Of a stretch of DNA of 64,000 bases, positions 1-64,000 are shown one piece after another. A program made the translations under genes and the position numbers. The stretch lies in the NCBI GenBank assembly GCA_009911175.1, contig QXWX01000009.1, positions 1 to 64,000 of the forward strand, written 5' to 3'. The stretch is from Lachnospiraceae bacterium. GTDB lineage: Bacteria > Bacillota_A > Clostridia > Lachnospirales > Lachnospiraceae. The stretch's first letter is position 1. Each line of letters begins with the position of its first letter. Below the pieces are notes generated by a model that was given only the letters and a program-made list of their open reading frames with translations, was not told the origin of the DNA and made no database searches.

Positions 1-38
1 TATAGATTTATTAGATTGGACTTTGTAACTATTAACCA

Positions 39-56
39 GTAGTCATTCTTGACTAC
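39..56. promoter_or_regulatory. Inverted repeat upstream of repA (possible operator)
   Basis: GTAGTCA at 39-45 and TGACTAC at 50-56 form a perfect 7-bp inverted repeat with a 4-nt spacer, about 30 bp before the repA start. Its place suggests an operator or replication-control site. That role is inferred; no bound protein can be named. Confidence 0.4.
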
Positions 57-84
57 ATCATTATTATACTAGGAGGCGGTAAGA

Positions 85-1167
85 ATGAGCGGGCCATTGA
101 GATTTGATTATTACTATGGCGTTGAAGCAGAGCAGTTTTCTTTTTACCGTGTTCCCCGCCTGCTGATAAAAGACGAGCGTTTCAAGGGGCTTAGCAGCGA
201 TGCTAAGCTCCTGTATGGATTGATGCTTGACCGGATGTCGCTTTCCATGAAAAACGGGTGGCTGGATGATGAAAACCGGGCGTATATCATATACACAATA
301 GATAACATCAGGGAAGATTTAGGATGCAGCAAGGAAAAGGCGGTAAAGGTTCTTGCGGAGCTGGATGCAGCCAAAGGGATAGGGCTTGTTGAGAAAATAC
401 GCCGGGGGCTTGGCAAACCGGATATTATTTATGTGAAGAATTTTGTTATAGATGCGGGCAGAAAAGAGCCTTGTAACGCTGATGTTTCCACAGAAGTCGG
501 GAAAACCGACTTCAAGAGGTCGGAAAAACCGACTTCAAGAAGTCAGGAAAGCCGACTTCAAGAAGTCGGAAAAACCGATTTCAGCAGGTCGGAAAAGCTG
601 ACTTCAAGAGGTCGGGAAAACCAACTTCAAGAAGTCGGGAAACCAGACCCTAATTATACTGACTATAACCAAATTGACCAGAACTATATTGATATGAGTT
701 ATCCCAATCCCATCAATCAATCCGTGGAGAATGTGGATAGCGCTGGAACACAGGGAAAATCTGATACGATTGATATGATGGATGAAACAGGCGCATATAT
801 GGCGCTGATCCGTAAAAATCTGGAATATGAACACCACATAAAGTATGGCCAGTATGGGGAAAAGGAGATGTACGAGGAAATCTATGAAACCGTCTGCGAT
901 GTGGTGTGTGTGAAACGCAGGACAATCCGCATCAACGGGGAGGATTACCCTTACGAGCTTGTGAAATCCCGCTTCCTGAAGCTGAACAGCGGCCATGTGG
1001 AATATGTCATGGGCTGTATGAAGGAAACCACAACAAAGATTACCAACATCAGGGCATACCTGATCACCGCCCTTTATAATGCGCCCTCAACCATGAGCCA
1101 TTACTACCAGCAGGAGGTTCAGCACGATATGTATGGCGGCGGGTGGGCGGAAAAAGGAATCACTTAG
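85..1167 (+). CDS. repA: RepA_N-family replication initiator of an ICE/plasmid
   Basis: 360 aa. The N-terminal part (about residues 15-125) matches the RepA_N initiator fold: FYRVPRLLI, an SSDAKLLYGLMLDR segment and a DNIREDLGCSKEKAVKVL helix-turn-helix region. The C-terminal third (about 235-360) looks like the conserved tail domain of these proteins (VKSRFLKLNSGHVEYVM). The two are joined by a linker of charged repeats that comes from DNA iterons at 493-649. RepA_N initiators bind origin repeats and start theta replication, and in ICEs of the Tn1549/Tn916 group they support replication of the excised circle. An AGGAGGCGG site lies 5-13 nt upstream of the ATG. The downstream pcfB and virD4 genes support a conjugative element. 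Confidence 0.88.
   Translation: MSGPLRFDYYYGVEAEQFSFYRVPRLLIKDERFKGLSSDAKLLYGLMLDRMSLSMKNGWLDDENRAYIIYTIDNIREDLGCSKEKAVKVLAELDAAKGIGLVEKIRRGLGKPDIIYVKNFVIDAGRKEPCNADVSTEVGKTDFKRSEKPTSRSQESRLQEVGKTDFSRSEKLTSRGRENQLQEVGKPDPNYTDYNQIDQNYIDMSYPNPINQSVENVDSAGTQGKSDTIDMMDETGAYMALIRKNLEYEHHIKYGQYGEKEMYEEIYETVCDVVCVKRRTIRINGEDYPYELVKSRFLKLNSGHVEYVMGCMKETTTKITNIRAYLITALYNAPSTMSHYYQQEVQHDMYGGGWAEKGIT
493..649. repeat. Seven 23-bp iterons inside repA (probable origin)
   Basis: Units start at 493, 516, 539, 562, 585, 608 and 631 (last one partial), an exact 23-bp period. The unit is GAAGTCGG-N5-CCGACTTC plus two bases, so each copy is itself an inverted repeat. Because 23 is not a multiple of three, the repeat is read in all three frames, giving a 23-residue protein period (EVGKTDF, RSEKPTSR, SQESRLQ). 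RepA_N plasmids are known to carry their origin within the rep gene, so this is the likely initiator-binding site. Confidence 0.75.
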
Positions 1168-1171
1168 CGGA

Positions 1172-1194
1172 CTTCTGGACACAATGTCCAGAGG
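1172..1194. repeat. Hairpin with TGGACA-N3-TGTCCA core, copy 1
   Basis: Arms CTTCTGGACA (1172-1181) and TGTCCAGAGG (1185-1194) with loop CAA, just after the repA stop. A near-identical copy lies at 3166-3188, and the same 15-bp core occurs at 6064-6078 and 29511-29525. It may act as a terminator or attenuator stem or as a protein-binding palindrome. There is no T-tract here, which argues against a simple terminator. Confidence 0.5.
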
Positions 1195-1215
1195 CGGCGA
1201 AAAAAACAGAGCAGT

Positions 1216-1440
1216 TTATTCTTTCGTCTGCTCTGTATCCGGTGTAAATTCAGCGATGTCATTCAGGGAAAAGCCCTCGCCTAAGATATTCAGTATCATG
1301 TTCAGTGTGTGGGTGGTGACGGACTGGTTATTTTTCAGCCGCTGGATCTGTGACCGGCTGACACCGTGGCGGGTATAAAGGCTGTACTGGCTGATCCCAT
1401 TTTCCTTTAAAGTTTGAAAAAGTTTGTCGAATTTAATCAT
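1216..1440 (-). CDS. Small XRE/Cro-type helix-turn-helix regulator
   Basis: 74 aa on the minus strand. Residues about 8-60 form a Cro/C1 HTH: ISQYSLYTRHGVSRSQIQRLKNN is the helix-turn-helix and TTHTLNMILNILGEGFSLNDIAEF the following helices. No other domain fits in this length. Such proteins usually repress their own promoter and a divergent one. The gene is divergent from 1554-1877, and the intervening 113 bp holds a strong promoter at 1470-1498, so it probably controls that transcript and itself. It is a typical accessory regulator of Tn1549-like ICEs. Its exact target cannot be seen. Confidence 0.8.
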   Translation of the reverse strand: MIKFDKLFQTLKENGISQYSLYTRHGVSRSQIQRLKNNQSVTTHTLNMILNILGEGFSLNDIAEFTPDTEQTKE

Positions 1441-1469
1441 AATTTGCGATATTTCCCTCCATTCCTTGC

Positions 1470-1498
1470 TTGAATATGTTCTATTATGCTCCTATAAT
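1470..1498 (+). promoter_or_regulatory. Sigma-A promoter, TTGAAT-N17-TATAAT
   Basis: -35 TTGAAT at 1470-1475, 17-bp spacer, -10 TATAAT at 1493-1498, upstream of the 1554 gene and divergent from the XRE gene. Both boxes and the spacing are near consensus. Confidence 0.7.
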
Positions 1499-1553
1499 GG
1501 AGATGGTTATAGTTACCAAAAATGGAGATTAAAGGATAAAGGAGTACAACAGG

Positions 1554-1877
1554 ATGGGTAAAAATGAACTACGGAAAAGATATGAGGAACTGGATGGAAT
1601 GGGAAAAGCATTGCTGCTGGAAAAACTGGCTTTCTGTAAATTTGCAGACCGTTATGATTTTGAAAATTATTTCAGGGCAGGGGAATTAAAGGACAGTGAA
1701 CTGCTCTGCCTTGCCGGTTTCCTCTATCATCATGAATGTTTCCTGATGCTGATGGATATTATGAACCAATATAAAGAAAGGTTTATCTTCGCTGACACTT
1801 CCCTTTTGCGGGGGTTTGAGCCGGATGAAACCCTTTTGGAGAGGATGGCAAGGCTTGACATTCTGCCAGGGGCGTAG
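1554..1877 (+). CDS. Conserved ICE protein of unknown function
   Basis: 107 aa, preceded by a good AAAGGAG site and the 1470-1498 promoter. It is mostly helical, with charged N-terminal residues (KNELRKRYEEL) and a hydrophobic centre around FLYHHECFLMLMDIM. I see no known motif, signal peptide or clear membrane segment. It is first in a run (1554, 1906, 2501) of small genes ahead of pcfB, so it probably belongs to the ICE accessory or transfer-leading region. No function is assigned. Confidence 0.6.
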   Translation: MGKNELRKRYEELDGMGKALLLEKLAFCKFADRYDFENYFRAGELKDSELLCLAGFLYHHECFLMLMDIMNQYKERFIFADTSLLRGFEPDETLLERMARLDILPGA

Positions 1878-1905
1878 AAAATATGTGTAAGGAGATGAAG
1901 GGCTT

Positions 1906-2274
1906 ATGGATAAAAAGGCATACATTACAGAGGAAGAACGGAAAAAATGCCGGAGAGTGGCGGATGCTTTTGCGGAGCTGGAAGATGTGGACGTTGTGGT
2001 GGTTGATGCCGGCAGATATGGCTTTGTAAAGCTGCAATATTACACGCCGCCAACAGGCTTTGAAAATGATTTTACTTTCACGGACAGCAGGGCGCTGTTT
2101 GAAGATTTGTGGGAGGAATGGCTGCATACACAGCTCATTATGCTTGCGAGGGAAATGAAGATAGAGGATATTGATTATGATGATATTTTCAGGCAGTTAC
2201 CGGGAGAAAAGCAGAATGAGCTTATGGGCAGGAAGCAGCATTTCGCAGAAGCGGCGGGAATAGAAATAAAATGA
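1906..2274 (+). CDS. Conserved ICE protein of unknown function
   Basis: 122 aa, ATG preceded by AAGGAG and 28 bp after the previous stop, so probably in the same transcript. It is acidic, with a short beta-rich half (VDVVVVDAGRYGFVKLQYY) followed by helices. The layout VVDAGRYGFVKLQYY looks like a small alpha/beta protein. No catalytic motif, signal or metal site is visible. Function unknown. A strong hairpin follows the stop. Confidence 0.6.
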   Translation: MDKKAYITEEERKKCRRVADAFAELEDVDVVVVDAGRYGFVKLQYYTPPTGFENDFTFTDSRALFEDLWEEWLHTQLIMLAREMKIEDIDYDDIFRQLPGEKQNELMGRKQHFAEAAGIEIK

Positions 2275-2306
2275 GCCTGCCAGAGCGTGGCGGGTGGCGT
2301 TTTCAG

Positions 2307-2383
2307 CCTTGTTGGAAATGTGATTATCTTTTCAATCACATTTCCGGCAAGGTTTCCAGGGGTACGGGGGTGGAAGACCCCTG
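2307..2383. repeat. Two consecutive intergenic hairpins
   Basis: Hairpin 1: CCTTG (2307-2311) and GGAAATGTGATT (2314-2325) pair with AATCACATTTCC (2334-2345) and CAAGG (2348-2352). Hairpin 2: CAGGGGT (2357-2363) pairs with ACCCCTG (2377-2383). Neither is followed by a T-run. They fill most of the 226-bp gap before the 2501 gene and may be an RNA regulatory leader or a DNA processing site. Confidence 0.55.
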
Positions 2384-2500
2384 TGTTAAAAAAATGATAA
2401 ATTGAGAACAGCGTGAGGGCAGTTATAAGTCAGTAGATTTGTAGCTGCCCTTTTTTTATTGTTTCCGGCCAGTGCACCAGGAAACGGGAAGGAGATAGAT

Positions 2501-3163
2501 ATGGAATCACTACGGGATGTCAGGAGGGTAATGGAGCGTGAAGCGAAAAAGGGGAGCTGCCCACTTATGTTTGACAGGCTGGAGTTTGGCGGCAAGCCTT
2601 TTCAGTTTATCACATCGGAGGAAAAGCTGGACGAAGTGCTTGCATGGCTGTTAAGGCTCAAGTCATTCCGGCAGTACGCAGAGAAAACCATTATCAACAA
2701 TGTATATATGGATTTGGATATGCTCTGCAAAAAGCCGCAGTTTAAGCGTACCCATTCCGTTATAGACCGGGAGGGAATTTACGCAAGGGTGCAGCGGTAC
2801 AAAAAGCGGCTGCAGCCAGATTATGAAAGCGGGCTTTGCCTGGAAACGGTGCGGTGTGTTTTTACGCTCCCGGAGGGGGAGGCGGGGAAATACCGCATGA
2901 CCCATGACGGGCAGGAAACCTACGCCTTTATCATGTCAAACAAATATATTCTTGGCTTGTTTACCCATTGTGAAGCGGCAAGGAAATCCGTTGTTTCGGA
3001 TGGGGTGGAATACGGACACCTTACGGAGCCGGAACAGAGGATTGTGCTGCTTGATGGTGTGGGGGATGTGCTGTTCCAGGCATTATTGTTTGATGATGTG
3101 GGGTATACGGGCAATGAGCTGTCTGCTAACCTGCACACAATCTACTGCTTTAATGAAAAATAA
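2501..3163 (+). CDS. Conserved ICE protein (DUF6100-like)
   Basis: 220 aa from ATG 2501, chosen over the ATG at 2459 because AAGGAG sits at the right distance only for 2501. Two parts are visible: a helical N-terminal half with LDEVLAWLLRLKSF and Lys/Arg-rich turns, and a C-terminal half with RCVFTLPEGEAGKYRM and GYTGNELSANLHTIYCFNEK. The family is common beside pcfB/virD4 in Tn1549-like elements and, as far as I recall, is annotated DUF6100. Biochemical role unknown. A TGGACA-type hairpin follows its stop, as it does after repA. Confidence 0.6.
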   Translation: MESLRDVRRVMEREAKKGSCPLMFDRLEFGGKPFQFITSEEKLDEVLAWLLRLKSFRQYAEKTIINNVYMDLDMLCKKPQFKRTHSVIDREGIYARVQRYKKRLQPDYESGLCLETVRCVFTLPEGEAGKYRMTHDGQETYAFIMSNKYILGLFTHCEAARKSVVSDGVEYGHLTEPEQRIVLLDGVGDVLFQALLFDDVGYTGNELSANLHTIYCFNEK

Positions 3164-3165
3164 TA

Positions 3166-3188
3166 ACTTCTGGACACGATGTCCAGAG
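3166..3188. repeat. Hairpin with TGGACA-N3-TGTCCA core, copy 2
   Basis: Arms CTTCTGGACA (3166-3175) and TGTCCAGAGG (3179-3188), loop CGA. It differs from the 1172-1194 copy only in the loop, and both sit just after a stop codon in the ICE part. Confidence 0.5.
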
Positions 3189-3302
3189 GTGGGAAGGGGA
3201 AGTATGGCGTATTTTAAAGTGAAGATTGTCTATGACATTATCTGCCGGGGGATTCCCCCTTAGTGCATGGGATTTCTCAGGAACATAACAAGGAGGTGCT
3301 TC

Positions 3303-3779
3303 ATGCAGGAGGAAGTAACACAGAAAACGATTGCCCTTGTGATTAAAACTGCAAAACTGGACGCCAACGTGCTGAAAGCGGCGATGAAGATGTACCTGAA
3401 CCACCGTAAGCAGAAAGCACAGAGAACGCATGGAAAAACTTCTGTGAAAAAGCTCATTGGCGAGGGCGTGGGGGCATCGTCTATCGAAGTCACGGACGGC
3501 AACATCAAGTCTTTTGAGCGTGTGGCAAAAAAGTACAATGTTGATTTTGCCATAAAAAAAGACAAGACGACAGTTCCGCCCAAGTACATGGTATTTTTTA
3601 AGGGCAGGGATGCCGATGCGGTGGCACAGGCATTCAAAGAATTTGTTTATGGTAATGAGAAAAAGAAAGGCAGGGTTTCCCTGCGGGAGAAGCTGAACCA
3701 TTTCAAGGACGCAGTGTCGCAGGACAAGAACCGGGAACGGAGCCGGGAGAAAAACAAGGACAGGGGGCAGAGCCTATGA
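3303..3779 (+). CDS. pcfB: PcfB-family conjugation protein (DUF3801)
   Basis: 158 aa from ATG 3303, which has AAGGAGG 8 nt upstream; the ATG at 3267 has none. It matches the PcfB/DUF3801 family: N-terminal KTIALVIKTAKLDANVLKAA, central GKTSVKKLIGEG, IKSFERVAKKYNVDFAIKKD and a highly charged C-terminus. In enterococcal plasmid pCF10, PcfB is needed for conjugation and helps the coupling protein recruit the relaxosome. The gene overlaps virD4 by 4 nt (ATGA), the usual arrangement. It is intact here although its partner is not. Confidence 0.85.
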   Translation: MQEEVTQKTIALVIKTAKLDANVLKAAMKMYLNHRKQKAQRTHGKTSVKKLIGEGVGASSIEVTDGNIKSFERVAKKYNVDFAIKKDKTTVPPKYMVFFKGRDADAVAQAFKEFVYGNEKKKGRVSLREKLNHFKDAVSQDKNRERSREKNKDRGQSL

Positions 3780-4309
3780 GCAATATCATAAACGGCATAG
3801 CCAAAGACTTAAAATCCATTCCTGAAAAGCTCAAGGCAAAGACCGGGAACATAGATAAAAAGAAACTTGTCCTGATGAATCTCCCCTATGCGCTTGCCGG
3901 ATATTTCTGTGACAAGATAGCGTGCCTGTGGCGGGTATCGCCGGGGCAGGACGCTTCCGCAAAGATGATGGAGGTCATGGCGGGGATGGAAGGTTTGTTT
4001 GCTAATCCACTGCCGAGTTTTTATCCAGCAGACCTGTTGATCGGAGTGTGCTGCGGCATCGCTTTAAGGCTTTTGGTATATTTTAAAGCCAAGAACGCCA
4101 AGAAGTTCCGGCATGGAACGGAATACGGCAGCGCCCGGTGGGGAACAGCGAAAGATATAGAGCCTTACATGGATTCCGTGTTTGAAAACAATATCCTGTT
4201 GACACAGACGGAGAGGCTGATGATGTCAGGCAGACCAAAACAGCCGAAGTATGCAAGGAATAAAAATATCCTTGTGATAGGTGATAGCGTTATTATAGGA
4301 CTAAGCTGA
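3776..4309 (+). pseudogene. virD4: VirD4/TraG coupling protein, 5' fragment cut at Walker A
   Basis: 177 codons of the type IV coupling protein: a membrane segment near LPYALAGYFCDKIACLW, a second around LLIGVCCGIALRLLVYF, then the family's GTEYGSARWGTAKDIEPY signature and RNKNILVIG. In intact homologues the next residues are GSGSGKT (Walker A). Here the frame runs into DSVIIGLS and stops at 4309, so the ATPase core is missing. The homology breaks near 4280-4290, and phage-type genes follow. The simplest reading is insertion of the next element into virD4, with the 3' part outside the window. The protein cannot work as a motor. Confidence 0.85.
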
Positions 4310-4353
4310 ACGGCTGACAGAAATCAGGGAGCCGCACAGGCTTAGTCCTTTTA
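4297..4353. terminator. Compound hairpin at the element's left end
   Basis: AGGACTAAGC (4297-4306) pairs with GCTTAGTCCT (4340-4349), with an inner CGGCT/AGCCG stem (4311-4315 and 4330-4334) and TTTT following. It lies within 15 bp of the virD4 break. It may be a terminator that insulates the element, or part of the recombination arm. Confidence 0.5.
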
Positions 4354-4466
4354 GTAACTGGCGGGGGAAACAACGGCGCCGGGTTCTCCGCCCACATCAT
4401 CATCCGGGCATCTTCCTTTGCCCAAGGGAAGAGCCTGGTATCTATCAAATCAGGAGGAATTTCCAT

Positions 4467-4778
4467 ATGGCAGATAAAAAGACAAGGAACATCAAAGTGT
4501 GCAGGCAGCCGGGATATAATCGTAAGCCGGCGCCGGAAATTAAGCTTAGCGGGCAGTGGCTGAAAGAAATAGGGTTTGAAATCGGGTCGCTGATAAAGGT
4601 GCAGTGCGAGGACGGGAAGCTGGTCATCCTGTTGGATAAGGCCAGGGAGGAAGAGCTGGAAGCGGAGAGGGCTTTCATGGAGGCGGAGACAAGGAAGCTG
4701 AAAATGCGCTTTGAGGCGGAGAAAGAGGATATCCGCGCAAGGTTTGTGGCAGAGCGGCGAGCACAGTATGGAGCATAA
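4467..4778 (+). CDS. SymE-like small protein
   Basis: 103 aa with AGGAGG upstream. Residues about 22-52 (PAPEIKLSGQWLKEIGFEIGSLIKV, then CEDGKLVIL) match the SymE/AbrB-like beta-barrel: a ligand-strand, a GFEIG turn and a final strand. The remaining C-terminus is a charged helix (about 55-100), probably coiled coil. SymE of E. coli is an SOS-induced toxin controlled by antisense RNA, but many phage copies have no known toxicity. It sits directly before parA. I see no obvious antisense RNA. A DNA-binding regulator of the partition operon is an equal possibility. Confidence 0.7.
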   Translation: MADKKTRNIKVCRQPGYNRKPAPEIKLSGQWLKEIGFEIGSLIKVQCEDGKLVILLDKAREEELEAERAFMEAETRKLKMRFEAEKEDIRARFVAERRAQYGA

Positions 4779-4794
4779 GAGAGGAGAAGAAAAT

Positions 4795-5580
4795 ATGGGA
4801 AAGATCATAATATTAGGTTCGGAGAAGGGCGGCGTGGCGAAGACCACATCAACGTTCAATCTCGCATATGCACTGGCAAAGGAAGGGAAGAAGGTTCTGG
4901 CTGTTGATTTTGACAGCCAGGCGAACCTCTCCACCTGCTTCGGGATTGAGGACACGGCGGCAGTGCCGGTGACAGTCGGGCATCTGATGATGCACAGGAT
5001 TGAGGACGAAGAACTTCCCGATGCATCGGAGTATATCCAGAGCAGGAACGGCGTGGATTTTATCCCCTCATCCATCATGCTGTCCGTGGTGGAAGCAAAG
5101 CTGAGGCTGGAAATGGGGGCGGAGCGGATGCTGTCCGGGATTCTGGAGCCTTTGAAGGAAAGATATGATTACATACTGGTGGATACCTGCCCTTCGCTGG
5201 GGAGCCTGACCATCAATGCGCTTTCGGCGGCTGACGGAGTAATCATCACTGTCAATCCCCAGCTCCTGGCGATGATGGGGCTGCAGGACTTCCTGAAAAC
5301 GGTAGGCAAGATCAGGAGCCGCATCAACCCCGCCCTGCAGGTGGAGGGCATCCTGCTGACCATGTGCGATGCGAGGACGAACCTCTGCAAGGTCATCACG
5401 GAGCAGGTGTCAGAGACATTCCAGGGGCAGATACGGATATTTGGGAGCAGGATACCGAGCACCGTCAAGGTGGGGGAGTCCGTCTATTACAGCAAGCCGC
5501 TTTTGGAGTATGCGCCGGAGAGCGGGGCGTGTGCGGCATACCAGGACCTGGCGAAGGAGGTGATCGCGGATGAAGGCTAA
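4795..5580 (+). CDS. parA: ParA/Soj-type partition ATPase
   Basis: 261 aa from ATG 4795, with GAGGAGA upstream; upstream in-frame ATGs overlap the previous gene and lack such a site. A deviant Walker A is clear at residues about 10-18 (EKGGVAKTT), with Walker A' LAVDFDSQANLS and Walker B YDYILVDTCPSLG. Length and motifs fit chromosomal or plasmid ParA/MinD-like ATPases without an N-terminal HTH (type Ib-like). These ATPases position DNA carrying ParB-bound sites over the nucleoid. It overlaps parB, so the two are co-translated. In a prophage this suggests a plasmid-like stage. Confidence 0.9.
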   Translation: MGKIIILGSEKGGVAKTTSTFNLAYALAKEGKKVLAVDFDSQANLSTCFGIEDTAAVPVTVGHLMMHRIEDEELPDASEYIQSRNGVDFIPSSIMLSVVEAKLRLEMGAERMLSGILEPLKERYDYILVDTCPSLGSLTINALSAADGVIITVNPQLLAMMGLQDFLKTVGKIRSRINPALQVEGILLTMCDARTNLCKVITEQVSETFQGQIRIFGSRIPSTVKVGESVYYSKPLLEYAPESGACAAYQDLAKEVIADEG

Positions 5581-6526
5581 TGCACCGAAAAGGAAAGTGT
5601 TCAATGATGCAGTGGACATGCTGACAGGCGGGGAGCCTGCGGCAGCGGGGAAGGGAGTGCAGATGCTCCCGGTGGAGAGCATAAAGCCGTTCCATAACCA
5701 TCCGTTCCATCTGTACGAAGGGGAGCGGCTGGACGACATGGTGGAGAGCGTCCGGGAGCATGGCGTCCTGGTCCCGGCCATTGTCCGCACGGCTCCCGGG
5801 GGATATGAGATGCTGGCAGGGCATAACCGTCTGAATGCGGCCAGGCTTGCGGGGCTCATGGAGATACCGGCCATTGTGAAAGCGGGTCTGCCGGATGCAG
5901 AGGCGTATGTGTATGTGATAGAGACCAACATGCTCCAGCGTTCTTTCAATGACCTGAGCGTATCGGAACGGATTGCGGTTCTGGCAGAGCGCTATGACAA
6001 GGTCTGCGGCACGAAGAAGAGGGAGGAGATCCTGGAAGAGCTCCAGGCGCTTAATGGGGGCGGTGGACATGATGTCCACCAGCAGGCGAAGAGCCGGGAG
6101 ATCATCGGGAAGGAGCTTGGGCTGACCGGGCGGCATATCGCAAGGTATGTCCGGTGCAGGGAGCTCATCCCGGAATTCAAGGACATGCTGGATGACGGGA
6201 GCCTGACGATGGTGTCGGCGGTGGAGCTGTCCTACCTGCCGGAGGAGGAGCAGGCGGCGGTGAAGAAGGTCATGGACCAGAACTGCATCAGATTAAAGGC
6301 AGATAAAGCGGGCGAGCTTCGGAAAGCGGCAGGGAGCCTGTCTGAGGAGGCGGCGCAGAAGATTCTGGGCGTTGACCGGCCGGTGAAAACGGATGCGGAG
6401 AAGCCGGTGAGCGTGAAGCTGCCCGCGAAGCTGTACAGCAGGTATTTCACCAATGTGGCGGCGAAGGACGTGCAGGGCATCCTGGAGGCGGCACTGGAGC
6501 AGTATTTTGAGGGGAAGGGGGCATGA
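5570..6526 (+). CDS. parB: ParB-family partition protein
   Basis: 318 aa. The N-terminal ParB/sulfiredoxin-like domain (about 28-115) has the box II motif as AGHNRLNAARLAG. A central KorB-like HTH follows (SREIIGKELGLTGRHIARYVR, about 185-210). The C-terminal part includes PVSVKLPAKLYSRYFTN. It starts at ATG 5570 behind GGAGGTGATC, overlapping the end of parA by 11 bp. ParB proteins bind parS palindromes and, with CTP, spread along DNA. A perfect 19-bp palindrome lies inside this gene (6062-6080), and its only equal in the window is at 29509-29527. Cognate parS sites inside parB genes are known elsewhere. Confidence 0.9.
   Translation: MKANAPKRKVFNDAVDMLTGGEPAAAGKGVQMLPVESIKPFHNHPFHLYEGERLDDMVESVREHGVLVPAIVRTAPGGYEMLAGHNRLNAARLAGLMEIPAIVKAGLPDAEAYVYVIETNMLQRSFNDLSVSERIAVLAERYDKVCGTKKREEILEELQALNGGGGHDVHQQAKSREIIGKELGLTGRHIARYVRCRELIPEFKDMLDDGSLTMVSAVELSYLPEEEQAAVKKVMDQNCIRLKADKAGELRKAAGSLSEEAAQKILGVDRPVKTDAEKPVSVKLPAKLYSRYFTNVAAKDVQGILEAALEQYFEGKGA
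6062..6080. promoter_or_regulatory. 19-bp perfect palindrome inside parB (candidate parS)
   Basis: GGTGGACATGATGTCCACC, two 9-bp arms around one central base. The same palindrome with the complementary central base occurs at 29509-29527. Proposed as a ParB-binding site by position and repetition; binding is inferred. Confidence 0.5.
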
Positions 6527-6810
6527 GGATGGTCGCGGTCATACGGTATTACAATGTGAGGTTCTATCTGCTGCTTAAGGATGAAAGGGAGCGCAGGTGG
6601 TTCTCCTTCCTGGAAGAGAGGATCATGGCCGGGGAGCGGATGGTGATGAAGGATATTTACGGATGGTGCGCCAGCCATGGAGTGCGGTACTGTACGAGGT
6701 TCTGCTACAGGCGGGACTTCCCGGTCACGGCTAACCTCTGGAATTTCTATTCCTACCTGAGGGGGAAGATTGACATGGGGCGCGCTGGAAGGGAGGCTGC
6801 GGATGTTTAG
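6523..6810 (+). CDS. Hypothetical phage protein downstream of parB
   Basis: 95 aa, ATG overlapping the parB stop by 4 nt, so translationally coupled. It is rich in aromatic and basic residues (VRFYLLLKDERERRWFSFLEE; FCYRRDFPV; NLWNFYSYLRGK). No known motif is recognised. Two cysteines close together (RYCTRFCYR) could bind metal, but there are too few for a finger. It ends by overlapping the next gene by 8 nt. Its role may lie with partition or with early phage functions; unknown. Confidence 0.55.
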   Translation: MRMVAVIRYYNVRFYLLLKDERERRWFSFLEERIMAGERMVMKDIYGWCASHGVRYCTRFCYRRDFPVTANLWNFYSYLRGKIDMGRAGREAADV

Positions 6811-7126
6811 CACGGAGGAGCTGGAGTCCCTGGACCGTTCGTATTTTTCGGTCATCTGCGCGGATGCGTATGACGTTACCATCATGTCGAAGAATACCGG
6901 GCATGTCTGGTATATCCATAACCCGGAGTATCCGGAGCCGGGCAACTGCATCATATTCCACAAGCACCGGGCATCCCACCCATACCACAGGCACGGCCGG
7001 GCGGGGAGCCTGCGGCAGGCGGTGAAGAGCATACAGGGGCATGACAGGTATCAGATTGAGGTGAGGGAGGGCGGAGCCTGCGGCGGACGGAAAGAGGCCA
7101 GTAGGGCAAATGGAAAGGCGCGTTGA
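6803..7126 (+). CDS. Hypothetical phage protein (107 aa)
   Basis: Start at ATG 6803 behind GGGAGG; the upstream ATG at 6770 overlaps too far. The protein begins MFSTEELESLDRSYFSVI and contains DVTIMSKNTGHVWYIHNPEYP, FHKHRASHPYHRHGR and a basic C-terminus. It resembles small conserved phage proteins that sit next to partition or replication genes, but I cannot name a family. The His-rich stretch could bind metal or nucleic acid. It is the last gene of the parAB transcript; a terminator follows at 7140. Confidence 0.6.
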   Translation: MFSTEELESLDRSYFSVICADAYDVTIMSKNTGHVWYIHNPEYPEPGNCIIFHKHRASHPYHRHGRAGSLRQAVKSIQGHDRYQIEVREGGACGGRKEASRANGKAR

Positions 7127-7139
7127 GCGGCGTGGATAA

Positions 7140-7170
7140 GGCACAGGGGTTCTACTATCCTGTGTCTTTT
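7140..7170 (+). terminator. Rho-independent terminator after the parAB operon
   Basis: GGCACAGG (7140-7147) pairs with CCTGTGTC (7159-7166; one G-U), followed by TTTT. It separates the partition operon from the regulator at 7320. Confidence 0.7.
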
Positions 7171-7268
7171 GAAGTTTATTCTGATAAATTTTATAAATTG
7201 GAGTAATTGGATATGAGTCGGATTTATACAGCACAAACGTGGATAATAATTCAATTATAAATATAGAC

Positions 7269-7297
7269 TTGACAAATAATCCAGTAAGTGGTATTTT
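7269..7297 (+). promoter_or_regulatory. Promoter TTGACA-N17-TATTTT
   Basis: -35 TTGACA at 7269-7274 and -10 TATTTT at 7292-7297 with a 17-bp spacer, about 20 bp before the XRE gene start, in an AT-rich stretch (7180-7300) that is otherwise empty. Confidence 0.7.
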
Positions 7298-7319
7298 TGT
7301 GGAGAAAGGTGGTGCGAGC

Positions 7320-8111
7320 ATGGGGAAAATGGAGTTCGATAAGAGAAGATGTATGTCCGCAATATACGCCATTGCGAAAGAAAAGGGTGTCAAGATAGGG
7401 GACCTAGAGAAAGAAGCGAACGTGAGCACGGGGTATCTGTCCAAGCTGAACAAGGAGGAGAACACGTCCTCGCCGAGCATTGAGCTGCTGGTGGCTGTCG
7501 CCAGGGTTCTGGGCGTTACCATTGATATGCTGGTCTATTCGGAGTATGAGGGGCTGAGCTCCAACGAGAAGTACATGCTGAAATTTCTGGACAGGCTCAT
7601 AAAAAAAACGCTGTCTGGGGAATTGCAGTGGGAGAAGGAGACCAAAAAGCAGCTTTTGAATTTAGAATGCGGCTATGACCTGAGTGGTGAGGCGTATGTG
7701 CGGCATCCTTTGTTTACGGTAACGGAAACCCCGGCGGGTGGAGAGGGCAAGTTTTATCTGACTCCATGCTACTGCAGCAGGTTTTTTCCGGAAGGGGATA
7801 CGCTGATTGCGGGAGATGGGTTTCATGCGGCTCTTTCCCCTTCTGATGCGGAGCTGTACATCATGAAGGTGGATAATGAAATAGCAAACATGGAAATAGG
7901 ATATGACCAGTTTGAAGTCTATCTGGTTAACGGGGGGAGCGTAAAGCCTTTGGGCTGCAGTGATTTTGTATGCGGCGAGATTTCCAGGCAGATACAGAAC
8001 CTGTATAAAGTGATCGTTGATGCGGATTCCAACCTTGGCATCAATGACGAAGTGAAGGGCATCATTGACCTTTACATGATGGACGGGGACGAGGAACTGC
8101 CGTTCAATTAA
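7320..8111 (+). CDS. XRE-family phage regulator
   Basis: 263 aa from ATG 7320 (GGTGGTG upstream). An N-terminal Cro/C1 HTH covers about residues 12-68 (GVKIGDLEKEANVSTGYLSKLNK, then SIELLVAVARVLGVTIDMLV). The rest (about 75-263) is a mixed alpha/beta region with no clear LexA S24 Ser-Lys dyad; it has FYLTPCYCSRFFPEGD and an acidic C-terminal tail. It has its own promoter and is flanked by terminators, which suits a lysogeny or early-control repressor. It is transcribed in the same direction as the early genes. Calling it the phage repressor is inference. Confidence 0.75.
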   Translation: MGKMEFDKRRCMSAIYAIAKEKGVKIGDLEKEANVSTGYLSKLNKEENTSSPSIELLVAVARVLGVTIDMLVYSEYEGLSSNEKYMLKFLDRLIKKTLSGELQWEKETKKQLLNLECGYDLSGEAYVRHPLFTVTETPAGGEGKFYLTPCYCSRFFPEGDTLIAGDGFHAALSPSDAELYIMKVDNEIANMEIGYDQFEVYLVNGGSVKPLGCSDFVCGEISRQIQNLYKVIVDADSNLGINDEVKGIIDLYMMDGDEELPFN

Positions 8112-8126
8112 GGAAGGAGGCACAGT

Positions 8127-8312
8127 ATGTGGCATATACCGATCTATAACCGGAAACTACCGAAGAAGCAGAGGGTCTTTGACGTGGAAGCTGACGAGAA
8201 GGGCGTGATCCACAGGTATTTCACCCAGAACATAAAGGGGAGCGCCTTTGTGGATTCAGAGGACGTACAGAAGCAGATAAATGAGTTTTTGGAAAAGAAT
8301 GCAGTAGGGTAA
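8127..8312 (+). CDS. Small hypothetical phage protein
   Basis: 61 aa, strong GGAAGGAGG site, 15 nt after the XRE gene. Sequence features: IPIYNRKLPKKQRVFDVEADEKGVIHRYF and a C-terminal acidic helix ending DVQKQINEFLEKN. It is a compact soluble protein with no recognised family. A terminator follows. It probably accompanies the regulator. Confidence 0.6.
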   Translation: MWHIPIYNRKLPKKQRVFDVEADEKGVIHRYFTQNIKGSAFVDSEDVQKQINEFLEKNAVG

Positions 8313-8354
8313 GAGCTACCGAGCAACCGGATCCGATATACTGAGTTACCGACC

Positions 8355-8431
8355 GCCGGAGCCATGATCCTGACAGCAGAGAGAGTATTTTTGTACTCTC
8401 CCTGTTTCAGGGTATGGCTCCGGCTTTTTTT
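8355..8431 (+). terminator. Branched terminator
   Basis: GCCGGAGCCAT (8355-8365) pairs perfectly with ATGGCTCCGGC (8414-8424), followed by seven Ts. Inside it are GAGAGTA/TACTCTC (8381-8387 with 8394-8400) and CCTG-TTT-CAGG (8401-8411), so the RNA forms a multi-branched structure rather than a plain hairpin. Confidence 0.8.
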
Positions 8432-8724
8432 GTTTCCAAGGAAAGAGCTTGGTTACGGATCAGGGCGGATATCGGATGATGTCCGTCCTGATGGGTATCC
8501 AGGGAGGTACCCGGGATAAAAAATTCATACCGGCCGCATGTGCGCAGTGGGGCGGGATACGACATACCGGGCTTCTTGCAGCCGCGATAAAGGCGGCTGT
8601 GGGAAGCCGGATGCAGGCATCCCTGCTTTCCTGCGCTCTTTTTGTGCTGTGCTGCGGATGCCATGGCCTGGATCATGGGCCTGTCCTGCCTTTGCTGCCT
8701 CTTGGCCGGGGAAGGAGGCAGGAC
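8432..8724 (+). other. Non-coding stretch with strong hairpins
   Basis: No supported gene in this 293-bp stretch. A 16-bp stem forms between 8570-8585 and 8593-8608 (three G-U pairs, no mismatch), then GGATGC/GCATCC (8609-8614 with 8617-8622). It may be the 5' leader of the sigma-like gene or a small RNA; see findings. Confidence 0.45.
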
Positions 8725-9288
8725 ATGAAGATGAGGTTCAGGAAGACGCCCATGAGCCGGAGGGTCAGCTATTGCTATGAGTCCGTGACGGGGGAGAAGT
8801 TCCGCATCAGCGCGGAAGAGTACGGGGCGGAGACGGTCAGCCTGCTGCACCGGATGGATGACAGCGAGGTCAGGAACAACCTGAGTACAGGGAAGCCGGG
8901 CATCCAGAAATGGCAGGAGGAGGCGGCCAGGCAGTGGAGGGAGCGGCATCCGGATGAGGAGCCGCCGAAGAACTGGGTGCTGTCGCTGGACAGCCTTACG
9001 GGGGAGGACGGCAGCGGCATGGTGGATGACAGCCGGTATATGAAGGAGGCAGTGGACAGGGCGGCGCAGGAAGAGGCAGACCCGCTGAAGGAGCTCCTGC
9101 ATGAGTGCGTGGAGGAAATGGATGGGGATTCGCAGAGGCTTTACCAGAGGTATTACATGGAGGATGCCGCCCAGGCGGAGATTGCGAAGGAGTTCGGGAT
9201 CTCCCAGATGGCGGTCAGCAAGAGGCTGAAAAAGCTGGAAGCCGCCCTGAAAAAGGAATGCCTGAAAAAACTTGAAAAAAATTTCTGA
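8725..9288 (+). CDS. Sigma-70 region-4-like phage regulator
   Basis: 187 aa from ATG 8725 with AAGGAGG upstream; the longer frame from 8449 has no site and runs through hairpins. The C-terminal part (about 130-185) is a sigma region-4-type HTH: LYQRYYMEDAAQAEIAKEFG and SQMAVSKRLKKLEAALKK. The N-terminus (about 1-120) lacks region 2 and contains KFRISAEEYGAETVSLLHR. Proteins of this layout occur in Clostridia phages as transcription regulators. It is first gene of the replication operon, so control of early genes is likely. A second sigma-like gene lies at 59596. Confidence 0.75.
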   Translation: MKMRFRKTPMSRRVSYCYESVTGEKFRISAEEYGAETVSLLHRMDDSEVRNNLSTGKPGIQKWQEEAARQWRERHPDEEPPKNWVLSLDSLTGEDGSGMVDDSRYMKEAVDRAAQEEADPLKELLHECVEEMDGDSQRLYQRYYMEDAAQAEIAKEFGISQMAVSKRLKKLEAALKKECLKKLEKNF

Positions 9289-9366
9289 AATGGTTTTAAA
9301 AGCACTGCTTTCCGCGGACTGGGGTGTGTGGGGAAGGAGATTCCCACAGAAAGGGAGGTAATGGCG

Positions 9367-9582
9367 ATGGCATTAAAGCACAAGGTCGTCATCAATGTTT
9401 CGGATTCCGGCGGCAGGAAGAGGAACGTGCTGAAGGGCGCGGACATGAAGCTCCCGGCAAGGCTTGTGAGGTTCCTGTTCGGGGATTTCACCCAGGTGTA
9501 CCTTTTAGCGCCGGGGCAGACCGTGGAATCGGTTGACATCAGGGAAGTCAGGGAAGGAGGGTGCGCGGCATGTCAAAGATGA
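9367..9582 (+). CDS. Small hypothetical phage protein
   Basis: 71 aa. ATG 9367 is chosen because GGGAGG (9353-9358) is 8 nt upstream; the ATG at 9361 is too close. Features: LKHKVVINVSDSGGRKRNVL, a basic LPARLVRFLFGDF segment, and VESVDIREV near a Cys-containing end (GGCAACQR). It looks like a small beta-barrel-type protein. The start of an early phage operon is the usual place for such genes. Function unknown. Confidence 0.6.
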   Translation: MALKHKVVINVSDSGGRKRNVLKGADMKLPARLVRFLFGDFTQVYLLAPGQTVESVDIREVREGGCAACQR

Positions 9583-9908
9583 GTGAACTGGACAGGGTGC
9601 TCCGGGAACTGAAAAAGTGCGGGGAGAGCCTGGTGTGCATCGCAGAGGAACTGGCAGAGGTTCTGTCCGGTTCAGGCGAAAAGAATGAAGCCGTGGAGAA
9701 GCCGGGGAAGAAGGAATCTGCGGGGAAAACGTCCGGACCGGAGAAGCAGTATTCCCTCACGGAAGTCAGGGCGCTCCTGGCGGAGAAGTCCAGGGCGGGC
9801 TTCACGGCGGAGATCAGGGAGCTGCTTGCAAAGCATGGGGCGGATAAGCTGTCCGGGATCGACCCTTCGGAGTATGCGGCCCTGGTTGCGGATGTGGAGG
9901 TGCTGTGA
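9570..9908 (+). CDS. Phage protein with repeated C-terminal module
   Basis: 112 aa from ATG 9570, overlapping the previous gene. N-terminal helix ELDRVLRELKKCGESLVCIAEELAE, a charged linker, then a C-terminal module (about 66-112): VRALLAEKSRAGFTAEIREL and HGADKLSGIDPSEYAALVAD. The same module ends the 60386-60832 protein (VRAVLAEKANAGHTAEVKAL, then GRLSEIDPAEYPALLAEAER). Related phage proteins are commonly annotated with uninformative names. It is probably a small helical protein-interaction module. It overlaps the DUF2800 gene by 1 nt. Confidence 0.7.
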   Translation: MSKMSELDRVLRELKKCGESLVCIAEELAEVLSGSGEKNEAVEKPGKKESAGKTSGPEKQYSLTEVRALLAEKSRAGFTAEIRELLAKHGADKLSGIDPSEYAALVADVEVL

Positions 9909-11029
9909 TGGGTAGGCACGCTTTATTGTCCGCGTCTTCCAGCCACCGGTGGCTTGCCTGCCCGCCGTCGGCAAGGCTCTGCGAGGGTTATGAGGACACG
10001 GGCAGCGAATACGCACAGCAGGGCACGGATGCCCACAGCCTATGCGAGCACAAGTTGAAAGCCCTGTTGGGCATGGAAACATCAGACCCGACAGAGGGGC
10101 TTTCCTTCTATGATGAAGAGATGGAGGAATGCGCCTGCGGGTATGCGGAGTATGTCCTTTCGCTGGTGGAGGAGGCAAAGAAGTCTTGTAAAGACCCGGC
10201 GGTGCTGGTCGAGCAGCGGCTGGACTTCTCCCGTTTTGTGGAGGAGGGGTTCGGCACAGGAGACTGCCTGATAATCGCGGACGGGACGCTCTACATCATC
10301 GATTACAAGCACGGCACCGGCGTGGAGGTTTCCGCGGATGGGAACCCCCAGATGATGCTGTATGCCCTGGGCGCGTTGGAGTTGTTTGACGGCATCTATG
10401 ATATTGATACTGTCCGCATGGCAATCTATCAGCCGCGCCGGGAGAATGTGAGCGTGTGCGTCATGGCAAAGGAAGAACTGCTCCGGTGGGCAGAGGGTGA
10501 GCTTAGGGAAAAGGCAAAGCTGGCCTACGCCGGGGAGGGAGAGTTCTGTGCGGGTGAGCACTGCCGGTTCTGCAAGGCGAAGGCGCTCTGCAGGAAGCGG
10601 GCGGAGTACAACCTGGAGCTTGCGAAGTACGATTTTGAGATGCCCGCAACGCTGGAGGAGGATGAGATCGCGGCGATCCTCGTGAAAGCGGATGAGCTGG
10701 CGGCATGGGCGGCGGATGTGAAGGAGTTCGCACTGCAGCAGGCACTCTCCGGCGTGAAGTATGCCGGGTTCAAGGTTGTGGCCGGAAGGTCCAACCGGAA
10801 GTACACCGATGAAAAGGCGGTGGCGGATACCGTATTGAAAGCAGGCTATGATCCGTATGAGCCGAAGCTGTTAGGCATCACGGCCATGGAGAAGCTGCTG
10901 GGCAAGAAGAAATTCGCGGAGATTTTAAAGGGGCTTGTGGAGAAGCCGCAGGGCAAGCCGGCCCTGGTGCCTGAGAGCGACAAGAGGCCGGAACTGAACA
11001 CGGCACAGGAAGATTTCAAGGAAGATTAG
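9908..11029 (+). CDS. DUF2800 phage protein (RecB-like nuclease fold)
   Basis: 373 aa, ATG 9908 behind GGAGGTG. It matches the DUF2800 family: SASSSHRWLACPPSARLCEG at the start, then TDAHSLCEHKLKAL, GTGDCLIIADGTLYIIDYKHG, and CRFCKAKALCRKRAEY near residue 220. GDCLI..IIDYKHG is the D-x(n)-(D/E)xK core of the PD-(D/E)XK superfamily; the Cys cluster (about 217-230) fits the Fe-S cluster or zinc site of RecB/AddB-like nucleases. It probably acts in phage recombination or replication with the DUF2815 protein just downstream (12 nt gap). Biochemistry is inferred from the fold. Confidence 0.85.
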   Translation: MGRHALLSASSSHRWLACPPSARLCEGYEDTGSEYAQQGTDAHSLCEHKLKALLGMETSDPTEGLSFYDEEMEECACGYAEYVLSLVEEAKKSCKDPAVLVEQRLDFSRFVEEGFGTGDCLIIADGTLYIIDYKHGTGVEVSADGNPQMMLYALGALELFDGIYDIDTVRMAIYQPRRENVSVCVMAKEELLRWAEGELREKAKLAYAGEGEFCAGEHCRFCKAKALCRKRAEYNLELAKYDFEMPATLEEDEIAAILVKADELAAWAADVKEFALQQALSGVKYAGFKVVAGRSNRKYTDEKAVADTVLKAGYDPYEPKLLGITAMEKLLGKKKFAEILKGLVEKPQGKPALVPESDKRPELNTAQEDFKED

Positions 11030-11041
11030 GAGGAAAATCAT

Positions 11042-11614
11042 ATGTCAAATACAGTCAACAATCCAACAAAAGTGATTACTGGACCTGATACCCGGTGGAG
11101 CTACTGCAACGCATGGGAAGCAAAATCAATCAATGGAGGCACGCCTAAGTTCTCCGTGTCGCTCATCATCCCGAAGTCGGATAAGAAGACCATCGCGAAG
11201 ATCGAGGCGGCGATCGAGGCGGCGTACCGCGAGGGAGAGGCGAAGCTGAAGGGGAACGGCAGGAGCGTCCCGGCGCTGTCCGTGCTGAAGACCCCGCTGC
11301 GCGACGGGGACACGGAGCGCCCGGATGATGAGGCTTATGCGGATTCCTATTTCGTCAATGCCAACAGCTCCACGGCACCGGGAATCGTGGATGCGGATCG
11401 GCAGCCGATCCTGGACCATTCCGAGGTGTACAGCGGCGTGTACGGCAGGGCGAGCATCAATTTCTACGCCTTCAATTCCAACGGAAATAAAGGGATCGCC
11501 TGCGGGCTGAACAACCTGCAGAAGCTCCGTGACGGGGAGCCGCTGGGCGGCAGGTCACGTGCGGAGGATGACTTTGCGGACGGAGACGGGGATGATGAGG
11601 ATTTCCTGTCATGA
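11042..11614 (+). CDS. DUF2815 phage protein, probable ssDNA-binding
   Basis: 190 aa, AGGAGG before the ATG. Family signatures: GPDTRWSYCNAWEAKSING, FSVSLIIPKSDKKTIAKIEA, YSGVYGRASINFYAFNSNGN and an acidic tail (EDDFADGDGDDEDFLS). The beta-rich core with an acidic C-terminal tip is like T7 gp2.5 single-strand-binding proteins, and DUF2815 members are usually found between DUF2800 and phage DNA polymerase as here. The ssDNA-binding role is inferred from this. Confidence 0.8.
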   Translation: MSNTVNNPTKVITGPDTRWSYCNAWEAKSINGGTPKFSVSLIIPKSDKKTIAKIEAAIEAAYREGEAKLKGNGRSVPALSVLKTPLRDGDTERPDDEAYADSYFVNANSSTAPGIVDADRQPILDHSEVYSGVYGRASINFYAFNSNGNKGIACGLNNLQKLRDGEPLGGRSRAEDDFADGDGDDEDFLS

Positions 11615-11706
11615 CCAGATAAACAGAAATATGGCCGCCGGGTGGCGGGGAACGGGCATCTGCCTTTTCCCTGCTGCCCTTAAGGCGGTGAAAGGAGCTG
11701 GTGGGA

Positions 11707-13635
11707 ATGGAGTCTATCAATATTGACATAGAGTCGTTTTCGTCTGTGGATTTATCCAAATGCGGCGTTTACCGGTATGCCTCATCCCCGGATTTTGACA
11801 TCCTTCTGTTCGGATACAGCGTGGATGGTGGGGATGTGCATGTGGTTGACTTATGCCAGGGGGAGGAAATCCCAGCGGATATCGTGGCGGCGCTTTCGGA
11901 TGATTCTGTCATCAAGTGGAGCTACAATAACAATTTCGAGCGTGTTTCGCTGTCAAATTATTTCGGCACATGGTTTGAGCCTGGGAGCTGGCGCTGCACG
12001 ATGGTGTGGGCGGCTTATCTTGGCCTTCCGCGGTCATTGGAGGATGTAGGCGCGGTGCTTGGGCTGGAGAAGCAGAAGCTGTCTGAGGGGAAAGACCTGA
12101 TCCGGTATTTCTGTGTCCCTTGCAAGCAGACCAAAGCAAACGGCGGCCGGACGCGGAACCTGCCGGGGCATGACAGGGAGAAGTGGGAGCGGTTCAAAGC
12201 CTATAACCTGCGTGATGTGGAGGCGGAGATGCAGATACAGCAGAGGCTTTCCAGATACCCTGTGCCGGATTTTGTGTGGGAGGAATACCAGCAGGACCAG
12301 GAGATAAATGACCGGGGCATCGGTGTGGATATGGAGATGGTCAGGAATGCGATTGCCATAGACGGGCGTTCCAAGGCGGAACTGTCGGCGGCAATGAAGG
12401 AACTGACAGGACTGGAGAACCCAAATTCCGTTCAGCAGATGAAACAGTGGCTTTCGGAGAATGGGGTGGAAACGGATTCCCTTGATAAAAAGGCTGTAGC
12501 GGAGCTGATGAAAGATGCGGAGGAGCCTTTGCGGAAGGTTTTGGCACTCCGGCAGCAGCTGGCCAAATCTTCTGTAAAGAAATACCAGGCGATGGAGAAC
12601 GCGGTGTGTGCGGACAGCCGTGCGCACGGGATGTTTGCCTTCTATGGTGCCAACAGGACGGGGCGGTTCTCTGGGCGCATTATCCAGCTGCAGAACCTGT
12701 ATAAGAACACAATGCCTGATTTGGCGCAGGCGAGGGAGCTTGTGAGGTGCGGTGATTTTGAAGCACTGGAAATTTTATATGATTCCGTGCCGGAGGTGCT
12801 TTCGGAACTTATCCGCACGGCTTTTGTGCCGCAGGACGGCAGGAAGTTCATTGTGGCGGATTTTTCAGCGATCGAGGCGAGGGTGCTTGCATGGATCGCC
12901 GGGGAGCGGTGGCGGCTGAAAGTGTTCGAGGGCGGCGGTGACATTTACTGCGCATCGGCAAGCCAGATGTTCCATGTCCCGGTGGAGAAGCACGGCGTGA
13001 ACGGGCATCTGCGGCAGAAGGGGAAGATAGCGGAGCTGGCCCTTGGATACGGCGGGTCGGTAGGCGCGCTGATCTCCATGGGCGCGCTGGAGATGGGGCT
13101 TGCGGAGGAAGAGCTGCAGCCGCTGGTGTCGGCGTGGAGGGATTCCAACCCATGCATCACGGAGTTCTGGTGGGCGGTTGACCGTGCCGTGAAGGAATGC
13201 ATCAAAATGAGGGCGGGAACGGAGACGCACGGCATCCGCTTTGATTACCAGGGAGGGATGCTGTTCATCACGCTTTTTTCCGGGAGGCGGCTTGCCTATG
13301 TGAAGCCAAGGATCGGGGAGAACCAGTTCGGCGGGGAGTCCGTCACATACATGGGCGTGGGCGGCACGAAGAAGTGGGAGCGGCTGGAAAGCTACGGTCC
13401 TAAATTCGTGGAGAACATCGTGCAGGCAGTCAGCCGGGATATCCTGTGCTATGCCATGAGGACTTTGCGGAACTGTTCGATTGTGGCCCATGTGCATGAT
13501 GAGGTCATCATTGAGGCGGACAGGAGGATGTCCCTTCCTGCGGTTTGTGAACAGATGGGCAGGACGCCGCCCTGGGCCAAAGGGCTGCTGCTGCGGGCGG
13601 ATGGATATGAGTGTGATTTTTACCAGAAAGATTAG
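11707..13635 (+). CDS. Phage family A DNA polymerase
   Basis: 642 aa from ATG 11707 (AAAGGAG upstream). It has a DnaQ-like 3'-5' exonuclease domain at about 1-190 (INIDIES; IKWSYNNNFERV; NLRDVEAEMQI) and a family A polymerase domain at about 330-640. Motif A is KFIVADFSAIEARVLAW with its catalytic Asp; the B region is around QKGKIAELALGYGGS; motif C is IVAHVHDEVIIE with the HDE triad. No 5' nuclease domain. Length fits phage replicative polymerases of this group. It lies in the DUF2800-DUF2815-polymerase-primase order typical of Firmicutes phages. Confidence 0.93.
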   Translation: MESINIDIESFSSVDLSKCGVYRYASSPDFDILLFGYSVDGGDVHVVDLCQGEEIPADIVAALSDDSVIKWSYNNNFERVSLSNYFGTWFEPGSWRCTMVWAAYLGLPRSLEDVGAVLGLEKQKLSEGKDLIRYFCVPCKQTKANGGRTRNLPGHDREKWERFKAYNLRDVEAEMQIQQRLSRYPVPDFVWEEYQQDQEINDRGIGVDMEMVRNAIAIDGRSKAELSAAMKELTGLENPNSVQQMKQWLSENGVETDSLDKKAVAELMKDAEEPLRKVLALRQQLAKSSVKKYQAMENAVCADSRAHGMFAFYGANRTGRFSGRIIQLQNLYKNTMPDLAQARELVRCGDFEALEILYDSVPEVLSELIRTAFVPQDGRKFIVADFSAIEARVLAWIAGERWRLKVFEGGGDIYCASASQMFHVPVEKHGVNGHLRQKGKIAELALGYGGSVGALISMGALEMGLAEEELQPLVSAWRDSNPCITEFWWAVDRAVKECIKMRAGTETHGIRFDYQGGMLFITLFSGRRLAYVKPRIGENQFGGESVTYMGVGGTKKWERLESYGPKFVENIVQAVSRDILCYAMRTLRNCSIVAHVHDEVIIEADRRMSLPAVCEQMGRTPPWAKGLLLRADGYECDFYQKD

Positions 13636-13680
13636 GCGGGGACGCATGGGATATCAGATTGATTTCAGGAGGAAGAGAAG

Positions 13681-13872
13681 ATGAGCAAGGCGGAAATGCA
13701 GAGGTGCAGGATGCATGGGGACTGTTTCGCAAACAGGGGCGGCGTCTGTACCTGCTTGAAGGACAATGACTTTGGCGGGAGGGACTGCCCGTTTTACAAG
13801 CCTGCGGATACGGTCCGGAAAGAACAGCGCAGGCGGAATGGAGGTATGGTTCATGGGGATCGGAAGGTATAA
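13681..13872 (+). CDS. Small cysteine-rich phage protein
   Basis: 63 aa, strong AGGAGG. Cysteines at CRMHGDCF, VCTCLKDND and DCPFYKP suggest a small zinc-binding knuckle. The C-terminus is basic (RKEQRRRNGG). It overlaps the next gene's start. I do not recognise a family; a nucleic-acid-binding helper of replication is possible. Confidence 0.65.
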   Translation: MSKAEMQRCRMHGDCFANRGGVCTCLKDNDFGGRDCPFYKPADTVRKEQRRRNGGMVHGDRKV

Positions 13873-14275
13873 CAGCGAGGGGTATCCTGACCCCACGACT
13901 TATGAGGCATTGAAAGGGATCAGCAGGGAGGAGATGGCCGGGAAGCGGGCATACAGGCCGCTTGTCTATATATGTTCCCCGTTTGCCGGGGATATGGAGG
14001 GGAATGTGCAGAAGGTCAGGCGGTACAGCAGGTTTGCGGTGGAGAACGGCGCGATCCCTGTTGCGCCGCATCTGCTGTTCCCGCAGTTCCTGGATGACAG
14101 GAAGCCTGCGGAGCGGGCGGTCGGCATATTCGCGGGGCTGGTGCTCCTGGGGAAGTGCGACCAGCTGTGGGTGTTCGGCAGTACCATATCCACGGGGATG
14201 GCGGCGGAGATTGAGAAAGCGGAGAAACGGGATATGGTCATCCGTTATTTCACGGAGGACTGCGAGGAGGTGTGA
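13853..14275 (+). CDS. DUF4406 (nucleoside deoxyribosyltransferase-like) protein
   Basis: 140 aa from ATG 13853 (GGAGGT 7 nt upstream). Core: RPLVYICSPFAGDMEGNVQK at about residues 32-51, VAPHLLFPQFLDD, CDQLWVFG and GMAAEIEKAEK. These match DUF4406, part of the nucleoside 2-deoxyribosyltransferase-like fold: the SPF..GD loop and the GMAAEI helix would bind a nucleotide. Substrate unknown. A paralogue with an extra C-terminal module lies at 60386. It sits between polymerase and primase, so a role in the nucleotide pool or DNA modification is possible. Confidence 0.8.
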   Translation: MGIGRYNSEGYPDPTTYEALKGISREEMAGKRAYRPLVYICSPFAGDMEGNVQKVRRYSRFAVENGAIPVAPHLLFPQFLDDRKPAERAVGIFAGLVLLGKCDQLWVFGSTISTGMAAEIEKAEKRDMVIRYFTEDCEEV

Positions 14276-14280
14276 AGGGC

Positions 14281-16521
14281 ATGAGGATGACATTTTACAC
14301 GGCGAACTGCAAGGGGAACGCGAAGAACAGCCTGTATCCCAACAGGCGGGTCATTGACAATGAGGATGACTGCATGGAGGTGGTGGCGTTTGACCATGTG
14401 TGCGCGGAGTTTCGGAACTGCCGCAGGAGCGGGGATAATTTCCTCTCCTGCGATGTGGATGTGATGGACTGTGACAACAGCCATTCTGACAACCCGGAGG
14501 ACTGGATTCATCCGGAATACCTGGAGGAAAGGATCGGGGAGGACGTGGCCTTTGTCGTGGTGCCGAGCCGGAACAACATGAAGCCGAAGGAGGGGAGGTC
14601 CGCAAGGCCGCGGTTCCATGTGTACTTTCCCCATGACCCGCTCACGGACGGGGAGGCGTGCGCGGCGCTGAAAAGGGCCATACAGCAGGAGTTCCCGTTC
14701 TTTGATGCCAGGGCGCTGGACTCTGCCCGGTTCATTTTCGGGCATCCGGCAGATTCCATCCTCTGGCATGAGGGCGAGATCACCATTGACTGCATCGTGA
14801 AGCCGCAGGGCGGCAGGGAGATACCCCAGGGGCAGAGGAACGCCACCATGTCCCATTTTGCGGGGCGTGTGGTGAAACGGTACGGGGCAACGGAAAAGGC
14901 GCATGAAATCTTCATGGAAGAGGCGGGAAAGTGCAATCCGCCTCTGGAGGATGCGGAGCTTGCCATGATCTGGCAGAGCGCCTGCCGGTTTGCGGAAAAG
15001 GTGCAGGGGCAGGAGGGCTATGTCGCCCCGGATGCGTACAATGACGAGTTCGGGAGGGAGTCCTTAAAGCCGGGCGATTATTCCGACATCGGGCAGGCGA
15101 AGGTGCTGACCAGGGAGTACGGAGTGGAGCTGCGCTATACGGCGGCTACGGATTACCTGCGTTTCTGCGGGCAGTATTGGGTGGAGTCGAAGCAGCAGGC
15201 GGTGGGAGCGGCGGAGGAGTTCCTTGACCTGCAGCTTGCGGATGCGAAGGATGAGATCGCCCGGACGAAACAGGCGCTCATGGATACCGGCATATCGGAG
15301 GAGGCCATCACCTCCGGCGGCAAGTCGCTGGAGAAGAAAATAAGCGGCGGGCAGATGGACGCCTACCTTGCGTATATGTCCGCCCAGGCGTATAAGGCGT
15401 TCGTGATGAAGCGGCGGGACATGAAGTATGTGGTTTCCGCACTGCAGGCGGCGAAGCCTATGCTGGAGATCAGCGTGTCTGACCTGGATAAAGACGGGTT
15501 CCTTCTGAACACGCCGGACGGCACCTATTACCTCCCGGACGGGCTGGAGGGGAAGCGTGACCACAGCCCGGAGGACTATATCACAAAAATAACGGCGGCA
15601 GCTCCCGGTGACAAGGGGGAGAAGCTGTGGCTGGATTCCCTGGAGACCATTTTCTGCGGTGATGCGGAGCTGGTTGACTATGTGCAGCAGATCGTGGGCA
15701 TGGCGGCGGTGGGGCGCGTCTATATGGAATCGCTGATCATTGCCTATGGTGAGGGAAGGAACGGGAAGTCCACCTTCTGGAACACGGTTGCCCGTGTGCT
15801 TGGGACCTACAGCGGGAATATGTCCGCAGATACCCTCACGGTCGGGTGCAAGCGGAATGTGAAGCCGGAACTTGCAGAGGCGAAGGGGAAGCGGCTTATT
15901 ATTGCCGCCGAGCTGGAGGAGGGGATGAGGCTGAATACTTCCGTGGTGAAGCAGATGTGTTCCACGGATGAGATTTTTGCGGAGAAAAAGTATAAGGACC
16001 CGTTTTCTTTTACGCCGAGCCATACGCTGGTGCTTTATACCAACCACCTGCCAAGGGTGGGCGCGAATGACCCGGGGACATGGCGGCGCCTGATTGTGAT
16101 TCCTTTCCATGCCAAAATTGAAGGGGCGGGGGATGTGAAGAATTATGCGGATTTCCTTGTGGCGGAGGCGGCACCGGCTGTCATGGCATGGATCATTGAA
16201 GGTGCAAAAAAGGCAATCAGCAGGAACTTTCATATCCCCTGTCCTGTATGCGTGGAAGATGCCATCAAAGCGTATAGGGAGGACAATGACTGGCTTGGGC
16301 ATTTTCTGTGTGAGTGCTGCGAGGCTGATAAGACATACCGGGAGAAGTCCGGCGTGCTGTACCAGGAATACCGCAGTTACTGTATGAGGACGGGTGAGTA
16401 CACCAGAAGTACGGCAGATTTTTATAACGCGCTGGAGTCTGCCGGCTTTTCCCGGAGGAAGGCAAAGGTCGGCATTATCGTGTATGGGCTGCGGATAAAG
16501 GAGGAAGATTTTGAGGACTGA
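14281..16521 (+). CDS. Phage primase-helicase (AEP-like plus D5/SF3)
   Basis: 746 aa, ATG 14281 after GAGGAGGTG. The N-terminal part (about 1-190) has CDVDVMD and ARPRFHVYFPHD, fitting an archaeo-eukaryotic primase-like active site (DxD and a later His). The C-terminal part (about 460-746) is an SF3 helicase of the D5/P4 type: Walker A GEGRNGKST near residue 490, Walker B-like LIIAAELEEG, sensor LVLYTNHLPRV and WRRLIVIPF. Such fused enzymes prime and unwind at phage or plasmid origins. A repeat cluster that could be an origin follows the gene. Confidence 0.9.
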   Translation: MRMTFYTANCKGNAKNSLYPNRRVIDNEDDCMEVVAFDHVCAEFRNCRRSGDNFLSCDVDVMDCDNSHSDNPEDWIHPEYLEERIGEDVAFVVVPSRNNMKPKEGRSARPRFHVYFPHDPLTDGEACAALKRAIQQEFPFFDARALDSARFIFGHPADSILWHEGEITIDCIVKPQGGREIPQGQRNATMSHFAGRVVKRYGATEKAHEIFMEEAGKCNPPLEDAELAMIWQSACRFAEKVQGQEGYVAPDAYNDEFGRESLKPGDYSDIGQAKVLTREYGVELRYTAATDYLRFCGQYWVESKQQAVGAAEEFLDLQLADAKDEIARTKQALMDTGISEEAITSGGKSLEKKISGGQMDAYLAYMSAQAYKAFVMKRRDMKYVVSALQAAKPMLEISVSDLDKDGFLLNTPDGTYYLPDGLEGKRDHSPEDYITKITAAAPGDKGEKLWLDSLETIFCGDAELVDYVQQIVGMAAVGRVYMESLIIAYGEGRNGKSTFWNTVARVLGTYSGNMSADTLTVGCKRNVKPELAEAKGKRLIIAAELEEGMRLNTSVVKQMCSTDEIFAEKKYKDPFSFTPSHTLVLYTNHLPRVGANDPGTWRRLIVIPFHAKIEGAGDVKNYADFLVAEAAPAVMAWIIEGAKKAISRNFHIPCPVCVEDAIKAYREDNDWLGHFLCECCEADKTYREKSGVLYQEYRSYCMRTGEYTRSTADFYNALESAGFSRRKAKVGIIVYGLRIKEEDFED

Positions 16522-16543
16522 GAAAGCCCATGTTTTGGGGAAA

Positions 16544-16656
16544 GGTGCAGGTCGGTGCAGGTCTTGGTATAAACCCCCTTTAGGGCAGTTTTTTCAGTAA
16601 AAAATCACTTATAGAGGAGTTTTAGGTACGACTTGCACCGACCTGCACCCTAAAGG
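16544..16656. repeat. Nested direct and inverted repeats (possible origin)
   Basis: GGTGCAGGTC occurs twice in tandem (16544-16563). Its inverted copies GACTTGCACC and GACCTGCACC follow at 16630-16649. A second inverted pair, CCTTTAGGG (16577-16585) and CCCTAAAGG (16648-16656), is interleaved. It lies in the 173-bp gap between primase-helicase and VRR-NUC. Origin or replication terminator roles are inferred. Confidence 0.6.
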
Positions 16657-16694
16657 CTGGAATGCTTGAAAAATAAGGGATTGGAGGCATTGGC

Positions 16695-16979
16695 ATGAGA
16701 GAAAAGACTATAGAGCAGAAATTCAGGGCGGCTGTCAGGGATGCCGGGGGACTGGCAGTAAAGTTCACATCGCCCGGTTTTGACGGGGTGCCTGACAGAC
16801 TGGCACTTCTCCCGGATGGGAAGATGGCGTTTGTGGAGGTCAAGGCTCCGAGCGAAAAGCCCCGCCCCCTACAGCTTTCCCGGCACAGGCTTCTCCGGCG
16901 GCTTGGATTTAAAGTATATGTGCTGAATGATGAATCGCAGATTGGAGGGATGATTGATGAAATTAAAAATTCGGTGTGA
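16695..16979 (+). CDS. VRR-NUC domain nuclease
   Basis: 94 aa. A single VRR-NUC domain: REKTIEQKFRAAVRDAGGLA, then PGFDGVPDRLALL and MAFVEVKAP, giving the PD-(D/E)XK triad (Asp in GVPDR, Glu and Lys in VEVK). The stand-alone phage form is typical of Firmicutes phages between primase and SNF2 helicase, and probably cleaves branched DNA. It overlaps the start of the HNH gene at 16957 by 23 bp, and the normal partner helicase follows after that insertion. Confidence 0.88.
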   Translation: MREKTIEQKFRAAVRDAGGLAVKFTSPGFDGVPDRLALLPDGKMAFVEVKAPSEKPRPLQLSRHRLLRRLGFKVYVLNDESQIGGMIDEIKNSV

Positions 16980-17463
16980 CTGGTGCGGGAAGGAATTCAT
17001 GAGGGATTCAGCTTTCCTAAAGGGGAAGAAGCATCATTTCTGCTGTAGGCAGTGTTTAGCGGATTTTAGCAGTAAATCTAAAAATCCAGACGGTTATGCA
17101 TCGCTGAAAGACTTTACCAATATTGCAGCTACGTTCACAAGGATAAACAAGGTGACAAATAAAACGAGAATGACCGCAGAGGTCAGAGAAAAATTAAGAA
17201 AAATCCATTTGAATACAGGCAAAGGGAGAACCTATGCCAAACGTTATGGAAAGCATGAACACCGTATTGTTGCAGAACAGATTCTTGGCAGGACATTATT
17301 GCCAGAAGAGGTTGTTCATCATATTGATGGCAATAAGCGTAACAATAAGCCAGAAAATCTGAGGGTATTTGAATCCCAAAGCGACCATGCAAAATTTCAT
17401 GCGGAGTTCAGATGGTTCATAAAAGAACTTGAAAAACTGGATGCAGAGGGAGGTGATGCCTGA
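16957..17463 (+). CDS. HNH endonuclease, probable homing type
   Basis: 168 aa from ATG 16957 (GGAGGG 7 nt upstream). An N-terminal zinc-ribbon is visible (CDWCGKEF and CCRQC, about 5-33), and a C-terminal HNH_3-type domain at about 108-150: KHEHRIVAEQILGR, EEVVHHIDGNKRNNKPENLR. The gene is clearly more AT-rich than its neighbours and separates VRR-NUC from the SNF2 helicase, which are normally adjacent. This is typical of free-standing homing endonucleases inserted in phage replication modules. Its stop overlaps the helicase ATG by 1 nt. Confidence 0.85.
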   Translation: MKLKIRCDWCGKEFMRDSAFLKGKKHHFCCRQCLADFSSKSKNPDGYASLKDFTNIAATFTRINKVTNKTRMTAEVREKLRKIHLNTGKGRTYAKRYGKHEHRIVAEQILGRTLLPEEVVHHIDGNKRNNKPENLRVFESQSDHAKFHAEFRWFIKELEKLDAEGGDA

Positions 17464-18840
17464 TGAAGTTCGTACCACACAGTTATCAGAAATTTGCGAT
17501 CGAATATATTGAAAGCCATCCGATAGCGGCTGTCCTGTTGGATATGGGCTTGGGTTGAGGGCAAGACAGGGATAACGCTGACGGCGGTGAATTACCTGAT
17601 GTTTGACAGCTTTGAGGTCCATAAGGTGCTTGTGATAGCGCCCATCAGGGTGGCTTCATTCAGCTGGCCGGCAGAGATGGAGAAATGGGACCATCTGAAA
17701 GGGATGAGGTACAGCGTGGCGGTCGGCACGGCGGCGGAGAGGCTTTCTGCATTGAGACGGCAGGCGGACATTTACCTGATCAACCGTGAGAACGTGCAGT
17801 GGCTGGTTTCAGAGAGCGGCATCCCCTTTGATTTTGACATGGTGGTGATCGATGAGCTGTCATCCTTCAAGAACCACCAGACAAAACGGTTCAAGGCGCT
17901 GATGAAAGTGAGGCCGAAGGTGAAGCGCATCGTGGGGCTGACAGGGACGCCTTCCAGCAACGGGCTGATGGACCTGTGGGCGGAGTTTCGGCTGCTGGAC
18001 ATGGGGGAGAGGCTTGGGCGGTTCATCGGGCAGTACCGGACATCCTATTTCCGGCCGGATAAGCAGAACGGGCAGGTGGTATTTTCCTATAAGCCGCTGC
18101 CGGGTGCGGAGAAGCAGATTTACGGCAGGATATCCGACATCACCATTTCCATGAAGTCCACTGACCACCTGCGGATGCCGGAGCTGGTAAATTCCAGGTA
18201 CACGGTGTACCTCTCCGAAAAGGAGCAGGAAAGATATGAGGAACTGAAAAAAGACCTTGTCCTGCAGCTGCCGGACGGGGACATCACGGCCGCCAATGCG
18301 GCGGCCCTTTCCGGGAAGCTGTCGCAGATGGCGAACGGGGCCATATATACGGATACAGGGGAGACCGTTTCCGTCCATGAGAGGAAGCTGGATGCGCTGG
18401 AGGACATCATTGAAGCAGCGAACGGCAAGCCGGTATTGGTGGCTTACTGGTTCCGGCATGACTTTGAGATGATTTCAGAGCGGCTCCAAAAGCTGAAAAT
18501 CCCATATGACAGGCTGGACGTGGATGCCACCATCCGGAAATGGAATGCAGGGGAAATCCCAGTGGCGCTGATTCATCCGGCATCTGCCGGGCACGGCCTG
18601 AACCTGCAGGCGGGTGGTTCCACCCTTGTGTGGTTCGGCCTTACCTGGTCACTGGAATTATATCAGCAGACAGTGGCGAGGCTGTGGCGGCAGGGGCAGT
18701 CATCGGAAACCGTGGTGGTGCAGCACATCATCACGGATGGCACCATAGACGGGCGAATCATGAAGGCGTTGTCAGAAAAAGATAACATGCAGTCCGCATT
18801 GATCGATGCGGTGAAAGCGGAGGTGGGAGCGTATGGGTAA
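17463..18840 (+). pseudogene. SNF2/DEAD-like helicase, frame broken at Walker A
   Basis: ATG 17463 opens with VPHSYQKFAIEYIESHP and AVLLDMGLG, then meets TGA at 17556-17558. The remainder continues in the +1 frame as GKTGITLTAVNYL and runs to 18840. It has the Walker B region VVIDELSSFKN, motif III-like LTGTPSSN, and C-terminal motifs SAGHGLNLQAGG and YQQTVARLWRQGQ. Removing seven bases (around 17553-17559, GGTTGAG) restores the expected DMGLGKTG. So the gene is frameshifted inside its P-loop, or recoded or misassembled. The 3' part could start at GTG 17587 but would lack the P-loop lysine. Phage SNF2 enzymes assist replication or recombination. Confidence 0.8.
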
Positions 18841-19324
18841 GTCAGGACAGGTGAGCACGGGAAAGGGCGGGGAATTTGATGGAAGAGGGTCTGCCGGGAT
18901 GACAGCAAGGGAATATCTGTCCCAGGCATATTACCTGGACCAGAGGATAAACAGCAAGATTGAGCAGGTGGAGTCCTTGAATGACCTGGCGAGGAAAGCC
19001 GGGTGTGCCATCAGCGGGATGCCCAGGAACCCGGACCGGGCGGTGTCCTCCATGGCCAATGCCGTGGAAAGGATCGTTGACCTGCAGGCGGAGATCAATG
19101 CGGACATTGACAGGATGGTGGGACTGAAAACGGAAATCATGAAAGTGATCAGGCAGGTGGATGACCCGGAATTCCAGACGCTTCTGGAGAAGAGGTACCT
19201 GAACTTCCATACCTGGGGGCAGATCGCCGTGGACATGGGGTACAATGTAAGGCATCTGTACCGGATACATGACAGGGCGCTGCTGGAAATCAAGATTCCT
19301 GAAGTTGTCACTGGATGTCAGTAG
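18833..19324 (+). CDS. DUF1492/ArpU-like late transcription regulator
   Basis: 163 aa, overlapping the helicase end by 8 nt. A helical N-terminus (LSQAYYLDQRINSKIEQVESLN) is followed by ADIDRMVGLKTEIMKVIRQV and a C-terminal sigma-4-like HTH (YLNFHTWGQIAVDMGYNVRHLYRIHDRAL, about 125-153). This layout matches DUF1492/RinA/ArpU-type regulators that turn on phage late genes. It is the last gene of the replication block, immediately before the terminator and packaging genes. Three TGTCA words (19303-19329) cluster at its 3' end and may be binding sites. Confidence 0.78.
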   Translation: MGKSGQVSTGKGGEFDGRGSAGMTAREYLSQAYYLDQRINSKIEQVESLNDLARKAGCAISGMPRNPDRAVSSMANAVERIVDLQAEINADIDRMVGLKTEIMKVIRQVDDPEFQTLLEKRYLNFHTWGQIAVDMGYNVRHLYRIHDRALLEIKIPEVVTGCQ

Positions 19325-19377
19325 ATGTCAAAGGGGTATGTGTGGTAATGTTAAAGTGGAAAAAATGAAAAACGGGG

Positions 19378-19413
19378 AAGCCCGACGGGAGAAAGTCCTG
19401 CCGGGCTTTTCCT
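19378..19413 (+). terminator. Terminator between early and late regions
   Basis: AAGCCCG (19378-19384) pairs with CGGGCTT (19402-19408), followed by TT and a pyrimidine stretch. It ends the replication transcript just before the HNH/terminase block. Confidence 0.6.
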
Positions 19414-19436
19414 ATGCCTGGAAGGAGGCGGGGCAG

Positions 19437-19793
19437 ATGCCGAGGAAACCAAAGCACCCATGCGGGTATCCGGGATGCCCGGAACTGACGGATGGCAGGT
19501 ATTGTGAGGAACATGCCAGGGTGATGAACAGCAGGTATGAGAAGTACGGGAGGAGCCCGGAGGCGAAGAAACGGTACGGCAGGGCGTGGAAGAGGATACG
19601 TGACAGGTATGCGTCACGGCATCCGTTCTGTGAGCAGTGCCTGGAGAAGGGTGCGGCCGTGCCCGTGGAGGAAGTGCACCACAAGGTACCGCTGAGTGAA
19701 GGTGGCACACATGATGCAGGCAACCTGATTTCATTGTGCAAGTCGTGTCACTCGCGTATCCATGCGGAGCGCGGCGACCGGTGGGGCCGGTAG
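19437..19793 (+). CDS. HNH endonuclease of the packaging module
   Basis: 118 aa from ATG 19437 (AAGGAGG upstream). Zinc-type Cys pairs (CGYPGCPEL; PFCEQCLEKG) and the HNH core EVHHKVPLSEGGTHDAGNLISLCKSCHSRIHA at about 78-108: catalytic HH, central Asn, final His. HNH proteins beside terminase are needed for packaging nuclease activity in HK97-like phages. Its position directly before small terminase fits that role. The GC-rich coding matches the neighbours, unlike the HNH at 16957. Confidence 0.88.
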   Translation: MPRKPKHPCGYPGCPELTDGRYCEEHARVMNSRYEKYGRSPEAKKRYGRAWKRIRDRYASRHPFCEQCLEKGAAVPVEEVHHKVPLSEGGTHDAGNLISLCKSCHSRIHAERGDRWGR

Positions 19794-19905
19794 GGGGGAT
19801 GGAAATCTCCATGGCCCCTCCCCTGGGGGAACGGGGCGGGGGTCACACGCACAAAAAGCGGAAATCAAACGGGGTATTATCCCCTGCAGGAGAGGGGTGA
19901 GGGAA

Positions 19906-20448
19906 ATGGCAAAGGACGGGACTGCAAGGGGCGGGCCCAGGGCAGGGGCCGGGCGGAAGCCCAAGGCACTGGCGGACAAGGTCGCGCAGGGCATGGCGGC
20001 GGATGTCCCCGCCCTTCCGGCGCCTGCGGACATGGAGGGCGTGGACGTCCCGCCGGTGAAGGATTTTTTGAAGGCCGCCCAGAAGAGCGGCATAGACCTC
20101 TGCGCGGAGGAGGTGTTCAGGAGCACCTATGTCTGGCTGGAGGAGCGTGGGTGCGGGCAGTATGTAAATGCCCAGCTCATTGAGCAGTATGCGATGTCGG
20201 TGTCCAGGTGGGTGCAGTGCGAGACCTGCATCTCGGAATACGGGTTCCTTGCGAAGCACCCCACCACGGGGGCGGCCATAACGAGCCCGTATGTGACGAT
20301 GAGCCAGAATTACCTGAAGCAGGTCAACCAGTGCTGGTTCCAGATCTACCAGATCGTGAAGGAGAACTGCTCTGCCGGATACGGCGGGGCGAACCCCCAT
20401 GATGACCTGATGGAGCGGCTGCTGACGGCTCGCAGGAGGAAGGATTGA
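19906..20448 (+). CDS. Terminase small subunit, P27 family
   Basis: 180 aa from ATG 19906; the upstream frame lacks a binding site. N-terminus GGPRAGAGRKPKALADK is the P27 family's basic Gly-rich start. The helical middle (FLKAAQKSGIDLCAEEVFRSTYVWLEE; LIEQYAMSVSRWVQCE) and the C-terminus NYLKQVNQCWFQIYQIVKEN follow the family. P27 proteins recognise the phage DNA end and recruit the large terminase. The large subunit is 2.3 kb downstream because two ParB-like genes and a methyltransferase intervene. Confidence 0.87.
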   Translation: MAKDGTARGGPRAGAGRKPKALADKVAQGMAADVPALPAPADMEGVDVPPVKDFLKAAQKSGIDLCAEEVFRSTYVWLEERGCGQYVNAQLIEQYAMSVSRWVQCETCISEYGFLAKHPTTGAAITSPYVTMSQNYLKQVNQCWFQIYQIVKENCSAGYGGANPHDDLMERLLTARRRKD

Positions 20449-20487
20449 GGCGGCGGGGCGCAGGAAAGGAAGTTTAGGAGGGATGGA

Positions 20488-20925
20488 ATGGAGTATGTGA
20501 AGAAGAGGCTTGCGGAGATTAGGCCGTATGAGAATAACCCCAGGATCAATGACGGGGCGGTGGATGACGTGGTGGAGAGCATGCGGCAGTGTTCTTATAT
20601 CGCCCCCATCATCGTGGATGAGGACGGGGTGATTCTGGCGGGGCACACCAGGTATAAGGCGCTCTTGAAGCTGGGGTATGAGGAGTGTGACGTGGTCATA
20701 GCCGCCGGGCTTACGGAGGGCCAGAAGAGGAAGTACCGGCTTTATGACAACAAGACGGCGGAGTTTGCCGGGTGGGACCAGAAGAAGCTGGGCGCGGAGC
20801 TGGCGGACGTGGATTTCTGCGGGTATGATTTCGGGCAGCCTGCCCCTGCCGCTCCCGGTGGAGGGGAGCAGGACGGCCCTGTGGTGAAGACGTGCCCGTG
20901 CTGTGGGGAGGTGTTTGAGGTATGA
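20488..20925 (+). CDS. ParB-like nuclease-domain protein, first of a tandem pair
   Basis: 145 aa. A single ParB N-terminal domain (about 5-90): EIRPYENNPRINDGAVDDVV, IAPIIVDEDGVILAGHTRY and the motif GHTRYKALLKL, without the HTH and C-terminal domains of true ParB. The C-terminus carries a small zinc-ribbon-like CPCCGEVFEV. Stand-alone domains like this in phage packaging modules usually accompany DNA methyltransferases. It overlaps the second copy by 4 nt. It may be a CTPase or ATPase switch; catalysis is not shown. Confidence 0.82.
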   Translation: MEYVKKRLAEIRPYENNPRINDGAVDDVVESMRQCSYIAPIIVDEDGVILAGHTRYKALLKLGYEECDVVIAAGLTEGQKRKYRLYDNKTAEFAGWDQKKLGAELADVDFCGYDFGQPAPAAPGGGEQDGPVVKTCPCCGEVFEV

Positions 20926-21431
20926 GGCTGGAGGTTTTGAAACTTGCGGATATCGTCCCTTATGGGAATAACCCGCGGAAGAATGACGGGGCGGTGAATG
21001 CCGTGGCGGAGAGCATCCGGCAGTGCTCCTATGTTGCGCCCATCATCGTGGATGAGGGGAATGTCATCATTGCGGGGCATACCCGGTACAAGGCTCTGAA
21101 AGCGCTTGGCGTGGAGGAGGCGCAGTGCATGGTCTGTGAGGGGCTGTCGGAGGAGCAGAAGAGGAAATACCGGTACCTGGACAACAAGACCGGGGAAAAG
21201 GCAACGTGGGACCTCCTGAAGCTGGAAGTGGAGCTGGAGGGGCTTGACCTGGAAGGGTTTGACTTCTTCGGGATGGCGGAGGAGCTGCCCGTGGAAGGCG
21301 CAGGCGTGGGAAATGGCGCTGACAGCGGCTCGGACAGGGAGATCACGGGCTCCACGGAATATGATGCGGAGGTGTTCGGGGATGAAGAGTTCAAGTACCA
21401 GTGCCCGGCGTGCGGTTTCCGGTTCAACTGA
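20922..21431 (+). CDS. ParB-like nuclease-domain protein, second copy
   Basis: 169 aa, a paralogue of the 20488 protein: LKLADIVPYGNNPRKNDGAV, APIIVDEGNVIIAGHTRYKA, QKRKYRYLDNKTGEKATWDL. It also ends in a Cys pair (YQCPACGFRFN). The two copies align along their whole ParB domain, so this is a tandem duplication with divergence in the linker. It runs into the methyltransferase frame, with about 50 bp of overlap if that gene starts at 21382. Confidence 0.82.
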   Translation: MRLEVLKLADIVPYGNNPRKNDGAVNAVAESIRQCSYVAPIIVDEGNVIIAGHTRYKALKALGVEEAQCMVCEGLSEEQKRKYRYLDNKTGEKATWDLLKLEVELEGLDLEGFDFFGMAEELPVEGAGVGNGADSGSDREITGSTEYDAEVFGDEEFKYQCPACGFRFN

Positions 21432-22455
21432 TTTCCCGTGGGACTGGCGGCTGGGGGACCTGGATAAGCGCCCGAAGCATGGGCACACGGTCTTTTCCTG
21501 TTTCAGCTGCGGGGGCGGTTCTTCCATGGGGTATAAGCTGGCGGGGTATGAGGTGGTCGGCAACTGTGAGATCGATTCGGACATGATGAAGATATACCGG
21601 AAGAACAACCACCCGGAGCACAGTTTCCTCATGGACATCCGTGATTTTGTTGAATTGCCGGACGGGGAGCTGCCGGAAAAGCTGAAATGCCTGGATGTCC
21701 TGGACGGTTCGCCGCCCTGTTCTGTATTCTCGCTGGCGGGTGTCCGGGAGGAGGGATGGAATGTGGAGAAGGCTTTCCGGGAGGGGCAGGCGAAGCAGCG
21801 GCTGGATGACCTGTTTTTCTATTTCATCCGGGTGGCGGAGCGTTTGCAGCCGAAGGTGGTTATTGCGGAGAATGTGAAGGGGCTGGTCACCGGCAATGCG
21901 AAAGGCTGGGTGAACCAGATCGTGAAGGCATTTGACGGGGCGGGGTATGCCGTGCAGGTGTTCCTCTTCAATGCCGCGCGGATGGGAGTCCCGCAGAAGA
22001 GGGAGCGGGTGTTTTTCATCGCCCATAGGAAGGACCTGCATTATCCGAAGCTGTCCATGGCCTTTGATTCAAAGCCGATCCCCTTTGCGGATGTCCGGGA
22101 GCCGTATGGGAAAGCGGTCCCGGAGGGCAGCCTTTTTGGGAAGCTGATGAAGTACCGGCTTCCTTCGGACAGGAAGGTCATAGACATCAACAAGAGGGTG
22201 CGGAGGAAGGAGAGCGGTTATACGTCCCCGATCAACCACGATGATGAGCCGGTGAGGACGATCACGGCAGGAGGGTATAATTTCCGCATGTGTGACGGGA
22301 TGCTCATGACGGACAGGGATATCATCAGCTGCCAGACGTTCCCGCAGGATTATGATTTCATGGACCAGAATGTGCAGTATGTCTGTGGGATGAGCGTGCC
22401 GCCGGTGATGATGGCGAAGATTGCGGAGCAGGTGTACTGGCAGTGGCTGAAATGA
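21382..22455 (+). CDS. C5-cytosine DNA methyltransferase
   Basis: About 357 aa; the start is uncertain. ATG 21382 overlaps the previous gene and no better start with a binding site is seen. Motifs in order: I FSCFSCGGGSSMGYKLAGYE, IV LDGSPPCSVFSLAG (PC nucleophile), VI IAENVKG, VIII VPQKRERVFF, a target region around SGYTSPINHDDEPVRTITAGGY, and IX/X MSVPPVMMAKIAEQVYWQWL. Phage C5 methyltransferases protect DNA from host restriction. No endonuclease partner is visible, so self-protection is the likely role. The target sequence cannot be read from the protein. Confidence 0.88.
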   Translation: MKSSSTSARRAVSGSTDFPWDWRLGDLDKRPKHGHTVFSCFSCGGGSSMGYKLAGYEVVGNCEIDSDMMKIYRKNNHPEHSFLMDIRDFVELPDGELPEKLKCLDVLDGSPPCSVFSLAGVREEGWNVEKAFREGQAKQRLDDLFFYFIRVAERLQPKVVIAENVKGLVTGNAKGWVNQIVKAFDGAGYAVQVFLFNAARMGVPQKRERVFFIAHRKDLHYPKLSMAFDSKPIPFADVREPYGKAVPEGSLFGKLMKYRLPSDRKVIDINKRVRRKESGYTSPINHDDEPVRTITAGGYNFRMCDGMLMTDRDIISCQTFPQDYDFMDQNVQYVCGMSVPPVMMAKIAEQVYWQWLK

Positions 22456-22729
22456 CAGGTGGCGGGGCTGAATGGGTGCCTGCGTCTATGGAGCCATGCC
22501 GGGATGGGTTGCCCTTGCCAGGAAACGGTGGCTGTCTGTCCCGGTGGCTGTGTTTCCGGGATATGGTTATGGTGTATTTGATGTGGGGCAGGATGCGGCA
22601 GGAAGGAGGGCTGGTTCTGCTCTGTTGCATGATGAAATTTGATGCCCGGTTGTTTGGGCGGGATTGTCGTTTGCGGTTCTGTATGCTGGCAGGGAAAAAG
22701 CCGGGGCATGACGGAAGGAGGTGAGGCTG
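22456..22729. other. Gap before the large terminase, no supported gene
   Basis: 274 bp. A 93-codon frame here is Gly/Trp/Cys-rich, has no ribosome-binding site at its start, and does not resemble any family, so it is not called. No clear terminator. The large terminase ribosome-binding site is at its end. Confidence 0.5.
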
Positions 22730-24337
22730 GTGGCGATGCGGAAGCTGAAGAAGTACAGGCCCACGAAGTTCAAGGCGAGGGGGTCTGTGTATGACAAGGC
22801 GGCTGCGGATTATGCGGTCAGCTTCATCGAGTGCCTGTGCCATACGAAGGGAACCTGGGCGGGGAAGCCTTTTGAGCTGATTGACTGGCAGGAGCAGATT
22901 ATCCGGGACGTGTTCGGGACGGTCAAGGGGAACGGGTACCGGCAGTTCAACACAGCCTATGTGGAGATACCGAAGAAGCAGGGGAAGAGCGAGCTGGCGG
23001 CAGCCGTGGCGCTGCTCCTGACCTGCGGGGACGGGGAGGAGCGCGCGGAGGTGTATGGGTGTGCGGCTGACCGGCAGCAGGCTTCCATTGTGTTTGAGGT
23101 GGCGGCGGACATGGTGCGGATGTGCCCGGCGCTGAACAGGCGGGTGAAGATACTGGCGTCCCAGAAGAGGATCGTGTACCAGCCGACCAACTCTTTTTAT
23201 CAGGTTTTGTCGGCGGAGGCGTATTCCAAGCATGGGTTCAATATCCACGGGGTTGTCTTTGACGAGCTGCATACCCAGCCGAACCGGAAGCTGTTTGATG
23301 TCATGACGAAGGGCTCCGGGGATGCCAGGATGCAGCCTTTGTATTTTCTGATCACCACGGCGGGGACGGATACGAATTCCATCTGTTATGAGACGCATCA
23401 GAAGGCCGTGGATATCCTGGAGGGGCGCAAGGCTGACCCTACTTTCTACCCGGTGATCTATGGGGCGGATGAGGCGGCTGACTGGACGGATCCGAAGGTG
23501 TGGAAGAAAGCGAACCCGTCCCTGGGTATTACGGTGGGGCTGGACAAGGTGAAAGCGGCTTGCGAGTCGGCGAAGCAGAACCCGGGGGAGGAGAATTCCT
23601 TCCGGCAGCTTAGGCTGAACCAGTGGGTGAAGCAGGCTGTCCGGTGGATGCCGATGGCGAAGTGGGACGCCTGCGGGTTCCGGGTGGACGCGGAGGGGCT
23701 GGAGGGGCGTGTGTGTTATGGCGGGCTGGATTTGTCTTCCACAACGGACATCACGGCTTTTGTGCTGGTGTTCCCGCCGCTGGATGAGGAGGATAAGTTC
23801 TGTGTGCTGCCTTATTTCTGGATACCGGAGGAGACGCTGGGGCTTCGCGTGAGGCGTGACCATGTCCCTTATGATGTGTGGGAGAGGCAGGGGTTCCTGG
23901 AGACCACGGAGGGGAATGTGGTGCATTATGGGTATATTGAGAAGTTCATTGAGCGGCTGGGGGAGCGGTTCAATATCCGGGAGATCGCCTTTGACCGGTG
24001 GGGAGCGGTGCAGATGGTCCAGAACCTGGAGGGGATGGGGTTCACGGTAGTCCCATTCGGGCAGGGGTTCAAGGATATGTCGCCGCCGACCAAGGAGCTG
24101 ATGAAGCTGACGCTGGAGCAGGGGATAGCCCACGGGGGGCACCCTGTCCTGCGGTGGATGATGGACAATATTTTCATTCGGACGGATCCGGCGGGGAATA
24201 TCAAGGCGGACAAGGAGAAGTCAACGGAGAAGATTGACGGCGCCATTGCCATGATCATGGGGCTGGACAGGGCAATACGGTGTGGGAATGACACGCGGGA
24301 GTCGGTCTATGACACAAGGGGGCTGCTGGTATTCTGA
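22730..24337 (+). CDS. terL: Terminase large subunit
   Basis: 535 aa from GTG 22730 (GGAGGT 7 nt upstream); ATG 22736 is an alternative. The N-terminal ATPase has Walker A VEIPKKQGKSELAAAVALLL near residue 80 and Walker B GVVFDELHTQ near 180. The C-terminal RNase H-like nuclease has YGGLDLSSTTDITAF and later EIAFDRWGAVQMVQNL and DGAIAMIMGL, giving the acidic triad. It fits the HK97/lambdoid-like Terminase_1 family. It translocates and cuts DNA at the portal encoded next. Confidence 0.93.
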   Translation: MAMRKLKKYRPTKFKARGSVYDKAAADYAVSFIECLCHTKGTWAGKPFELIDWQEQIIRDVFGTVKGNGYRQFNTAYVEIPKKQGKSELAAAVALLLTCGDGEERAEVYGCAADRQQASIVFEVAADMVRMCPALNRRVKILASQKRIVYQPTNSFYQVLSAEAYSKHGFNIHGVVFDELHTQPNRKLFDVMTKGSGDARMQPLYFLITTAGTDTNSICYETHQKAVDILEGRKADPTFYPVIYGADEAADWTDPKVWKKANPSLGITVGLDKVKAACESAKQNPGEENSFRQLRLNQWVKQAVRWMPMAKWDACGFRVDAEGLEGRVCYGGLDLSSTTDITAFVLVFPPLDEEDKFCVLPYFWIPEETLGLRVRRDHVPYDVWERQGFLETTEGNVVHYGYIEKFIERLGERFNIREIAFDRWGAVQMVQNLEGMGFTVVPFGQGFKDMSPPTKELMKLTLEQGIAHGGHPVLRWMMDNIFIRTDPAGNIKADKEKSTEKIDGAIAMIMGLDRAIRCGNDTRESVYDTRGLLVF

Positions 24338-24362
24338 CAGGAGTAGGAAGGAAGTGGTAGCA

Positions 24363-25817
24363 ATGGGATTATTGAGAGGGTTGTTTCGGGCGAGGGGCGA
24401 ACCTCAGGACAGGACATCAGGAAGCGCTTACAGTTTCTTCCTGGGGAACAGTACAAGCGGGAAACGGGTGAATGAGCGTTCTTCCATGCAGATGACGGCG
24501 GTGTACTCCTGCGTCCGGATTCTTTCGGAGGCGGTGGCAGGATTGCCGCTGCATTTTTACCGTTATACGGAGGACGGTGGGAAGGAGAAGGCGGCGGGGC
24601 ATCCGCTGTATTTTCTGCTCCATGATGAGCCCAATCCGGAGATGACTTCTTTTGTGTTCCGGGAGACGTTGATGACACACCTGCTCCTTTGGGGGAATGC
24701 CTATGCGCAGATCATCCGCAACGGCAGGGGGGAAGTCATTGCGCTGTACCCGTTGATGCCGGACAGGATGAGTGTGGAGCGGGACGGCAGCGGGCAGCTT
24801 TATTATGAGTATACGTTAGGTGTGGATGATGCGCCCACGGTGAAGGGCAGCACGGTGGTGCTGCCGCCTTCGGAGGTCCTGCATATCCCCGGTCTGGGGT
24901 TTGACGGGTTGGTGGGGTATTCGCCGATTGCCATGGCGAAGAATGCCATCGGGATGGCGATTGCCTGTGAGGAATATGGGGCGAAGTTCTTTGCCAACGG
25001 CGCACAGCCCAGCGGCGTGCTGGAGCATCCGGGCACCATCAAGGACCCGGCGCGGGTGAGGGAGAGCTGGCAGTCTACCTTTGGGGGCAGCCATAATGCC
25101 AATAAGGTGGCAGTTTTGGAGGAGGGCATGAAATATACGCCTATCTCCATTTCACCGGAGCAGGCACAGTTCCTGGAGACAAGGAAGTTCCAGATCAATG
25201 AGATTGCGAGGATTTTCCGTGTGCCGCCGCATATGGTCGGGGACTTGGATAAGTCTTCTTTTTCAAACATTGAGCAGCAGAGCCTTGAGTTTGTGAAATA
25301 TACGCTTGACCCGTGGGTGTCCCGGTGGGAGCAGTCCATGTCGCGGTCTCTGCTTACTGCGGAGGAGAAAAAGGAGTATTTCGTGAAGTTCAACGTGGAC
25401 GGACTGCTCCGGGGCGATTACCAGAGCCGCATGAACGGGTATGCAGTGGGGCGGCAGAACGGGTGGATGTCGGCAAATGACATCCGGGAGCTGGAGAACC
25501 TTGACCGCATCCCGGAGGAGCTTGGAGGTGACCTGTATCTGGTGAACGGGAACATGATGAAGCTGGAGGATGCCGGGCTGGGCTATGGCATGGGCATTCC
25601 TGCAGGAGGCACGGAAGCTGGCGGCGGTCCAGCCGTCAGGGAGGGAAGACAGAGGAATCCGGGAGTTGGTGCTGTGGGAGCAGCAGAAAGGGATGATGGT
25701 TCCGGCAGCAGCCCTGGGAAGGACAGGAGTGCCGGGAGAGGCAGAAGGCATCCCGGGAAAGGGACTGGCGGTAACTTGGAGGCTGGAAAGCCGGAAGATG
25801 GATCAAGCGCCGGATAA
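24363..25817 (+). CDS. HK97-family portal protein
   Basis: 484 aa from ATG 24363 (GGAAGGAAG upstream). Family signatures: MTAVYSCVRILSEAVAGLPL, HPLYFLLHDEPNPEMTSF, LLLWGNAYAQII, SPIAMAKNAIGMAIACEEY, EIARIFRVPPHMVGDLDKSS and SNIEQQSLEFVKYTLDPWVS. The portal is the dodecameric DNA channel at one capsid vertex. The last 60-70 residues are low-complexity Gly/Arg-rich (GGGPAVREGRQR onwards), more than is usual, and may be an extended tail or drift. Confidence 0.93.
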   Translation: MGLLRGLFRARGEPQDRTSGSAYSFFLGNSTSGKRVNERSSMQMTAVYSCVRILSEAVAGLPLHFYRYTEDGGKEKAAGHPLYFLLHDEPNPEMTSFVFRETLMTHLLLWGNAYAQIIRNGRGEVIALYPLMPDRMSVERDGSGQLYYEYTLGVDDAPTVKGSTVVLPPSEVLHIPGLGFDGLVGYSPIAMAKNAIGMAIACEEYGAKFFANGAQPSGVLEHPGTIKDPARVRESWQSTFGGSHNANKVAVLEEGMKYTPISISPEQAQFLETRKFQINEIARIFRVPPHMVGDLDKSSFSNIEQQSLEFVKYTLDPWVSRWEQSMSRSLLTAEEKKEYFVKFNVDGLLRGDYQSRMNGYAVGRQNGWMSANDIRELENLDRIPEELGGDLYLVNGNMMKLEDAGLGYGMGIPAGGTEAGGGPAVREGRQRNPGVGAVGAAERDDGSGSSPGKDRSAGRGRRHPGKGTGGNLEAGKPEDGSSAG

Positions 25818-25901
25818 TAATTTTCTGCGGGAAATGGCAGGATTTTGGTTCTGGAGGCCGGAGAAGTGCTGCGATAGTGCAGCGGATTATGGAGGTGGAT
25901 G

Positions 25902-26627
25902 ATGAAGAGGAAGTTCTGGAACTGGATAAAAAACCAGGATGAGAGCGGGGCAGAGATGCGGACGCTCTTTTTGAATGGGGAGATTTCAGATGAGACGTGG
26001 TTCGGGGATGAAGTCACGCCGGGGATCTTCCGGGATGAGCTGAATGCCGGGAAAGGGCCGGTCAATGTCTGGATCAATTCCCCGGGCGGTGATGTGTTCG
26101 CGGCGGCGCAGATCTACAACATGCTGATGGATTATCCCTATGATGTGACGGTGGTGATTGACGGCTTAGCGGCGAGTGCCGCATCGGTGATTGCGATGGC
26201 GGGGACGAAGGTGCGGATGTCGCCGGTGGCGATGATGATGATCCACAACCCGGCCACGATCGCGATTGGGGATTCCGAGGAGATGAAGAAAGCGGTCAAG
26301 ATGCTGGACGAGGTGAAGGAGTCCATCATGAACGCCTATGAGATCAAGACCGGGCTTGCCAGGGATAAGATTTCAAGGCTGATGGATGCGGAGAGCTGGT
26401 TCAATGCGAAGAAAGCGGTGGAGCTTGGGTTCGCGGACGAGGTCATGTTCTCTGGACAGAATGCGGAGGATGCGGGCGGCGTGCCGTTTTCGGATGAAAT
26501 GGATGCGCCGGTGATGTTTTCCAGGCAGGCGGTCATGAATTCCATGCTGGGCAGGCTCATCCCGCCGAAGAAGCCGGGGACTCCGGTGGAGCAGCTGAAG
26601 AAGAGGCTGAACCTGCTCCTGCATTAG
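25902..26627 (+). CDS. ClpP-like prohead maturation protease
   Basis: 241 aa; ATG 25902 (or 25899) behind GGAGGT. ClpP fold: VNVWINSPGGDVFAAAQIYN, catalytic Ser in DGLAASAASVIAMAG (near residue 92), catalytic His in MMMIHNPATI. It replaces the U9/U35-type protease of some phages and cleaves the scaffold or delta domain of the capsid protein. The capsid gene is not adjacent: a PAPS-reductase-like gene lies between. Confidence 0.92.
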   Translation: MKRKFWNWIKNQDESGAEMRTLFLNGEISDETWFGDEVTPGIFRDELNAGKGPVNVWINSPGGDVFAAAQIYNMLMDYPYDVTVVIDGLAASAASVIAMAGTKVRMSPVAMMMIHNPATIAIGDSEEMKKAVKMLDEVKESIMNAYEIKTGLARDKISRLMDAESWFNAKKAVELGFADEVMFSGQNAEDAGGVPFSDEMDAPVMFSRQAVMNSMLGRLIPPKKPGTPVEQLKKRLNLLLH

Positions 26628-26725
26628 GGGCGGTTTAGAAGAGGCGGGCGGCTGGCACATCGGATGTCTTGAAGCATTGAAGCAGATGGACAGGGCAGGG
26701 AGTCCAGACATTACAAGGAGAAGGA

Positions 26726-26789
26726 GGCAGGGAGTTCTGCTGAAATCAGGAAGAATGGGATAAGGGCTGAGCAATCGGCTCTTTTTCTG
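26726..26789. repeat. Direct repeat copy 1 flanking the PAPS-reductase-like gene
   Basis: About 64 bp matching 27571-27634: both begin GGCAGG-AGTTCTGC, continue through AGGAAGAA, and end in GGGCTGAG-AA-CGGCTCTTTT. The end is a hairpin with T-run, so terminator-like. The second copy lies in the 3' coding end of the gene. Confidence 0.65.
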
Positions 26790-26811
26790 TTTCTGGGGGG
26801 AGGTGGAAACG

Positions 26812-27696
26812 GTGAAGAAGACCGGGAAAGGGGATTACCATGCAGTGTCCTTATCCGGCGGGAAGGACAGTACGGCAATGCTCCTCATGATGATAGAGAA
26901 AGGGATGCCGGTTGACGGTGTGTTCTGGGCGGATACGGGCATGGAGTTCCCGGAGATGTACCGGCATATCGGGAAAGTGGATGCGTACCTGTTCCGGGAG
27001 CGGGGGCTGCATATCCATGTCCTGCGCCATACGCGCGGTTTTGAGTGGCTGATGTTTGATGAGCCGAAGCAGAAGAAATCCGCTGTGGAGCGGCGCATCC
27101 GGGACGGGGTGCCTTTATGCGGGAACGGCTGGCCGGGCATCCGGGTGAGGTGGTGCACGGGGCAGTTAAAGACACACCTGATCACGAAGGAGGTCAACCG
27201 CCTGAAAGGGGAGTACGATGCTGTCTCCTATGTCGGGATTGCCTATGATGAACAGGAGCGGTGCAAGGGGGAGCGTTACCCGCTTGTGGAGTGGCAGGTG
27301 ACGGAGGAACAGGCCCTGCGGTACTGCTATGGGAAGGGTTTTGACTGGGGCGGGCTGTATGAAATCTACCACCGGTGTTCCTGCTGGTGCTGCCCGTTCC
27401 AGAGGATAGATGAGCTGCGGAAGTTAAGGAAGCACCATCCAGAATTATGGGGGAGGATGCTTGAAATGGATGCGCGTGCGCTGGGGCAGTTCGGGGAGAC
27501 CCCGCTGGGGATGTTCCGGAAGGGCTGGACGGTCGGTGCGTTGGATGAACGTTTTGAGGCGGAAGAACAGGGCAGGAAGTTCTGCCGCCACAGGAAGAAG
27601 GAGTCAGGGGCTGAGGAACCGGCTCTTTTATTTTGCACAGAAACAGGCATCCCGGGAGCGGATGCCGCAAATCAAGAAAGCGAGGGTTTTTTATGA
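26812..27696 (+). CDS. PAPS-reductase/N-type ATP pyrophosphatase-like protein
   Basis: 294 aa from GTG 26812 (GGGGAGGTGG upstream). P-loop of the PP-loop ATPase family SLSGGKDSTAMLLMMIEKG near residues 13-31, then GVFWADTGMEFPEMYRHI, GNGWPGIRVRWCTGQLKTHL and SCWCCPFQRIDELRKL. This is the PAPS reductase/DndC-type fold with Cys residues that could hold a cluster. Such genes are seen in phage structural operons. The substrate is unknown: sulfate-type reduction, or DNA/tRNA sulfur modification. It stands between protease and capsid. Its 3' end is duplicated upstream. Confidence 0.8.
   Translation: MKKTGKGDYHAVSLSGGKDSTAMLLMMIEKGMPVDGVFWADTGMEFPEMYRHIGKVDAYLFRERGLHIHVLRHTRGFEWLMFDEPKQKKSAVERRIRDGVPLCGNGWPGIRVRWCTGQLKTHLITKEVNRLKGEYDAVSYVGIAYDEQERCKGERYPLVEWQVTEEQALRYCYGKGFDWGGLYEIYHRCSCWCCPFQRIDELRKLRKHHPELWGRMLEMDARALGQFGETPLGMFRKGWTVGALDERFEAEEQGRKFCRHRKKESGAEEPALLFCTETGIPGADAANQESEGFL
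27571..27634. repeat. Direct repeat copy 2 (3' end of the PAPS-reductase-like gene)
   Basis: Partner of 26726-26789, 845 bp downstream. Here the terminator-like GGGCTGAGGAACCGGCTC followed by TTTT lies inside the reading frame, about 60 bp before the gene's stop. Confidence 0.65.
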
Positions 27697-28913
27697 GTAA
27701 GATTTTGGAACTGCGTGAGAAGAGGGCAAAGGCATGGGATGCTGCAAAGAAGTTCCTGGATGCCAAAAGGGGAGCGGACGGGATGCTGTCCGCGGAGGAC
27801 ACGGCTGCCTATGAGAAGATGGAAGCGGACGTGGTGAACCTGGGGAAGGAGATCGAGCGGCTGGAGCGGCAGGCGGCGATCGACGCGGAGCTGTCCAGGG
27901 CTACCAGCACGCCGATCACGGCGAAGCCCGGCAGCAGGGCGGATGACGGGGAGGGGGATAAGACGGGACGCGCCTCTGATGACTACCGGAAGAATTTCTG
28001 GAATGCCATGCGCTCCAAGGCCCCTATGCCGGATGTGGCCAATGCCCTGCAGGTGGGCACGGACTCCGAGGGCGGCTACCTGGTGCCGGATGAGTATGAG
28101 CGCACGCTGGTGGAGGCTCTGGAGGAGGAGAACGTTTTCCGGCAGATGGCGAAGGTCATCAGGACTTCCAGCGGCGACCGGAAGATCCCCGTGGTTGCAG
28201 GCAAGGGTACGGCATCCTGGATTGACGAGGAGGGCGCGTTCCCGGAGAGTGATGATTCCTTCGGGCAGGTGTCCATCGGGGCATACAAGCTGGGGACGAT
28301 GATCAAGGTCTCCGAGGAGCTGCTGAATGACAGCGTGTTTGATCTGCAGTCCTATATCTCCCGTGAGTTTGCCCGCAGGATCGGGGCGAAGGAAGAGGAG
28401 GCGTTCTTTGCGGGTGACGGCAAGGGCAAGCCGCTGGGCGTGCTGGCGGCATCGGGAGGCGCGGAGACGGGCGTGACGGCTGCGTCTGCTACGGCTGTGA
28501 CGGCGGATGAGATGATAGACCTGTTCTATTCGCTGAAGGCCCCTTACAGGAAGAAATCCGTGTGGGTGCTGAACGATTCCACCATCAAGTCCATCCGCAA
28601 GCTGAAGGACGGCAACGGGCAGTACCTGTGGCAGCCTTCCCTTGTGGCGGGCACGCCGGACACTATCCTTGGCAGGCCGGTGAAGACTTCCGCATATATG
28701 CCGGCCATTGCGGCAGGGGCAAAGACCATTGCCTTCGGTGATTTCTCTTATTACTGGATCGCTGACAGGCAGGGGCGTTCGTTCAAGCGGCTGAATGAGC
28801 TGTATGCGGCCACCGGGCAGGTGGGCTTTCTGGCTTCCCAGCGTGTGGACGGCAAGCTGGTTCTGGCGGAAGCGGTGAAGGTGCTGGCGCAGAAAGCGGC
28901 ATCCGGCTCATAA
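27693..28913 (+). CDS. HK97-fold major capsid protein
   Basis: 406 aa from ATG 27693, overlapping the previous stop by 4 nt. The N-terminal about 110 residues form a charged helical delta/scaffold domain (ELREKRAKAWDAAKKFLDAK; EIERLERQAAI), normally removed by the ClpP-like protease. The mature HK97 fold begins near ALQVGTDSEGGYLVPDEYE, with MIKVSEELLNDSVFDLQSYI, VWVLNDSTIKSIRKL, ILGRPVKTSAYMP and GDFSYYWIADRQG. Length and motifs fit the family well. Confidence 0.94.
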   Translation: MSKILELREKRAKAWDAAKKFLDAKRGADGMLSAEDTAAYEKMEADVVNLGKEIERLERQAAIDAELSRATSTPITAKPGSRADDGEGDKTGRASDDYRKNFWNAMRSKAPMPDVANALQVGTDSEGGYLVPDEYERTLVEALEEENVFRQMAKVIRTSSGDRKIPVVAGKGTASWIDEEGAFPESDDSFGQVSIGAYKLGTMIKVSEELLNDSVFDLQSYISREFARRIGAKEEEAFFAGDGKGKPLGVLAASGGAETGVTAASATAVTADEMIDLFYSLKAPYRKKSVWVLNDSTIKSIRKLKDGNGQYLWQPSLVAGTPDTILGRPVKTSAYMPAIAAGAKTIAFGDFSYYWIADRQGRSFKRLNELYAATGQVGFLASQRVDGKLVLAEAVKVLAQKAASGS

Positions 28914-28946
28914 AGGGCAGCGGTTCCGGAGGCTTTGGGAGTATTG

Positions 28947-28974
28947 GGGATGCCGGTGCAGGAGCTGGCATCCC
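28947..28974 (+). terminator. Hairpin after the capsid gene
   Basis: GGGATGCC (28947-28954) pairs perfectly with GGCATCCC (28967-28974). There is no T-run, so it may slow or stabilise the capsid mRNA rather than terminate it fully. Confidence 0.45.
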
Positions 28975-29021
28975 GCCCATATAAAGCAGGTGCATTTTGA
29001 GGTTTAAAGGAGGCGGTGCTG

Positions 29022-29294
29022 TTGGTGACGCTGGAAGAGATGAAGAACTATCTACGTGTGGATTATGATGAGGACGATGACCTGATTGAAAGCATGATCG
29101 GGGCGGCGGAGAAAATCTGCATGGATGTGGCGAGGATGGATGACAGGAGTGAGTTTGCCGCCGTGGTGAATGCCAGGATTTCTGTGCTGTATGCGACGGC
29201 CTATCTTTATGAGCACAGGGAGGAGGCTGACCACCATGCGCTCACCCTGACCCTGCGGGCGCTGCTTTTCGGCAGCAGGAAGGAGGGATTCTGA
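29022..29294 (+). CDS. Head-tail connector (gp6-like)
   Basis: 90 aa from TTG 29022 (AAGGAGG 8 nt upstream; GTG 29025 also possible). It matches the short phage connector family: VTLEEMKNYLRVDYDEDDDLIESMIGAAEKIC, a C-terminal helix and an aromatic YATAYLYEHREEADHH segment. HK97 gp6-type proteins form a ring under the portal. It is followed by head-closure and neck genes in the expected order. Overlaps the next start by 1 nt. Confidence 0.85.
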   Translation: MVTLEEMKNYLRVDYDEDDDLIESMIGAAEKICMDVARMDDRSEFAAVVNARISVLYATAYLYEHREEADHHALTLTLRALLFGSRKEGF

Positions 29295-29635
29295 TGGATG
29301 TGGCATTGCTGAATGAGAGGGTGACATTCCAGAAGAATGAGGCTGTCGCGGATGATGTGGGGAACCACAGGAATGTCTGGACGGATTATTATGCCTGCTC
29401 TGCTACTATCGGAGGGGAGGGGCTGGCATCTTCAAGGGAAGTGCAGGAGGCCGGGATGACCGTGGAGGATGTATCCATGACGGTGACTGTCCGGTACTGC
29501 AGGAAAGCGGTGGACATCATGTCCACCAGATACCGAATTCTGTTCCGTGGGGAGATTTATGACATTGTGAATGTGGACCGTATGAATTTCAAGAAGAAAT
29601 CCTTGAAGTTTACCTGTAAGAAAGTGAGGCGGTGA
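29294..29635 (+). CDS. Head-closure / head-tail adaptor protein
   Basis: 113 aa. Beta-rich: LNERVTFQKNEAVADDVGN, NVWTDYYACSATIGG, TVTVRYCRKAVDIMSTRYRI and FRGEIYDIVNVDRMNFKKKSLKF. This matches the SPP1 gp16/HK97 gp7-type head-closure family. It closes the head and docks the tail. The parS-like palindrome 29509-29527 lies in its coding sequence (residues about 73-78, VDIMST). Confidence 0.85.
   Translation: MDVALLNERVTFQKNEAVADDVGNHRNVWTDYYACSATIGGEGLASSREVQEAGMTVEDVSMTVTVRYCRKAVDIMSTRYRILFRGEIYDIVNVDRMNFKKKSLKFTCKKVRR
29509..29527. promoter_or_regulatory. 19-bp perfect palindrome, second candidate parS
   Basis: GGTGGACATCATGTCCACC, identical to the parB-internal palindrome at 6062-6080 except that the central base is its complement. 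It lies within the head-closure gene. Confidence 0.5.
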
Positions 29636-29637
29636 AG

Positions 29638-30018
29638 ATGTCGGACAGGGTGCGGATAGACCAGCTTGCGGCAGCGGTGATGGAGGGGCTGACGGAGTAT
29701 GCGGAGCTTGCGGCGGATGAAATGAAGTCCGCGGTGAAAAAGGCGGGCATTTCCGTGAAGAAGGATATCCAGGCGGATGCGCCGAAGGACACGGGCGCCT
29801 ATGCGAAGAGCTGGGCTGTGAAGAATGTGAGGGAGACGTCAAGCTCCATTGAGCTGGTGGTGCATTCCAGGAACCGTTACCAGCTGGCGCACCTGCTGGA
29901 GTTCGGCCATGCGAAGCGGGGCGGCGGGCGCGTCCCGGGAAAGGCGCATATCGCGCCGGCGGAGCAGCGGGCGGAGCGGACGCTGGAGCAGGAGATTGAA
30001 AAGGCTTTGAAAGGGTGA
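29638..30018 (+). CDS. HK97 gp10-like neck/tail protein
   Basis: 126 aa from ATG 29638; the GTG at 29632 is an alternative. VRIDQLAAAVMEGLTEYAEL, VKKDIQADAPKDTGAYAKSW (the DTG-xY motif of gp10-like proteins), QLAHLLEFGHAKRGGGRVPG and IAPAEQRAERTLEQEIEKAL. The family joins the connector to the tail terminator. Placement in the neck gene order agrees. Confidence 0.87.
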   Translation: MSDRVRIDQLAAAVMEGLTEYAELAADEMKSAVKKAGISVKKDIQADAPKDTGAYAKSWAVKNVRETSSSIELVVHSRNRYQLAHLLEFGHAKRGGGRVPGKAHIAPAEQRAERTLEQEIEKALKG

Positions 30019-30067
30019 CGGATTGATGCAGATGGCAGTGGAAGAAAAGGCTACGGGAGGTGACAGG

Positions 30068-30385
30068 ATGGAGGAACTGGTGAAGATGATACGGGAAACG
30101 GGACTCCCTTTTGCCTATGACCATTTTGCGGAAGGGGAATCCCCGGAGCCGCCGTTTTTGTGTTACCTGCTGCCGGGGAGTGATAATTTTGCGGCGGACG
30201 GGAAGGTGTACCATAAAGGCGCAGACGTCCACATGGAAGTCTATACGGATAAGAAAGCCCCGGAGCTGGAGAAACGGGTGGAGGATGTGCTGGATGCGCA
30301 TGAGGTTTTTTATAACAAATCGGAGACATGGATCGACAGCGAGAGGCTTTACGAGGTGCTGTATATTTTTGGATGGGAGGCATGA
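30068..30385 (+). CDS. Tail-completion (tail terminator-like) protein
   Basis: 105 aa from ATG 30068 (GGAGGTG upstream); the ATG at 30023 lacks a good site. MEELVKMIRETGLPFAYDHF, PPFLCYLLPGSDNFAADG, YHKGADVHMEVYTDKKAPEL and VEDVLDAHEVFYNKSETWI are typical of short neck proteins between gp10-like and major tail genes. It likely caps the tail tube. Family name not certain. Confidence 0.78.
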   Translation: MEELVKMIRETGLPFAYDHFAEGESPEPPFLCYLLPGSDNFAADGKVYHKGADVHMEVYTDKKAPELEKRVEDVLDAHEVFYNKSETWIDSERLYEVLYIFGWEA

Positions 30386-30388
30386 CGG

Positions 30389-30997
30389 ATGCAGAATAAG
30401 AAGAACAAAGTGAAATATAACCTTAAGAACACGCATTATGCGATGCTCACCGTGTCGGAGGACGGGGCGGTGTCCTATGGGACGCCTGTGCCGATGCCCG
30501 GCTCGGTCTCCATCTCCCTGGACGCCAACGGGGAGCCGGAGAATTTCTATGCGGACGGGACGGCCTATTATGTCATCAACAACAACATGGGCTATGACGG
30601 CGACCTGGAGCTTGCCATGATCCCGGAGTCCTTCCGCAAGGACGCTCTAAGGGAGGTGCTGGACAGCAAGGGCGTGCTGATCGAGAACGCTTCGGCGGAG
30701 CTGGCGGCGTTCGCTCTGCTGTTCGAGTTTGACGGCGACCAGAGGCATATCCGGCATGTGCTTTACAACTGTTCGGCATCGAGGCCGGGCATTGAGGGCA
30801 AGACCAACGAGGAGAGCCGGGAGGTGCAGACGGAGACGCTGACCATCAAGGCCACGCCGCTGGCGGACGGGATGGTGAAGGCGAAGACCGGGGACTCCAC
30901 GGATGAGGCGGTGTATAGCGACTGGTACAAGGCGGTGTATATGCCGGCGGTCGCGGATGCCGGCGGTGGGGAAGATGATGTGTATGGGGAGGTTTAG
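30389..30997 (+). CDS. Major tail tube protein (phi13-like family)
   Basis: 202 aa, good GGGAGG site. VKYNLKNTHYAMLTVSEDGA, MPGSVSISLDANGEPENFYA, YYVINNNMGYDGDLELAMIP, FALLFEFDGDQRHIRHVLYN and VQTETLTIKATPLADGM are the hallmarks of the phi13-type major tail protein. It polymerises on the tape measure to form the tail tube. Confidence 0.9.
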   Translation: MQNKKNKVKYNLKNTHYAMLTVSEDGAVSYGTPVPMPGSVSISLDANGEPENFYADGTAYYVINNNMGYDGDLELAMIPESFRKDALREVLDSKGVLIENASAELAAFALLFEFDGDQRHIRHVLYNCSASRPGIEGKTNEESREVQTETLTIKATPLADGMVKAKTGDSTDEAVYSDWYKAVYMPAVADAGGGEDDVYGEV

Positions 30998-31000
30998 CGT

Positions 31001-31378
31001 ATGAGCATGACGAGGAAGATCATGATTGACGAGAAAGAGGTGCCTTTCCGGGCATCGGCGGCGGTGCCGCGGATTTACCGCATCAGGTTCCACCGGGACA
31101 TCTATAAGGACCTGAGCGCACTGGAGAAGAGCATCGGGGACAGCGATTCGGAGAACTCAAACTTGGATTTATTCTCTTTGGAGCTGTTTGAGAATATCGC
31201 ATTTATCATGGCGAAGCACGCCGACCCTTCCATCCCGGACACGCCGGAGGAATGGCTGGACGGCTTCGGCACGTTCTCCATTTACCAGGTACTCCCACAG
31301 CTCATCGAGTTATGGGGGCTGAATGTGAAGAGCGATGTGGAGGCTAAAAAAAACTTCGCGCAACTGACCGCCCGATGA
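31001..31378 (+). CDS. Tail assembly chaperone, short form (gpG-like)
   Basis: 125 aa. MIDEKEVPFRASAAVPRIYRI, RFHRDIYKDLSALEK, LELFENIAFIMAKHADPSIP and FSIYQVLPQLIELWGLN match the gpG-like chaperone of siphophages. It ends at TGA 31376-31378. A slippery A-AAA-AAC at 31348-31354 allows the extended form. It keeps the tape measure protein soluble and guides tail assembly. Confidence 0.88.
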   Translation: MSMTRKIMIDEKEVPFRASAAVPRIYRIRFHRDIYKDLSALEKSIGDSDSENSNLDLFSLELFENIAFIMAKHADPSIPDTPEEWLDGFGTFSIYQVLPQLIELWGLNVKSDVEAKKNFAQLTAR

Positions 31379-31539
31379 CCACGCCGCTGTTCCTGCTGCG
31401 GTGCGTGCAGCTTGGCATTTCCATCCGAGATTTGGATTTGCTGACCATCGGCATGGTCAATGACATGTATGCGGAGTACAGCAATGACGGGGCGGATTAT
31501 GCCGTCATTGCAGGGCAGGATGAGTTTGATTCATTTTAA
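31001..31539 (+). CDS. Tail assembly chaperone, -1 frameshift form (gpGT-like)
   Basis: The heptamer A-AAA-AAC (31348-31354), in the correct phase in the gpG frame, is a classical -1 slip site. After slipping (base 31354 read twice) the frame continues LRATDRPMTTPLFLLRCVQL, IRDLDLLTIGMVNDMYAEYS, and stops at TAA 31537-31539. The extension alone has no ribosome-binding site. Lambda and most siphophages make G and GT this way, so the recoding is expected. Only the frameshift rate is unknown. Confidence 0.85.
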
Positions 31540-31608
31540 CTGGAAGCAGTGCGCGGATGCGGGGCTGGCTGTAGTATTCCAGTCCCGTTTTCATCTGTCA
31601 TGGGACTG

Positions 31609-31639
31609 TTCCCCCATGGTTCTGCCGTGGGGGAATTTT
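31609..31639 (+). terminator. Hairpin and T-run before the tape measure gene
   Basis: TTCCCCCATGG (31609-31619) pairs with CCGTGGGGGAA (31625-31635; one G-U), then TTTT. An upstream hairpin CAGTCCC/GGGACTG (31580-31586 with 31602-31608) is adjacent. Probably an attenuator that lowers tape measure expression relative to tube and chaperone. Confidence 0.65.
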
Positions 31640-31686
31640 ACTGCCTGGGGAGCCGGGCTTTTTTGTGCCATTGAGGGGGTGTTACT

Positions 31687-34620
31687 GTGGCGGCAAACAG
31701 GATCAAGGGCATCACCGTGGAGATCGGCGGCGATACCACGAAGCTCCAGACGGCTTTGAAGGGCGTGAATACGGAGATACGGAACACGCAGTCACAGCTT
31801 AAGGACGTGGAGAAGCTGCTGAAGCTGGATCCCGGAAACACGGAACTGATGGCGCAGAAGCACCGGCTCCTTGGGGAAGCGGTCAAAGAGACGAAGGAGA
31901 AGCTGGAGACGCTGAAGACGGCGGCGGAACAGGCGAATGACGCGTTGGCGAGGGGCGAGATCAGCCAGGGCCAGTATGATGCCCTGCGGAGGGAGATCAT
32001 CGAGACGGAGAACAGCCTGCGGGACTTGGAGCAGCAGGCGGACCGGTCTGCCGTGGCGCTGCAGAAGATAGCTGCCACGGGGGAGAAGTTAAAGACCGTC
32101 GGCTCAGCTATTGAGGGCGCGGGGAAGAAGCTGATGCCGGTCACTGCGGCAGTGGGCGGGCTTGGCACTGCGGCAGTGAAGGTGGCGGCTGACTTTGATT
32201 CTGCCATGAGCCAGGTGGCGGCGGTCTCCGGGGCTACAGGGAAGGACCTGGAGGCGCTGCGGGATAAGGCGCGGGAGATGGGGAGCAGGACGAAGTTCTC
32301 CGCGTCCGAGGCGGCGGAGGCTATGAATTACATGGCCATGGCCGGGTGGAAGACTTCTGACATGCTCTCCGGCATTGAGGGGATCATGAACCTGGCGGCG
32401 GCTTCCGGGGAGGACCTGGCGACCACTTCGGACATCGTGACGGATGCTTTGACCGCGCTGGGGCTGTCGGCGGAGGATTCCGGGCATTTTGCGGATATCC
32501 TTGCGGCGGCAAGCTCAAACGCGAACACGAACGTGGCCATGATGGGGGAGACGTTCAAATACTGTGCGCCGGTGGCAGGTGCCCTGGGCTTTACGGCGGA
32601 GGACACGGCGGAGGCCATCGGGCTGATGGCGAATGCGGGCATCAAGTCTTCCCAGGCGGGGACGGCCATGCGCTCCATGATGACGAACCTGACCGGGGAA
32701 GTGAAGTTCACCGGGGATGCCTTCGGGGAGCTGACGGTGCAGACCACCAACACGGACGGGAGCATGAGGAGCCTTGGGGATATCCTCACGGACTGCCGGG
32801 CGGCGTTCGCGCAGATGTCCGAGTCGGAGAAGGCGGCCAATGCGGAGGCGCTGGTGGGGAAGAACGCCATGAGCGGGTTCCTGGCGGTGATGAACGCCGC
32901 ACCGGGGGACATCGAGAAGCTGAACAGCGCCATCAACAGCTGTGACGGCACGGCGGAGAAGATGGCGGCCACCATGCAGGATAACCTTGCGGGGCAGTTT
33001 ACGATCTTGAAGAGCCAGCTGGAGGAGCTGGCCATCTCCATCGGGGAGATACTGATGCCTTACATCCGGCAGATCGTCGGGTGGATACAGGGGCTTGTGG
33101 ACTGGCTGAACAGCCTGGACGAGGGCACGAAGAAGATCATTGTCACGGTGGCGCTGGTGGTGGCTGCGCTGGGGCCGGTGCTGGTCGTGGTCGGGAAGGT
33201 GGTAGGGGCCATCGGGACCATCATGACGGTGGTGCCGCAGATTGCCGGGGCGATTTCCGGCGTGATCGCTTTTGTGTCTGGGACGGTGATCCCGGCCATC
33301 TCTGCGGTGGTCGCGGCCATCGGATGGGTGCCGCTTGCGATTGCGGCAGTGGTCGCCATCCTCGTGGTGCTGTACAACAAATGTGAATGGTTCCGGGATG
33401 CGGTCAATGCAATCTGGACGCAGATTAAAGAATTTTTTGTTTCTGCATGGCAGGCCATCTGTTCTTTCTTTACGGAGACCATACCCAATGCGTGGAATTC
33501 GCTGGTGGCGTTTTTCCAGGGGATCCCGGAGTGGTGGTCTGGGCTGTGGCAGTCCGTGGGTGACTTTTTCAGCAGTATCTGGACGGGGATGATGAACAAC
33601 CCGGTGCTTTCCGGGATTGTGGACATGATCCATTCCTTGTGGCAGAATCTGTCTTCGACTTTGCAGGGCATCTGGTCGGGCATCCAGACGGCGGCTTCGG
33701 GCGCCTGGGAGCTGATCAAGAATGTCATCCTGGGGCCGGTGCTGCTGCTGATCGACCTTGTGACAGGGAATTTCACGAAGCTGAAAGAAGATGCGCTGAA
33801 CATCTGGACGAATATACAGAATGCGGCATCTTCTATCTGGTCGGGTATTAAGCAGGTGGTGGGTTCGCTGGCGCAGGGGCTTGTGGAGCATGTTTCCATC
33901 CTGTTTACCGGGCTGAAAAATACGGCGGCGAATATCTGGGCGGCGATAAAAAATACGGCTTCGTCTGCATGGACCGGGCTGAAGAATCTGGTGCTGTCCA
34001 TCGCGTCCAATCTGAAACAGTCGGCGGTGGATGCGTTCAAGGCCATGGTGTCCGGGATCGGCTCTGCGCTTTCGTCTCTGGGGAGCGTGGTGCAGTCGGG
34101 GTTCCAGTCTGCCATCAGCTTCATTACTTCGCTGCCGGGGAAAGCCCTGGAATGGGGGAAGGACTTCATCAACGGGATTGCGGACGGCATCCGAAGCGCC
34201 ATTGGCAACGTGGTAAGCGCGGTGTCGGACGTGGCGGACAAGATACGCTCCTTCCTGCATTTCTCCGTGCCGGATGAAGGGCCTCTGACGGATTATGAGA
34301 GCTGGATGCCGGACTTCATGAAAGGGCTTGCGAAGGGCATTGAGAAAGGTCGGGGCATGGTGAAGGAGGCGGTGTCCGGTGTGGCGTCTGACCTGGTGCT
34401 CCATCCCCAGGCGGTAGCCGTCCAGATGCAGGGCGGAGGCGGCGCATCCGGGGATTCCGTGAGGGAGCTTTTGGGCGGCCTGAGGGAGGTGCTTTCCGGC
34501 CTGCAGGAAATGGCAGGGGGAGGCACTATCTGTATCCCTGTATATGTGGGCGGGACGCTGCTGGATGAAGTGGTGGTGGACGCGCAGGCAAGGCAGAACT
34601 TAAGGTCAGGAGGGAGATAG
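31687..34620 (+). CDS. Tail tape measure protein
   Basis: 977 aa from GTG 31687. The N-terminal coiled coil (about 10-125) is LQTALKGVNTEIRNTQSQLK and EKLETLKTAAEQANDALARG. The TP901-type core follows: FDSAMSQVAAVSGATGKDLE, SEAAEAMNYMAMAGWKTSDM, GETFKYCAPVAGALGFTAED. A hydrophobic region at about 470-560 (KKIIVTVALVVAALGPVLVV; AIAAVVAILVVLYN) is the usual membrane-active segment. Trp-rich 11-residue-like repeats follow (IWTQIKEF; IWSGIQ; IWTNIQ; IWAAIK), setting tail length. The C-terminus ends with a helical region before the next tail gene. Confidence 0.93.
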   Translation: MAANRIKGITVEIGGDTTKLQTALKGVNTEIRNTQSQLKDVEKLLKLDPGNTELMAQKHRLLGEAVKETKEKLETLKTAAEQANDALARGEISQGQYDALRREIIETENSLRDLEQQADRSAVALQKIAATGEKLKTVGSAIEGAGKKLMPVTAAVGGLGTAAVKVAADFDSAMSQVAAVSGATGKDLEALRDKAREMGSRTKFSASEAAEAMNYMAMAGWKTSDMLSGIEGIMNLAAASGEDLATTSDIVTDALTALGLSAEDSGHFADILAAASSNANTNVAMMGETFKYCAPVAGALGFTAEDTAEAIGLMANAGIKSSQAGTAMRSMMTNLTGEVKFTGDAFGELTVQTTNTDGSMRSLGDILTDCRAAFAQMSESEKAANAEALVGKNAMSGFLAVMNAAPGDIEKLNSAINSCDGTAEKMAATMQDNLAGQFTILKSQLEELAISIGEILMPYIRQIVGWIQGLVDWLNSLDEGTKKIIVTVALVVAALGPVLVVVGKVVGAIGTIMTVVPQIAGAISGVIAFVSGTVIPAISAVVAAIGWVPLAIAAVVAILVVLYNKCEWFRDAVNAIWTQIKEFFVSAWQAICSFFTETIPNAWNSLVAFFQGIPEWWSGLWQSVGDFFSSIWTGMMNNPVLSGIVDMIHSLWQNLSSTLQGIWSGIQTAASGAWELIKNVILGPVLLLIDLVTGNFTKLKEDALNIWTNIQNAASSIWSGIKQVVGSLAQGLVEHVSILFTGLKNTAANIWAAIKNTASSAWTGLKNLVLSIASNLKQSAVDAFKAMVSGIGSALSSLGSVVQSGFQSAISFITSLPGKALEWGKDFINGIADGIRSAIGNVVSAVSDVADKIRSFLHFSVPDEGPLTDYESWMPDFMKGLAKGIEKGRGMVKEAVSGVASDLVLHPQAVAVQMQGGGGASGDSVRELLGGLREVLSGLQEMAGGGTICIPVYVGGTLLDEVVVDAQARQNLRSGGR

Positions 34621-34622
34621 GC

Positions 34623-34985
34623 ATGGCTTTTATACAGTATTTGACGCTTGACGGGGTGCCGCTCCCTCTGCCGGATTCCTACGGGGTGCAGATGAGCGAT
34701 GTGGAGGCGGATTCCGGCGGCGAGACGGAGGCTGGGACTACGCAGAGGGACGTGGTGAGGATGGGCGTGGTGTCCATCCCCGTTACATTTTCTGTTTCCG
34801 CGAAGTGGCTTAAGGTTCTGACGGGGTTCAAGCAGAAGGAGAAGCTGTCTGTGGATTATTTTGATATGGAGACGCTGGAGATGAAACGGGCGGAGATGTT
34901 CATTGACGGATACAAGGCAAGCCTTGTGAAGGACACATCCTATAAGGGGCTGTGGAAGGTGAACTTTATGCTGAAAGAATTTTAG
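34623..34985 (+). CDS. Small tail protein
   Basis: 120 aa, GGAGGG upstream, 2 nt after the tape measure stop. MAFIQYLTLDGVPLPLPDSYG, DVVRMGVVSIPVTFSVSAKW and KASLVKDTSYKGLWKVNFML suggest a small beta-sandwich. Its position suggests a tail tip or distal-tail-related component. The normal next gene (tail tip, 36883) is displaced by the KAP gene insertion. Confidence 0.65.
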   Translation: MAFIQYLTLDGVPLPLPDSYGVQMSDVEADSGGETEAGTTQRDVVRMGVVSIPVTFSVSAKWLKVLTGFKQKEKLSVDYFDMETLEMKRAEMFIDGYKASLVKDTSYKGLWKVNFMLKEF

Positions 34986-35018
34986 AATCAAGTGATGGAT
35001 GATTTTTTACCGCATGTT

Positions 35019-35027
35019 TGATATAAT
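35019..35027 (+). promoter_or_regulatory. Extended -10 promoter of the KAP NTPase gene
   Basis: TGATATAAT (35019-35027) is an extended -10 element about 110 bp before the KAP gene. No strong -35 is visible. It lets the gene be expressed separately from the late operon. Confidence 0.55.
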
Positions 35028-35136
35028 GGAATGGCAGATTGAAAAAATAATATATATAATTTTATGGATTTATATCAGCAACAGTTTGCTGTTAAATCGA
35101 ATATGCATATAGATTTGTATCAAAGCGAGGTTAAAA

Positions 35137-36774
35137 ATGAAAGCTGATTGCATAAAGGATATTATAGAATTATATGATAAATTGCCGTATAGATGTATTC
35201 TTATAAGTGGTCCATGGGGAGTAGGTAAGTCATATGCGATAAATGAAATGCTGGGGAATAATAGTGATGCGTGTCATATTTCAATGTTTGGGATGGAGGA
35301 TGCCCAGAAAATTTATCATGAAGTTTTTTTCCGGCTAGTAGTGAAGGATAAACATACGATTCGTAATATTCTTTCTAAAGCGGAAGATGTTGCTGCCATA
35401 TTTTCAAAAAAAATATCTAATGTAAAGAGTGTTATAGAATCCTTGATACAGGAGAAAGAATTATTTCTAAAACTATCTAAAACTTTTAATAAGTTTCACT
35501 TTATTGTGATAGATGATTTGGAAAGAATGAATGAGAATATCAGGCTAGAAGAAGTATTTGGTATTATAGATGAATTAAAAAGGTGTAATTATGTAAAAGT
35601 AATTTTGGTTGCTAATATAGAACAATTGTCACAACGGGAAATGTTCGATAAATATAGCGAAAAGGTTATTGATAGAACTTATTATATAACAGAACGCCCT
35701 GGAAAAGTTAACTGGGGGGATTTAGGAATCCATCATGATTTTATAGAGGGGTTTCTTGATAAACATCATGTCAAGAATTTGCGAACACTGCAAAAGGCAC
35801 AGAATCTATATGATGATGTTAAACTGAAGTTGAAAAATAATTATAAAGAAGAATTTTATGATGAAATTCGATTGGTTTGTTATGCTATAGTAGTTGAGAC
35901 TATTGAGAACTTATATGTGGAAAAACCTGATAAAAATCAAGATAGTGTTGCTCTGGAAGTTGTGAAACAAATTAATAATACACTCGAAAGAAGAATTATT
36001 CTTCACTATCTACAAGGAACTCGAATAAGCAATAGTATGGTTGAAATGTTGCAAAAATATTATAAAAATGAAACTGATATAACTGCTGATGAGATTGAGG
36101 CTGGATATCAAATATTTATACATGCTGGTGACAAAGCAAATTATTATAAATCAGATGAAGAAATAAAACAGCTATTACCTGATTTGGCTGAAAAAATTAG
36201 ACAAGGGACTAATATTGCAGCGATAGTGCAATATGCTGATGAATATTTTATTTGGAGTGAGCATTTACAACTGGATATTGGACAAACAAAAAATGAATAT
36301 AAAGAAAAGCTTATTTTAATGATTTATAATGAAGTTATGAAGGGTGTCATGAATTACCTGACATTTGGTGTAAACACATTTCATATACAATCTTCAATAA
36401 ATCAAAGTGTTGTCGAAGATGTATGTAAAATTGTTACAAAGAAGGTAATCAATGAGCATATAAGATATCTTTCTGAGAATACACGGGGGGATCAAGCTTT
36501 CCAGTATTCATATAATCTCAGAAAGTTTGTGGACAATGTTTTTTTCCAAAATGATATTTCGGGTAATGTAGATTCTTTGTATAATGAAAAATCGTTCCCA
36601 ATTTATGATGTAACAGAGCAACGGTATTGGACTGCCTATAATATCATGTATGTATTACATTATGAGAATAAAGACAGATTTTTAGATTATTGCAAGGAAT
36701 TGAAAACGCATTGTGATAATATGGCAGCACATAGAATTGATGTAATATTAGAAGAAATTACAAGTAAAAAATAA
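35137..36774 (+). CDS. KAP-type P-loop NTPase, AT-rich insertion in the tail operon
   Basis: 545 aa. Walker A GPWGVGKS at 25-32; Walker B FIVIDDLERM at 122-131; then ELKRCNYVKVILVANIEQLS (sensor-like strand) and DRTYYITERP. This is the layout of KAP family P-loop NTPases. The C-terminal 330 residues are helical with no recognised effector domain and no obvious transmembrane helices. The gene is strikingly AT-rich against the GC-rich tail genes on both sides, has its own extended -10 promoter and weak GCGAGG site, and interrupts an otherwise continuous tail operon. It looks like a moron. KAP NTPases include phage-exclusion proteins, so superinfection exclusion is a reasonable guess, unproven. 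Confidence 0.8.
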   Translation: MKADCIKDIIELYDKLPYRCILISGPWGVGKSYAINEMLGNNSDACHISMFGMEDAQKIYHEVFFRLVVKDKHTIRNILSKAEDVAAIFSKKISNVKSVIESLIQEKELFLKLSKTFNKFHFIVIDDLERMNENIRLEEVFGIIDELKRCNYVKVILVANIEQLSQREMFDKYSEKVIDRTYYITERPGKVNWGDLGIHHDFIEGFLDKHHVKNLRTLQKAQNLYDDVKLKLKNNYKEEFYDEIRLVCYAIVVETIENLYVEKPDKNQDSVALEVVKQINNTLERRIILHYLQGTRISNSMVEMLQKYYKNETDITADEIEAGYQIFIHAGDKANYYKSDEEIKQLLPDLAEKIRQGTNIAAIVQYADEYFIWSEHLQLDIGQTKNEYKEKLILMIYNEVMKGVMNYLTFGVNTFHIQSSINQSVVEDVCKIVTKKVINEHIRYLSENTRGDQAFQYSYNLRKFVDNVFFQNDISGNVDSLYNEKSFPIYDVTEQRYWTAYNIMYVLHYENKDRFLDYCKELKTHCDNMAAHRIDVILEEITSKK

Positions 36775-36882
36775 GCAGAAAAAGAAGTATAGGGTAAATA
36801 GCTTGCTGTTTTGTAAAATAGCAATATCATAGAGCATCGGTCAGAAATGGCTGGTGCTTTTTCTGTGGAAGGGGGTGTTTTC

Positions 36883-38751
36883 ATGTACCCGGTAAGTGAT
36901 GCATTTCTGTGGGCGGTGCAGGAGAATACCAGGCGGTATTACTGGACAGGGGAGATCAGGACGAAGGGCGGCGCTGTGTACCCGTTCGGTTATGAGGATA
37001 TCGTGAAGGGGAGCGGGTATATCACGGCGCAGTGCTGCGGCAGTGCGGAGATAGAGCTTGGGACTGTGTATGCCGCGGAGATGGGTATCACGCTCTTTTC
37101 ACAGATAGACCGTTACACGCTGGAGGGAGCCGAAGTGCGGCTTTCCTACCACCTGCGGCTTGCGGGTGGGAGCTTTGAGGAAGTGCCGATGGGCATCTTT
37201 GAGGTCAGCGAGGCGAACCGGACGGCGCACTGCCTGGAGCTGAAAGCCTATGATTATATGCTGCGGTTTGAGAAGAGTTTCAACGGTTTTGAGACGGTGG
37301 GGAATGCCTATGCTTTTCTGGATTTGTGCTGCAGAGCCTGTTCTGTGGAGTTGGCGCACACGAAGGATGAAATCGAGGCGATGCCCAACGGGGCGGAGCT
37401 GTTGTCCATCTATACGGAGAATGACATAGAGACGTACCGGGATGTGCTTTACTTTGTGGGGCAGGTGCTTGGCGGCTTTTTCTGCATAAACCGGGAGGGA
37501 AAGCTGGAACTGCGGAAATACGGCACAGAGCCGGTGATGGAGGTTAAGAGTAGGCACCGGTTCACCAGCAGCTTTTCCGATTTCATCACCAGATACACGG
37601 CGGTCAGCTCCACGAACCTGCGGACGCAGACGGCGGAGTATTATGCGCTGGAGCAGGATGACGGGCTGACAATGAACCTGGCGGTGAACCCGCTCCTGCA
37701 GTTCGGGCTGGAAGAGACGAGGGAGGAGCTGTGCAGGAATATACTGGCGGACATTTCCGTGGTGAATTATGTGCCCTTCGATTCCAGCACCATAGGGAAC
37801 CCGGCGCTGGACCTGGGGGATGTGCTGACCTTCACGGGCGGGCAGGCGGACGGGGAACAGATTGCCTGTATCACGTCTTTCAACTGTAAGATTGGCGGGA
37901 AGCATACGCTGAAATGCGTGGGGAAGAACCCGCGGCTGGCGCAGGCGAAGTCAAAGAACGACAAGAACATCTCCGGGCTGCTGAACCAGATAGAGGCCGG
38001 GAAGATCGGCATCCATACGTTCACGAATGCCTCTGCGTTTACAGTGGCGGAGACGGATGTGAAGATCATCACCATTGAGTTTGCCACAAGCGAGGATAAC
38101 CACGCGCAGTTTTTTGGTTCCGTCATCGTGGATGTGGAGGCGGATGCGGTGGAGCGGACGGCATTGGCAAGGGGGGAAGTGGTCATCCCTGTGTCCGGCG
38201 GTACGGATGCCGGAACAGGTGGGGAGGAAAGCCCTGGGGATGCGGGGCAGGCGCTGGAGGTGGAGCTGCCTGTCATCTGGTCTGAGGACGGGCAGGCTTC
38301 CGCGCATTTTACGTTTGAGATCAATGATTCTGTGGTGGCGATTCATCAGCCGGAGGAGACCTGGCATTCTGGGCGGCATACCATCCTTCTGTATTACCCC
38401 ATTGAGGGCGTGGTGGCAAACTATACGAATGTATTCAATGTGTATATGCGGATGGGCGGCGGCACGGGAACGGTGGATACCGGCTCCTGCATTGCCAGCA
38501 TCAGCGGGCAGTCCATGGGAGCGCAGTCCGCATGGGACGGGGAAATCAAGGTTGAGGAATGGGTCGGCAGGGCAGCCATTGGCGGCGGCATCCGGGCTGT
38601 TCCGGCCGACGGTGAGATTGGGATGGAGATTGACGAGACAATGAAACGGGAATGCAGTGATGTGGTTCGCGGCAGGGCAGCGGTCGGCGCATTTGCAAGG
38701 CCGGTGGAAATGGAGGTTTGGTATGAAATTGAAAGGGAACATGGTGATTGA
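36883..38751 (+). CDS. Tail tip / minor structural protein
   Basis: 622 aa from ATG 36883 (GGGGGTG upstream). The first about 350 residues resemble siphophage tail-tip proteins: FLWAVQENTRRYYWTGEIRT, SGYITAQCCGSAEIELGTVY, SYHLRLAGGSFEEVPMGIFE, AYDYMLRFEKSFNGFETVGN. The next part has NDKNISGLLNQIEAGKIGIH. The C-terminal half is beta-rich and less conserved, possibly baseplate or host-contact. Overlaps the next gene by 29 bp. Confidence 0.78.
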   Translation: MYPVSDAFLWAVQENTRRYYWTGEIRTKGGAVYPFGYEDIVKGSGYITAQCCGSAEIELGTVYAAEMGITLFSQIDRYTLEGAEVRLSYHLRLAGGSFEEVPMGIFEVSEANRTAHCLELKAYDYMLRFEKSFNGFETVGNAYAFLDLCCRACSVELAHTKDEIEAMPNGAELLSIYTENDIETYRDVLYFVGQVLGGFFCINREGKLELRKYGTEPVMEVKSRHRFTSSFSDFITRYTAVSSTNLRTQTAEYYALEQDDGLTMNLAVNPLLQFGLEETREELCRNILADISVVNYVPFDSSTIGNPALDLGDVLTFTGGQADGEQIACITSFNCKIGGKHTLKCVGKNPRLAQAKSKNDKNISGLLNQIEAGKIGIHTFTNASAFTVAETDVKIITIEFATSEDNHAQFFGSVIVDVEADAVERTALARGEVVIPVSGGTDAGTGGEESPGDAGQALEVELPVIWSEDGQASAHFTFEINDSVVAIHQPEETWHSGRHTILLYYPIEGVVANYTNVFNVYMRMGGGTGTVDTGSCIASISGQSMGAQSAWDGEIKVEEWVGRAAIGGGIRAVPADGEIGMEIDETMKRECSDVVRGRAAVGAFARPVEMEVWYEIEREHGD

Positions 38752-40117
38752 GCTGGTGGATGGGAATACCGGGGAGGAGGAGCGGATTGAGGAAGGCAAC
38801 ATGGTCACCAATGCGGTGAATGACATCCTGGGGCTGAATCCCATGGGGATCTTCTATGCGGTCGCCGGGGAGTATGACGCACACCTGCTCTGGAATGATA
38901 AGCTGCTGCCCATCTGTCCGAACATGGTTGGCGGCATCCTGCTTTATTCTGACCCATTGGAGGAGGATGCGGATAATATCTACCCGTCCACGGCGAAGCT
39001 GCCGGTGGCGTATGCCGGCAATGATGTGAACGCCACGGCGAATGTGGCGAGGGGGAGCCTGAACCTGACGGAGAGCAAGGCACTGGAGGACGGGTATAAG
39101 TTTGTCTGGGAGTTCACGCCGAGCCAGGGCAACGGGACGATTGCTGCCGTGGCGCTGACTTCCGCCCTGGGAGGGAAGAATGCATACGGCAGCATGGACA
39201 GTTCCGCGACTTCTTTCCTGCAGGTCATGGAGACGAAGCTGGAGGAGCAGACGAAGGAGGAGCTGGCGGAGCTGTATAGCGCCGTTGAGGTGGATTTTGG
39301 GAACAACCTGATGTACAGCCTGACATTTGCGGACCAGTCGGTGATTGTGAAGAAAAAGAGGCTGCCGGTCTTTACGGTGGGGCTCAATGACAGGCTGGAC
39401 GATACCACATGCACCCTGCTGGAGGAGACGGCCATCCCCTGCAGCACCTTCAAGTTCCAGGGCAGCTATACGCCTTACGGGGATTTCCTTGACGGGCATG
39501 ACGGGTACTGGTACGGGTTCTCCAATTCCGGGAATTCTTCCGGGAATGCCACGGTGTACTGGGTGAAGATAAAGAAGGATGACCTGTCCATGACTGAGGG
39601 CGTGTGGACGCTGTCCAATGTCTGCATAAGGACTCTTGGCAGCTTCAAGGTTGACACTTATGTGGAGAGGTCGTCCAGGGGCGTCATCCGGGACGGGTAT
39701 CTGTATACGCCCGCTTATGACAATACGGGCATTTATAAGATCAATCTGGGCAATGTGGCCGATGTCACGCTGATACCCTTCGGGTTTACGTCCGCGGGCA
39801 AGTCGCAGACTGGTTCCGGCACCTGCTCCAATTACCTGCTGATGGTGAATGACCTGATTATCGGGTGGGATTTCCAGGTGAAGCCGGATGATACGGTGGT
39901 GCAGACGGCAGGGGGTGCAAGGTTCACGAATGTGGCGACGCCGCTGTTCCAGTATAAGGAGTTTCTGTTTGGCTGGGGCGGGAACTATGGTTCTGATTAC
40001 AGGATGGCGTACCTGGCCATGCCTTATCTGGCGAGCATCAACAACCTGGGGGCTGCCGTGGTGAAGAATACGGATAAGACCATGAAGATCACGTACACGT
40101 TGACGGAGGAGCCGTGA
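38723..40117 (+). CDS. Putative tail fibre / receptor-contact protein
   Basis: 464 aa from ATG 38723 (GGAGGTTT upstream). MKLKGNMVIELVDGNTGEE, EGNMVTNAVNDILGLNPMG, TANVARGSLNLTESKALEDG, then a repeat-like beta region (WYGFSNSGNSSGNATVYWVK; DGYLYTPAYDNTGIYKIN; YKEFLFGWGGNYGSDYRMAY). It is the last structural gene before the holin, so a tail fibre or host-binding role is likely. No known catalytic motif. Confidence 0.68.
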   Translation: MKLKGNMVIELVDGNTGEEERIEEGNMVTNAVNDILGLNPMGIFYAVAGEYDAHLLWNDKLLPICPNMVGGILLYSDPLEEDADNIYPSTAKLPVAYAGNDVNATANVARGSLNLTESKALEDGYKFVWEFTPSQGNGTIAAVALTSALGGKNAYGSMDSSATSFLQVMETKLEEQTKEELAELYSAVEVDFGNNLMYSLTFADQSVIVKKKRLPVFTVGLNDRLDDTTCTLLEETAIPCSTFKFQGSYTPYGDFLDGHDGYWYGFSNSGNSSGNATVYWVKIKKDDLSMTEGVWTLSNVCIRTLGSFKVDTYVERSSRGVIRDGYLYTPAYDNTGIYKINLGNVADVTLIPFGFTSAGKSQTGSGTCSNYLLMVNDLIIGWDFQVKPDDTVVQTAGGARFTNVATPLFQYKEFLFGWGGNYGSDYRMAYLAMPYLASINNLGAAVVKNTDKTMKITYTLTEEP

Positions 40118-40225
40118 CAGGCGGCTCCCGCGGGTAAATAAATATCATCTGGATATAGGGCTGTCTGCCGTCTGGCGGGCGGCCTTTTATCATACAAAAA
40201 AATTTCAGAAACGGAGGGTTTTGAC

Positions 40226-40645
40226 ATGAAGGAATTCTGGAACACGGTCCAACTTATTTTTGCGGCTGTCGGTGGATGGCTCGGCTGGTTCATTGGAGGC
40301 TGTGACGGGTTGCTGTATGCGCTGGTCGCGTTCGTTGTGGTGGATTACATCACGGGGGTGATGTGTGCCGTGGCGGATAAGGAGCTGTCCAGCGAGGTGG
40401 GGTTTAGGGGCATTGCGAAGAAGGTGCTGGTATTTCTGCTGGTGGGGATCGCGAACATTATTGACGTGCAGGTCATCGGCAGCGGCTCTGTGCTCCGCAC
40501 GGCGGTCATCTTTTTCTATCTCTCCAATGAGGGCGTGAGCCTTCTGGAGAATGCGGGGCACCTTGGGCTGCCTATTCCGGAGAAATTGAAGGAGATTTTG
40601 GAGCAGCTCCATGACAGGGCGGAAAATGGGAAGGGAGATGAGTAG
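40226..40645 (+). CDS. Phage holin (phi29/phage_holin_4_1 type)
   Basis: 139 aa with at least two membrane segments: LIFAAVGGWLGWFIGGCDGL, LLYALVAFVVVDYITGVMCA and KKVLVFLLVGIANIIDVQVI. The VDYITGV motif identifies the toxin-secretion/phage-lysis holin family. The C-terminus is a soluble charged helix. It opens the membrane for the endolysin encoded next, 2 nt downstream. Confidence 0.92.
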   Translation: MKEFWNTVQLIFAAVGGWLGWFIGGCDGLLYALVAFVVVDYITGVMCAVADKELSSEVGFRGIAKKVLVFLLVGIANIIDVQVIGSGSVLRTAVIFFYLSNEGVSLLENAGHLGLPIPEKLKEILEQLHDRAENGKGDE

Positions 40646-40647
40646 GC

Positions 40648-41970
40648 ATGAAGCTGGTGGAAAGCATTCTGACTAAGAATCCGTGTTATGCGGCGGGGAG
40701 GAAAATTACGGTAAAGGGGCTGATGCTCCATTCCGTTGGGTGCCCGCAGCCGAAGGCATCTGCATTCATCCGTTCATGGAATAGTCCGTCACATGACAGT
40801 TCCTGCGTCCATGGGTTCATTGACGGGGAGGACGGGACGGTGTACCAGACGCTCCCCTGGAACCACAGGGGATGGCACTGCGGCTCCGGCAGCAGGGGCA
40901 GCGGGAATAATACCCATATCGGGGTGGAGATGTGTGAGCCTGCGTGTATCCGGTACACGTCAGGCTCAAATTTTACCTGCTCTGATACAGCCGCGGCAAA
41001 GGCGGTGGCGGAAAGGACTTATGGGACGGCGGTGGAGTTGTTTGCCATGCTCTGCGTGAAGTATGGGCTTGACCCGCTGGCGGATGGTGTTGTCATCAGC
41101 CACAGGGAGGGCTGCGCGAGGGGGATCGCCAGCAACCACGGCGATCCGGAGCATCTGTGGGCACAGCTTGGCCTGGGATACACGATGGACGGGTTCCGTA
41201 AGGCAATCAGGGCGGCAATGGCGGGCTGTTCTTCTGGCACGGATGGCTATACCAGGATCATGGGGAGAGCCGAAGCAACGGCGGAGCAGATGGAGGCGTA
41301 TCTTAAAGCGAAGAATCCGGAGGCGGCGCAGTCTGTCTTTGACATGATCCCGCTGTACCTTTCGGAAGGAGAGGCGGAGGGCGTGAGGGGCGACATTGCA
41401 TTTGCGCAGTCCTGCCTTGAGACCGGGAACTTCGAGTTTTTCGGCTCTGCGGTTACTTTGGCGCAGAATAATTTCTGCGGCATGGGCGTGACGGGGAAGG
41501 GCGTGAAAGGGAATTCCTTTGACACGCCGCAGTTTGGGATTCGGGCGCAGGTGCAGCATCTGAAAGCCTATGCTTCCGTGGAAGGACTGAAGAATGCCTG
41601 TGTTGACCCACGGTTTAAATATGTCGTAAGGGGCTGTGCGGAATATGTGGAGTGGCTTGGGCAGAAGGAGAACCCGGACGGGAGAGGATGGGCTGCCGGG
41701 GCAGGCTATGGGGAGAAGATTCTTGTCATCCTGAAAGGCATCCTGGGTATGACGGGAGGGGATGTGTTCCGGCCATATCTGGTGCGGGTGTCCATCCCTG
41801 ACCTGAACATCCGGAAAGGACCTGGGACGGATAAGGAGAAGACAGGGAAGTACACGGGAGCCGGGATTTTCACGGTTGTTGAGGAGGCTAATGGGAAAGG
41901 GGCTTCCAGGTGGGGAAAGCTGAAAAGCGGAGCCGGGTGGATTTCCCTTGATTTCTGCGAGAGGGTGTAG
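40648..41970 (+). CDS. Endolysin: amidase plus glucosaminidase plus SH3
   Basis: 440 aa. Residues about 15-165 are an Amidase_2/PGRP-type domain: LMLHSVGC (zinc His28), SSCVHGFIDGEDGTVYQTLP, NNTHIGVEMCEP and VISHREGC (second zinc His near 152). Residues about 230-360 are a glucosaminidase-like domain (DIAFAQSCLETGNFEFFGSA; QNNFCGMGVTGKGVKGNSF). The end (about 370-440) is an SH3b-like domain (RVSIPDLNIRKGPGTDKEKT). It cleaves peptidoglycan amide and probably glycan bonds. Two catalytic domains in one lysin is common in these phages. Confidence 0.9.
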   Translation: MKLVESILTKNPCYAAGRKITVKGLMLHSVGCPQPKASAFIRSWNSPSHDSSCVHGFIDGEDGTVYQTLPWNHRGWHCGSGSRGSGNNTHIGVEMCEPACIRYTSGSNFTCSDTAAAKAVAERTYGTAVELFAMLCVKYGLDPLADGVVISHREGCARGIASNHGDPEHLWAQLGLGYTMDGFRKAIRAAMAGCSSGTDGYTRIMGRAEATAEQMEAYLKAKNPEAAQSVFDMIPLYLSEGEAEGVRGDIAFAQSCLETGNFEFFGSAVTLAQNNFCGMGVTGKGVKGNSFDTPQFGIRAQVQHLKAYASVEGLKNACVDPRFKYVVRGCAEYVEWLGQKENPDGRGWAAGAGYGEKILVILKGILGMTGGDVFRPYLVRVSIPDLNIRKGPGTDKEKTGKYTGAGIFTVVEEANGKGASRWGKLKSGAGWISLDFCERV

Positions 41971-42090
41971 GAGATTAAAAAGTATTTAACAGCGGCACAG
42001 GCGGCTATCAATAATTGATGCCATAGGAATTTTCGTACTCGCAGGCAAAAGTATAGAGAAATGGCGCAAAATCAAGGGATTTTGAGCGTG

Positions 42091-42129
42091 GAGGGGTTCA
42101 CCGGAGTGGCTGGTGGGCTCCTCTTTTTT
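42091..42129 (+). terminator. Terminator of the lysis operon
   Basis: GAGGGGTTCACC (42091-42102) pairs with GGTGGGCTCCTC (42112-42123; three G-U pairs), followed by TTTTTT. It ends the phage late transcript. Confidence 0.75.
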
Positions 42130-42162
42130 GCGTTTCGGATAGGGCTGTGAGCGTGGCGATTT

Positions 42163-42260
42163 ATACTATCACGCAAAACTGCCGACTTTTGCGTGATAGT
42201 ATGAGTTTTGCGTGATAGTATAGGGTTTTGCGTGATAGTTTAAAAGTTTCGCCTGATAGT
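42163..42260. repeat. TTTTGCGTGATAGT repeat array with 16-bp hairpin
   Basis: Direct copies start at 42187, 42206, 42226 and 42247 (the last is degenerate, TTTCGCCTGATAGT), spaced 19-21 bp. An inverted copy at 42163-42178 pairs perfectly with 42187-42202 (16-bp stem, 8-nt loop). It lies in the 685-bp non-coding stretch 41971-42655, between the lysis operon and the cargo region. Confidence 0.65.
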
Positions 42261-42326
42261 GTGAATTTTGTCGAATGGAATATACGATAAAAGAAAAATC
42301 AGATAATGATAAAACAAAAATATTGT

Positions 42327-42599
42327 TTATTCTATCAACCGCCCGTTATCATTCCATTCTCCATACATAACGCCTTTTCTGGTATTTTCAATCAGCTTTT
42401 GCAGCCTGCTTTGGAATAGTTCAGGCTGTTTCTTTTTTATCTGGATGGTGTCAATCCGCACCCTCTGGTATAAGGGTGGGAACTTCTGAAAATTATCCCA
42501 GACAAAAGAGTCGGCTTTCAGGGCTTTTTCGATATCGGCATCAATGACAAGGCGATATTCTAAAGGGGGCGCTGGTGTTCTGAATAATTTACCTTCTAT
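42327..42599 (-). pseudogene. C-terminal relic of a YdeI/OmpD-associated-type gene
   Basis: On the minus strand an open frame without a start reads PAPPLEYRLVIDADIEKALK, DSFVWDNFQKFPPLYQRVRI, KLIENTRKGVMYGEWNDNGR and stops at 42327. This is the C-terminal domain of the YdeI/OmdA family. No in-frame start exists and an in-frame stop lies just upstream (near 42622), so the N-terminal part is lost. It marks a recombination junction at about 42600, right where the next promoter begins. Confidence 0.72.
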
Positions 42600-42622
42600 G
42601 ACACAACTAAGTCACAAGTTCG

Positions 42623-42631
42623 TGGTATAAT
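42623..42631 (+). promoter_or_regulatory. Extended -10 promoter of the response regulator operon
   Basis: TGGTATAAT (42623-42631), 25 bp before the response regulator ATG. No strong -35 is seen, so activator dependence (perhaps autoregulation) is possible. Confidence 0.55.
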
Positions 42632-42655
42632 AGCTGAACAGGGAGGATTATATAG

Positions 42656-43315
42656 ATGCGAAAAATACTGATAGTGGAAGATGAAGAAGCAATAGCCAAT
42701 TTAATTCGAATCAATTTAACGGCGGAGGGATATCATTGTACTTGCGCTTATGATGGGACAACGGGGGCAGATTATATAGAGAGCGATTGTTTTGATTTAA
42801 TTCTGCTAGACATAATGCTGCCGGAAATCAATGGTTATGAGTTGCTGGAATACGTGAAGCCAATAGGAACCCCCGTGATATTTTTAACCGCAAAAAGTGC
42901 GGTTGATGACCGCATCATGGGGTTGAAACTTGGTGCGGATGATTATATTGCCAAGCCATTTCAAGTGGGTGAGCTGATCGCCCGTGTTGAGGCTCTGCTC
43001 AGGAGATATGGAAAAATAAACAACAGGCTTTGTTTTGCTGATGTAGAAATTGACATGGCTTCAAGAACTGTTAAGAGGGCAGGGCTGCCGATTGATCTGA
43101 CAGTAAAGGAGTTTGATCTCCTGGTGGAACTGGTACAGAATAAAAATGTGGCATTATACCGGGAAAGGCTTTATGAAAAAGTATGGAGAGAAGTCTATGT
43201 GGGCGATACACGTACTTTGGATTCCCACATCCAGCGGCTTAGAAAAAAACTGGGTTGGGATAATTACATAAAAACTGTATTCCGGATTGGATACCGGCTG
43301 GAGGGTGAAGCATGA
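42656..43315 (+). CDS. OmpR/PhoB-family response regulator
   Basis: 219 aa, GGGAGG site. Receiver domain 1-115: acid pair at 9-10 region (VEDEE), phospho-acceptor Asp52 in LILLDIMLPEINGYE, Thr/Lys switch residues in VIFLTAKS and ADDYIAKPF. The winged-helix DNA-binding domain at about 125-219 reads LTVKEFDLLVELVQNKN, RTLDSHIQRLRKKLG and IKTVFRIGYRLEG. It overlaps the kinase by 4 nt (ATGA). Together they should sense a cell-surface signal and control this cassette, as in antimicrobial-peptide response systems. Confidence 0.93.
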   Translation: MRKILIVEDEEAIANLIRINLTAEGYHCTCAYDGTTGADYIESDCFDLILLDIMLPEINGYELLEYVKPIGTPVIFLTAKSAVDDRIMGLKLGADDYIAKPFQVGELIARVEALLRRYGKINNRLCFADVEIDMASRTVKRAGLPIDLTVKEFDLLVELVQNKNVALYRERLYEKVWREVYVGDTRTLDSHIQRLRKKLGWDNYIKTVFRIGYRLEGEA

Positions 43316-44706
43316 AACTGTTTCATAAAATATTCCTGTGCTTCATAGTCATATTTGGGGCTGCTTTCCAGATGGCGGGATATTTGCTGATAAATTTTGC
43401 TTATGGAAATGCAATGGGGCAGGAAAAAAAGCTCGCCTTTCAGGAATTTCAATATAACAGATATATTTTGCAGTCTATCCTTTACTCCCAGCCGGATTTC
43501 TTTTCTGAAAAAGAAGTGAATGCTTCAGAAATTGGTGGAAATTTTACGACTCCCGTGGCTGTGTGTATGGCAGATGGGGAATATGTTTTTTCCAATATGG
43601 CTGTATTGCCGGATAATATTGCGTTTGATGAAGGTGAGGATGACAGGATAGCTTTTCAGATTTGTGAGAAAGAGGGAAAAAGCTATATTTTTGTGTGTGA
43701 TTATGTGCAGGAAAGTGAGAGGGGGATGTTTCTGGTCACGCAGACGGATATCAGTTCTGTGGTAGATTCACAAAAGAGCATGGCAGATTATTTTCAGAAA
43801 ATATATATTTTTATTCTGTGCATCAGTTTTCCTGTTATTTTCTTACTGACCAAAGCGGTCACTGTATCCATTAAGAAAGTTGGGAAAGCGGCAGAGCGGA
43901 TTGCAGGGGGAGAGTATTCTGGAAGGATCATTACGAATGGTAAAGATGAAATCGGTGAGTTGGCAGTTGGGTTTAACCGGATGGCGGCCCAGGTGGAAGA
44001 AAAAATAGCGGAATTGTCAGATGTGGCAAGGCAGAAGGAGGAATTTGCGGCGAATTTTGCCCATGAGTTGAAAACACCGCTTACATCCGTGATCGGTTAT
44101 GCGGATATGCTCTACCAGCATGATCTGCCAAGAGAAGAAGTAAAAAGCGCAGCCGGATATATACTGGACGAGGGAATGCGGCTGGAATCCCTGTCATTGA
44201 AGCTGATGGATTTATTTGTAATGGACAAGCAGGATTTCTTTCTGGAGAGGATGCCTTTAAATGAGTTGTTCCAAAATCTGGAACAGGGAATAGAGCCTGT
44301 GTGCAAAAAACGGGGTGTGACATTGCATACAGCTATTGGAGGAGGCATAATAGGGGTAGATTATGACCTTTTTAAGACGATGATACTGAATCTGGCCGAC
44401 AATGCCATGAAAGCGGACTGCAAAGACCTGTGGATAAACGGGGAACAGCATGGGAGCAGTTATCATCTTGATATAAGGGATAATGGAAAGGGAATACCTC
44501 CGGCAGAGCTGGGAAAAGTCACAGAGGCTTTTTATATGGTAGATAAGTCGAGGTCAAGGAAGCAGCATGGAGCAGGACTTGGGATGGCCCTTGTGTCAAA
44601 AATCGTGAAGATACATGGGGCGGAGATGGAGATAGAAAGTGATGGAAAGACGGGGACAATCATCAGTATAGTGTTCCCTTTGCAGGAGGAAAACAGGGAT
44701 GAATAA
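43312..44706 (+). CDS. Membrane sensor histidine kinase
   Basis: 464 aa. TM1 at about 8-28 (FLCFIVIFGAAFQMAGYLL), an extracellular domain of about 130 residues, TM2 at about 163-185 (IYIFILCISFPVIFLLTKAV), then HAMP. The HisKA H-box is FAANFAHELKTPLTSVIGYA near residue 254; the HATPase has DNAMKADCKDLW, DNGKGIPPAELGKV and GAGLGMALVSKIVKIHGAEM. It is the partner of the preceding regulator (4-nt overlap). The large external domain suggests a ligand such as a peptide or wall signal; the ligand cannot be read. Confidence 0.92.
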   Translation: MKLFHKIFLCFIVIFGAAFQMAGYLLINFAYGNAMGQEKKLAFQEFQYNRYILQSILYSQPDFFSEKEVNASEIGGNFTTPVAVCMADGEYVFSNMAVLPDNIAFDEGEDDRIAFQICEKEGKSYIFVCDYVQESERGMFLVTQTDISSVVDSQKSMADYFQKIYIFILCISFPVIFLLTKAVTVSIKKVGKAAERIAGGEYSGRIITNGKDEIGELAVGFNRMAAQVEEKIAELSDVARQKEEFAANFAHELKTPLTSVIGYADMLYQHDLPREEVKSAAGYILDEGMRLESLSLKLMDLFVMDKQDFFLERMPLNELFQNLEQGIEPVCKKRGVTLHTAIGGGIIGVDYDLFKTMILNLADNAMKADCKDLWINGEQHGSSYHLDIRDNGKGIPPAELGKVTEAFYMVDKSRSRKQHGAGLGMALVSKIVKIHGAEMEIESDGKTGTIISIVFPLQEENRDE

Positions 44707-45508
44707 AACAGCCAAATATACCGCTCTTACCTTGTTTCTTGCAGTTGTATTTTCTTTTGGCAGCATGGCAGGCATGGATTATATTTTGCTTACAAGGGAA
44801 AGACAGCTTTTGACAGAAAGCGGGAGGGCCGTGGTTGAAACGCCCGTCCGGGCATGGCAGGAACCAGACAGGAATGGGGAAATGGAAAACAGTGAAAGTT
44901 CTGATAAGGAAAGATATGCCCTTACAACGGAGCAAATGGAGGGGGTTCTTGCCTACTGGAAAGAACATACGGGAATAACCGTCCATAACCCTGTGACCGG
45001 GCAGATTTCCATGGATGAAGCAGTGAAAACAGGAAAAGAATGGCTTGCAAATATGGAGCTTTTGGAAAATGCACAAGTAAAAGATGCAGAGTCTGTTTCC
45101 GTGTCTGCAACGCTTGGAATTGCAGGGCAGGAAGTGTCTCATGGGGTACAGTTAGAGCCATATTATAGTTTTTGGATTATGCGGTTTGAGAGCAAGACTA
45201 TGAATGCGGTTTTATATCTTAATGCGGTCACAGGGGAAGTGTATCAGGCGGATATGACTTTATATGAGGGATTTTCGGAGAAAATGCCATATGAGAAATT
45301 GGAATGTTTTGTGGAATTGTCAGGACTTAGGACATCTGATGCTGACATGGTAAGGAATCAGGAGGGAACGCAGGCTATCCTGAAAATAGATGACAGCAGG
45401 ATGTATGCAGAAATGGCGTTCCGACATTCGGAGGCAGGGTATCCGGATACTGCATCTAAGGAGAATGTGATTATTAACTTAAAAATAGTTGTGGAGAAAG
45501 ACAGATAG
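44699..45508 (+). CDS. Membrane-anchored extracellular protein of unknown function
   Basis: 269 aa, overlapping the kinase end by 8 nt. One N-terminal membrane segment (about 8-30: ALTLFLAVVFSFGSMAGM) then an extracellular region. SMDEAVKTGKEWLANMELL, GVQLEPYYSFWIMRFES and MNAVLYLNAVTGEVYQADM resemble PepSY-like small beta units, but the match is loose. It may be an accessory sensor or a regulated surface protein. It closes the regulator operon; a terminator follows. Confidence 0.65.
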   Translation: MNKTAKYTALTLFLAVVFSFGSMAGMDYILLTRERQLLTESGRAVVETPVRAWQEPDRNGEMENSESSDKERYALTTEQMEGVLAYWKEHTGITVHNPVTGQISMDEAVKTGKEWLANMELLENAQVKDAESVSVSATLGIAGQEVSHGVQLEPYYSFWIMRFESKTMNAVLYLNAVTGEVYQADMTLYEGFSEKMPYEKLECFVELSGLRTSDADMVRNQEGTQAILKIDDSRMYAEMAFRHSEAGYPDTASKENVIINLKIVVEKDR

Positions 45509-45572
45509 AGAAAATACAACTTTATCGAAAATAATTTACAACTATAACACAATTTTACTGAAAGTAATTTGC

Positions 45573-45619
45573 ATCACTCAGGTAAGATATCAATATATCC
45601 TGCCTGAGTGATTTTCGTT
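45573..45619 (+). terminator. Terminator after the regulator operon
   Basis: ATCACTCAGG (45573-45582) pairs perfectly with CCTGAGTGAT (45603-45612), followed by TTTCGTTT. It separates the two-component operon from the ABC operon. Confidence 0.7.
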
Positions 45620-45673
45620 TAAAAACATTTTAGGCATTAAGGGCAGGAAATAACTTGAATTGGAGGAAACAGA

Positions 45674-46543
45674 ATGGGATTGCAGGCAGAGCATCTGTGT
45701 AAGTCTTATGGGAAAAAGGAAGCCCTTAAGGGTGTCAGCTTTACATTGCATAAGGGTACTTACGGGCTGTTAGGAGAAAATGGGGCAGGCAAAAGCACGC
45801 TTATGCGGATGATGGCAACAGTGGATTTCCCCACGAAGGGAGAGATACTCTATGAGGGGAAAGATATTTTCAGGCTGGATGAAGAATACCGCAGTTTAAT
45901 AGGGTATATGCCGCAGAATTACAATGTATATCCGGGGTTTACGGCAAGGGACTTTCTGGAATATATGGGCGTCCTGAAAGGGATACCCAAAGAAAAATTG
46001 AAGTCCAGAATAGATGAGGTGTTGGAATTTGTAAATCTGGCTGATGTGTCGGGCAAAAAGGTTAAAACTTTTTCAGGCGGTATGAAACGCAGGATCGGGA
46101 TTGCACAGGCAATCATAAATGATCCGGAAATCCTTATATTGGATGAACCGACGGCAGGACTTGATCCGTCAGAACGTATACGTTTTTCCAATATCATCAG
46201 CGATATGGGAAAGGACAAAATCGTATTGCTGTCTACCCATATTGTTTCGGATATTGAGGCAATCGCAAGTGAACTTGTAGTAATGAGGAAGGGAGAGATA
46301 TTGAAAACCGGAGATGTGGATGCTCTGGTTCAGGCAGTGAAAGGAGAGGTGTGGGAAACTGTTGTAAATCAGGAAACATATCAGCAGCTTCGGAAAGAAA
46401 GGTCTATCATACATCTAAAGCAGATGGGAAAAGAAGTGCAGGTTCGATTTGTGGGGGAAAATTATATTGGTGCGGACTGCCAACAGGTGGAGCCTACATT
46501 GGAGGATTATTATATTTTTACTAGCGGTATCAATATTGATTAA
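45674..46543 (+). CDS. ABC transporter ATP-binding protein
   Basis: 289 aa, GGAGGAAA site. Walker A GENGAGKST at about 35-43; Q-loop YMPQNYNVYPGF; ABC signature FSGGMKRR; Walker B ILILDEPTAGLDPSE; switch His in LLSTHIVSD. It is of the drug/lantibiotic-export ATPase type (CcmA-like) with a C-terminal extension of about 60 residues. The two permeases at 47290 and 48567 are the membrane partners. It probably moves a peptide or lipid-linked substrate, or acts as a resistance pump controlled by the two-component pair. Confidence 0.93.
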   Translation: MGLQAEHLCKSYGKKEALKGVSFTLHKGTYGLLGENGAGKSTLMRMMATVDFPTKGEILYEGKDIFRLDEEYRSLIGYMPQNYNVYPGFTARDFLEYMGVLKGIPKEKLKSRIDEVLEFVNLADVSGKKVKTFSGGMKRRIGIAQAIINDPEILILDEPTAGLDPSERIRFSNIISDMGKDKIVLLSTHIVSDIEAIASELVVMRKGEILKTGDVDALVQAVKGEVWETVVNQETYQQLRKERSIIHLKQMGKEVQVRFVGENYIGADCQQVEPTLEDYYIFTSGINID

Positions 46544-46564
46544 AATAGTATGGGAGGTTTAAAA

Positions 46565-47287
46565 ATGATAAATAGAAAATTTTTGGCGGCTTTTGTTTTT
46601 GTAATGGTTTTGGGACTGAGTGCTTGTGGAAGTGCGGAACACGGTGCATCAGATATTAACTCTATACAAGCTGAGCCAGTTCTTATAGAAACAGAAAATG
46701 TAGAACAAGGTGCCGGCGAACATCAGGAAGAAACAAAAGAGAAAACACAGGATGAACAGACATCAACTGCCGGAGAGCAGCAGGAACTGCAAGGGCAGGA
46801 AACACAGAAAGAAGGAGAGCAGGACATTGAAAGTAATGTTGCTGATGATGAGTTGGAGGGAAATCTTGCGTCATATCGTGCAAAGCGTGAGGATTGGACG
46901 GATACTTCATTGGGCAATGGGGTAACTGGAAGTGGAGGTAAAGCGCAGAGCCCAGAGGATTTTAACCTTTATTTTGATTCAAGTGTAATGGATAACTTTG
47001 ATGCAAGGGAAGTGGTGGATGCATATAGTGTCGCAAAAAAATATGTTGAGAATACTCTTGGAGTGACAGTCACAACGAAGCATACAGTGTATATGTGTGT
47101 TGATCCTAGAATATGGGAAATTTATGAGGCAGAGGATAAAGGGATTGCAGAAGGATATGAAGCAGAAAACATTTTTGTATGTGAATACTGTGATAATGGA
47201 AGCTGGAAGTATTTGATACTTGTAAGGGAAGGAAAGGGCAGTGCATGGGAAGTCATTCATAATGGCAGCTCTTATATGGAGGGATAA
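46565..47287 (+). CDS. Lipoprotein of the ABC cassette
   Basis: 240 aa from ATG 46565 (GGGAGG upstream). Lipoprotein signal KFLAAFVFVMVLGLSACGSA with lipobox LSAC. A low-complexity Glu/Gln linker (about 30-100) follows, then a folded C-terminal domain (about 120-240): FNLYFDSSVMDNFDAREVVD, VENTLGVTVTTKHTVYMCVD, NIFVCEYCDNGSWKYLILVR. It is surface-anchored. No family recognised. A substrate-binding or immunity role is plausible from its operon. Confidence 0.7.
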   Translation: MINRKFLAAFVFVMVLGLSACGSAEHGASDINSIQAEPVLIETENVEQGAGEHQEETKEKTQDEQTSTAGEQQELQGQETQKEGEQDIESNVADDELEGNLASYRAKREDWTDTSLGNGVTGSGGKAQSPEDFNLYFDSSVMDNFDAREVVDAYSVAKKYVENTLGVTVTTKHTVYMCVDPRIWEIYEAEDKGIAEGYEAENIFVCEYCDNGSWKYLILVREGKGSAWEVIHNGSSYMEG

Positions 47288-47289
47288 AA

Positions 47290-48519
47290 TTGAAAGATTT
47301 AATAAAGTTAATTAAGCTGGAGTACAGAAAGATGTGGAATGGGATATCCATTGTGTCTGTTTCCGCATTAAGTATTCTTACAATTGTTTTTGCTGTAGTT
47401 ACGTTGAATATTCAACAGAGGGTTCTTGATAAGAATGGAGATATTGTCAGTGGGTTGTCTGCGTTTAGGGCATTAAAAGAATCAGCAGAGGATTTGGAAG
47501 GGGTAATGGATGGAGAATACATCCAAAACCTTATTGAAAAGTATAACGCCAGTTATGATAAGGAGTTTTTGGAGGAAAACAGGGGCTTTTTGGGTACTGG
47601 AGGAATGACAAAATATATAATTACGAATTATGTGATTAACTATGCCTATTATGGTCCCTATATGTCTAATGGTAATGATAAGATAGGTTTAGATTATGCT
47701 TTTTTGAGTTCTGAAGAAAGTTTTTACCAAAAATATAAGGAAGCTGTCTTAGAGCAGCTCTTATATGTAAATGAATGGAATGGGCTCTTTCCTTATACAA
47801 AGGAACAGATTAGCATATTGCAAAAAAGAATTAATGCTGTAAAAACTCCATTTAAAGTAGCGTATCATACCGGATTAGCTAATCTGAATAGTTATTATGG
47901 CATGGAGTATCTGGCATTTTTTATCCTGCTTGTATTTTGTATTGCTGGCTGCTATGCGAAAGACAGTACAAATGGAATTGATGAACTGGTGTTATCTTCC
48001 CGCTATGGCAGAAAAAAAGATCTAAAAGCGAGATGGATAGCCGCAAACCTGTTTGCAATAACTATGTATTTGATTTTTGTGGGGGGTCTTATTATAGTTC
48101 ATGGAGCAATTGGAAGTCTGCATGGACTTGGTGCATCTGCGCAGACTGTTTGGTTTGAGTGCATACTTAATTTAAATGTGGGTGCAGCCCTCTTAATTAT
48201 CTCTTTAGGCGGACTGGCTGGAACCTTGGTTATGACGAATATTATGTGTTTTTTGTCCATAAAGACAAAAAACTTTAAAATTTCTGTAATAATGGGCATT
48301 GTTGTTGTGGGGCTGCTTAGAAAAGGGGCATCCACATATAGTCAGATAAGGCTGCTGAATCCCACGCAGTTCGGAGGAAGTGAATTGGTTACTGCTTTTC
48401 TATTCATAGGTAAAACAATCATTCCTTATTTTGTAATTGTTTTTCTTTTAAGCACAATTTATATTGCATTGCTGTGGCTGGCAGCAAGGCTGTCATATAA
48501 AAATTATTATGTGAACTAG
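47290..48519 (+). CDS. ABC-2-type permease
   Basis: 409 aa from TTG 47290 (GGAGGG upstream). N-terminal membrane segment near WNGISIVSVSALSILTIVFAVV, a long extracellular part (about 45-200), then further segments: EYLAFFILLVFCIAGC, NLFAITMYLIFVGGLIIVHG, GAALLIISLGGLAGTLVMTN, IIPYFVIVFLLSTIYIALLW. This is the layout of ABC-2 subfamily exporters with a large extracellular loop. Partner of the ATPase at 45674. Confidence 0.8.
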   Translation: MKDLIKLIKLEYRKMWNGISIVSVSALSILTIVFAVVTLNIQQRVLDKNGDIVSGLSAFRALKESAEDLEGVMDGEYIQNLIEKYNASYDKEFLEENRGFLGTGGMTKYIITNYVINYAYYGPYMSNGNDKIGLDYAFLSSEESFYQKYKEAVLEQLLYVNEWNGLFPYTKEQISILQKRINAVKTPFKVAYHTGLANLNSYYGMEYLAFFILLVFCIAGCYAKDSTNGIDELVLSSRYGRKKDLKARWIAANLFAITMYLIFVGGLIIVHGAIGSLHGLGASAQTVWFECILNLNVGAALLIISLGGLAGTLVMTNIMCFLSIKTKNFKISVIMGIVVVGLLRKGASTYSQIRLLNPTQFGGSELVTAFLFIGKTIIPYFVIVFLLSTIYIALLWLAARLSYKNYYVN

Positions 48520-48566
48520 GCTGATGACAATAATTTCCTAAACTTAAGGGAGGTGCAGATATAGAA

Positions 48567-49730
48567 ATGATTGAGATAATAAAAATAGAGAGGAAAAGGA
48601 TATTAAGCAAAAAGATATTTTTGTTGTTTTTAAGTATTATAGCATTGTTCTCTGTGTATGATTCTTATTCCATGGCAAAGAGATACAGCATACCAAGCTC
48701 TGAAGGCGTTTCTGTTACATGGCAGGAGAATTTGGAACATGCAAAGGAAAATTTACAGGGGAAATCCATAAATCGGGAGTTTTTAAGTATGATGCGCCAA
48801 CAGAGAGGGGAAGTTGGCTATCTGGACGAAAGAAATCTTGAGGAACTTATTTATGTTAATTATGAAAGGAAGCTGCTTCAAGACCTATCTGATGATGATA
48901 TAGAAAGTTTTTATTCAAGAAGGTTATCTAATATCCGGGCAATGCTGGAGGAAAGCTCATTGATCCGTTATACGCAGGAAGAAATAGAGCGGTTTATGCA
49001 GAGTGCGGCGCAGGTATCCGAAATCTCATTTGAATATGCGGAAGGATGGAAAGTATTGAATGATGGCATGGGTGTTTTTGTGGCATTATTGTTGGTTTTG
49101 ATTTCCGTGTTACTTTTGCCGCTTATAGGTATCGATCCAAAAAATAATATGCAGGAGCTTTGCAGAGGAACAAAATATGGGAAAAGACAGTTAGACCATG
49201 CCAGGGTACTGACTGCATTTTTGTCCGGTGTATTTCTTTATGCTTTTGGAATCCTTTTGTTTTTTGTGATTAAGATGGTTCCTTTCGGATTAGGGGGATG
49301 GAACCAGTGTATCCAGAGCAGCAGGAATACATTTTTCTCCCTCTATAATATAACATTTTTTGAACAGTTTCTGCTTAATGTGATGATAGGTCTTGTGGCA
49401 CTGTTGTTCGTTATTTCATTGCTGCTTGTCATTACCGTTTTCATGGAAAAAATAATGACAAGCGCAGTAGTGTTTGCGTTTTTTTTGATTTTGCTGTTGC
49501 TTTTTGATCAGATGTATCTATGGCCTGTTAATCATTATTTTGCAAATTTCATGCCGCTGCGTATGACTGATTTTTCACATTATTATACAGGGAATGAAGT
49601 ATATAGAATATTTGGATGCAGCATGTCCGTTATGTCATGGAGTATTTTACTGTCGGGGCTGTTTGCTTGGGGACTTTTGGCATTAGCGATAAGCTGGGAA
49701 AAAGTAAAAAGGAAAAGAGGACTGTATTAG
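48567..49730 (+). CDS. ABC-2-type permease, second
   Basis: 387 aa, GGGAGGTG site. N-terminal segment KKIFLLFLSIIALFSVYDSY, extracellular part, then GVFVALLLVLISVLLLPLIG, FLSGVFLYAFGILLFFVIKM, NVMIGLVALLFVISLLLVIT, AVVFAFFLILLLLFDQMYLW and SWSILLSGLFAWGLLALAIS. It pairs with the 47290 permease as a heterodimer around the ATPase. Confidence 0.8.
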   Translation: MIEIIKIERKRILSKKIFLLFLSIIALFSVYDSYSMAKRYSIPSSEGVSVTWQENLEHAKENLQGKSINREFLSMMRQQRGEVGYLDERNLEELIYVNYERKLLQDLSDDDIESFYSRRLSNIRAMLEESSLIRYTQEEIERFMQSAAQVSEISFEYAEGWKVLNDGMGVFVALLLVLISVLLLPLIGIDPKNNMQELCRGTKYGKRQLDHARVLTAFLSGVFLYAFGILLFFVIKMVPFGLGGWNQCIQSSRNTFFSLYNITFFEQFLLNVMIGLVALLFVISLLLVITVFMEKIMTSAVVFAFFLILLLLFDQMYLWPVNHYFANFMPLRMTDFSHYYTGNEVYRIFGCSMSVMSWSILLSGLFAWGLLALAISWEKVKRKRGLY

Positions 49731-49772
49731 CGTTTTAAGAAAAGTGGGAATCTATTTTAGTGGGGACAAGGG

Positions 49773-50762
49773 ATGCAGAACAATAGAGGAAATATGAGGG
49801 TAAATGATAAACGGATGAAATACAGAAAAAGAAATCGGTCAATAAGTGGCCAGTTTCTGTTTGCCATTACTGTAATTTTGGTTATTTTTGTTTTCTGCAT
49901 CCGGGATATTAAGGCGGAATTGAAAGAAATACAGGTCATGCTGAAGCGGGTTGAAGTATTGCAGTATGGGAGGAATGAAACAGAACACAAGGAAGAAGCA
50001 AGTGCAATTGAGGGGGAACTGGATTATATAGGCAGTATTGGGTCTGTAGATGTAGAAAAACCAGTTCAGAGAACAAAGGAAGAGGCAATTCAAAGATTGG
50101 GGGTACTGGGGCAGTCAGATTCTGTTATTGAGGAGATACATAAAAACAGTTCCACTTATCCGGAAAGTATGTTGATTGCATTGGCAAACAATCCAGAGAT
50201 GGCTGATTTTGTAGCAGGCTATATAGATGGGGGAGGGGCGGCCCCGGGTGGATTGACTAATGCAGAGAAAGAGCAGGATTACCCATTACTGCTTCAATGG
50301 GACCCACGGTGGGGGTATGAGGAATATGGTAATGGCAGCAATATCGGACTTACGGGCTGTGGACCGACCTGTCTTTCTATGGTTCTATATTATTTGACCA
50401 AAGATGAGGTACTGACACCTGACCGTATTGCTGCCTATTCTATGGAAAATGGGTATTATGTAAGCGGAAGCGGGACGGCATGGGCGCTTATGGAAGATAT
50501 GCCTAAGTTATATGATATTCAAGTCACAAAGCCGAGGGTAACTGAGAGGGCTCTTAAAACACTGCTTGATCAGGGCAGAATAATCATTTGTGCTATGGGA
50601 GCGGGAGATTTTACTCTTTCGGGACATTTTATAGTTATTTATGGGTATGGGGAACAGGGTTTTATGATAAATGACCCAAATTGTATTGCAAGGAGCAGGA
50701 GAATATGGACATTTAAGGAATTGGAGCCACAGATAAAAAATATTTGGTCGTATGGTAAGTAG
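49773..50762 (+). CDS. Membrane-anchored C39-like peptidase domain protein
   Basis: 329 aa. One N-terminal membrane helix (about 24-45: QFLFAITVILVIFVFCIRDI), a short coiled region, then a C39_2-type papain-like domain (about 165-320). Catalytic Cys lies in LTGCGPTCLSMVLYYL, His in LSGHFIVIYGYGEQGFMIND, with Asp/Asn in MINDPN. Extracellular orientation is expected. Such proteins often cleave or bind peptides in bacteriocin and surface systems. It follows the ABC genes closely and probably shares their transcript. The target is unknown. Confidence 0.8.
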   Translation: MQNNRGNMRVNDKRMKYRKRNRSISGQFLFAITVILVIFVFCIRDIKAELKEIQVMLKRVEVLQYGRNETEHKEEASAIEGELDYIGSIGSVDVEKPVQRTKEEAIQRLGVLGQSDSVIEEIHKNSSTYPESMLIALANNPEMADFVAGYIDGGGAAPGGLTNAEKEQDYPLLLQWDPRWGYEEYGNGSNIGLTGCGPTCLSMVLYYLTKDEVLTPDRIAAYSMENGYYVSGSGTAWALMEDMPKLYDIQVTKPRVTERALKTLLDQGRIIICAMGAGDFTLSGHFIVIYGYGEQGFMINDPNCIARSRRIWTFKELEPQIKNIWSYGK

Positions 50763-50803
50763 TAGGAAATGGGGAAAGAAATGGAGATCAATTTGGCAAC
50801 ATT

Positions 50804-51205
50804 TTGCCTGAATTTATTCGAGAGCATGGAGATGGGGCAAAAGAGAAGAATCTTGCTATAAGATGCCTGCCGGGAGATGATACTTTCGACAGGAGTATTA
50901 CATTAGAAGATTATGTGAGTTCAGCATTAGAAGTTGTGCTTTGGGGGCTGATAACCCACTATAGTATAGTTGACGGTGAAATTTTGTTATATGCAAAGGG
51001 GAGCAGTATCTGTATTAAGAATGTTAGTATCCAAAATAAGGATTTATGGAAATTGTGCATTAGGAAAGACGGTGTGTATGAGGTTGCAGGGAATAAAATG
51101 GGGCTGGCACTGGCTTATTTGGATATGGTAGGTGTTAGGGTGCAGTCTGATGCACAGGATGGGGCGATAATGCTAAATTTTGAGCATACAGAGGAAGATG
51201 TTTAA
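50804..51205 (+). CDS. Hypothetical protein, start uncertain
   Basis: 133 aa from TTG 50804; the frame is open back to about 50759 but has no ATG or GTG and no well-placed ribosome site. Core: FDRSITLEDYVSSALEVVLW, GLITHYSIVDGEILLYAKGS, VSIQNKDLWKLCIRKDGVYE, AGNKMGLALAYLDMVGVRVQ. It is a soluble mixed protein with no family recognised. It may be the truncated 3' end of a longer gene whose start is lost, or an immunity-like companion. It is last in the AT-rich cassette. Confidence 0.5.
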   Translation: MPEFIREHGDGAKEKNLAIRCLPGDDTFDRSITLEDYVSSALEVVLWGLITHYSIVDGEILLYAKGSSICIKNVSIQNKDLWKLCIRKDGVYEVAGNKMGLALAYLDMVGVRVQSDAQDGAIMLNFEHTEEDV

Positions 51206-51271
51206 ATGTCTTGATTTTCGTGTATTTATTTATAAAAATAAGACATATAAGGATAACCGTACAAAAGAAAC

Positions 51272-51305
51272 CGCCGCTATGGGGAGATTCACCTCATAAG
51301 CGGCG
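51272..51305. terminator. Intergenic hairpin
   Basis: CGCCGCT (51272-51278) pairs with AGCGGCG (51299-51305), with ATG/CAT continuing the stem. No long T-run on either strand. It lies in the gap between the AT-rich cassette and the agr-type pair. Confidence 0.4.
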
Positions 51306-51397
51306 TTCTGCCGTTTCCGCCGGATTATCTGCTTGGAGGTGCTATCGGATGAAAGGCGAAAAACTTTAGGGTTGTCCGCTTGGAAACAATATGCTTT

Positions 51398-51470
51398 ATA
51401 GTCGTTTCGTGCAATAAATGGGAGTTTGGTGCAGTCTGGTTTGAAAAAATATCCCATAATCCGATATTAT
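51398..51470 (+). promoter_or_regulatory. LytTR-type direct repeats and promoter, copy 1
   Basis: Direct repeats end TTTCGTGCA (51405-51413) and TTTGGTGCA (51425-51433), 20 bp apart. A promoter follows: -35 TTGAAA (51441-51446), 18-bp spacer, -10 TATTAT (51465-51470). The same repeats recur at 53471-53506. LytTR regulators bind 9-bp direct repeats about two helical turns apart, so this is the likely autoregulatory site. Confidence 0.6.
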
Positions 51471-51492
51471 GTATGGTAGGAGGCTGGTGCTG

Positions 51493-52188
51493 ATGAAGAT
51501 AGCGATCTGCGATGACAGGGAAAATGACAGGGCGGCGTTAAGGGCGCTTCTGGAAGCCTGCGGGCAGGATTTTGAAATAAGGGAATACGGCTCCGGGGAT
51601 GGGCTGTGTGGGGACATGGGATTCATACGGGAGTGCGGCATCATCTTCCTTGACATCAACATGGAGGGCATGGACGGACTGGAGGCCGCAAAGCAGATAA
51701 AGGCGGAATGCCCGAAGGTACATATCGTGCTGGTGACCGCCTATGTGAACTATGCGCTGGACGGGTACAAGGTAAAGGCGAGCCGTTTCCTCTTGAAAGA
51801 CGATCTGGAACAGACATTGCAGGAGTGCATGGACGACATCCTGCGGGAGATACGGCAGGAGGAGCGGGTGGTGGAGTTCGGTTTCGTGGAGGGGAACGTG
51901 CGGCTCAGGGTGGATGACATCATCTATATCGAGACGAGCAAACACAAGAATGTGTTCTACACCAAAGGGCAGGAGTTCAGCATTTACAGGAAGATGGACG
52001 ATCTGGAGGAGGACTTGAAGGGGATGGGCTTTGTGCGGATACACCAGAGCTTCCTCATCAACATGAAGTACATCGACAGGATAAGCAGCTACGTCATGAT
52101 CCTGACCACGGGGAAGGAGATATCCGTGCCGAAGTCAAGGTATCCGGAAGTGAAGCGGCAGTACACATTGTTTAAGGGGGCGGAGTGA
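51493..52188 (+). CDS. LytTR-family response regulator (AgrA/VirR type)
   Basis: 231 aa from ATG 51493 (AGGAGG 9 nt upstream). Receiver 1-120 with Asp54 in FLDINMEGMDGLEAAK and KASRFLLKDDLEQT. The LytTR DNA-binding domain at about 138-231 reads VRLRVDDIIYIETSKHKNVF, SIYRKMDDLEEDLKGMGFVR, IHQSFLINMKYIDRISSY. This class reads peptide signals through GHKL kinases. It overlaps nothing upstream but its stop is joined to the kinase start. No agrB or agrD-like gene is visible, so the signal gene is elsewhere or replaced. Confidence 0.92.
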   Translation: MKIAICDDRENDRAALRALLEACGQDFEIREYGSGDGLCGDMGFIRECGIIFLDINMEGMDGLEAAKQIKAECPKVHIVLVTAYVNYALDGYKVKASRFLLKDDLEQTLQECMDDILREIRQEERVVEFGFVEGNVRLRVDDIIYIETSKHKNVFYTKGQEFSIYRKMDDLEEDLKGMGFVRIHQSFLINMKYIDRISSYVMILTTGKEISVPKSRYPEVKRQYTLFKGAE

Positions 52189-52190
52189 TT

Positions 52191-53474
52191 ATGGGGATGT
52201 GGATACTTTCTTTTTGCCTCATTGCAATAGAGGCGTGGGGTGCTGTATATTTTTTTGATATCTTCATGGAAAGGAAAAGGAAGGGATGGCCGGATAAGTG
52301 CAGATATATTGTTCTGTATTTTTTATGTGTGCCCGTTGTGATCCTTGGAGGATACTTTGATGTAATGGGTATTAAGGTACTGTTGATCGTTTTAGTATAT
52401 ATGGCATTCTGTGCGATTTTTTATCAGGCTGACTGGAAACAGTGCATTTTCTTTTCCATATTGGATTATTCGCTGTTATTTTTGATAGACGTTTTTTCAT
52501 TGCTGGTCGAGAACATATTGAATTCCAGAGATAAGCTGTATGCCTTAGAGAGTGGCCTTTTGTATCTTCCCATGAAGTTCAGTTGGATTCTCCTGCTTTT
52601 TGTATTGCGGAGAATATGGAAAGGGAAGAACAGCTATGGAGAGCTTTCCCTTAAAGAATGGTGGAAATTTGGTATGGTCCCGTTGTTCACTCTGGCTTCC
52701 ATGCTGCTCATGTATTTCTGCTACAGCAGTGAGAAAAAGGTGCAGGCAGTCTATCTTTTCGTTGCGGCGGGGCTGATCATGATAAACTTCCTTGTGCTGA
52801 TGCTGATGCAGGATATCCTTGTGAAAGGAGAAATGTTGCGGGAAAGCGCATTGTCAGACCAGAAGAAAGAGAGCCAGCTCGCCCATTACCGGGATATGCA
52901 GGCGGTCTATGAAAGACAGGGGCGGAAACTGCATGATTATAAGAACCAGATCAGGACGATGCAGGTGCTGTTAAAGGAGGGGAACACACAAGCCGCCGCC
53001 GGGCTTGCGGAGCGGCTGACGGAGAGCATATCGGTGGAGATGGCGGCTGTCAATACGAACCACTCTATCGTGGATGCGGTGCTGAACCAGAAGTTCCATG
53101 CCGCAAGGGAGCAAGGGATATCCATGATATTCAAGGTCGGTGATATGGCCGGGCTTAAGCTGGACGGGGAGGAGACGGTGATCCTGCTTTCCAACCTGCT
53201 GGACAACGCCATCCATGAGTGCGCGAGGGTGGCAGAGGCGGGGCGGAATGCCGTCATAAACATTAAGCTGGTGCAGGAGGACGGGCGGCTGATCTTTTCC
53301 GTAAGGAACCCCGTGGTGGAAAAGGTGCAGACCGCAGACGGCGCAGTCCTGGATTCAGAAGGGAGGCGGCACGGGACAGGGCTTGCCAACGTGAAGGCAG
53401 TGGCGGACAAATATGGGGGTGATCTTGCCCTTTCCTGCGATGAGGAAAAGTTTCAGGCGGTGGTCATTTTATAG
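52191..53474 (+). CDS. GHKL sensor kinase (AgrC-like)
   Basis: 427 aa from ATG 52191. Six or so N-terminal membrane helices at about 1-210 (FCLIAIEAWGAVYFFDIFME; LLIVLVYMAFCAIFYQADW; SLLFLIDVFSLLVENIL; WILLLFVLRRIW; MVPLFTLASMLLMYFC; LFVAAGLIMINFLVLMLM). The cytosolic part has the AgrC-type H-box KLHDYKNQIRTMQVLL and the GHKL ATPase LLSNLLDNAIHECARVAEAG and HGTGLANVKAVADKYGGDL. It pairs with the preceding LytTR regulator. Confidence 0.92.
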   Translation: MGMWILSFCLIAIEAWGAVYFFDIFMERKRKGWPDKCRYIVLYFLCVPVVILGGYFDVMGIKVLLIVLVYMAFCAIFYQADWKQCIFFSILDYSLLFLIDVFSLLVENILNSRDKLYALESGLLYLPMKFSWILLLFVLRRIWKGKNSYGELSLKEWWKFGMVPLFTLASMLLMYFCYSSEKKVQAVYLFVAAGLIMINFLVLMLMQDILVKGEMLRESALSDQKKESQLAHYRDMQAVYERQGRKLHDYKNQIRTMQVLLKEGNTQAAAGLAERLTESISVEMAAVNTNHSIVDAVLNQKFHAAREQGISMIFKVGDMAGLKLDGEETVILLSNLLDNAIHECARVAEAGRNAVINIKLVQEDGRLIFSVRNPVVEKVQTADGAVLDSEGRRHGTGLANVKAVADKYGGDLALSCDEEKFQAVVIL

Positions 53475-53506
53475 TCATTTCGTGCAAAAAATAGTCACTT
53501 GGTGCA
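53471..53506 (+). promoter_or_regulatory. LytTR-type direct repeats, copy 2, before the gene array
   Basis: ATAGTCATTTCGTGCA (53471-53486) and ATAGTCACTTGGTGCA (53491-53506), the same 20-bp period and core TTTSGTGCA as at 51398-51433. A TTGAAA (53515-53520) follows as in copy 1, but the -10 is less clear. Predicted binding site of the 51493 regulator for the array beginning at 53596. Confidence 0.6.
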
Positions 53507-53595
53507 GTCCGGGTTTGAAATCCGGGCGCATCTGCCGACAGATTTTATATAGGCTAGGGCTGGCAAAAATATATTAAGTCAAGGAGGATGATGGT

Positions 53596-54273
53596 ATGCC
53601 AAAAATCACAGATTACAGTTTTCTATTTCAAAGTATGTTCGGGACGAAAAACTCAAAAGGTACAAGTCCAATAGGCAGCTTTCAGTTGTCACAGTTGAAC
53701 AGCGGTTCCGTGCAGGCACAGTTAAGGGCTGCGGGAATTGATACGAACAGCAGGCAGTATAAGGCAGCTATAAAACAGATGACGTCAAATGCAAACGGGG
53801 CAATGTATGCAAATATCCAGGGCATAAAGAACCTGATGAAGAGCTATGACAAGGATGGGGACTACATAGACCCCACTACGGGGCTGGCAGGTCTTTTAGT
53901 GACAGAGGAAAATGCGGGCAGCAGGAAACGTATCATTTCCATCCCGGAGGGCAGTAAGGATGAGATGTTTGAACTGACAAAGAAGGAATTCCTGCGCGAA
54001 AATGGCGTACTGAACGGTGATACGACAAAGCGGTCAGATGTGTATACCAATATGTACCGCAAGGTACAGAAAAATGACCGGTTGGCGGCGGGATACACGA
54101 TGGAGCAGTACGAGAGGGCATACAGGCAGGCATTCCTGGATGCTGCAAGGAAAGCCGATCCAAGGTGGGAAATCGGCAGGCCAGTCCCATCCGGGGCATT
54201 GGACGGCATCACAAGGGAATCCGTGGAAGCTAACCTGAAAAAATCAGGCGGATCACTGGATGTGAAGATATAA
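53596..54273 (+). CDS. Unknown array protein 1
   Basis: 225 aa with a very strong AAGGAGG. No signal peptide. Features: FLFQSMFGTKNSKGTSPIGS, NSGSVQAQLRAAGIDTNSRQ, MKSYDKDGDYIDPTTGLAGL, EGSKDEMFELTKKEFLRENG, YTMEQYERAYRQAFLDAARK. Helical and Ser/Gly-rich at the start. I recognise no domain with certainty; similar proteins in Lachnospiraceae carry DUF numbers only. First gene of the putatively LytTR-controlled array; the signal or surface role is unknown. Confidence 0.65.
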   Translation: MPKITDYSFLFQSMFGTKNSKGTSPIGSFQLSQLNSGSVQAQLRAAGIDTNSRQYKAAIKQMTSNANGAMYANIQGIKNLMKSYDKDGDYIDPTTGLAGLLVTEENAGSRKRIISIPEGSKDEMFELTKKEFLRENGVLNGDTTKRSDVYTNMYRKVQKNDRLAAGYTMEQYERAYRQAFLDAARKADPRWEIGRPVPSGALDGITRESVEANLKKSGGSLDVKI

Positions 54274-54284
54274 TGTGCATACCG

Positions 54285-54372
54285 GATTCCGCAGAGGCGC
54301 ATATATTTCTGCCCCTGTGGGATGCCAGAACTTATTTCAATGGCCATGGACGGCTTTGACCGACAGAGAGCC
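54285..54372 (+). ncRNA. Repeated structured leader, family 1, copy 1
   Basis: P1 ATTCCGCAGAGGC (54286-54298) with GCCCCTGTGGGAT (54311-54323); P2 GCC (54324-54326) with GGC (54342-54344) around a 15-nt loop AGAACTTATTTCAAT; P3 GGCTTTG (54352-54358) with CAGAGAGCC (54364-54372), loop ACCGA. It precedes the 54414 gene. Copies at 56219 and 58533 keep the architecture; see findings. Confidence 0.6.
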
Positions 54373-54413
54373 AACATTGGGATTAAAAAAACATCTTAAG
54401 GAGGATGATGATT

Positions 54414-55112
54414 ATGGCAATGGAGATCAGCAGTAATTACAGCAGCTATGCAAGTGGTTATGCAGGTGCTGCAGACAGCAGAAAGAAGGCGGCTGCTACG
54501 CAGACGGGCAGCATTGGTGAATCCGGGCTTTCCCAAAAGGCACAGGCCCTTCTGGAAAAACTCAGGAAAACTTACGGGGATATGGATTTCATGGTGGCGG
54601 ACTTCGATAAGGGGGACAATGCAAAAGAAATCCTGTCCCGCGGCACAAAGGATGTTTCCGTCATATTCTCCAGTTCGGAGCTTGAAAAGATGGCTTCGGA
54701 CGGGAAATACGAGCAGGAGTACATGAGCCAGGTGCAGGGCGCACTTCGGATGTCGGAGCGGATCAACCGGGAGTTCGGCTTCACATCGGTATCGGGACAG
54801 AAGAATGGTGGTGCTGGAATAAACAGGATAGGAATCTCCTTTAACTCGGACGGCACGACATCGCTCTTTGCGGAACTGGAAAAGTCCAGCGCAAGGCAGA
54901 GAGAGCGGATCGAGAAGGCAAGGGAGGAAAAGCGGGCTGAGAGAAAGGAAAAGCAGGACAGTTACCAGCGGGGGAATGCAGGAGTGAAACGGACAACAGT
55001 CCGAGCAGACAGCATGGAGGAACTTCTGGAGAAGATCAGGGGAGTCGATTGGGATTCCGTAAAGGAAGAATATAAGCCGCAGAGCGGCGGGCGTTTTGAT
55101 TTTACCATATAG
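54414..55112 (+). CDS. Unknown array protein 2 (DUF6033-like)
   Basis: 232 aa from ATG 54414, 9 nt after AAGGAGG (54398-54404); earlier ATGs are too close to it. N-terminus MAMEISSNYSSYASGYAGAA, then LSQKAQALLEKLRKTYGDMD, FMVADFDKGDNAKEILSRGT, KDVSVIFSSSELEKMASDGK, GAGINRIGISFNSDGTTSLF, and a long charged helix EKSSARQRERIEKAREEKRA. This pattern resembles proteins annotated DUF6033 in Lachnospiraceae. Cytosolic by sequence. Function unknown. The repeated leader lies in front of it and it is co-transcribed with the 55128 gene. Confidence 0.68.
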   Translation: MAMEISSNYSSYASGYAGAADSRKKAAATQTGSIGESGLSQKAQALLEKLRKTYGDMDFMVADFDKGDNAKEILSRGTKDVSVIFSSSELEKMASDGKYEQEYMSQVQGALRMSERINREFGFTSVSGQKNGGAGINRIGISFNSDGTTSLFAELEKSSARQRERIEKAREEKRAERKEKQDSYQRGNAGVKRTTVRADSMEELLEKIRGVDWDSVKEEYKPQSGGRFDFTI

Positions 55113-55127
55113 AAGGAGGATAAGAAA

Positions 55128-56198
55128 ATGTCAATGAATGTTAATCAGGATTACAGCCAGTTTTACAGAGGTACAACGAATATCCCTGCATACGGGAGTG
55201 GCGCAAATAAAAAGGATACCCTTGTAAAGTATGGGTTCAACACCACAGACGAGCATGGCAACAAGGTCATGGATAAGATGTCAAGGGAAGAAACGCTGCA
55301 GGCGATGAAGGATATCCGCTCACAGTATGGGGATGCGGTCATTGTGGAGTTTTCCGGTGACGGCATGGCGGCCCTTGTAGACGGCAGGAAAGGGGCGGTG
55401 GATGCCAGCATGACGCAGGAACAGCGGGATGCGTTGGAAGCGAGGGATGCTGCGTTCCAGAAAGAGATCACGCAGGTGGATAAATCCCTGAATGACCTTC
55501 CGGCATATTCCGGGATGTATGGCGCAGACAAGGCGGTTGCGTCTGCGGTGGAGAACTGCAGCAAAGAGGAGCAGGGTTTTGTATATGACATCATCCGGCA
55601 GAACTTCCTTATCGGGAACAGCGGTTCCATGACGGAGGAAGAACGGCAGGCAAACATCTCCCTTGGCATGAAGAAAGCGGAATATGCGGTGGAGAATTTT
55701 ATCCCCGAAGGCAGCAGGGAATCATTCATGGAAGCAATGGAATCCATCGCCAGACTTGCCAGCGCGGGAAAGGCCGACAGCAGCGGGAACATGGACTATG
55801 GGGTTGCAAAAGGCAGGTACCTTGGGCATGGCAGCGGGCTTGTTAAGACCACGAGCGCGGTTGACATGATGCGGACAATGGATAAGGACGCATACGCCGA
55901 GTACCAGAAAGCGAGCAGAAAGGATGACGGCGGCCTCAGCTCATTGAAATACCTTACAAACTGGTATGCGGGCGCAGTGAAGAAAAATCCTTCGATGGTG
56001 GATGAATACGAAAAGCAGTCGGAGGAATATGTGGAGAAAAATGTGAAAGACCGGAAGCTGGATACAACCTTTGCGGGGATAAAGACAGGGAATAGGGCGG
56101 TTTTCCTTGAAAGCCTGAAAGCGTTCCAGAGCAGCAATCCGGATTTCCTTGCATCCATTATAAACCGTGAGCTGGCTTCAAAGTTTTGGATGGTTTAA
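55128..56198 (+). CDS. Unknown array protein 3
   Basis: 356 aa, GAAGGAGG site, 15 nt after the previous gene, so one operon. NVNQDYSQFYRGTTNIPAYG at the start, then DTLVKYGFNTTDEHGNKVMD, VIVEFSGDGMAALVDGRKGA, QGFVYDIIRQNFLIGNSGSM, YAVENFIPEGSRESFMEAME, LKYLTNWYAGAVKKNPSMVD. No signal peptide, no known domain. It is the largest array protein. No clear homologous domain with the other array proteins except the shared style of N-terminus. Confidence 0.62.
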   Translation: MSMNVNQDYSQFYRGTTNIPAYGSGANKKDTLVKYGFNTTDEHGNKVMDKMSREETLQAMKDIRSQYGDAVIVEFSGDGMAALVDGRKGAVDASMTQEQRDALEARDAAFQKEITQVDKSLNDLPAYSGMYGADKAVASAVENCSKEEQGFVYDIIRQNFLIGNSGSMTEEERQANISLGMKKAEYAVENFIPEGSRESFMEAMESIARLASAGKADSSGNMDYGVAKGRYLGHGSGLVKTTSAVDMMRTMDKDAYAEYQKASRKDDGGLSSLKYLTNWYAGAVKKNPSMVDEYEKQSEEYVEKNVKDRKLDTTFAGIKTGNRAVFLESLKAFQSSNPDFLASIINRELASKFWMV

Positions 56199-56218
56199 AC
56201 TATATGGGTTTATACATG

Positions 56219-56307
56219 ATTCCGCAGGGGCGCATAAAACTCTGCCCCTGCGGAATGCCCGGACTTATTGCGAGGGGGCATAGATGGCTCTGACTGACAG
56301 ATGGGCC
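56219..56307 (+). ncRNA. Repeated structured leader, family 1, copy 2
   Basis: P1 ATTCCGCAGGGGC (56219-56231) pairs perfectly with GCCCCTGCGGAAT (56244-56256). P2 GCCC (56257-56260) pairs with GGGC (56276-56279) around the 15-nt loop GGACTTATTGCGAGG. P3 GGCTCTG (56286-56292) with CAGATGGGCC (56298-56307), loop ACTGA. It precedes the 56341 gene. Confidence 0.62.
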
Positions 56308-56340
56308 GTGGGATTAAGAATAGTTGGAGGACATTGAAAA

Positions 56341-56838
56341 ATGGGCATTAACGGAATTGGAGCGGCAGGCTATCCGATGGCTGGATATATGGCAAAGAAA
56401 GCAGAAAGGAATGACGAATCCACAGAGAAAGGTTTTATGGAAATTGTTGCAGAGAAAGCGGAGCAAGAGAAAAAAGCAGATTATGACGAGAAAGCCTTTG
56501 AATCCGTAGGGGCGAATGCGCCGGAAGAAGTGAAGCAGGCATGGATGGAAGCGGCGAAAGAAGTAAGTGCAAATGGTCTGGGGATGAAGAAGGATGGGAT
56601 ACTGAGCCATATATCGCAGATGATGGTGCAGAGATGTAATAAAATGCTGAGAGGGGAGGCGGACAGTCAGGATATTCTGGGAAACACAGTGGAATCCGCA
56701 ATCCAGGCAACGAAGCAGGCATTATATGATCTGGAACATCCGAGGGCGTATGTGCCAAAGAGCATAGAGGTTCAGCAGGCACAGATCAAGGAACAGGAGT
56801 TCTATACAGCGTTTTTGGAGAAGCTGGAAAACATATGA
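56341..56838 (+). CDS. Unknown array protein 4
   Basis: 165 aa, GGAGG 9 nt upstream. MGINGIGAAGYPMAGYMAKK at the start, then NDESTEKGFMEIVAEKAEQE, GANAPEEVKQAWMEAAKEVS, MMVQRCNKMLRGEADSQDIL, STIQATKQALYDLEHP-like helix and YVPKSIEVQQAQIKEQEFYT. The N-terminal motif NGIGA.GYP recurs in the 58614 protein (NGIGAGYPAAGK). Helical, no signal peptide. Function unknown. Confidence 0.62.
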   Translation: MGINGIGAAGYPMAGYMAKKAERNDESTEKGFMEIVAEKAEQEKKADYDEKAFESVGANAPEEVKQAWMEAAKEVSANGLGMKKDGILSHISQMMVQRCNKMLRGEADSQDILGNTVESAIQATKQALYDLEHPRAYVPKSIEVQQAQIKEQEFYTAFLEKLENI

Positions 56839-56987
56839 TACATAGATGAAAATTTCCATTGAGGATATCATAAAAATCGAAGATGTTTCTAAAGGGGAAT
56901 AATTCTTGGTAAAAGTGTAAAGTAGAATTAAGCTCTGCATCACCTATACAGTTGGGTGAATAAATACATTGAAAGAAAGGGAAATAA

Positions 56988-57161
56988 ATGACGAAAAAGA
57001 TATTATTTGCTCTAACTATTCTCTTTATTATATTGACCTTTATAGGGGCTGGATATGTAATTGTATCCAAAGGAACCGTAAATGCTGGATATGCTGTTAT
57101 ACCTGCAGTGTGGACAGTAATATGTATGAGTGGTTATAGATGGTACAAAAAGAAGAAGTAA
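56988..57161 (+). CDS. Small two-helix membrane protein
   Basis: 57 aa from ATG 56988 with GAAAGGGA upstream: MTKKILFALTILFIILTFIG, then VNAGYAVIPAVWTVICMSGY and YRWYKKKK end. Two hydrophobic segments with positive ends. AT-rich like the surrounding gap. It is too short for certainty, but the frame is clean and the ribosome-binding site fair. It could be a peptide-type or holin-like partner of the array. Confidence 0.45.
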   Translation: MTKKILFALTILFIILTFIGAGYVIVSKGTVNAGYAVIPAVWTVICMSGYRWYKKKK

Positions 57162-57246
57162 TATAGATGATTTGTTAGATAAAAAATTTCTGACGATATA
57201 CAGCGGAGTTTATAACAGACCATCTGTTCCCAATGTCCCACAAAGC

Positions 57247-57300
57247 ATGGCAGGCGTCCCCGGTTTCCGGCGGATAGGCAAATCGGGGAGCAGGGGCGGC
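57247..57300 (+). ncRNA. Repeated structured element, family 2, copy A
   Basis: CCCCGGTTT (57258-57266) pairs with AAATCGGGG (57280-57288), one G-U, loop CCGGCGGATAGGC. Flanks ATGGCAGGC and AGCAGGGGCGGC. It lies before the 57342 gene. Copies at 57804, 58165 and a shortened one at 58978. Confidence 0.55.
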
Positions 57301-57341
57301 TTAATTGTAAAAATAAGAGGTGGAGGTAGGGGATTAGTAAA

Positions 57342-57785
57342 TTGGAGATGAAGGATGTGCCACAAATAGAAGAATATATAAGAAACCGTGTACATGAACT
57401 GTACTGGAAAGATGATATAAATTGTGCAAGGACAGCGATCATTTGTTTGGGTGAATTATTTGAAATTACTGTTGAACAGCAGACGATCTGGTCAGCAGTC
57501 GGATTGCATGGTGCCGGAGGGTACAGAGCGCAGTGCGGCTTAGTTGAAGGCACGCTTATGTTTATAGGGATTTATCTTCATGAGTTGGGAAAAACGGAAG
57601 ATGAAATTGTATCTGCCTGTTACAATTTTGCGTCAGCCTTTGATAAAACATTCGGCTCATTAAGATGTTTTGAATTGCGTCCTGCGGGTTTTTCAGAAAG
57701 CAACCCACCGCATATGTGTGAAAATCTGACTTGCAGTGGAATTGAATTTGCATATCAATATATTTTAGGGATTACAAAACAGTGA
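57342..57785 (+). CDS. C_GCAxxG_C_C-family redox-like protein
   Basis: 147 aa from TTG 57342 (ATG 57348 alternative). Family motif: NCARTAIICLGELF, VGLHGAGGYRAQCGLVEGTL, then HMCENLTCSGIEFAYQYI near the end. Cysteines and the GAGG segment match the C_GCAxxG_C_C probable redox family of anaerobes, which may handle electrons or small molecules. It is an unexpected member in a signalling-controlled array. Function in the array unknown. Confidence 0.72.
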   Translation: MEMKDVPQIEEYIRNRVHELYWKDDINCARTAIICLGELFEITVEQQTIWSAVGLHGAGGYRAQCGLVEGTLMFIGIYLHELGKTEDEIVSACYNFASAFDKTFGSLRCFELRPAGFSESNPPHMCENLTCSGIEFAYQYILGITKQ

Positions 57786-57803
57786 CTTAATAAACCGCAG
57801 ATC

Positions 57804-57859
57804 ATGGTAGGCACCCCCGGTTTCTGGCGGATAGGCAAATCGGGGAGCCGGGGGCAGCT
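57804..57859 (+). ncRNA. Repeated structured element, family 2, copy B
   Basis: CCCCGGTTT (57815-57823) with AAATCGGGG (57837-57845), loop CTGGCGGATAGGC. It lies between the 57342 and 57903 genes. Confidence 0.55.
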
Positions 57860-57902
57860 TTGTTAGATGGTGGGGAGTAAACATTTATTGTGGAGAAGTG
57901 GC

Positions 57903-58148
57903 ATGAAAGTAACAGATGTATTTTCTTGGAAACCTGCAAAGGAAATATGTATTGAAGAACTGGAACAGGTATTTAGGGAATATTTCAACGGAACCTATGC
58001 GGGGAAATATAAGGTATCAATGAAAACGCCTGATAATGCAGGAAAGAATGTTTTTGATGTCAGGGCAGAGCTGATTGAGGAAGGAAGAAAGGTAGCTTAT
58101 ATTTTGGAAGATAAAATAATTATAGCTGTTGTTGGTTATTCCTGCTGA
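57903..58148 (+). CDS. Unknown small protein
   Basis: 81 aa from ATG 57903 (GGAGA upstream). MKVTDVFSWKPAKEICIEEL, EQVFREYFNGTYAGKYKVSM and GKNVFDVRAELIEEGRKVAY, ILEDKIIIAVVGYSC. A compact alpha/beta protein with no recognised family. A family 2 element lies before and after it. Confidence 0.55.
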   Translation: MKVTDVFSWKPAKEICIEELEQVFREYFNGTYAGKYKVSMKTPDNAGKNVFDVRAELIEEGRKVAYILEDKIIIAVVGYSC

Positions 58149-58164
58149 TGGCAGCCTACAACGT

Positions 58165-58220
58165 ATGGCAGGCATCCCCGGTTTCTGGCAGATTAGCAAA
58201 TTCGGGGAGCAGGGGCGGTT
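58165..58220 (+). ncRNA. Repeated structured element, family 2, copy C
   Basis: CCCCGGTTT (58176-58184) with AAATTCGGGG (58198-58207; one bulged T), loop CTGGCAGATTAGC. It precedes the 58244 gene. Confidence 0.5.
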
Positions 58221-58243
58221 TCCGCAGAAAGGACATTTTTGAT

Positions 58244-58492
58244 ATGGAGATAACGGGAATTAAGAATATACATCCGGCAGCATCAAAGGCATCATCCAGG
58301 AAAGGCTGGAAGCTGACGGACTCCCTCCGGGAGAAGATAACGGCGCTTGCGAGGGAGGATGCGGCGCAGGGTGTCTATATGGGGAATAAGTTCCTCGCCC
58401 TGCGGAAAAGCGAGGTCGCCAAAGTCGCGCCGGACAGGGCAGGAGTCACAGGCAGATCAGTGAGAGGAGGTGAAGGCCGCTATGGAATTTGA
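58244..58492 (+). CDS. Unknown small array protein
   Basis: 82 aa from ATG 58244 (AAAGGA upstream). MEITGIKNIHPAASKASSRK, then GWKLTDSLREKITALAREDA, AQGVYMGNKFLALRKSEVAK, VAPDRAGVTGRSVRGGEGRY. The N-terminus follows the I-x-G-I pattern of the other array proteins. Basic C-terminus. Function unknown. Confidence 0.55.
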   Translation: MEITGIKNIHPAASKASSRKGWKLTDSLREKITALAREDAAQGVYMGNKFLALRKSEVAKVAPDRAGVTGRSVRGGEGRYGI

Positions 58493-58532
58493 CCGGGGAG
58501 GTTAACAGGTATATTTGCATGGAGACAATGAA

Positions 58533-58584
58533 CTGCTCGGACTTTTTACAAGGGAGCAGGAGCGGCTCTGAACGACAGAGGGGC
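58533..58584 (+). ncRNA. Repeated structured leader, family 1, copy 3
   Basis: P2 CTGCTC (58533-58538) pairs with GAGCAG (58554-58559) around the 15-nt loop GGACTTTTTACAAGG. P3 GGCTCTG (58564-58570) with CAGAGGGGC (58576-58584), loop AACGA. P1 is absent. It precedes the 58614 gene. Confidence 0.6.
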
Positions 58585-58613
58585 TGACAAAAATAATGGA
58601 GGAGATTAAGAAA

Positions 58614-58955
58614 ATGAATGTAAATGGAATAGGGGCAGGATACCCGGCAGCAGGAAAAGCAAAGGTGCGTCAGGCACAGGACGGGACACAGAGTTTTGAC
58701 CGGGAATTTATGGGGATGGCATCTCAGACGCCGCCTTCCTTTGTCGGAAAGGTCTGGACGAAAGAGGAACTTATGCAGTCGGTTGATAAGCAGGTGCAGA
58801 GCAACCAGAGCAAGAAAATGTCCGTTTCTGATATGATAAAGGCGACCTGCATAGAAGGGACGAGGGCAAGATTCCGCTTTGCGGGGGAGGATAAGATATA
58901 CACGTTTGATGAATACATAAAGGAGCTTGACAAGCGTTCAAAGAATAATGTGTAG
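58614..58955 (+). CDS. Unknown array protein 5
   Basis: 113 aa from ATG 58614, with GGAGG 11 nt upstream; the ATG at 58596 is in effect its ribosome site. MNVNGIGAGYPAAGKAKVRQ shares NGIGA-GYP with the 56341 protein. Then QSFDREFMGMASQTPPSFVG, WTKEELMQSVDKQVQSNQSK, RFRFAGEDKIYTFDEYIKEL. No signal peptide. Function unknown; it follows a family 1 leader. Confidence 0.6.
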   Translation: MNVNGIGAGYPAAGKAKVRQAQDGTQSFDREFMGMASQTPPSFVGKVWTKEELMQSVDKQVQSNQSKKMSVSDMIKATCIEGTRARFRFAGEDKIYTFDEYIKELDKRSKNNV

Positions 58956-58977
58956 GTAAAATGCCATAGGGCGGACA

Positions 58978-59011
58978 GGGCAGGCTTTCCGGCAAATTGG
59001 GGAACCGGGAG
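58978..59011 (+). repeat. Shortened family 2 element, copy D
   Basis: GGCAGGC followed by TTTCCGGCAAATTGGGGAAC and CGGGAG. The 5' CCCCGGTTT arm is partly lost, so it probably no longer folds like the others. It lies before the 59116 frame. Confidence 0.4.
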
Positions 59012-59115
59012 AAAACTTATAATACACAAAAGGTAAATGATGGCAATGCGGTTTGAAGGGGGAGGCGTTTATTGGGAGATACCAATAGGCGCCTCTGTGC
59101 TTTCGGAGGAAGGAG

Positions 59116-59280
59116 GTGGTCATTATCCAGAAAATTAAATGCCCGAACCATAAGTGTGAGAGACGGATTTTTGATATCGGCATAACACGGTTCAGGATCA
59201 TAGTAGAACTGAAATGCCCGCACTGCGGCGAAGTGGTACGGGTGTACTGGAAACCAAAGGAGAAGAAAAAATATACATAG
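59116..59280 (+). CDS. Small Com-like zinc-ribbon protein
   Basis: 54 aa from GTG 59116 (GGAGGA upstream). Two Cys pairs, IKCPNHKCERRIFDIG and LKCPHCGEVVRVYWK, about 25 residues apart, give a zinc ribbon like phage Mu Com and related phage proteins that bind nucleic acid. It ends in a basic tail. It sits at the return to phage-like genes. Confidence 0.55.
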   Translation: MVIIQKIKCPNHKCERRIFDIGITRFRIIVELKCPHCGEVVRVYWKPKEKKKYT

Positions 59281-59288
59281 ATAAAAAG

Positions 59289-59315
59289 AACGGCGGGAGG
59301 ATTCCTGCTGTTTTT
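59289..59315 (+). terminator. Terminator after the Com-like gene
   Basis: AACGGCGGGA (59289-59298) pairs with TCCTGCTGTT (59303-59312; two G-U), followed by TTT. Confidence 0.6.
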
Positions 59316-59442
59316 GCTTTTACGGATTAAAGCGTTCCTTTTATGGGCATACTTATGCTATCAATGGAAAAATATGGAAATTTCCATTGTGCGCAAAACT
59401 GAATAAGTACCGAGCGAGTGGGACCGCATTGCGTCGAGTCAC

Positions 59443-59526
59443 GAATGGCCGGAGTAAAGCTAGTGAGTTGTTTTAAGAGTGTATGTATAGTGATAGCTTT
59501 CCCTGGCCATTCTCTGCCTTTTTTTT
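59443..59526 (+). other. Long-range stem with T-run in a non-coding stretch
   Basis: GAATGGCC (59443-59450) pairs with GGCCATTC (59505-59512); AAAGCTA (59456-59462) pairs with TAGCTTT (59494-59500); an eight-base T-run follows. A terminator with a long loop, or a small RNA. The 315-bp stretch 59281-59595 has no gene. It also holds the 13-bp direct repeat TTAAAGCGTTCCT (59327 and 59550). Confidence 0.5.
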
Positions 59527-59550
59527 AAAGCCAGTCCCACGTCTATATGT

Positions 59551-59596
59551 TAAAGCGTTCCTAACTTTACGAAGCCGTAAAGGAAGGAACGCTTTA
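59551..59596 (+). promoter_or_regulatory. Hairpin covering the ribosome-binding site of the 59596 gene
   Basis: TAAAGCGTTCC (59551-59561) pairs perfectly with GGAACGCTTTA (59586-59596), the last base being the A of the start codon. An inner stem CTTTACG (59565-59571) with CGTAAAG (59576-59582) takes up part of the AGGAAGG site. Translation should be low unless the stem opens. Confidence 0.6.
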
Positions 59597-60057
59597 TGTC
59601 TTTTAGGAAGATCACAGTCAAGTCAGGAAACGAAGAATCCACACTGGAAGTTACGGAAGAGAAATATCAGAAATATTACCGCCCGTGGTGGCAGCAGAAA
59701 AAGCATGAGCAGAGGAACCGGGAGGCGATGGAGCAGAACGGCTATACGGAAGAATCCTATGAGGCATGGCAGGATAATGCCTCGGAGGAGGTGGGAATCC
59801 CAGACATGGAACTGCCGGGGGTGGACGAGCTGGTGGAGAAAAAGCTGCTGCTCGGTGTGCTCGCGGACGCGATGGATTCCCTCCTGCCGGAAGAGAGGGA
59901 GCTTGCCATGAAGGTGTTCGGGGAAGAAATGTCCCTTGCTGATTATGCGGATATGAAGAAGCAGAATCCCCGGACGCTTTCCGACCATAAACGGAGAATA
60001 TTATCCAAGCTGCGGAGGTTTTTCTCGGAGCGTGGTTTTGAGGTTGACAGCAGATGA
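59596..60057 (+). CDS. Sigma-70-like regulator of the element
   Basis: 153 aa. N-terminal region KITVKSGNEESTLEVTEEKY and QKYYRPWWQQKKHEQRNREA, then a C-terminal sigma region-4-like HTH (about 95-145): LLPEERELAMKVFGEEMSLA, DYADMKKQNPRTLSDHKRRI, LSKLRRFFSE. This layout is common in ICEs and prophages of Clostridia as a transcription regulator before the integration genes. Its start is inside a ribosome-site-covering hairpin, so translation is controlled. Confidence 0.75.
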   Translation: MSFRKITVKSGNEESTLEVTEEKYQKYYRPWWQQKKHEQRNREAMEQNGYTEESYEAWQDNASEEVGIPDMELPGVDELVEKKLLLGVLADAMDSLLPEERELAMKVFGEEMSLADYADMKKQNPRTLSDHKRRILSKLRRFFSERGFEVDSR

Positions 60058-60227
60058 CCATATCTGCCAGCAAGAGTATTTCAGCGACAAATTTTACGGG
60101 AAATGTCGAACGGTTTTCAAGAAAATTTCATTTTAGCCCACCGAAAACAGAAAAAGTGTCATTACGAAAGGTAGGAGGGTATATTTCGGAGCCTTCCAAA
60201 ACGGCAGGGAAGGAGGGAACGGAGCCT

Positions 60228-60386
60228 ATGGAAAAATCACAGGAGCTTATCGGCATCTTGCAGGCAATCAGCATCGTGGCGAAAAGCCTCGCCGCCAAGC
60301 TGATGCAGATCGAGAAGGAAGTGGAAGCCTACGAAGCCGCGAAAGTGGCGCATGACAGGAAAATGAAGAAAGGATGGAGGCACTGA
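60228..60386 (+). CDS. Small helical protein
   Basis: 52 aa from ATG 60228 (AAGGAGG upstream), MEKSQELIGILQAISIVAKS, LAAKLMQIEKEVEAYEAAKV, then AHDRKMKKGWRH. It is a coiled-coil-like helix, and its stop overlaps the next start by 1 nt. The 60058-60227 stretch before it has no gene. Such small proteins lie in the same place in related prophages. Function unknown. Confidence 0.6.
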   Translation: MEKSQELIGILQAISIVAKSLAAKLMQIEKEVEAYEAAKVAHDRKMKKGWRH

Positions 60387-60832
60387 TGCGTAAGAAGGTT
60401 TTTATCTGCAGCCCCTTCCGTGGCGACATGGAAGGGAATTCAAGGAAAGCGGCGGCCTACTGCCGCATGGCGTGTGAGCAGGGTTTCCTGCCTGTTGCGC
60501 CGCACCTCTTATTCCCGCAGTTCTTAAATGAGGGGATAGAGGAAGAGAGGCAGCTCGGCATCGCTATGGGGATGGAGCTGCTCGCCCTGTGTGACGAGGT
60601 GTGGGTGTTCGGGGAAGCCACCGAAGGGATGGCGGCGGAGATCGCCTATGCCACAGAACAGGGAGGGAAATTGCAGAGGATGTCGGAAGTCCGTGCGGTG
60701 CTGGCAGAGAAGGCCAACGCCGGACATACGGCGGAAGTAAAAGCGCTCATCAAAGGGCGTGGGGCGGGGCGGCTGTCGGAGATTGATCCGGCAGAATATC
60801 CCGCGCTCCTTGCGGAGGCAGAGAGGCTGTGA
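60386..60832 (+). CDS. DUF4406 protein fused to a phage C-terminal module
   Basis: 148 aa from ATG 60386. The N-terminal about 95 residues are DUF4406: KKVFICSPFRGDMEGNSRKA, PVAPHLLFPQFLNEGIEEER, CDEVWVFGEATEGMAAEIAY, a paralogue of 13853-14275. The last about 48 residues (SEVRAVLAEKANAGHTAEVK, GRGAGRLSEIDPAEYPALLA) match the C-terminal module of the 9570 protein. So it joins two units found separately in the replication region. A nucleotide-binding enzyme with an added interaction module is the likely form. Confidence 0.78.
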   Translation: MRKKVFICSPFRGDMEGNSRKAAAYCRMACEQGFLPVAPHLLFPQFLNEGIEEERQLGIAMGMELLALCDEVWVFGEATEGMAAEIAYATEQGGKLQRMSEVRAVLAEKANAGHTAEVKALIKGRGAGRLSEIDPAEYPALLAEAERL

Positions 60833-60862
60833 TGGGGAAGGAATGGAGCGGATGGAAGGGAA

Positions 60863-60892
60863 CCTGCGGGATACTGCCCGCAGGCTTTTTTT
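60863..60892 (+). terminator. Rho-independent terminator
   Basis: CCTGCGGG (60863-60870) pairs perfectly with CCCGCAGG (60877-60884), then C and seven Ts. Strong. It ends the small-gene transcript. Confidence 0.88.
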
Positions 60893-60957
60893 GTTTTTCC
60901 ATTCCAGGTTTTAAAACTGCTGTTTTTTGCGGACTGTGGCATAGGAGGTGGCGGCCA

Positions 60958-61197
60958 ATGACGCTTGAAGAAATGAGGTTAGTAGATGTGAGGACGGTTG
61001 ACCGGGATTCGCTGGTGGATGTGACGCGGGTCCATATTGATGAGGGCCTGCCGAAGGAGGAGCGGCTTAAGGAGTTTGTCTGGCAGGTGAAGAATCCATA
61101 CTGCTTCCGTGTCGGGAATGTCGTGGTCAAGAATGTGTACAGCAATGACGGGGTATCGCTGAGGGAGCGGTTTGAGCAGTTCGCAAGAACCCTTTGA
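60958..61197 (+). CDS. Small conserved phage protein (DUF6870-like)
   Basis: 79 aa from ATG 60958 (AGGAGGTG upstream). MTLEEMRLVDVRTVDRDSLV, DVTRVHIDEGLPKEERLKEF, QVKNPYCFRVGNVVVKNVYS are typical of the small DUF6870 family that lies just before the recombinases in Clostridia prophages. It is probably an excision or regulatory helper, or unrelated to integration; function not known. Confidence 0.72.
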   Translation: MTLEEMRLVDVRTVDRDSLVDVTRVHIDEGLPKEERLKEFVWQVKNPYCFRVGNVVVKNVYSNDGVSLRERFEQFARTL

Positions 61198-61315
61198 GTT
61201 CTCGGACATTGTAAGAAGTCCTCAGGACATCGCGCCATGTCATGGAAAAATCCCGGGAACCGTGGTAAGGTGGAATCCTAAAGGACTATTGCCTGTGCGG
61301 CCTCTGGTTTCTGGA

Positions 61316-61339
61316 TTATCCGGATTGGGCACCGGATAA
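61316..61339. promoter_or_regulatory. Palindrome before the recombinase gene
   Basis: TTATCCGG (61316-61323) and CCGGATAA (61332-61339), 8-bp perfect arms with an 8-nt spacer, 26 bp before the recombinase start. Operator-like. Confidence 0.5.
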
Positions 61340-61365
61340 GGAAGAACAGGACAGGAGGATTGCAG

Positions 61366-63012
61366 ATGGAAACGTTGAATTCTAAAACATATCATGCAGC
61401 CGTGTACCTGCGGCTGTCCAGGGAGGACGGTGACGTTGCGGAGGGCAGCAGGGCTCTCAGCAACAGCATCTCCAACCAGAAAGAGCTGGTCATGGACTAT
61501 CTGAGGTCCCACGCCGAGATCCAGGTCTATTCCGTTTATACGGATGACGGATGGAGCGGCGTTGATTTTCAAAGGCCGGAATTCCAGAGGATGTTGAGCG
61601 ATATCCGGGAAGGTTCTGTTGACTGCGTGGTCGTAAAGGACCTGTCCCGGTTCGGCAGGAACTATATTGAGTCCGGGAGGTACATTGAGAAGATTTTCCC
61701 CATGCTGGGGGTGCGGTTCATTGCTGTCAATGACGGTTACGACAGCCTGGACGGGCAGTATGGGAATGACATGGTCATCCCGTTCAAGAACCTCATCAAT
61801 GATGCGTACTGCCGGGATATTTCCGTGAAGATACGGAGCCATATGGAGGTCAAGAGGAAGAACGGGGAGTATATCGGGGCTTTTGCCGCCTATGGGTATC
61901 TGAAGGACCCGGAGGATAAGAACCATCTGGTGGTTGATGGATATGCGGCGGATGTGGTGCGGGATATCTTCGCCATGAAGCTGGCCGGGTGCAGCTTGAA
62001 AGCGATTGCGGACAGACTGAACCGGGACGGCATACTGTCCCCGCTGCAGTATAAGAAGAGCATCGGTATCCGGCTGGAGAGCTCCTTCCAGAAAGACATG
62101 GAGCCGAAGTGGAGTTACAATGCGGTTCTGCGGATTTTGAAAAATGAGGTGTATGTCGGCACGGTTGTCCAGGGGAAATGTACCACGCCGAATTACAAGG
62201 TCAAGAAGCGTGTGTATAAGGACGAGAGCGAGTGGGTACGTGTGGGGGATGCCCATGAGGCGATTGTGGGCAGGAGCGAGTTTGAATTGGTGCAGTCGCT
62301 GCTTGCGAGGGATACAAGGGTGTCCCCGAAAAAGGGGAAGGTCTTCCCACTGGCCGGGATGGTGTTCTGTGGGGGCTGTGGGGAGCCGATGGTCCGCAAG
62401 ACGGTCCCTTCCGGGGATAAGAGGTATGTGTATTATGTCTGTTCCGGGCATAAGAATGACAGGGCTTCCTGCTCATCCCATAGTTTTTCCGCAAAGAAGC
62501 TGGAGGAGAGCGTGCTGGCGCTGGTACAGACTTTTATCGGGAAGGTGTTGATGCTGTCGGAGGCGGCAGATATTGTCAGCCAGGCATCAGGGATGGCGCG
62601 GGATGCGGGGAAGGTCGAAAGCCGGATTGTAAAGCTGAGGGAAGAGGCGGAGGACTGCGGCAGGAGGCGGAAGAACCTGTATGAGGATTTCAAGGATGGC
62701 ATCCTCACCAAAGAAGAGTATGCCATGCTCCGGGAGCAGTACCAGAAGCAGGCAGATGGGATCCAGGCTGCCATTGCATCCCTGGAAAAGGAGAGGGACA
62801 GCATCCAGACGGGGCAGACGGCCGGGCAGGAATGGGTTGATGCCCTGAAAGGCTACAAGGGCGTGGAGACGCTTGACCGGAGGCTGGCGGCATTCCTCAT
62901 TGACCGGATCGAGGTCATGGATTCGGATACCCTGCAGGTGTCCTACCGGTTTGAGAAGGAAGCAGCGGAGATGGAGCGCTTTGTGATGATGTATAGGAAG
63001 GAGGCGGTCTGA
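61366..63012 (+). CDS. Large serine recombinase 1
   Basis: 548 aa from ATG 61366 (AGGAGG 7 nt upstream). Resolvase-type catalytic domain 8-160: AAVYLRLSREDGD with nucleophile Ser18, VKDLSRFGRNYIESGRYIEK (active-site Arg region), RFIAVNDGYDSLDGQYGND. A recombinase domain (about 175-290) has IGAFAAYGYLKDPEDKNHLV. A zinc-ribbon domain (about 320-370) reads MVFCGGCGEPMVRKTVPSGD and YVCSGHKNDRASCSSH. A C-terminal coiled coil follows. This is the usual integrase of prophages and ICEs of this group. Likely integrates or excises the element. Confidence 0.93.
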   Translation: METLNSKTYHAAVYLRLSREDGDVAEGSRALSNSISNQKELVMDYLRSHAEIQVYSVYTDDGWSGVDFQRPEFQRMLSDIREGSVDCVVVKDLSRFGRNYIESGRYIEKIFPMLGVRFIAVNDGYDSLDGQYGNDMVIPFKNLINDAYCRDISVKIRSHMEVKRKNGEYIGAFAAYGYLKDPEDKNHLVVDGYAADVVRDIFAMKLAGCSLKAIADRLNRDGILSPLQYKKSIGIRLESSFQKDMEPKWSYNAVLRILKNEVYVGTVVQGKCTTPNYKVKKRVYKDESEWVRVGDAHEAIVGRSEFELVQSLLARDTRVSPKKGKVFPLAGMVFCGGCGEPMVRKTVPSGDKRYVYYVCSGHKNDRASCSSHSFSAKKLEESVLALVQTFIGKVLMLSEAADIVSQASGMARDAGKVESRIVKLREEAEDCGRRRKNLYEDFKDGILTKEEYAMLREQYQKQADGIQAAIASLEKERDSIQTGQTAGQEWVDALKGYKGVETLDRRLAAFLIDRIEVMDSDTLQVSYRFEKEAAEMERFVMMYRKEAV

Positions 63013-63013
63013 C

Positions 63014-64000
63014 ATGGCAAGGAAGAGCAGGAAAGAAATTGCAAGGGCAGTGGCGGCATCCGCTCCTGCAGCAGGCATGAAGGTCTACAGGACTGCCGTG
63101 TATGTCCGGCTTTCCAGGGAGGACGGAAGGAAGATAGAAAGCGACACGGTGGAGAACCAGAAGGAGCTGCTGGAGGGCTTTGTGGATGGGGAGCCAACGC
63201 TGGAACTGGCGGGCGTGTATGTTGACAGGCATGTGAGCGGCACGAAGTTTGACCGGCCGGAGTTCAACCGGATGGTCGCGGATATGAGGGCCGGGAGGAT
63301 TGACTGCATCGTGGTCAAGGACTTGTCGAGGCTTGGGAGGAATTATCTGGAAGCTGGGGATTACATTGAGAAGATTTTCCCGTTCTTTGGGGTGCGGTTC
63401 ATTGCGGTGACGGATGGCTATGACAGCCTTACGTCCGGCACGGCGGAGGACGGGCTGGTGGTGCCGCTGAAAAACCTCATCAATGAGGCGTATGCGAAGG
63501 ATATTTCAAGGAAGGTCTGCTCCACCTTTGACGGGCTGTTTGAGAAGGGTATTTATCTTGCCACGACGGCGGCATATGGGTACAAAAAGGATCCGGAGGA
63601 CAGCCACGGCCTTCTGGTGGATGAAAATGTGAGGGATGTGGTGGTCAGGATTTTTAAGGAGCGGCTGGAAGGGAAGAGCCTGGCACAGATTGCAAGGGGG
63701 CTGAACGCGGACGGCATCATGGCTCCCAGTGTGTACTGGCAGAGCATCGGCGTGATACACAAGGAAAAATATACGAACCTGTGGGAAGGGAAGCAAGTGA
63801 GGCGCATCCTGGAGAACGTGGTCTATACCGGGGATGTGGAGATATCCAAGACCTACAGGGCATATTACAGGGGCATCACGAGGGCGGTATCCAGGGATAA
63901 GGGGGAGCGTTTCTATGTAGAGGGTCACCATGAGGCGCTCATTGACCATGGGACTTTTGACAGGGTGCAGGAGCTGATGCAGGAGACGAGGGCCTGTTAT
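63014..64000 (+). CDS. Large serine recombinase 2, 5' part (runs off the window)
   Basis: Open frame from ATG 63014 to the window end (329 codons, no stop). MARKSRKEIARAVAASAPAA leads to AVYVRLSREDGRKIESDTVE with nucleophile Ser34, then VVKDLSRLGRNYLEAGDYIE, RFIAVTDGYDSLTSGTAEDG and, in the recombinase domain, AAYGYKKDPEDSHGLLVDEN. It starts 1 nt after the first recombinase stop, so co-translated. It is clearly homologous to but distinct from recombinase 1. Two (sometimes three) tandem serine recombinases often mark one end of such elements; both may be needed for integration. Confidence 0.9.
   Translation, partial: MARKSRKEIARAVAASAPAAGMKVYRTAVYVRLSREDGRKIESDTVENQKELLEGFVDGEPTLELAGVYVDRHVSGTKFDRPEFNRMVADMRAGRIDCIVVKDLSRLGRNYLEAGDYIEKIFPFFGVRFIAVTDGYDSLTSGTAEDGLVVPLKNLINEAYAKDISRKVCSTFDGLFEKGIYLATTAAYGYKKDPEDSHGLLVDENVRDVVVRIFKERLEGKSLAQIARGLNADGIMAPSVYWQSIGVIHKEKYTNLWEGKQVRRILENVVYTGDVEISKTYRAYYRGITRAVSRDKGERFYVEGHHEALIDHGTFDRVQELMQETRACY

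Follow-up and report, generated by a model that had tools for sequence, protein, structure and literature searches.

In Bacillota, the FliW-CsrA-flagellin (hag/fliC) checkpoint ties mRNA control to flagellar assembly through a protein that reads the message, as described in the consulted excerpts of two papers (PMC8523840, PMC6529632). The leader analysed here may work in a like manner, in that the synthesis of a flagellar axial protein would be coupled to assembly by a protein-read mRNA. In contrast to that checkpoint, it serves flgE and not flagellin, has two hairpins with near-fixed loops, does not require CsrA, and has TIGR02530 as its neighbouring protein. The T4 endoribonuclease RegB targets GGA within ribosome sites, more readily when the GGA is unpaired and the next base constrained, according to the excerpt of PMC3014915. 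The predicted core fold of TIGR02530 bears a weak resemblance to RegB and the RelE/YoeB toxins, whereas TIGR02530 lies in the flagellar operon and would act on a structured leader. With riboswitches and orphan Rfam motifs the leader shares a compact conserved 5' structure, covarying stems and near-fixed loops; unlike them, it has no Rfam 15 match, serves flagellar structure genes and is linked to a protein gene. Post-transcriptional control of FlgE has been reported in Salmonella, which belongs to a different phylum (Bonifield et al. 2000, by its title as cited in an excerpt of PMC4032328). In the abstracts and excerpts consulted, no description of an flgE RNA element in Bacillota was found, and the literature searched gave no match for TIGR02530, DUF6033 or DUF3879.

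The window, which is the whole stretch of 64,000 nucleotides analysed, is a prophage, with packaging, head, tail, lysis and integration genes lying together. Three copies of the leader were located where the preliminary description had placed them, each preceding an array gene with a ribosome site, as it had stated; the ATG starts are listed with them in Table 1. The covariance model R1 was built from copies 2 and 3 and eight relatives. Copy 1, whose first hairpin is degenerate, in line with the deviation noted earlier, was left out of this set and therefore tests the model independently. The next-best match after the three copies has an E-value of 2.4 in the same search, and the whole window has no additional match at E 0.1 or better. 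A degenerate fourth copy ahead of the DUF3879 gene was rejected, as R1 has no match there.

Table 1 Features of the array and its surroundings. SD sites and starts behind the leaders were read from the sequence. R1 scores were obtained with filters off in the last 19 kb of the window; E-values are rough, from a short calibration.
Feature	Position	Strand	Description	Score
Prophage frame	24282..63012	+	PHROGs: portal, major head protein, head-tail adaptor, major tail protein, tape measure, holin, amidase, serine integrase	
LytTR-like response regulator and GHKL sensor kinase	51469..53474	+	adjoin array	NCBIfam matches all below cut-offs
DUF3879 gene	53596..54273	+	array head; no leader model match ahead of it in the window	
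Accessory 5' hairpin ahead of copy 1	54285..54323	+	from sequence and folds; outside conserved element	
Leader copy 1	54320..54376	+	P1 degenerate, P2 intact: GGCTTT-GACCGACAG-AGAGCC; SD 54398-54404, ATG 54414	R1 27.8 bits, E 1.4e-5
DUF6033 gene after copy 1	54414..55112	+	Pfam PF19498; start picked by SD spacing, ORF listed from 54405	E 4.5e-48
Array gene without own leader	55128..56198	+	directly 3' of DUF6033 gene	
Accessory 5' hairpin ahead of copy 2	56219..56256	+	from sequence and fold; 3' arm has two bases in common with P1 foot	
Leader copy 2	56253..56311	+	P1 ATGCCC-GGA-CTT..GAG-G-GGGCAT; P2 loop GACTGACAGA; SD 56326-56330, ATG 56341	R1 73.1 bits, E 1.6e-16
Array gene after copy 2, 165 aa	56341..56838	+	no Pfam/NCBIfam family	
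Leader copy 3	58531..58589	+	P1 CTGCTC-GGA-CTT..AAG-G-GAGCAG; P2 loop GAACGACAGA; SD 58598-58604, ATG 58614	R1 73.3 bits, E 1.4e-16
Array gene after copy 3, 113 aa	58614..58955	+	no family found	

The element is formed by two hairpins (named P1 and P2), located just 5' of the ribosome site and ATG in each copy. Among the relatives, both hairpins show strong compensatory pairing, the loops are near-fixed (GGA-CC...GG-A and GANYGACAGA), and about 15 bases of the leader are near-invariant within a small and compact fold. The near-invariant GGA of P1 forms part of an internal loop flanked by a stem on either side, in the context C/U-GGA-C. What had been drawn as a single 15-nt loop is composed of this unpaired GGA, an inner stem of 2-3 bp, a tip that varies and a further unpaired purine; in the window the inner stem is CUU/AAG, and in the flgE copies it is CC/GG and may have an additional pair. 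The second hairpin proposed earlier is real, but its drawing as GGCTYTG/CAGA is less apt than a variable stem of 5-6 bp closing the 10-nt loop GANYGACAGA. The long 5' hairpin does occur in copies 1 and 2, though it was rejected as a component of the conserved element, being present in only two of the three window copies and some relatives.

The compensatory changes exceed both shuffled and slid controls, and the leader is a conserved structured RNA element. For the 10 R1 sequences, the covariation score is 0.339 against 0.205 for shuffled controls (0/500). For 93 distinct flgE-type sequences it is 0.572 against 0.251 (0/500), in an alignment that was fitted to the structure and is biased towards it; a MAFFT alignment, which was not structure-fitted, gave 0.608 against 0.275. 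When the partners were slid by 1-3 columns in the 93 flgE-type sequences, the covariation was at most 0.201. A stem parser placed 273 of 309 distinct sequences and dropped 36; it favours paired solutions and was therefore kept out of the evidence. The preliminary description had named two findings that would speak against its claim, covariation no better than chance and a recent duplication. The former is contradicted by both sequence sets, and local duplication is insufficient because relatives occur across Bacillota. Its view of a conserved cis-acting RNA outside the known riboswitches is correct within its limits, given the covariation, the position 5' of genes and the lack of an Rfam 15 family; it did not include flgE as the chief gene served, the accompanying TIGR02530 gene or the prophage nature of the window. 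Rfam 15 gave no match in the window at or above any family's gathering score and, in eight loci that bear leaders, none at E<=1. Below gathering score, four matches fall in the array region with E up to 5, and the sole one overlapping a leader (E 1.4) is on the opposite strand.

The main gene served by the leader, in many Gram-positive bacteria, is that of the flagellar hook, flgE. A record scan for relatives returned at least 119 stretches, with 80 loci given; the spread among taxa beyond kinship ranks is read from its record titles. The genes behind leaders were surveyed for 80 matches, which form the better-scoring portion of another list (two without a called ORF). A FlgE-family gene follows the leader in 39 of 40 loci that were included blind, as top hits of the searches at class and phylum level (L144-L147, L149-L152 and L154-L185; L143, L148 and L153 were excluded as repeats of genomes already in). 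This is the fair figure; the wider count of 94/95 is biased, since that set held 42 family loci preselected as flgE-type and 13 flagellar regions. Other genes behind leaders are FlgG-like, with one FlgK-like N-terminus; these labels, as well as FlbD-like, were assigned by eye from N-termini, with no family model. Across 200 genomes of the family, the flagellar export gate gene flhA is present in all 75 genomes with the leader (E<=0.1), and the leader is found in none of the 90 genomes without flhA. Genome G549 has array copies of the leader but no export gate.

Directly upstream of the leader, the gene is TIGR02530 in 92 of 93 cases, placing the leader between TIGR02530 and flgE. Of the 98 class genomes that have both FlhA and the leader (E<=0.1), 30 entered a panel, along with 23 of the 49 that have FlhA but lack a leader match at that level, and with G549 and G001. 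In its 53 flagellated genomes, leader and TIGR02530 co-occur with one doubtful case, the targeted look for the leader covering only genomes with TIGR02530. The control genome of Bacillus subtilis yielded no match to TIGR02530. For genomes lacking TIGR02530, 98 kb of flagellar loci were searched with filters off; flgE was located in five of seven, and in these five, where flgE could be viewed, leader and TIGR02530 are both absent. This linkage suggests that the TIGR02530 product may be the protein partner of the leader. TIGR02530 belongs to the flagellar operon and carries an extension at its N-terminus, and its predicted core shows a weak but consistent resemblance to RelE/ParE/RegB-type (BECR) proteins. 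The fold reading comes from a second structure aligner and weak profile matches; Foldseek gave no significant match for TIGR02530 against the PDB. The invariant residues S56, H58 and R62 are candidates only for RNA binding or cleavage, and we know of no nuclease activity of TIGR02530.

We tentatively favour, at somewhat below an even chance, a new class of mRNA leader that would place flagellar rod and hook proteins under protein-read translational control by TIGR02530, the leader being present on phage cargo too. Its original role would be to control the output of these proteins in Bacillota, FlgE above all, most likely as a translational switch read by a protein. TIGR02530, with its RelE/RegB-like core, would recognise the leader via the unpaired P1 GGA and the near-fixed P2 loop, and its binding or cutting would set the level of FlgE translation, so that hook protein synthesis would depend on the state of the basal body under assembly. 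The GGACCU strand of many flgE leaders is complementary to the ribosome site GGAGGUC (49/90 against 7/265), and their pairing would represent the off state. As a general mechanism this pairing was rejected: it fails in the array copies and shows no covariation beyond permutation, so it is retained only as a lineage-limited possibility. In the window, the cassette of a temperate phage consists of short genes without assigned function; three of them carry the host leader and would thus be made under the same control. A more specific proposal, which we regard as rather unlikely, makes the RelE/RegB-like TIGR02530 a dedicated leader reader in a CsrA-independent hook-assembly checkpoint of Bacillota, with temperate phages having copied the leader onto modular cargo whose production, and perhaps export, would be restricted to hosts that are building flagella. 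If true, this would give a role to the flagellar-operon gene TIGR02530 and plug phage cargo into a host assembly circuit. A conserved flgE leader in much of a phylum, together with a linked candidate reader, makes the question testable.

The leader could instead be a riboswitch with TIGR02530 as a mere neighbour, which we consider unlikely. The compact fold, the near-invariant bases and a GGACCU strand complementary to the flgE ribosome site fit such a reading, but the genes served encode flagellar axial proteins and phage cargo and not the enzymes or transporters of one compound, TIGR02530 is tightly linked, no Rfam class matches, and no result points to a small-molecule riboswitch identity. 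It is also distinctly unlikely that the leader is a processing or stability element of a long flagellar transcript, whose hairpins would shield the flgE portion once the transcript is cut and so raise the dosage of hook protein. Its place between TIGR02530 and flgE, the about 120 FlgE copies of the hook (excerpt of PMC4032328) and a RegB/RelE-like neighbour that could do the cutting agree with this; however, a purely protective hairpin needs no near-fixed loops with changing stems.

Quite improbable, in our judgement, is an address label bringing the mRNA to the flagellar export gate, where rod- and hook-type proteins would be made at the export site and phage proteins would share the route. 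The leader genes encode export substrates or lookalikes (FlgE, FlgG-like, one FlgK-like N-terminus), N-termini are interchangeable among some array proteins, the single one modelled being disordered there, and the leader genomes of the family sample all have FlhA. Against this, none of the N-termini inspected behind leaders was recognised as that of a flagellin, G549 has array copies without the gate, and export of array proteins is putative only. CsrA as the reader, acting on GGA as in the Bacillus subtilis flagellin leader, is very improbable. The CsrA consensus places GGA in an apical hairpin loop; the GGA of P1 is near-invariant and internal. This GGA, a further GGA in the ribosome site and the presence of CsrA in 48 of 55 panel genomes are compatible with it, yet the P2 loop would be left unexplained. 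The presence test does not support CsrA either: it is missing in two of the 30 leader-positive genomes, one of which (G422) is a single contig rated 100% complete, and CsrA and leader show no association (Fisher 0.38). Finally, there is next to no chance that the leader is no RNA at all but a spreading DNA repeat or a recombination site of phage cassettes. Arrays do contain several near-identical copies, but the compensatory pairing, the constant strand, the short distance to starts and the single flgE copies in distant bacteria stand against it.

In other gut Lachnospiraceae, cargo genes likewise carry the leader. Plasmid and phage records gave short or distant matches only; a plasmid locus of Lachnospira eligens has a related array gene, with no leader match at E<=1 by either covariance model. 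An N-terminal module is exchanged among some array proteins, and residues 1-38 of the 165-aa protein have pLDDT < 50 in the predicted structure. At another locus (L074), the leader precedes a protein that by eye resembles the DUF3879 gene product. ORFs similar by eye to LytTR/GHKL proteins lie beside the arrays of loci L031, L346 and L355.

Each of the three leader copies put forward in the preliminary description proved to be real: the covariance model R1 was trained on copies 2 and 3 of the window plus eight relatives, and copy 1, which was left out, was recovered at E 1.4e-5. Across the entire window R1 gave no further leader at E<=0.1, and with filters off none rose above chance in the last 19 kb. 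The same description recognised no known riboswitch here, and indeed no Rfam family reached its gathering score in the window; an Rfam search of eight leader-bearing loci returned 0 matches at E<=1. Where it had allowed that covariation might be no better than chance, the opposite was found, with a score of 0.339 for ten R1 sequences versus 0.205 when shuffled. For 24 sequences aligned without reference to structure, the score was 0.608, compared with 0.275 after shuffling and <=0.218 for slid partners, and for 93 flgE-type sequences, in an alignment fitted to the structure, it was 0.572 for true partners and <=0.201 for partners slid one to three columns. We are highly confident that the leader represents a real, previously unlisted class of cis-acting RNA tied to flgE.

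The first hairpin (P1) starts with a variable stem of 4-6 bp. An unpaired GGA follows on the 5' side, then an inner stem, which is CC/GG in flgE copies and CUU/AAG in array copies; this carries a variable tip, and a single purine is left unpaired on the 3' side. A short linker separates P1 from the second hairpin (P2), in which a variable stem of 5-6 bp closes the loop GANYGACAGA. Among the 93 distinct, model-found flgE-type sequences, the stems vary freely yet remain paired. The GGA of P1 is nearly invariant (G 1.00, G 1.00, A 0.98), as are positions 1-5 (G.98, A 1.00, A or C.97, U or C.99, G 1.00) and 6-10 (A.95, C.95, A.88, G 1.00, A 1.00) of the P2 loop. Each of the outer five P2 pairs occurs as three to five pair types, with 1/464 cells unpaired, and the innermost pair is formed in only 31/93 sequences.

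The suggested covariance search of Clostridia genomes was carried out with R2, a second model built from flgE-type sequences, which matched 109/391 class genomes and 93/299 phylum genomes at E<=0.1; R1 matched 93/200 family genomes at E<=1. Six array copies occur in G001, the nearest of the genomes searched. Two loci reached through weaker pattern matches have the order TIGR02530 - leader - flgE, the motif lying directly before flgE. Behind 43 of 80 distinct family matches of R1, counted at loci from the better-scoring part of the match list, lies flgE; the others mostly precede shorter proteins, many of them array-type. When loci were taken blind as best matches, a FlgE-family gene followed in 39/40 (L183 among them being FlgG-like by N-terminus), and the remaining one was cut by a contig edge. 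Weaker matches and second copies precede FlgE-family genes in 26/41 cases (40 loci), six being FlgG-like by N-terminus (L306, L307, L309, L311, L312 and L333), and 15 do not. When genome records with names were scanned by pattern, a FlgE-family gene stood behind 49/93 among the matches listed (80 loci); records with such genes include, by title, Lachnotalea glycerini, Clostridium sp. KNHs205, Sporomusa sp. KB1, Oceanobacillus sp. J11TS1, Cytobacillus oceanisediminis, C. purgationiresistens and Fredinandcohnia onubensis, many others being gut Lachnospiraceae. Once (L241), the leader stands in front of a FlgK-like gene, judged by N-terminus only.

Occurrence of the leader is linked to that of the flagellar export gate FlhA (PF00771), which is present in 110/200 family genomes. 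All 75 family genomes that R1 matched at E<=0.1 have FlhA (75/75), and 0 of the 90 FlhA-less ones match at this threshold; at E<=1, 15 FlhA-less genomes appear, in line with chance matching. Among R2-matched class genomes, FlhA was found in 91/92 at E<=0.001, 93/96 at 0.01 and 98/109 at 0.1, and in the phylum sample in 69/70 at E<=0.001. Both exceptions at 0.001 possess FliP and rod/hook genes: G313 (class) has the leader before flgE (L169), and in G646 (phylum) one such gene lies 41 bases behind the leader. Conversely, 49/147 class FlhA genomes lack an R2 match at 0.1 and only 87/245 phylum FlhA genomes were matched at E<=0.1, so the leader is far from universal or has diverged beyond the model. 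One genome, G549, is a true exception, with two array-type leaders and no FlhA, FliP, rod/hook genes, CsrA or TIGR02530 found. Its long leader-bearing array on contig C11 (L346) adjoins LytTR/GHKL-like ORFs.

For 92/93 flgE leaders the ORF immediately upstream is TIGR02530-like, and 49/52 upstream ORFs picked at named loci match TIGR02530 proteins. In a panel of 55 genomes (30 leader-positive, 23 flagellated without a genome-wide R2 match, G001 and G549), TIGR02530 is present in 30/30 leader-positive genomes, G001 and 16/23 of the flagellated group. Reading on from TIGR02530 in these 16 revealed diverged leaders, 15 of them at E<=0.03 (R2, filters off, E for a 10 kb search) and a doubtful one at E 0.15 (L367). 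The seven flagellated genomes without TIGR02530 yielded neither a leader nor a TIGR02530-like sequence in 98 kb of flagellar loci (flgE located in five), the sole match, at E 0.83, lying away from flgE. TIGR02530 might be the reader of the leader, at a likelihood slightly short of even. The other candidate reader, CsrA, is absent from 2/30 leader-positive genomes and 4/23 of the flagellated group (Fisher 0.38), and no comparable tie to the leader was seen. In an uncultured Selenomonadales (L229), TIGR02530 and a leader match precede an ORF that starts unlike FlgE, with an N-terminus that we take to be FlbD-like.

The leader could also act by pairing with the ribosome site. P1 contains GGACCU, the complement of which, AGGUC, is found at such sites. 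UC follows GGAGG in 49/90 flgE sites with GGAGG versus 7/265 other ORFs at the same loci, and the duplex energy (131 leaders) is better for flgE, at -7.57 versus -5.51 for the sites of other genes; however, a leader paired with another species' site does as well (114/500 permutations). The 27 array copies have no GGACCU-type complementarity to the ribosome site. The nine G001-lineage flgE leaders retain P1 with GGACC, with an AGGAAG-type site in 7/9, AGGAGG in 0/9 and the usual P2 loop in 1/9. Pairing of P1 with the ribosome site is possibly a lineage-limited feature.

The window is identified as a prophage by its PHROGs matches, which comprise portal, major head protein, head-tail adaptor, major tail protein, tape measure, holin, amidase and serine integrase. 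The array lies between lysis genes and the integrase and adjoins a LytTR-like/GHKL pair; by eye, G001 region L031 has the same gene order. The leader pattern occurs in six viral contigs. In four (L350, L353, L354 and L355), R1 confirmed leaders in front of array-type genes; L351 and L352 gave no R1 match and were dismissed as chance. Modularity of the array proteins is clear in at least one case: in the protein behind L031:8896, 24 N-terminal residues are common to a DUF6033-type neighbour (83% identity), and the remainder is shared with the window's 56341 protein. Five helices are predicted for the 165-aa protein, with low confidence over residues 1-38.

Locations of array and cargo features in the window and of flgE leaders in the G001 lineage
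Feature	Location	Remark
Second hairpin element	57248-57303
Second hairpin element	57805-57858
Second hairpin element	58163-58220
Second hairpin element	58975-59020	degenerate copy
Gene for C_GCAxxG_C_C putative redox protein	57342-57785	within phage cargo region
Further cargo behind lysis module	42656-51205	response regulator-like and ABC transporter-like ORFs (by eye)
G001-lineage flgE leaders	L103, L104, L105, L108, L109, L110, L112, L113, L119

Another repeated hairpin element, distinct from the leader (GGCAGGCRYCCCCGGTTTCYGGCRGATWGGCAAATCGGGGAGCMGGGGCGGC), is found ahead of array ORFs without the hook-type leader. It has no Rfam match at gathering score in the window; a match at E 3.4 covers one copy. 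Stretches resembling it occur in L031, L032, L196, L208, L221 and L255.
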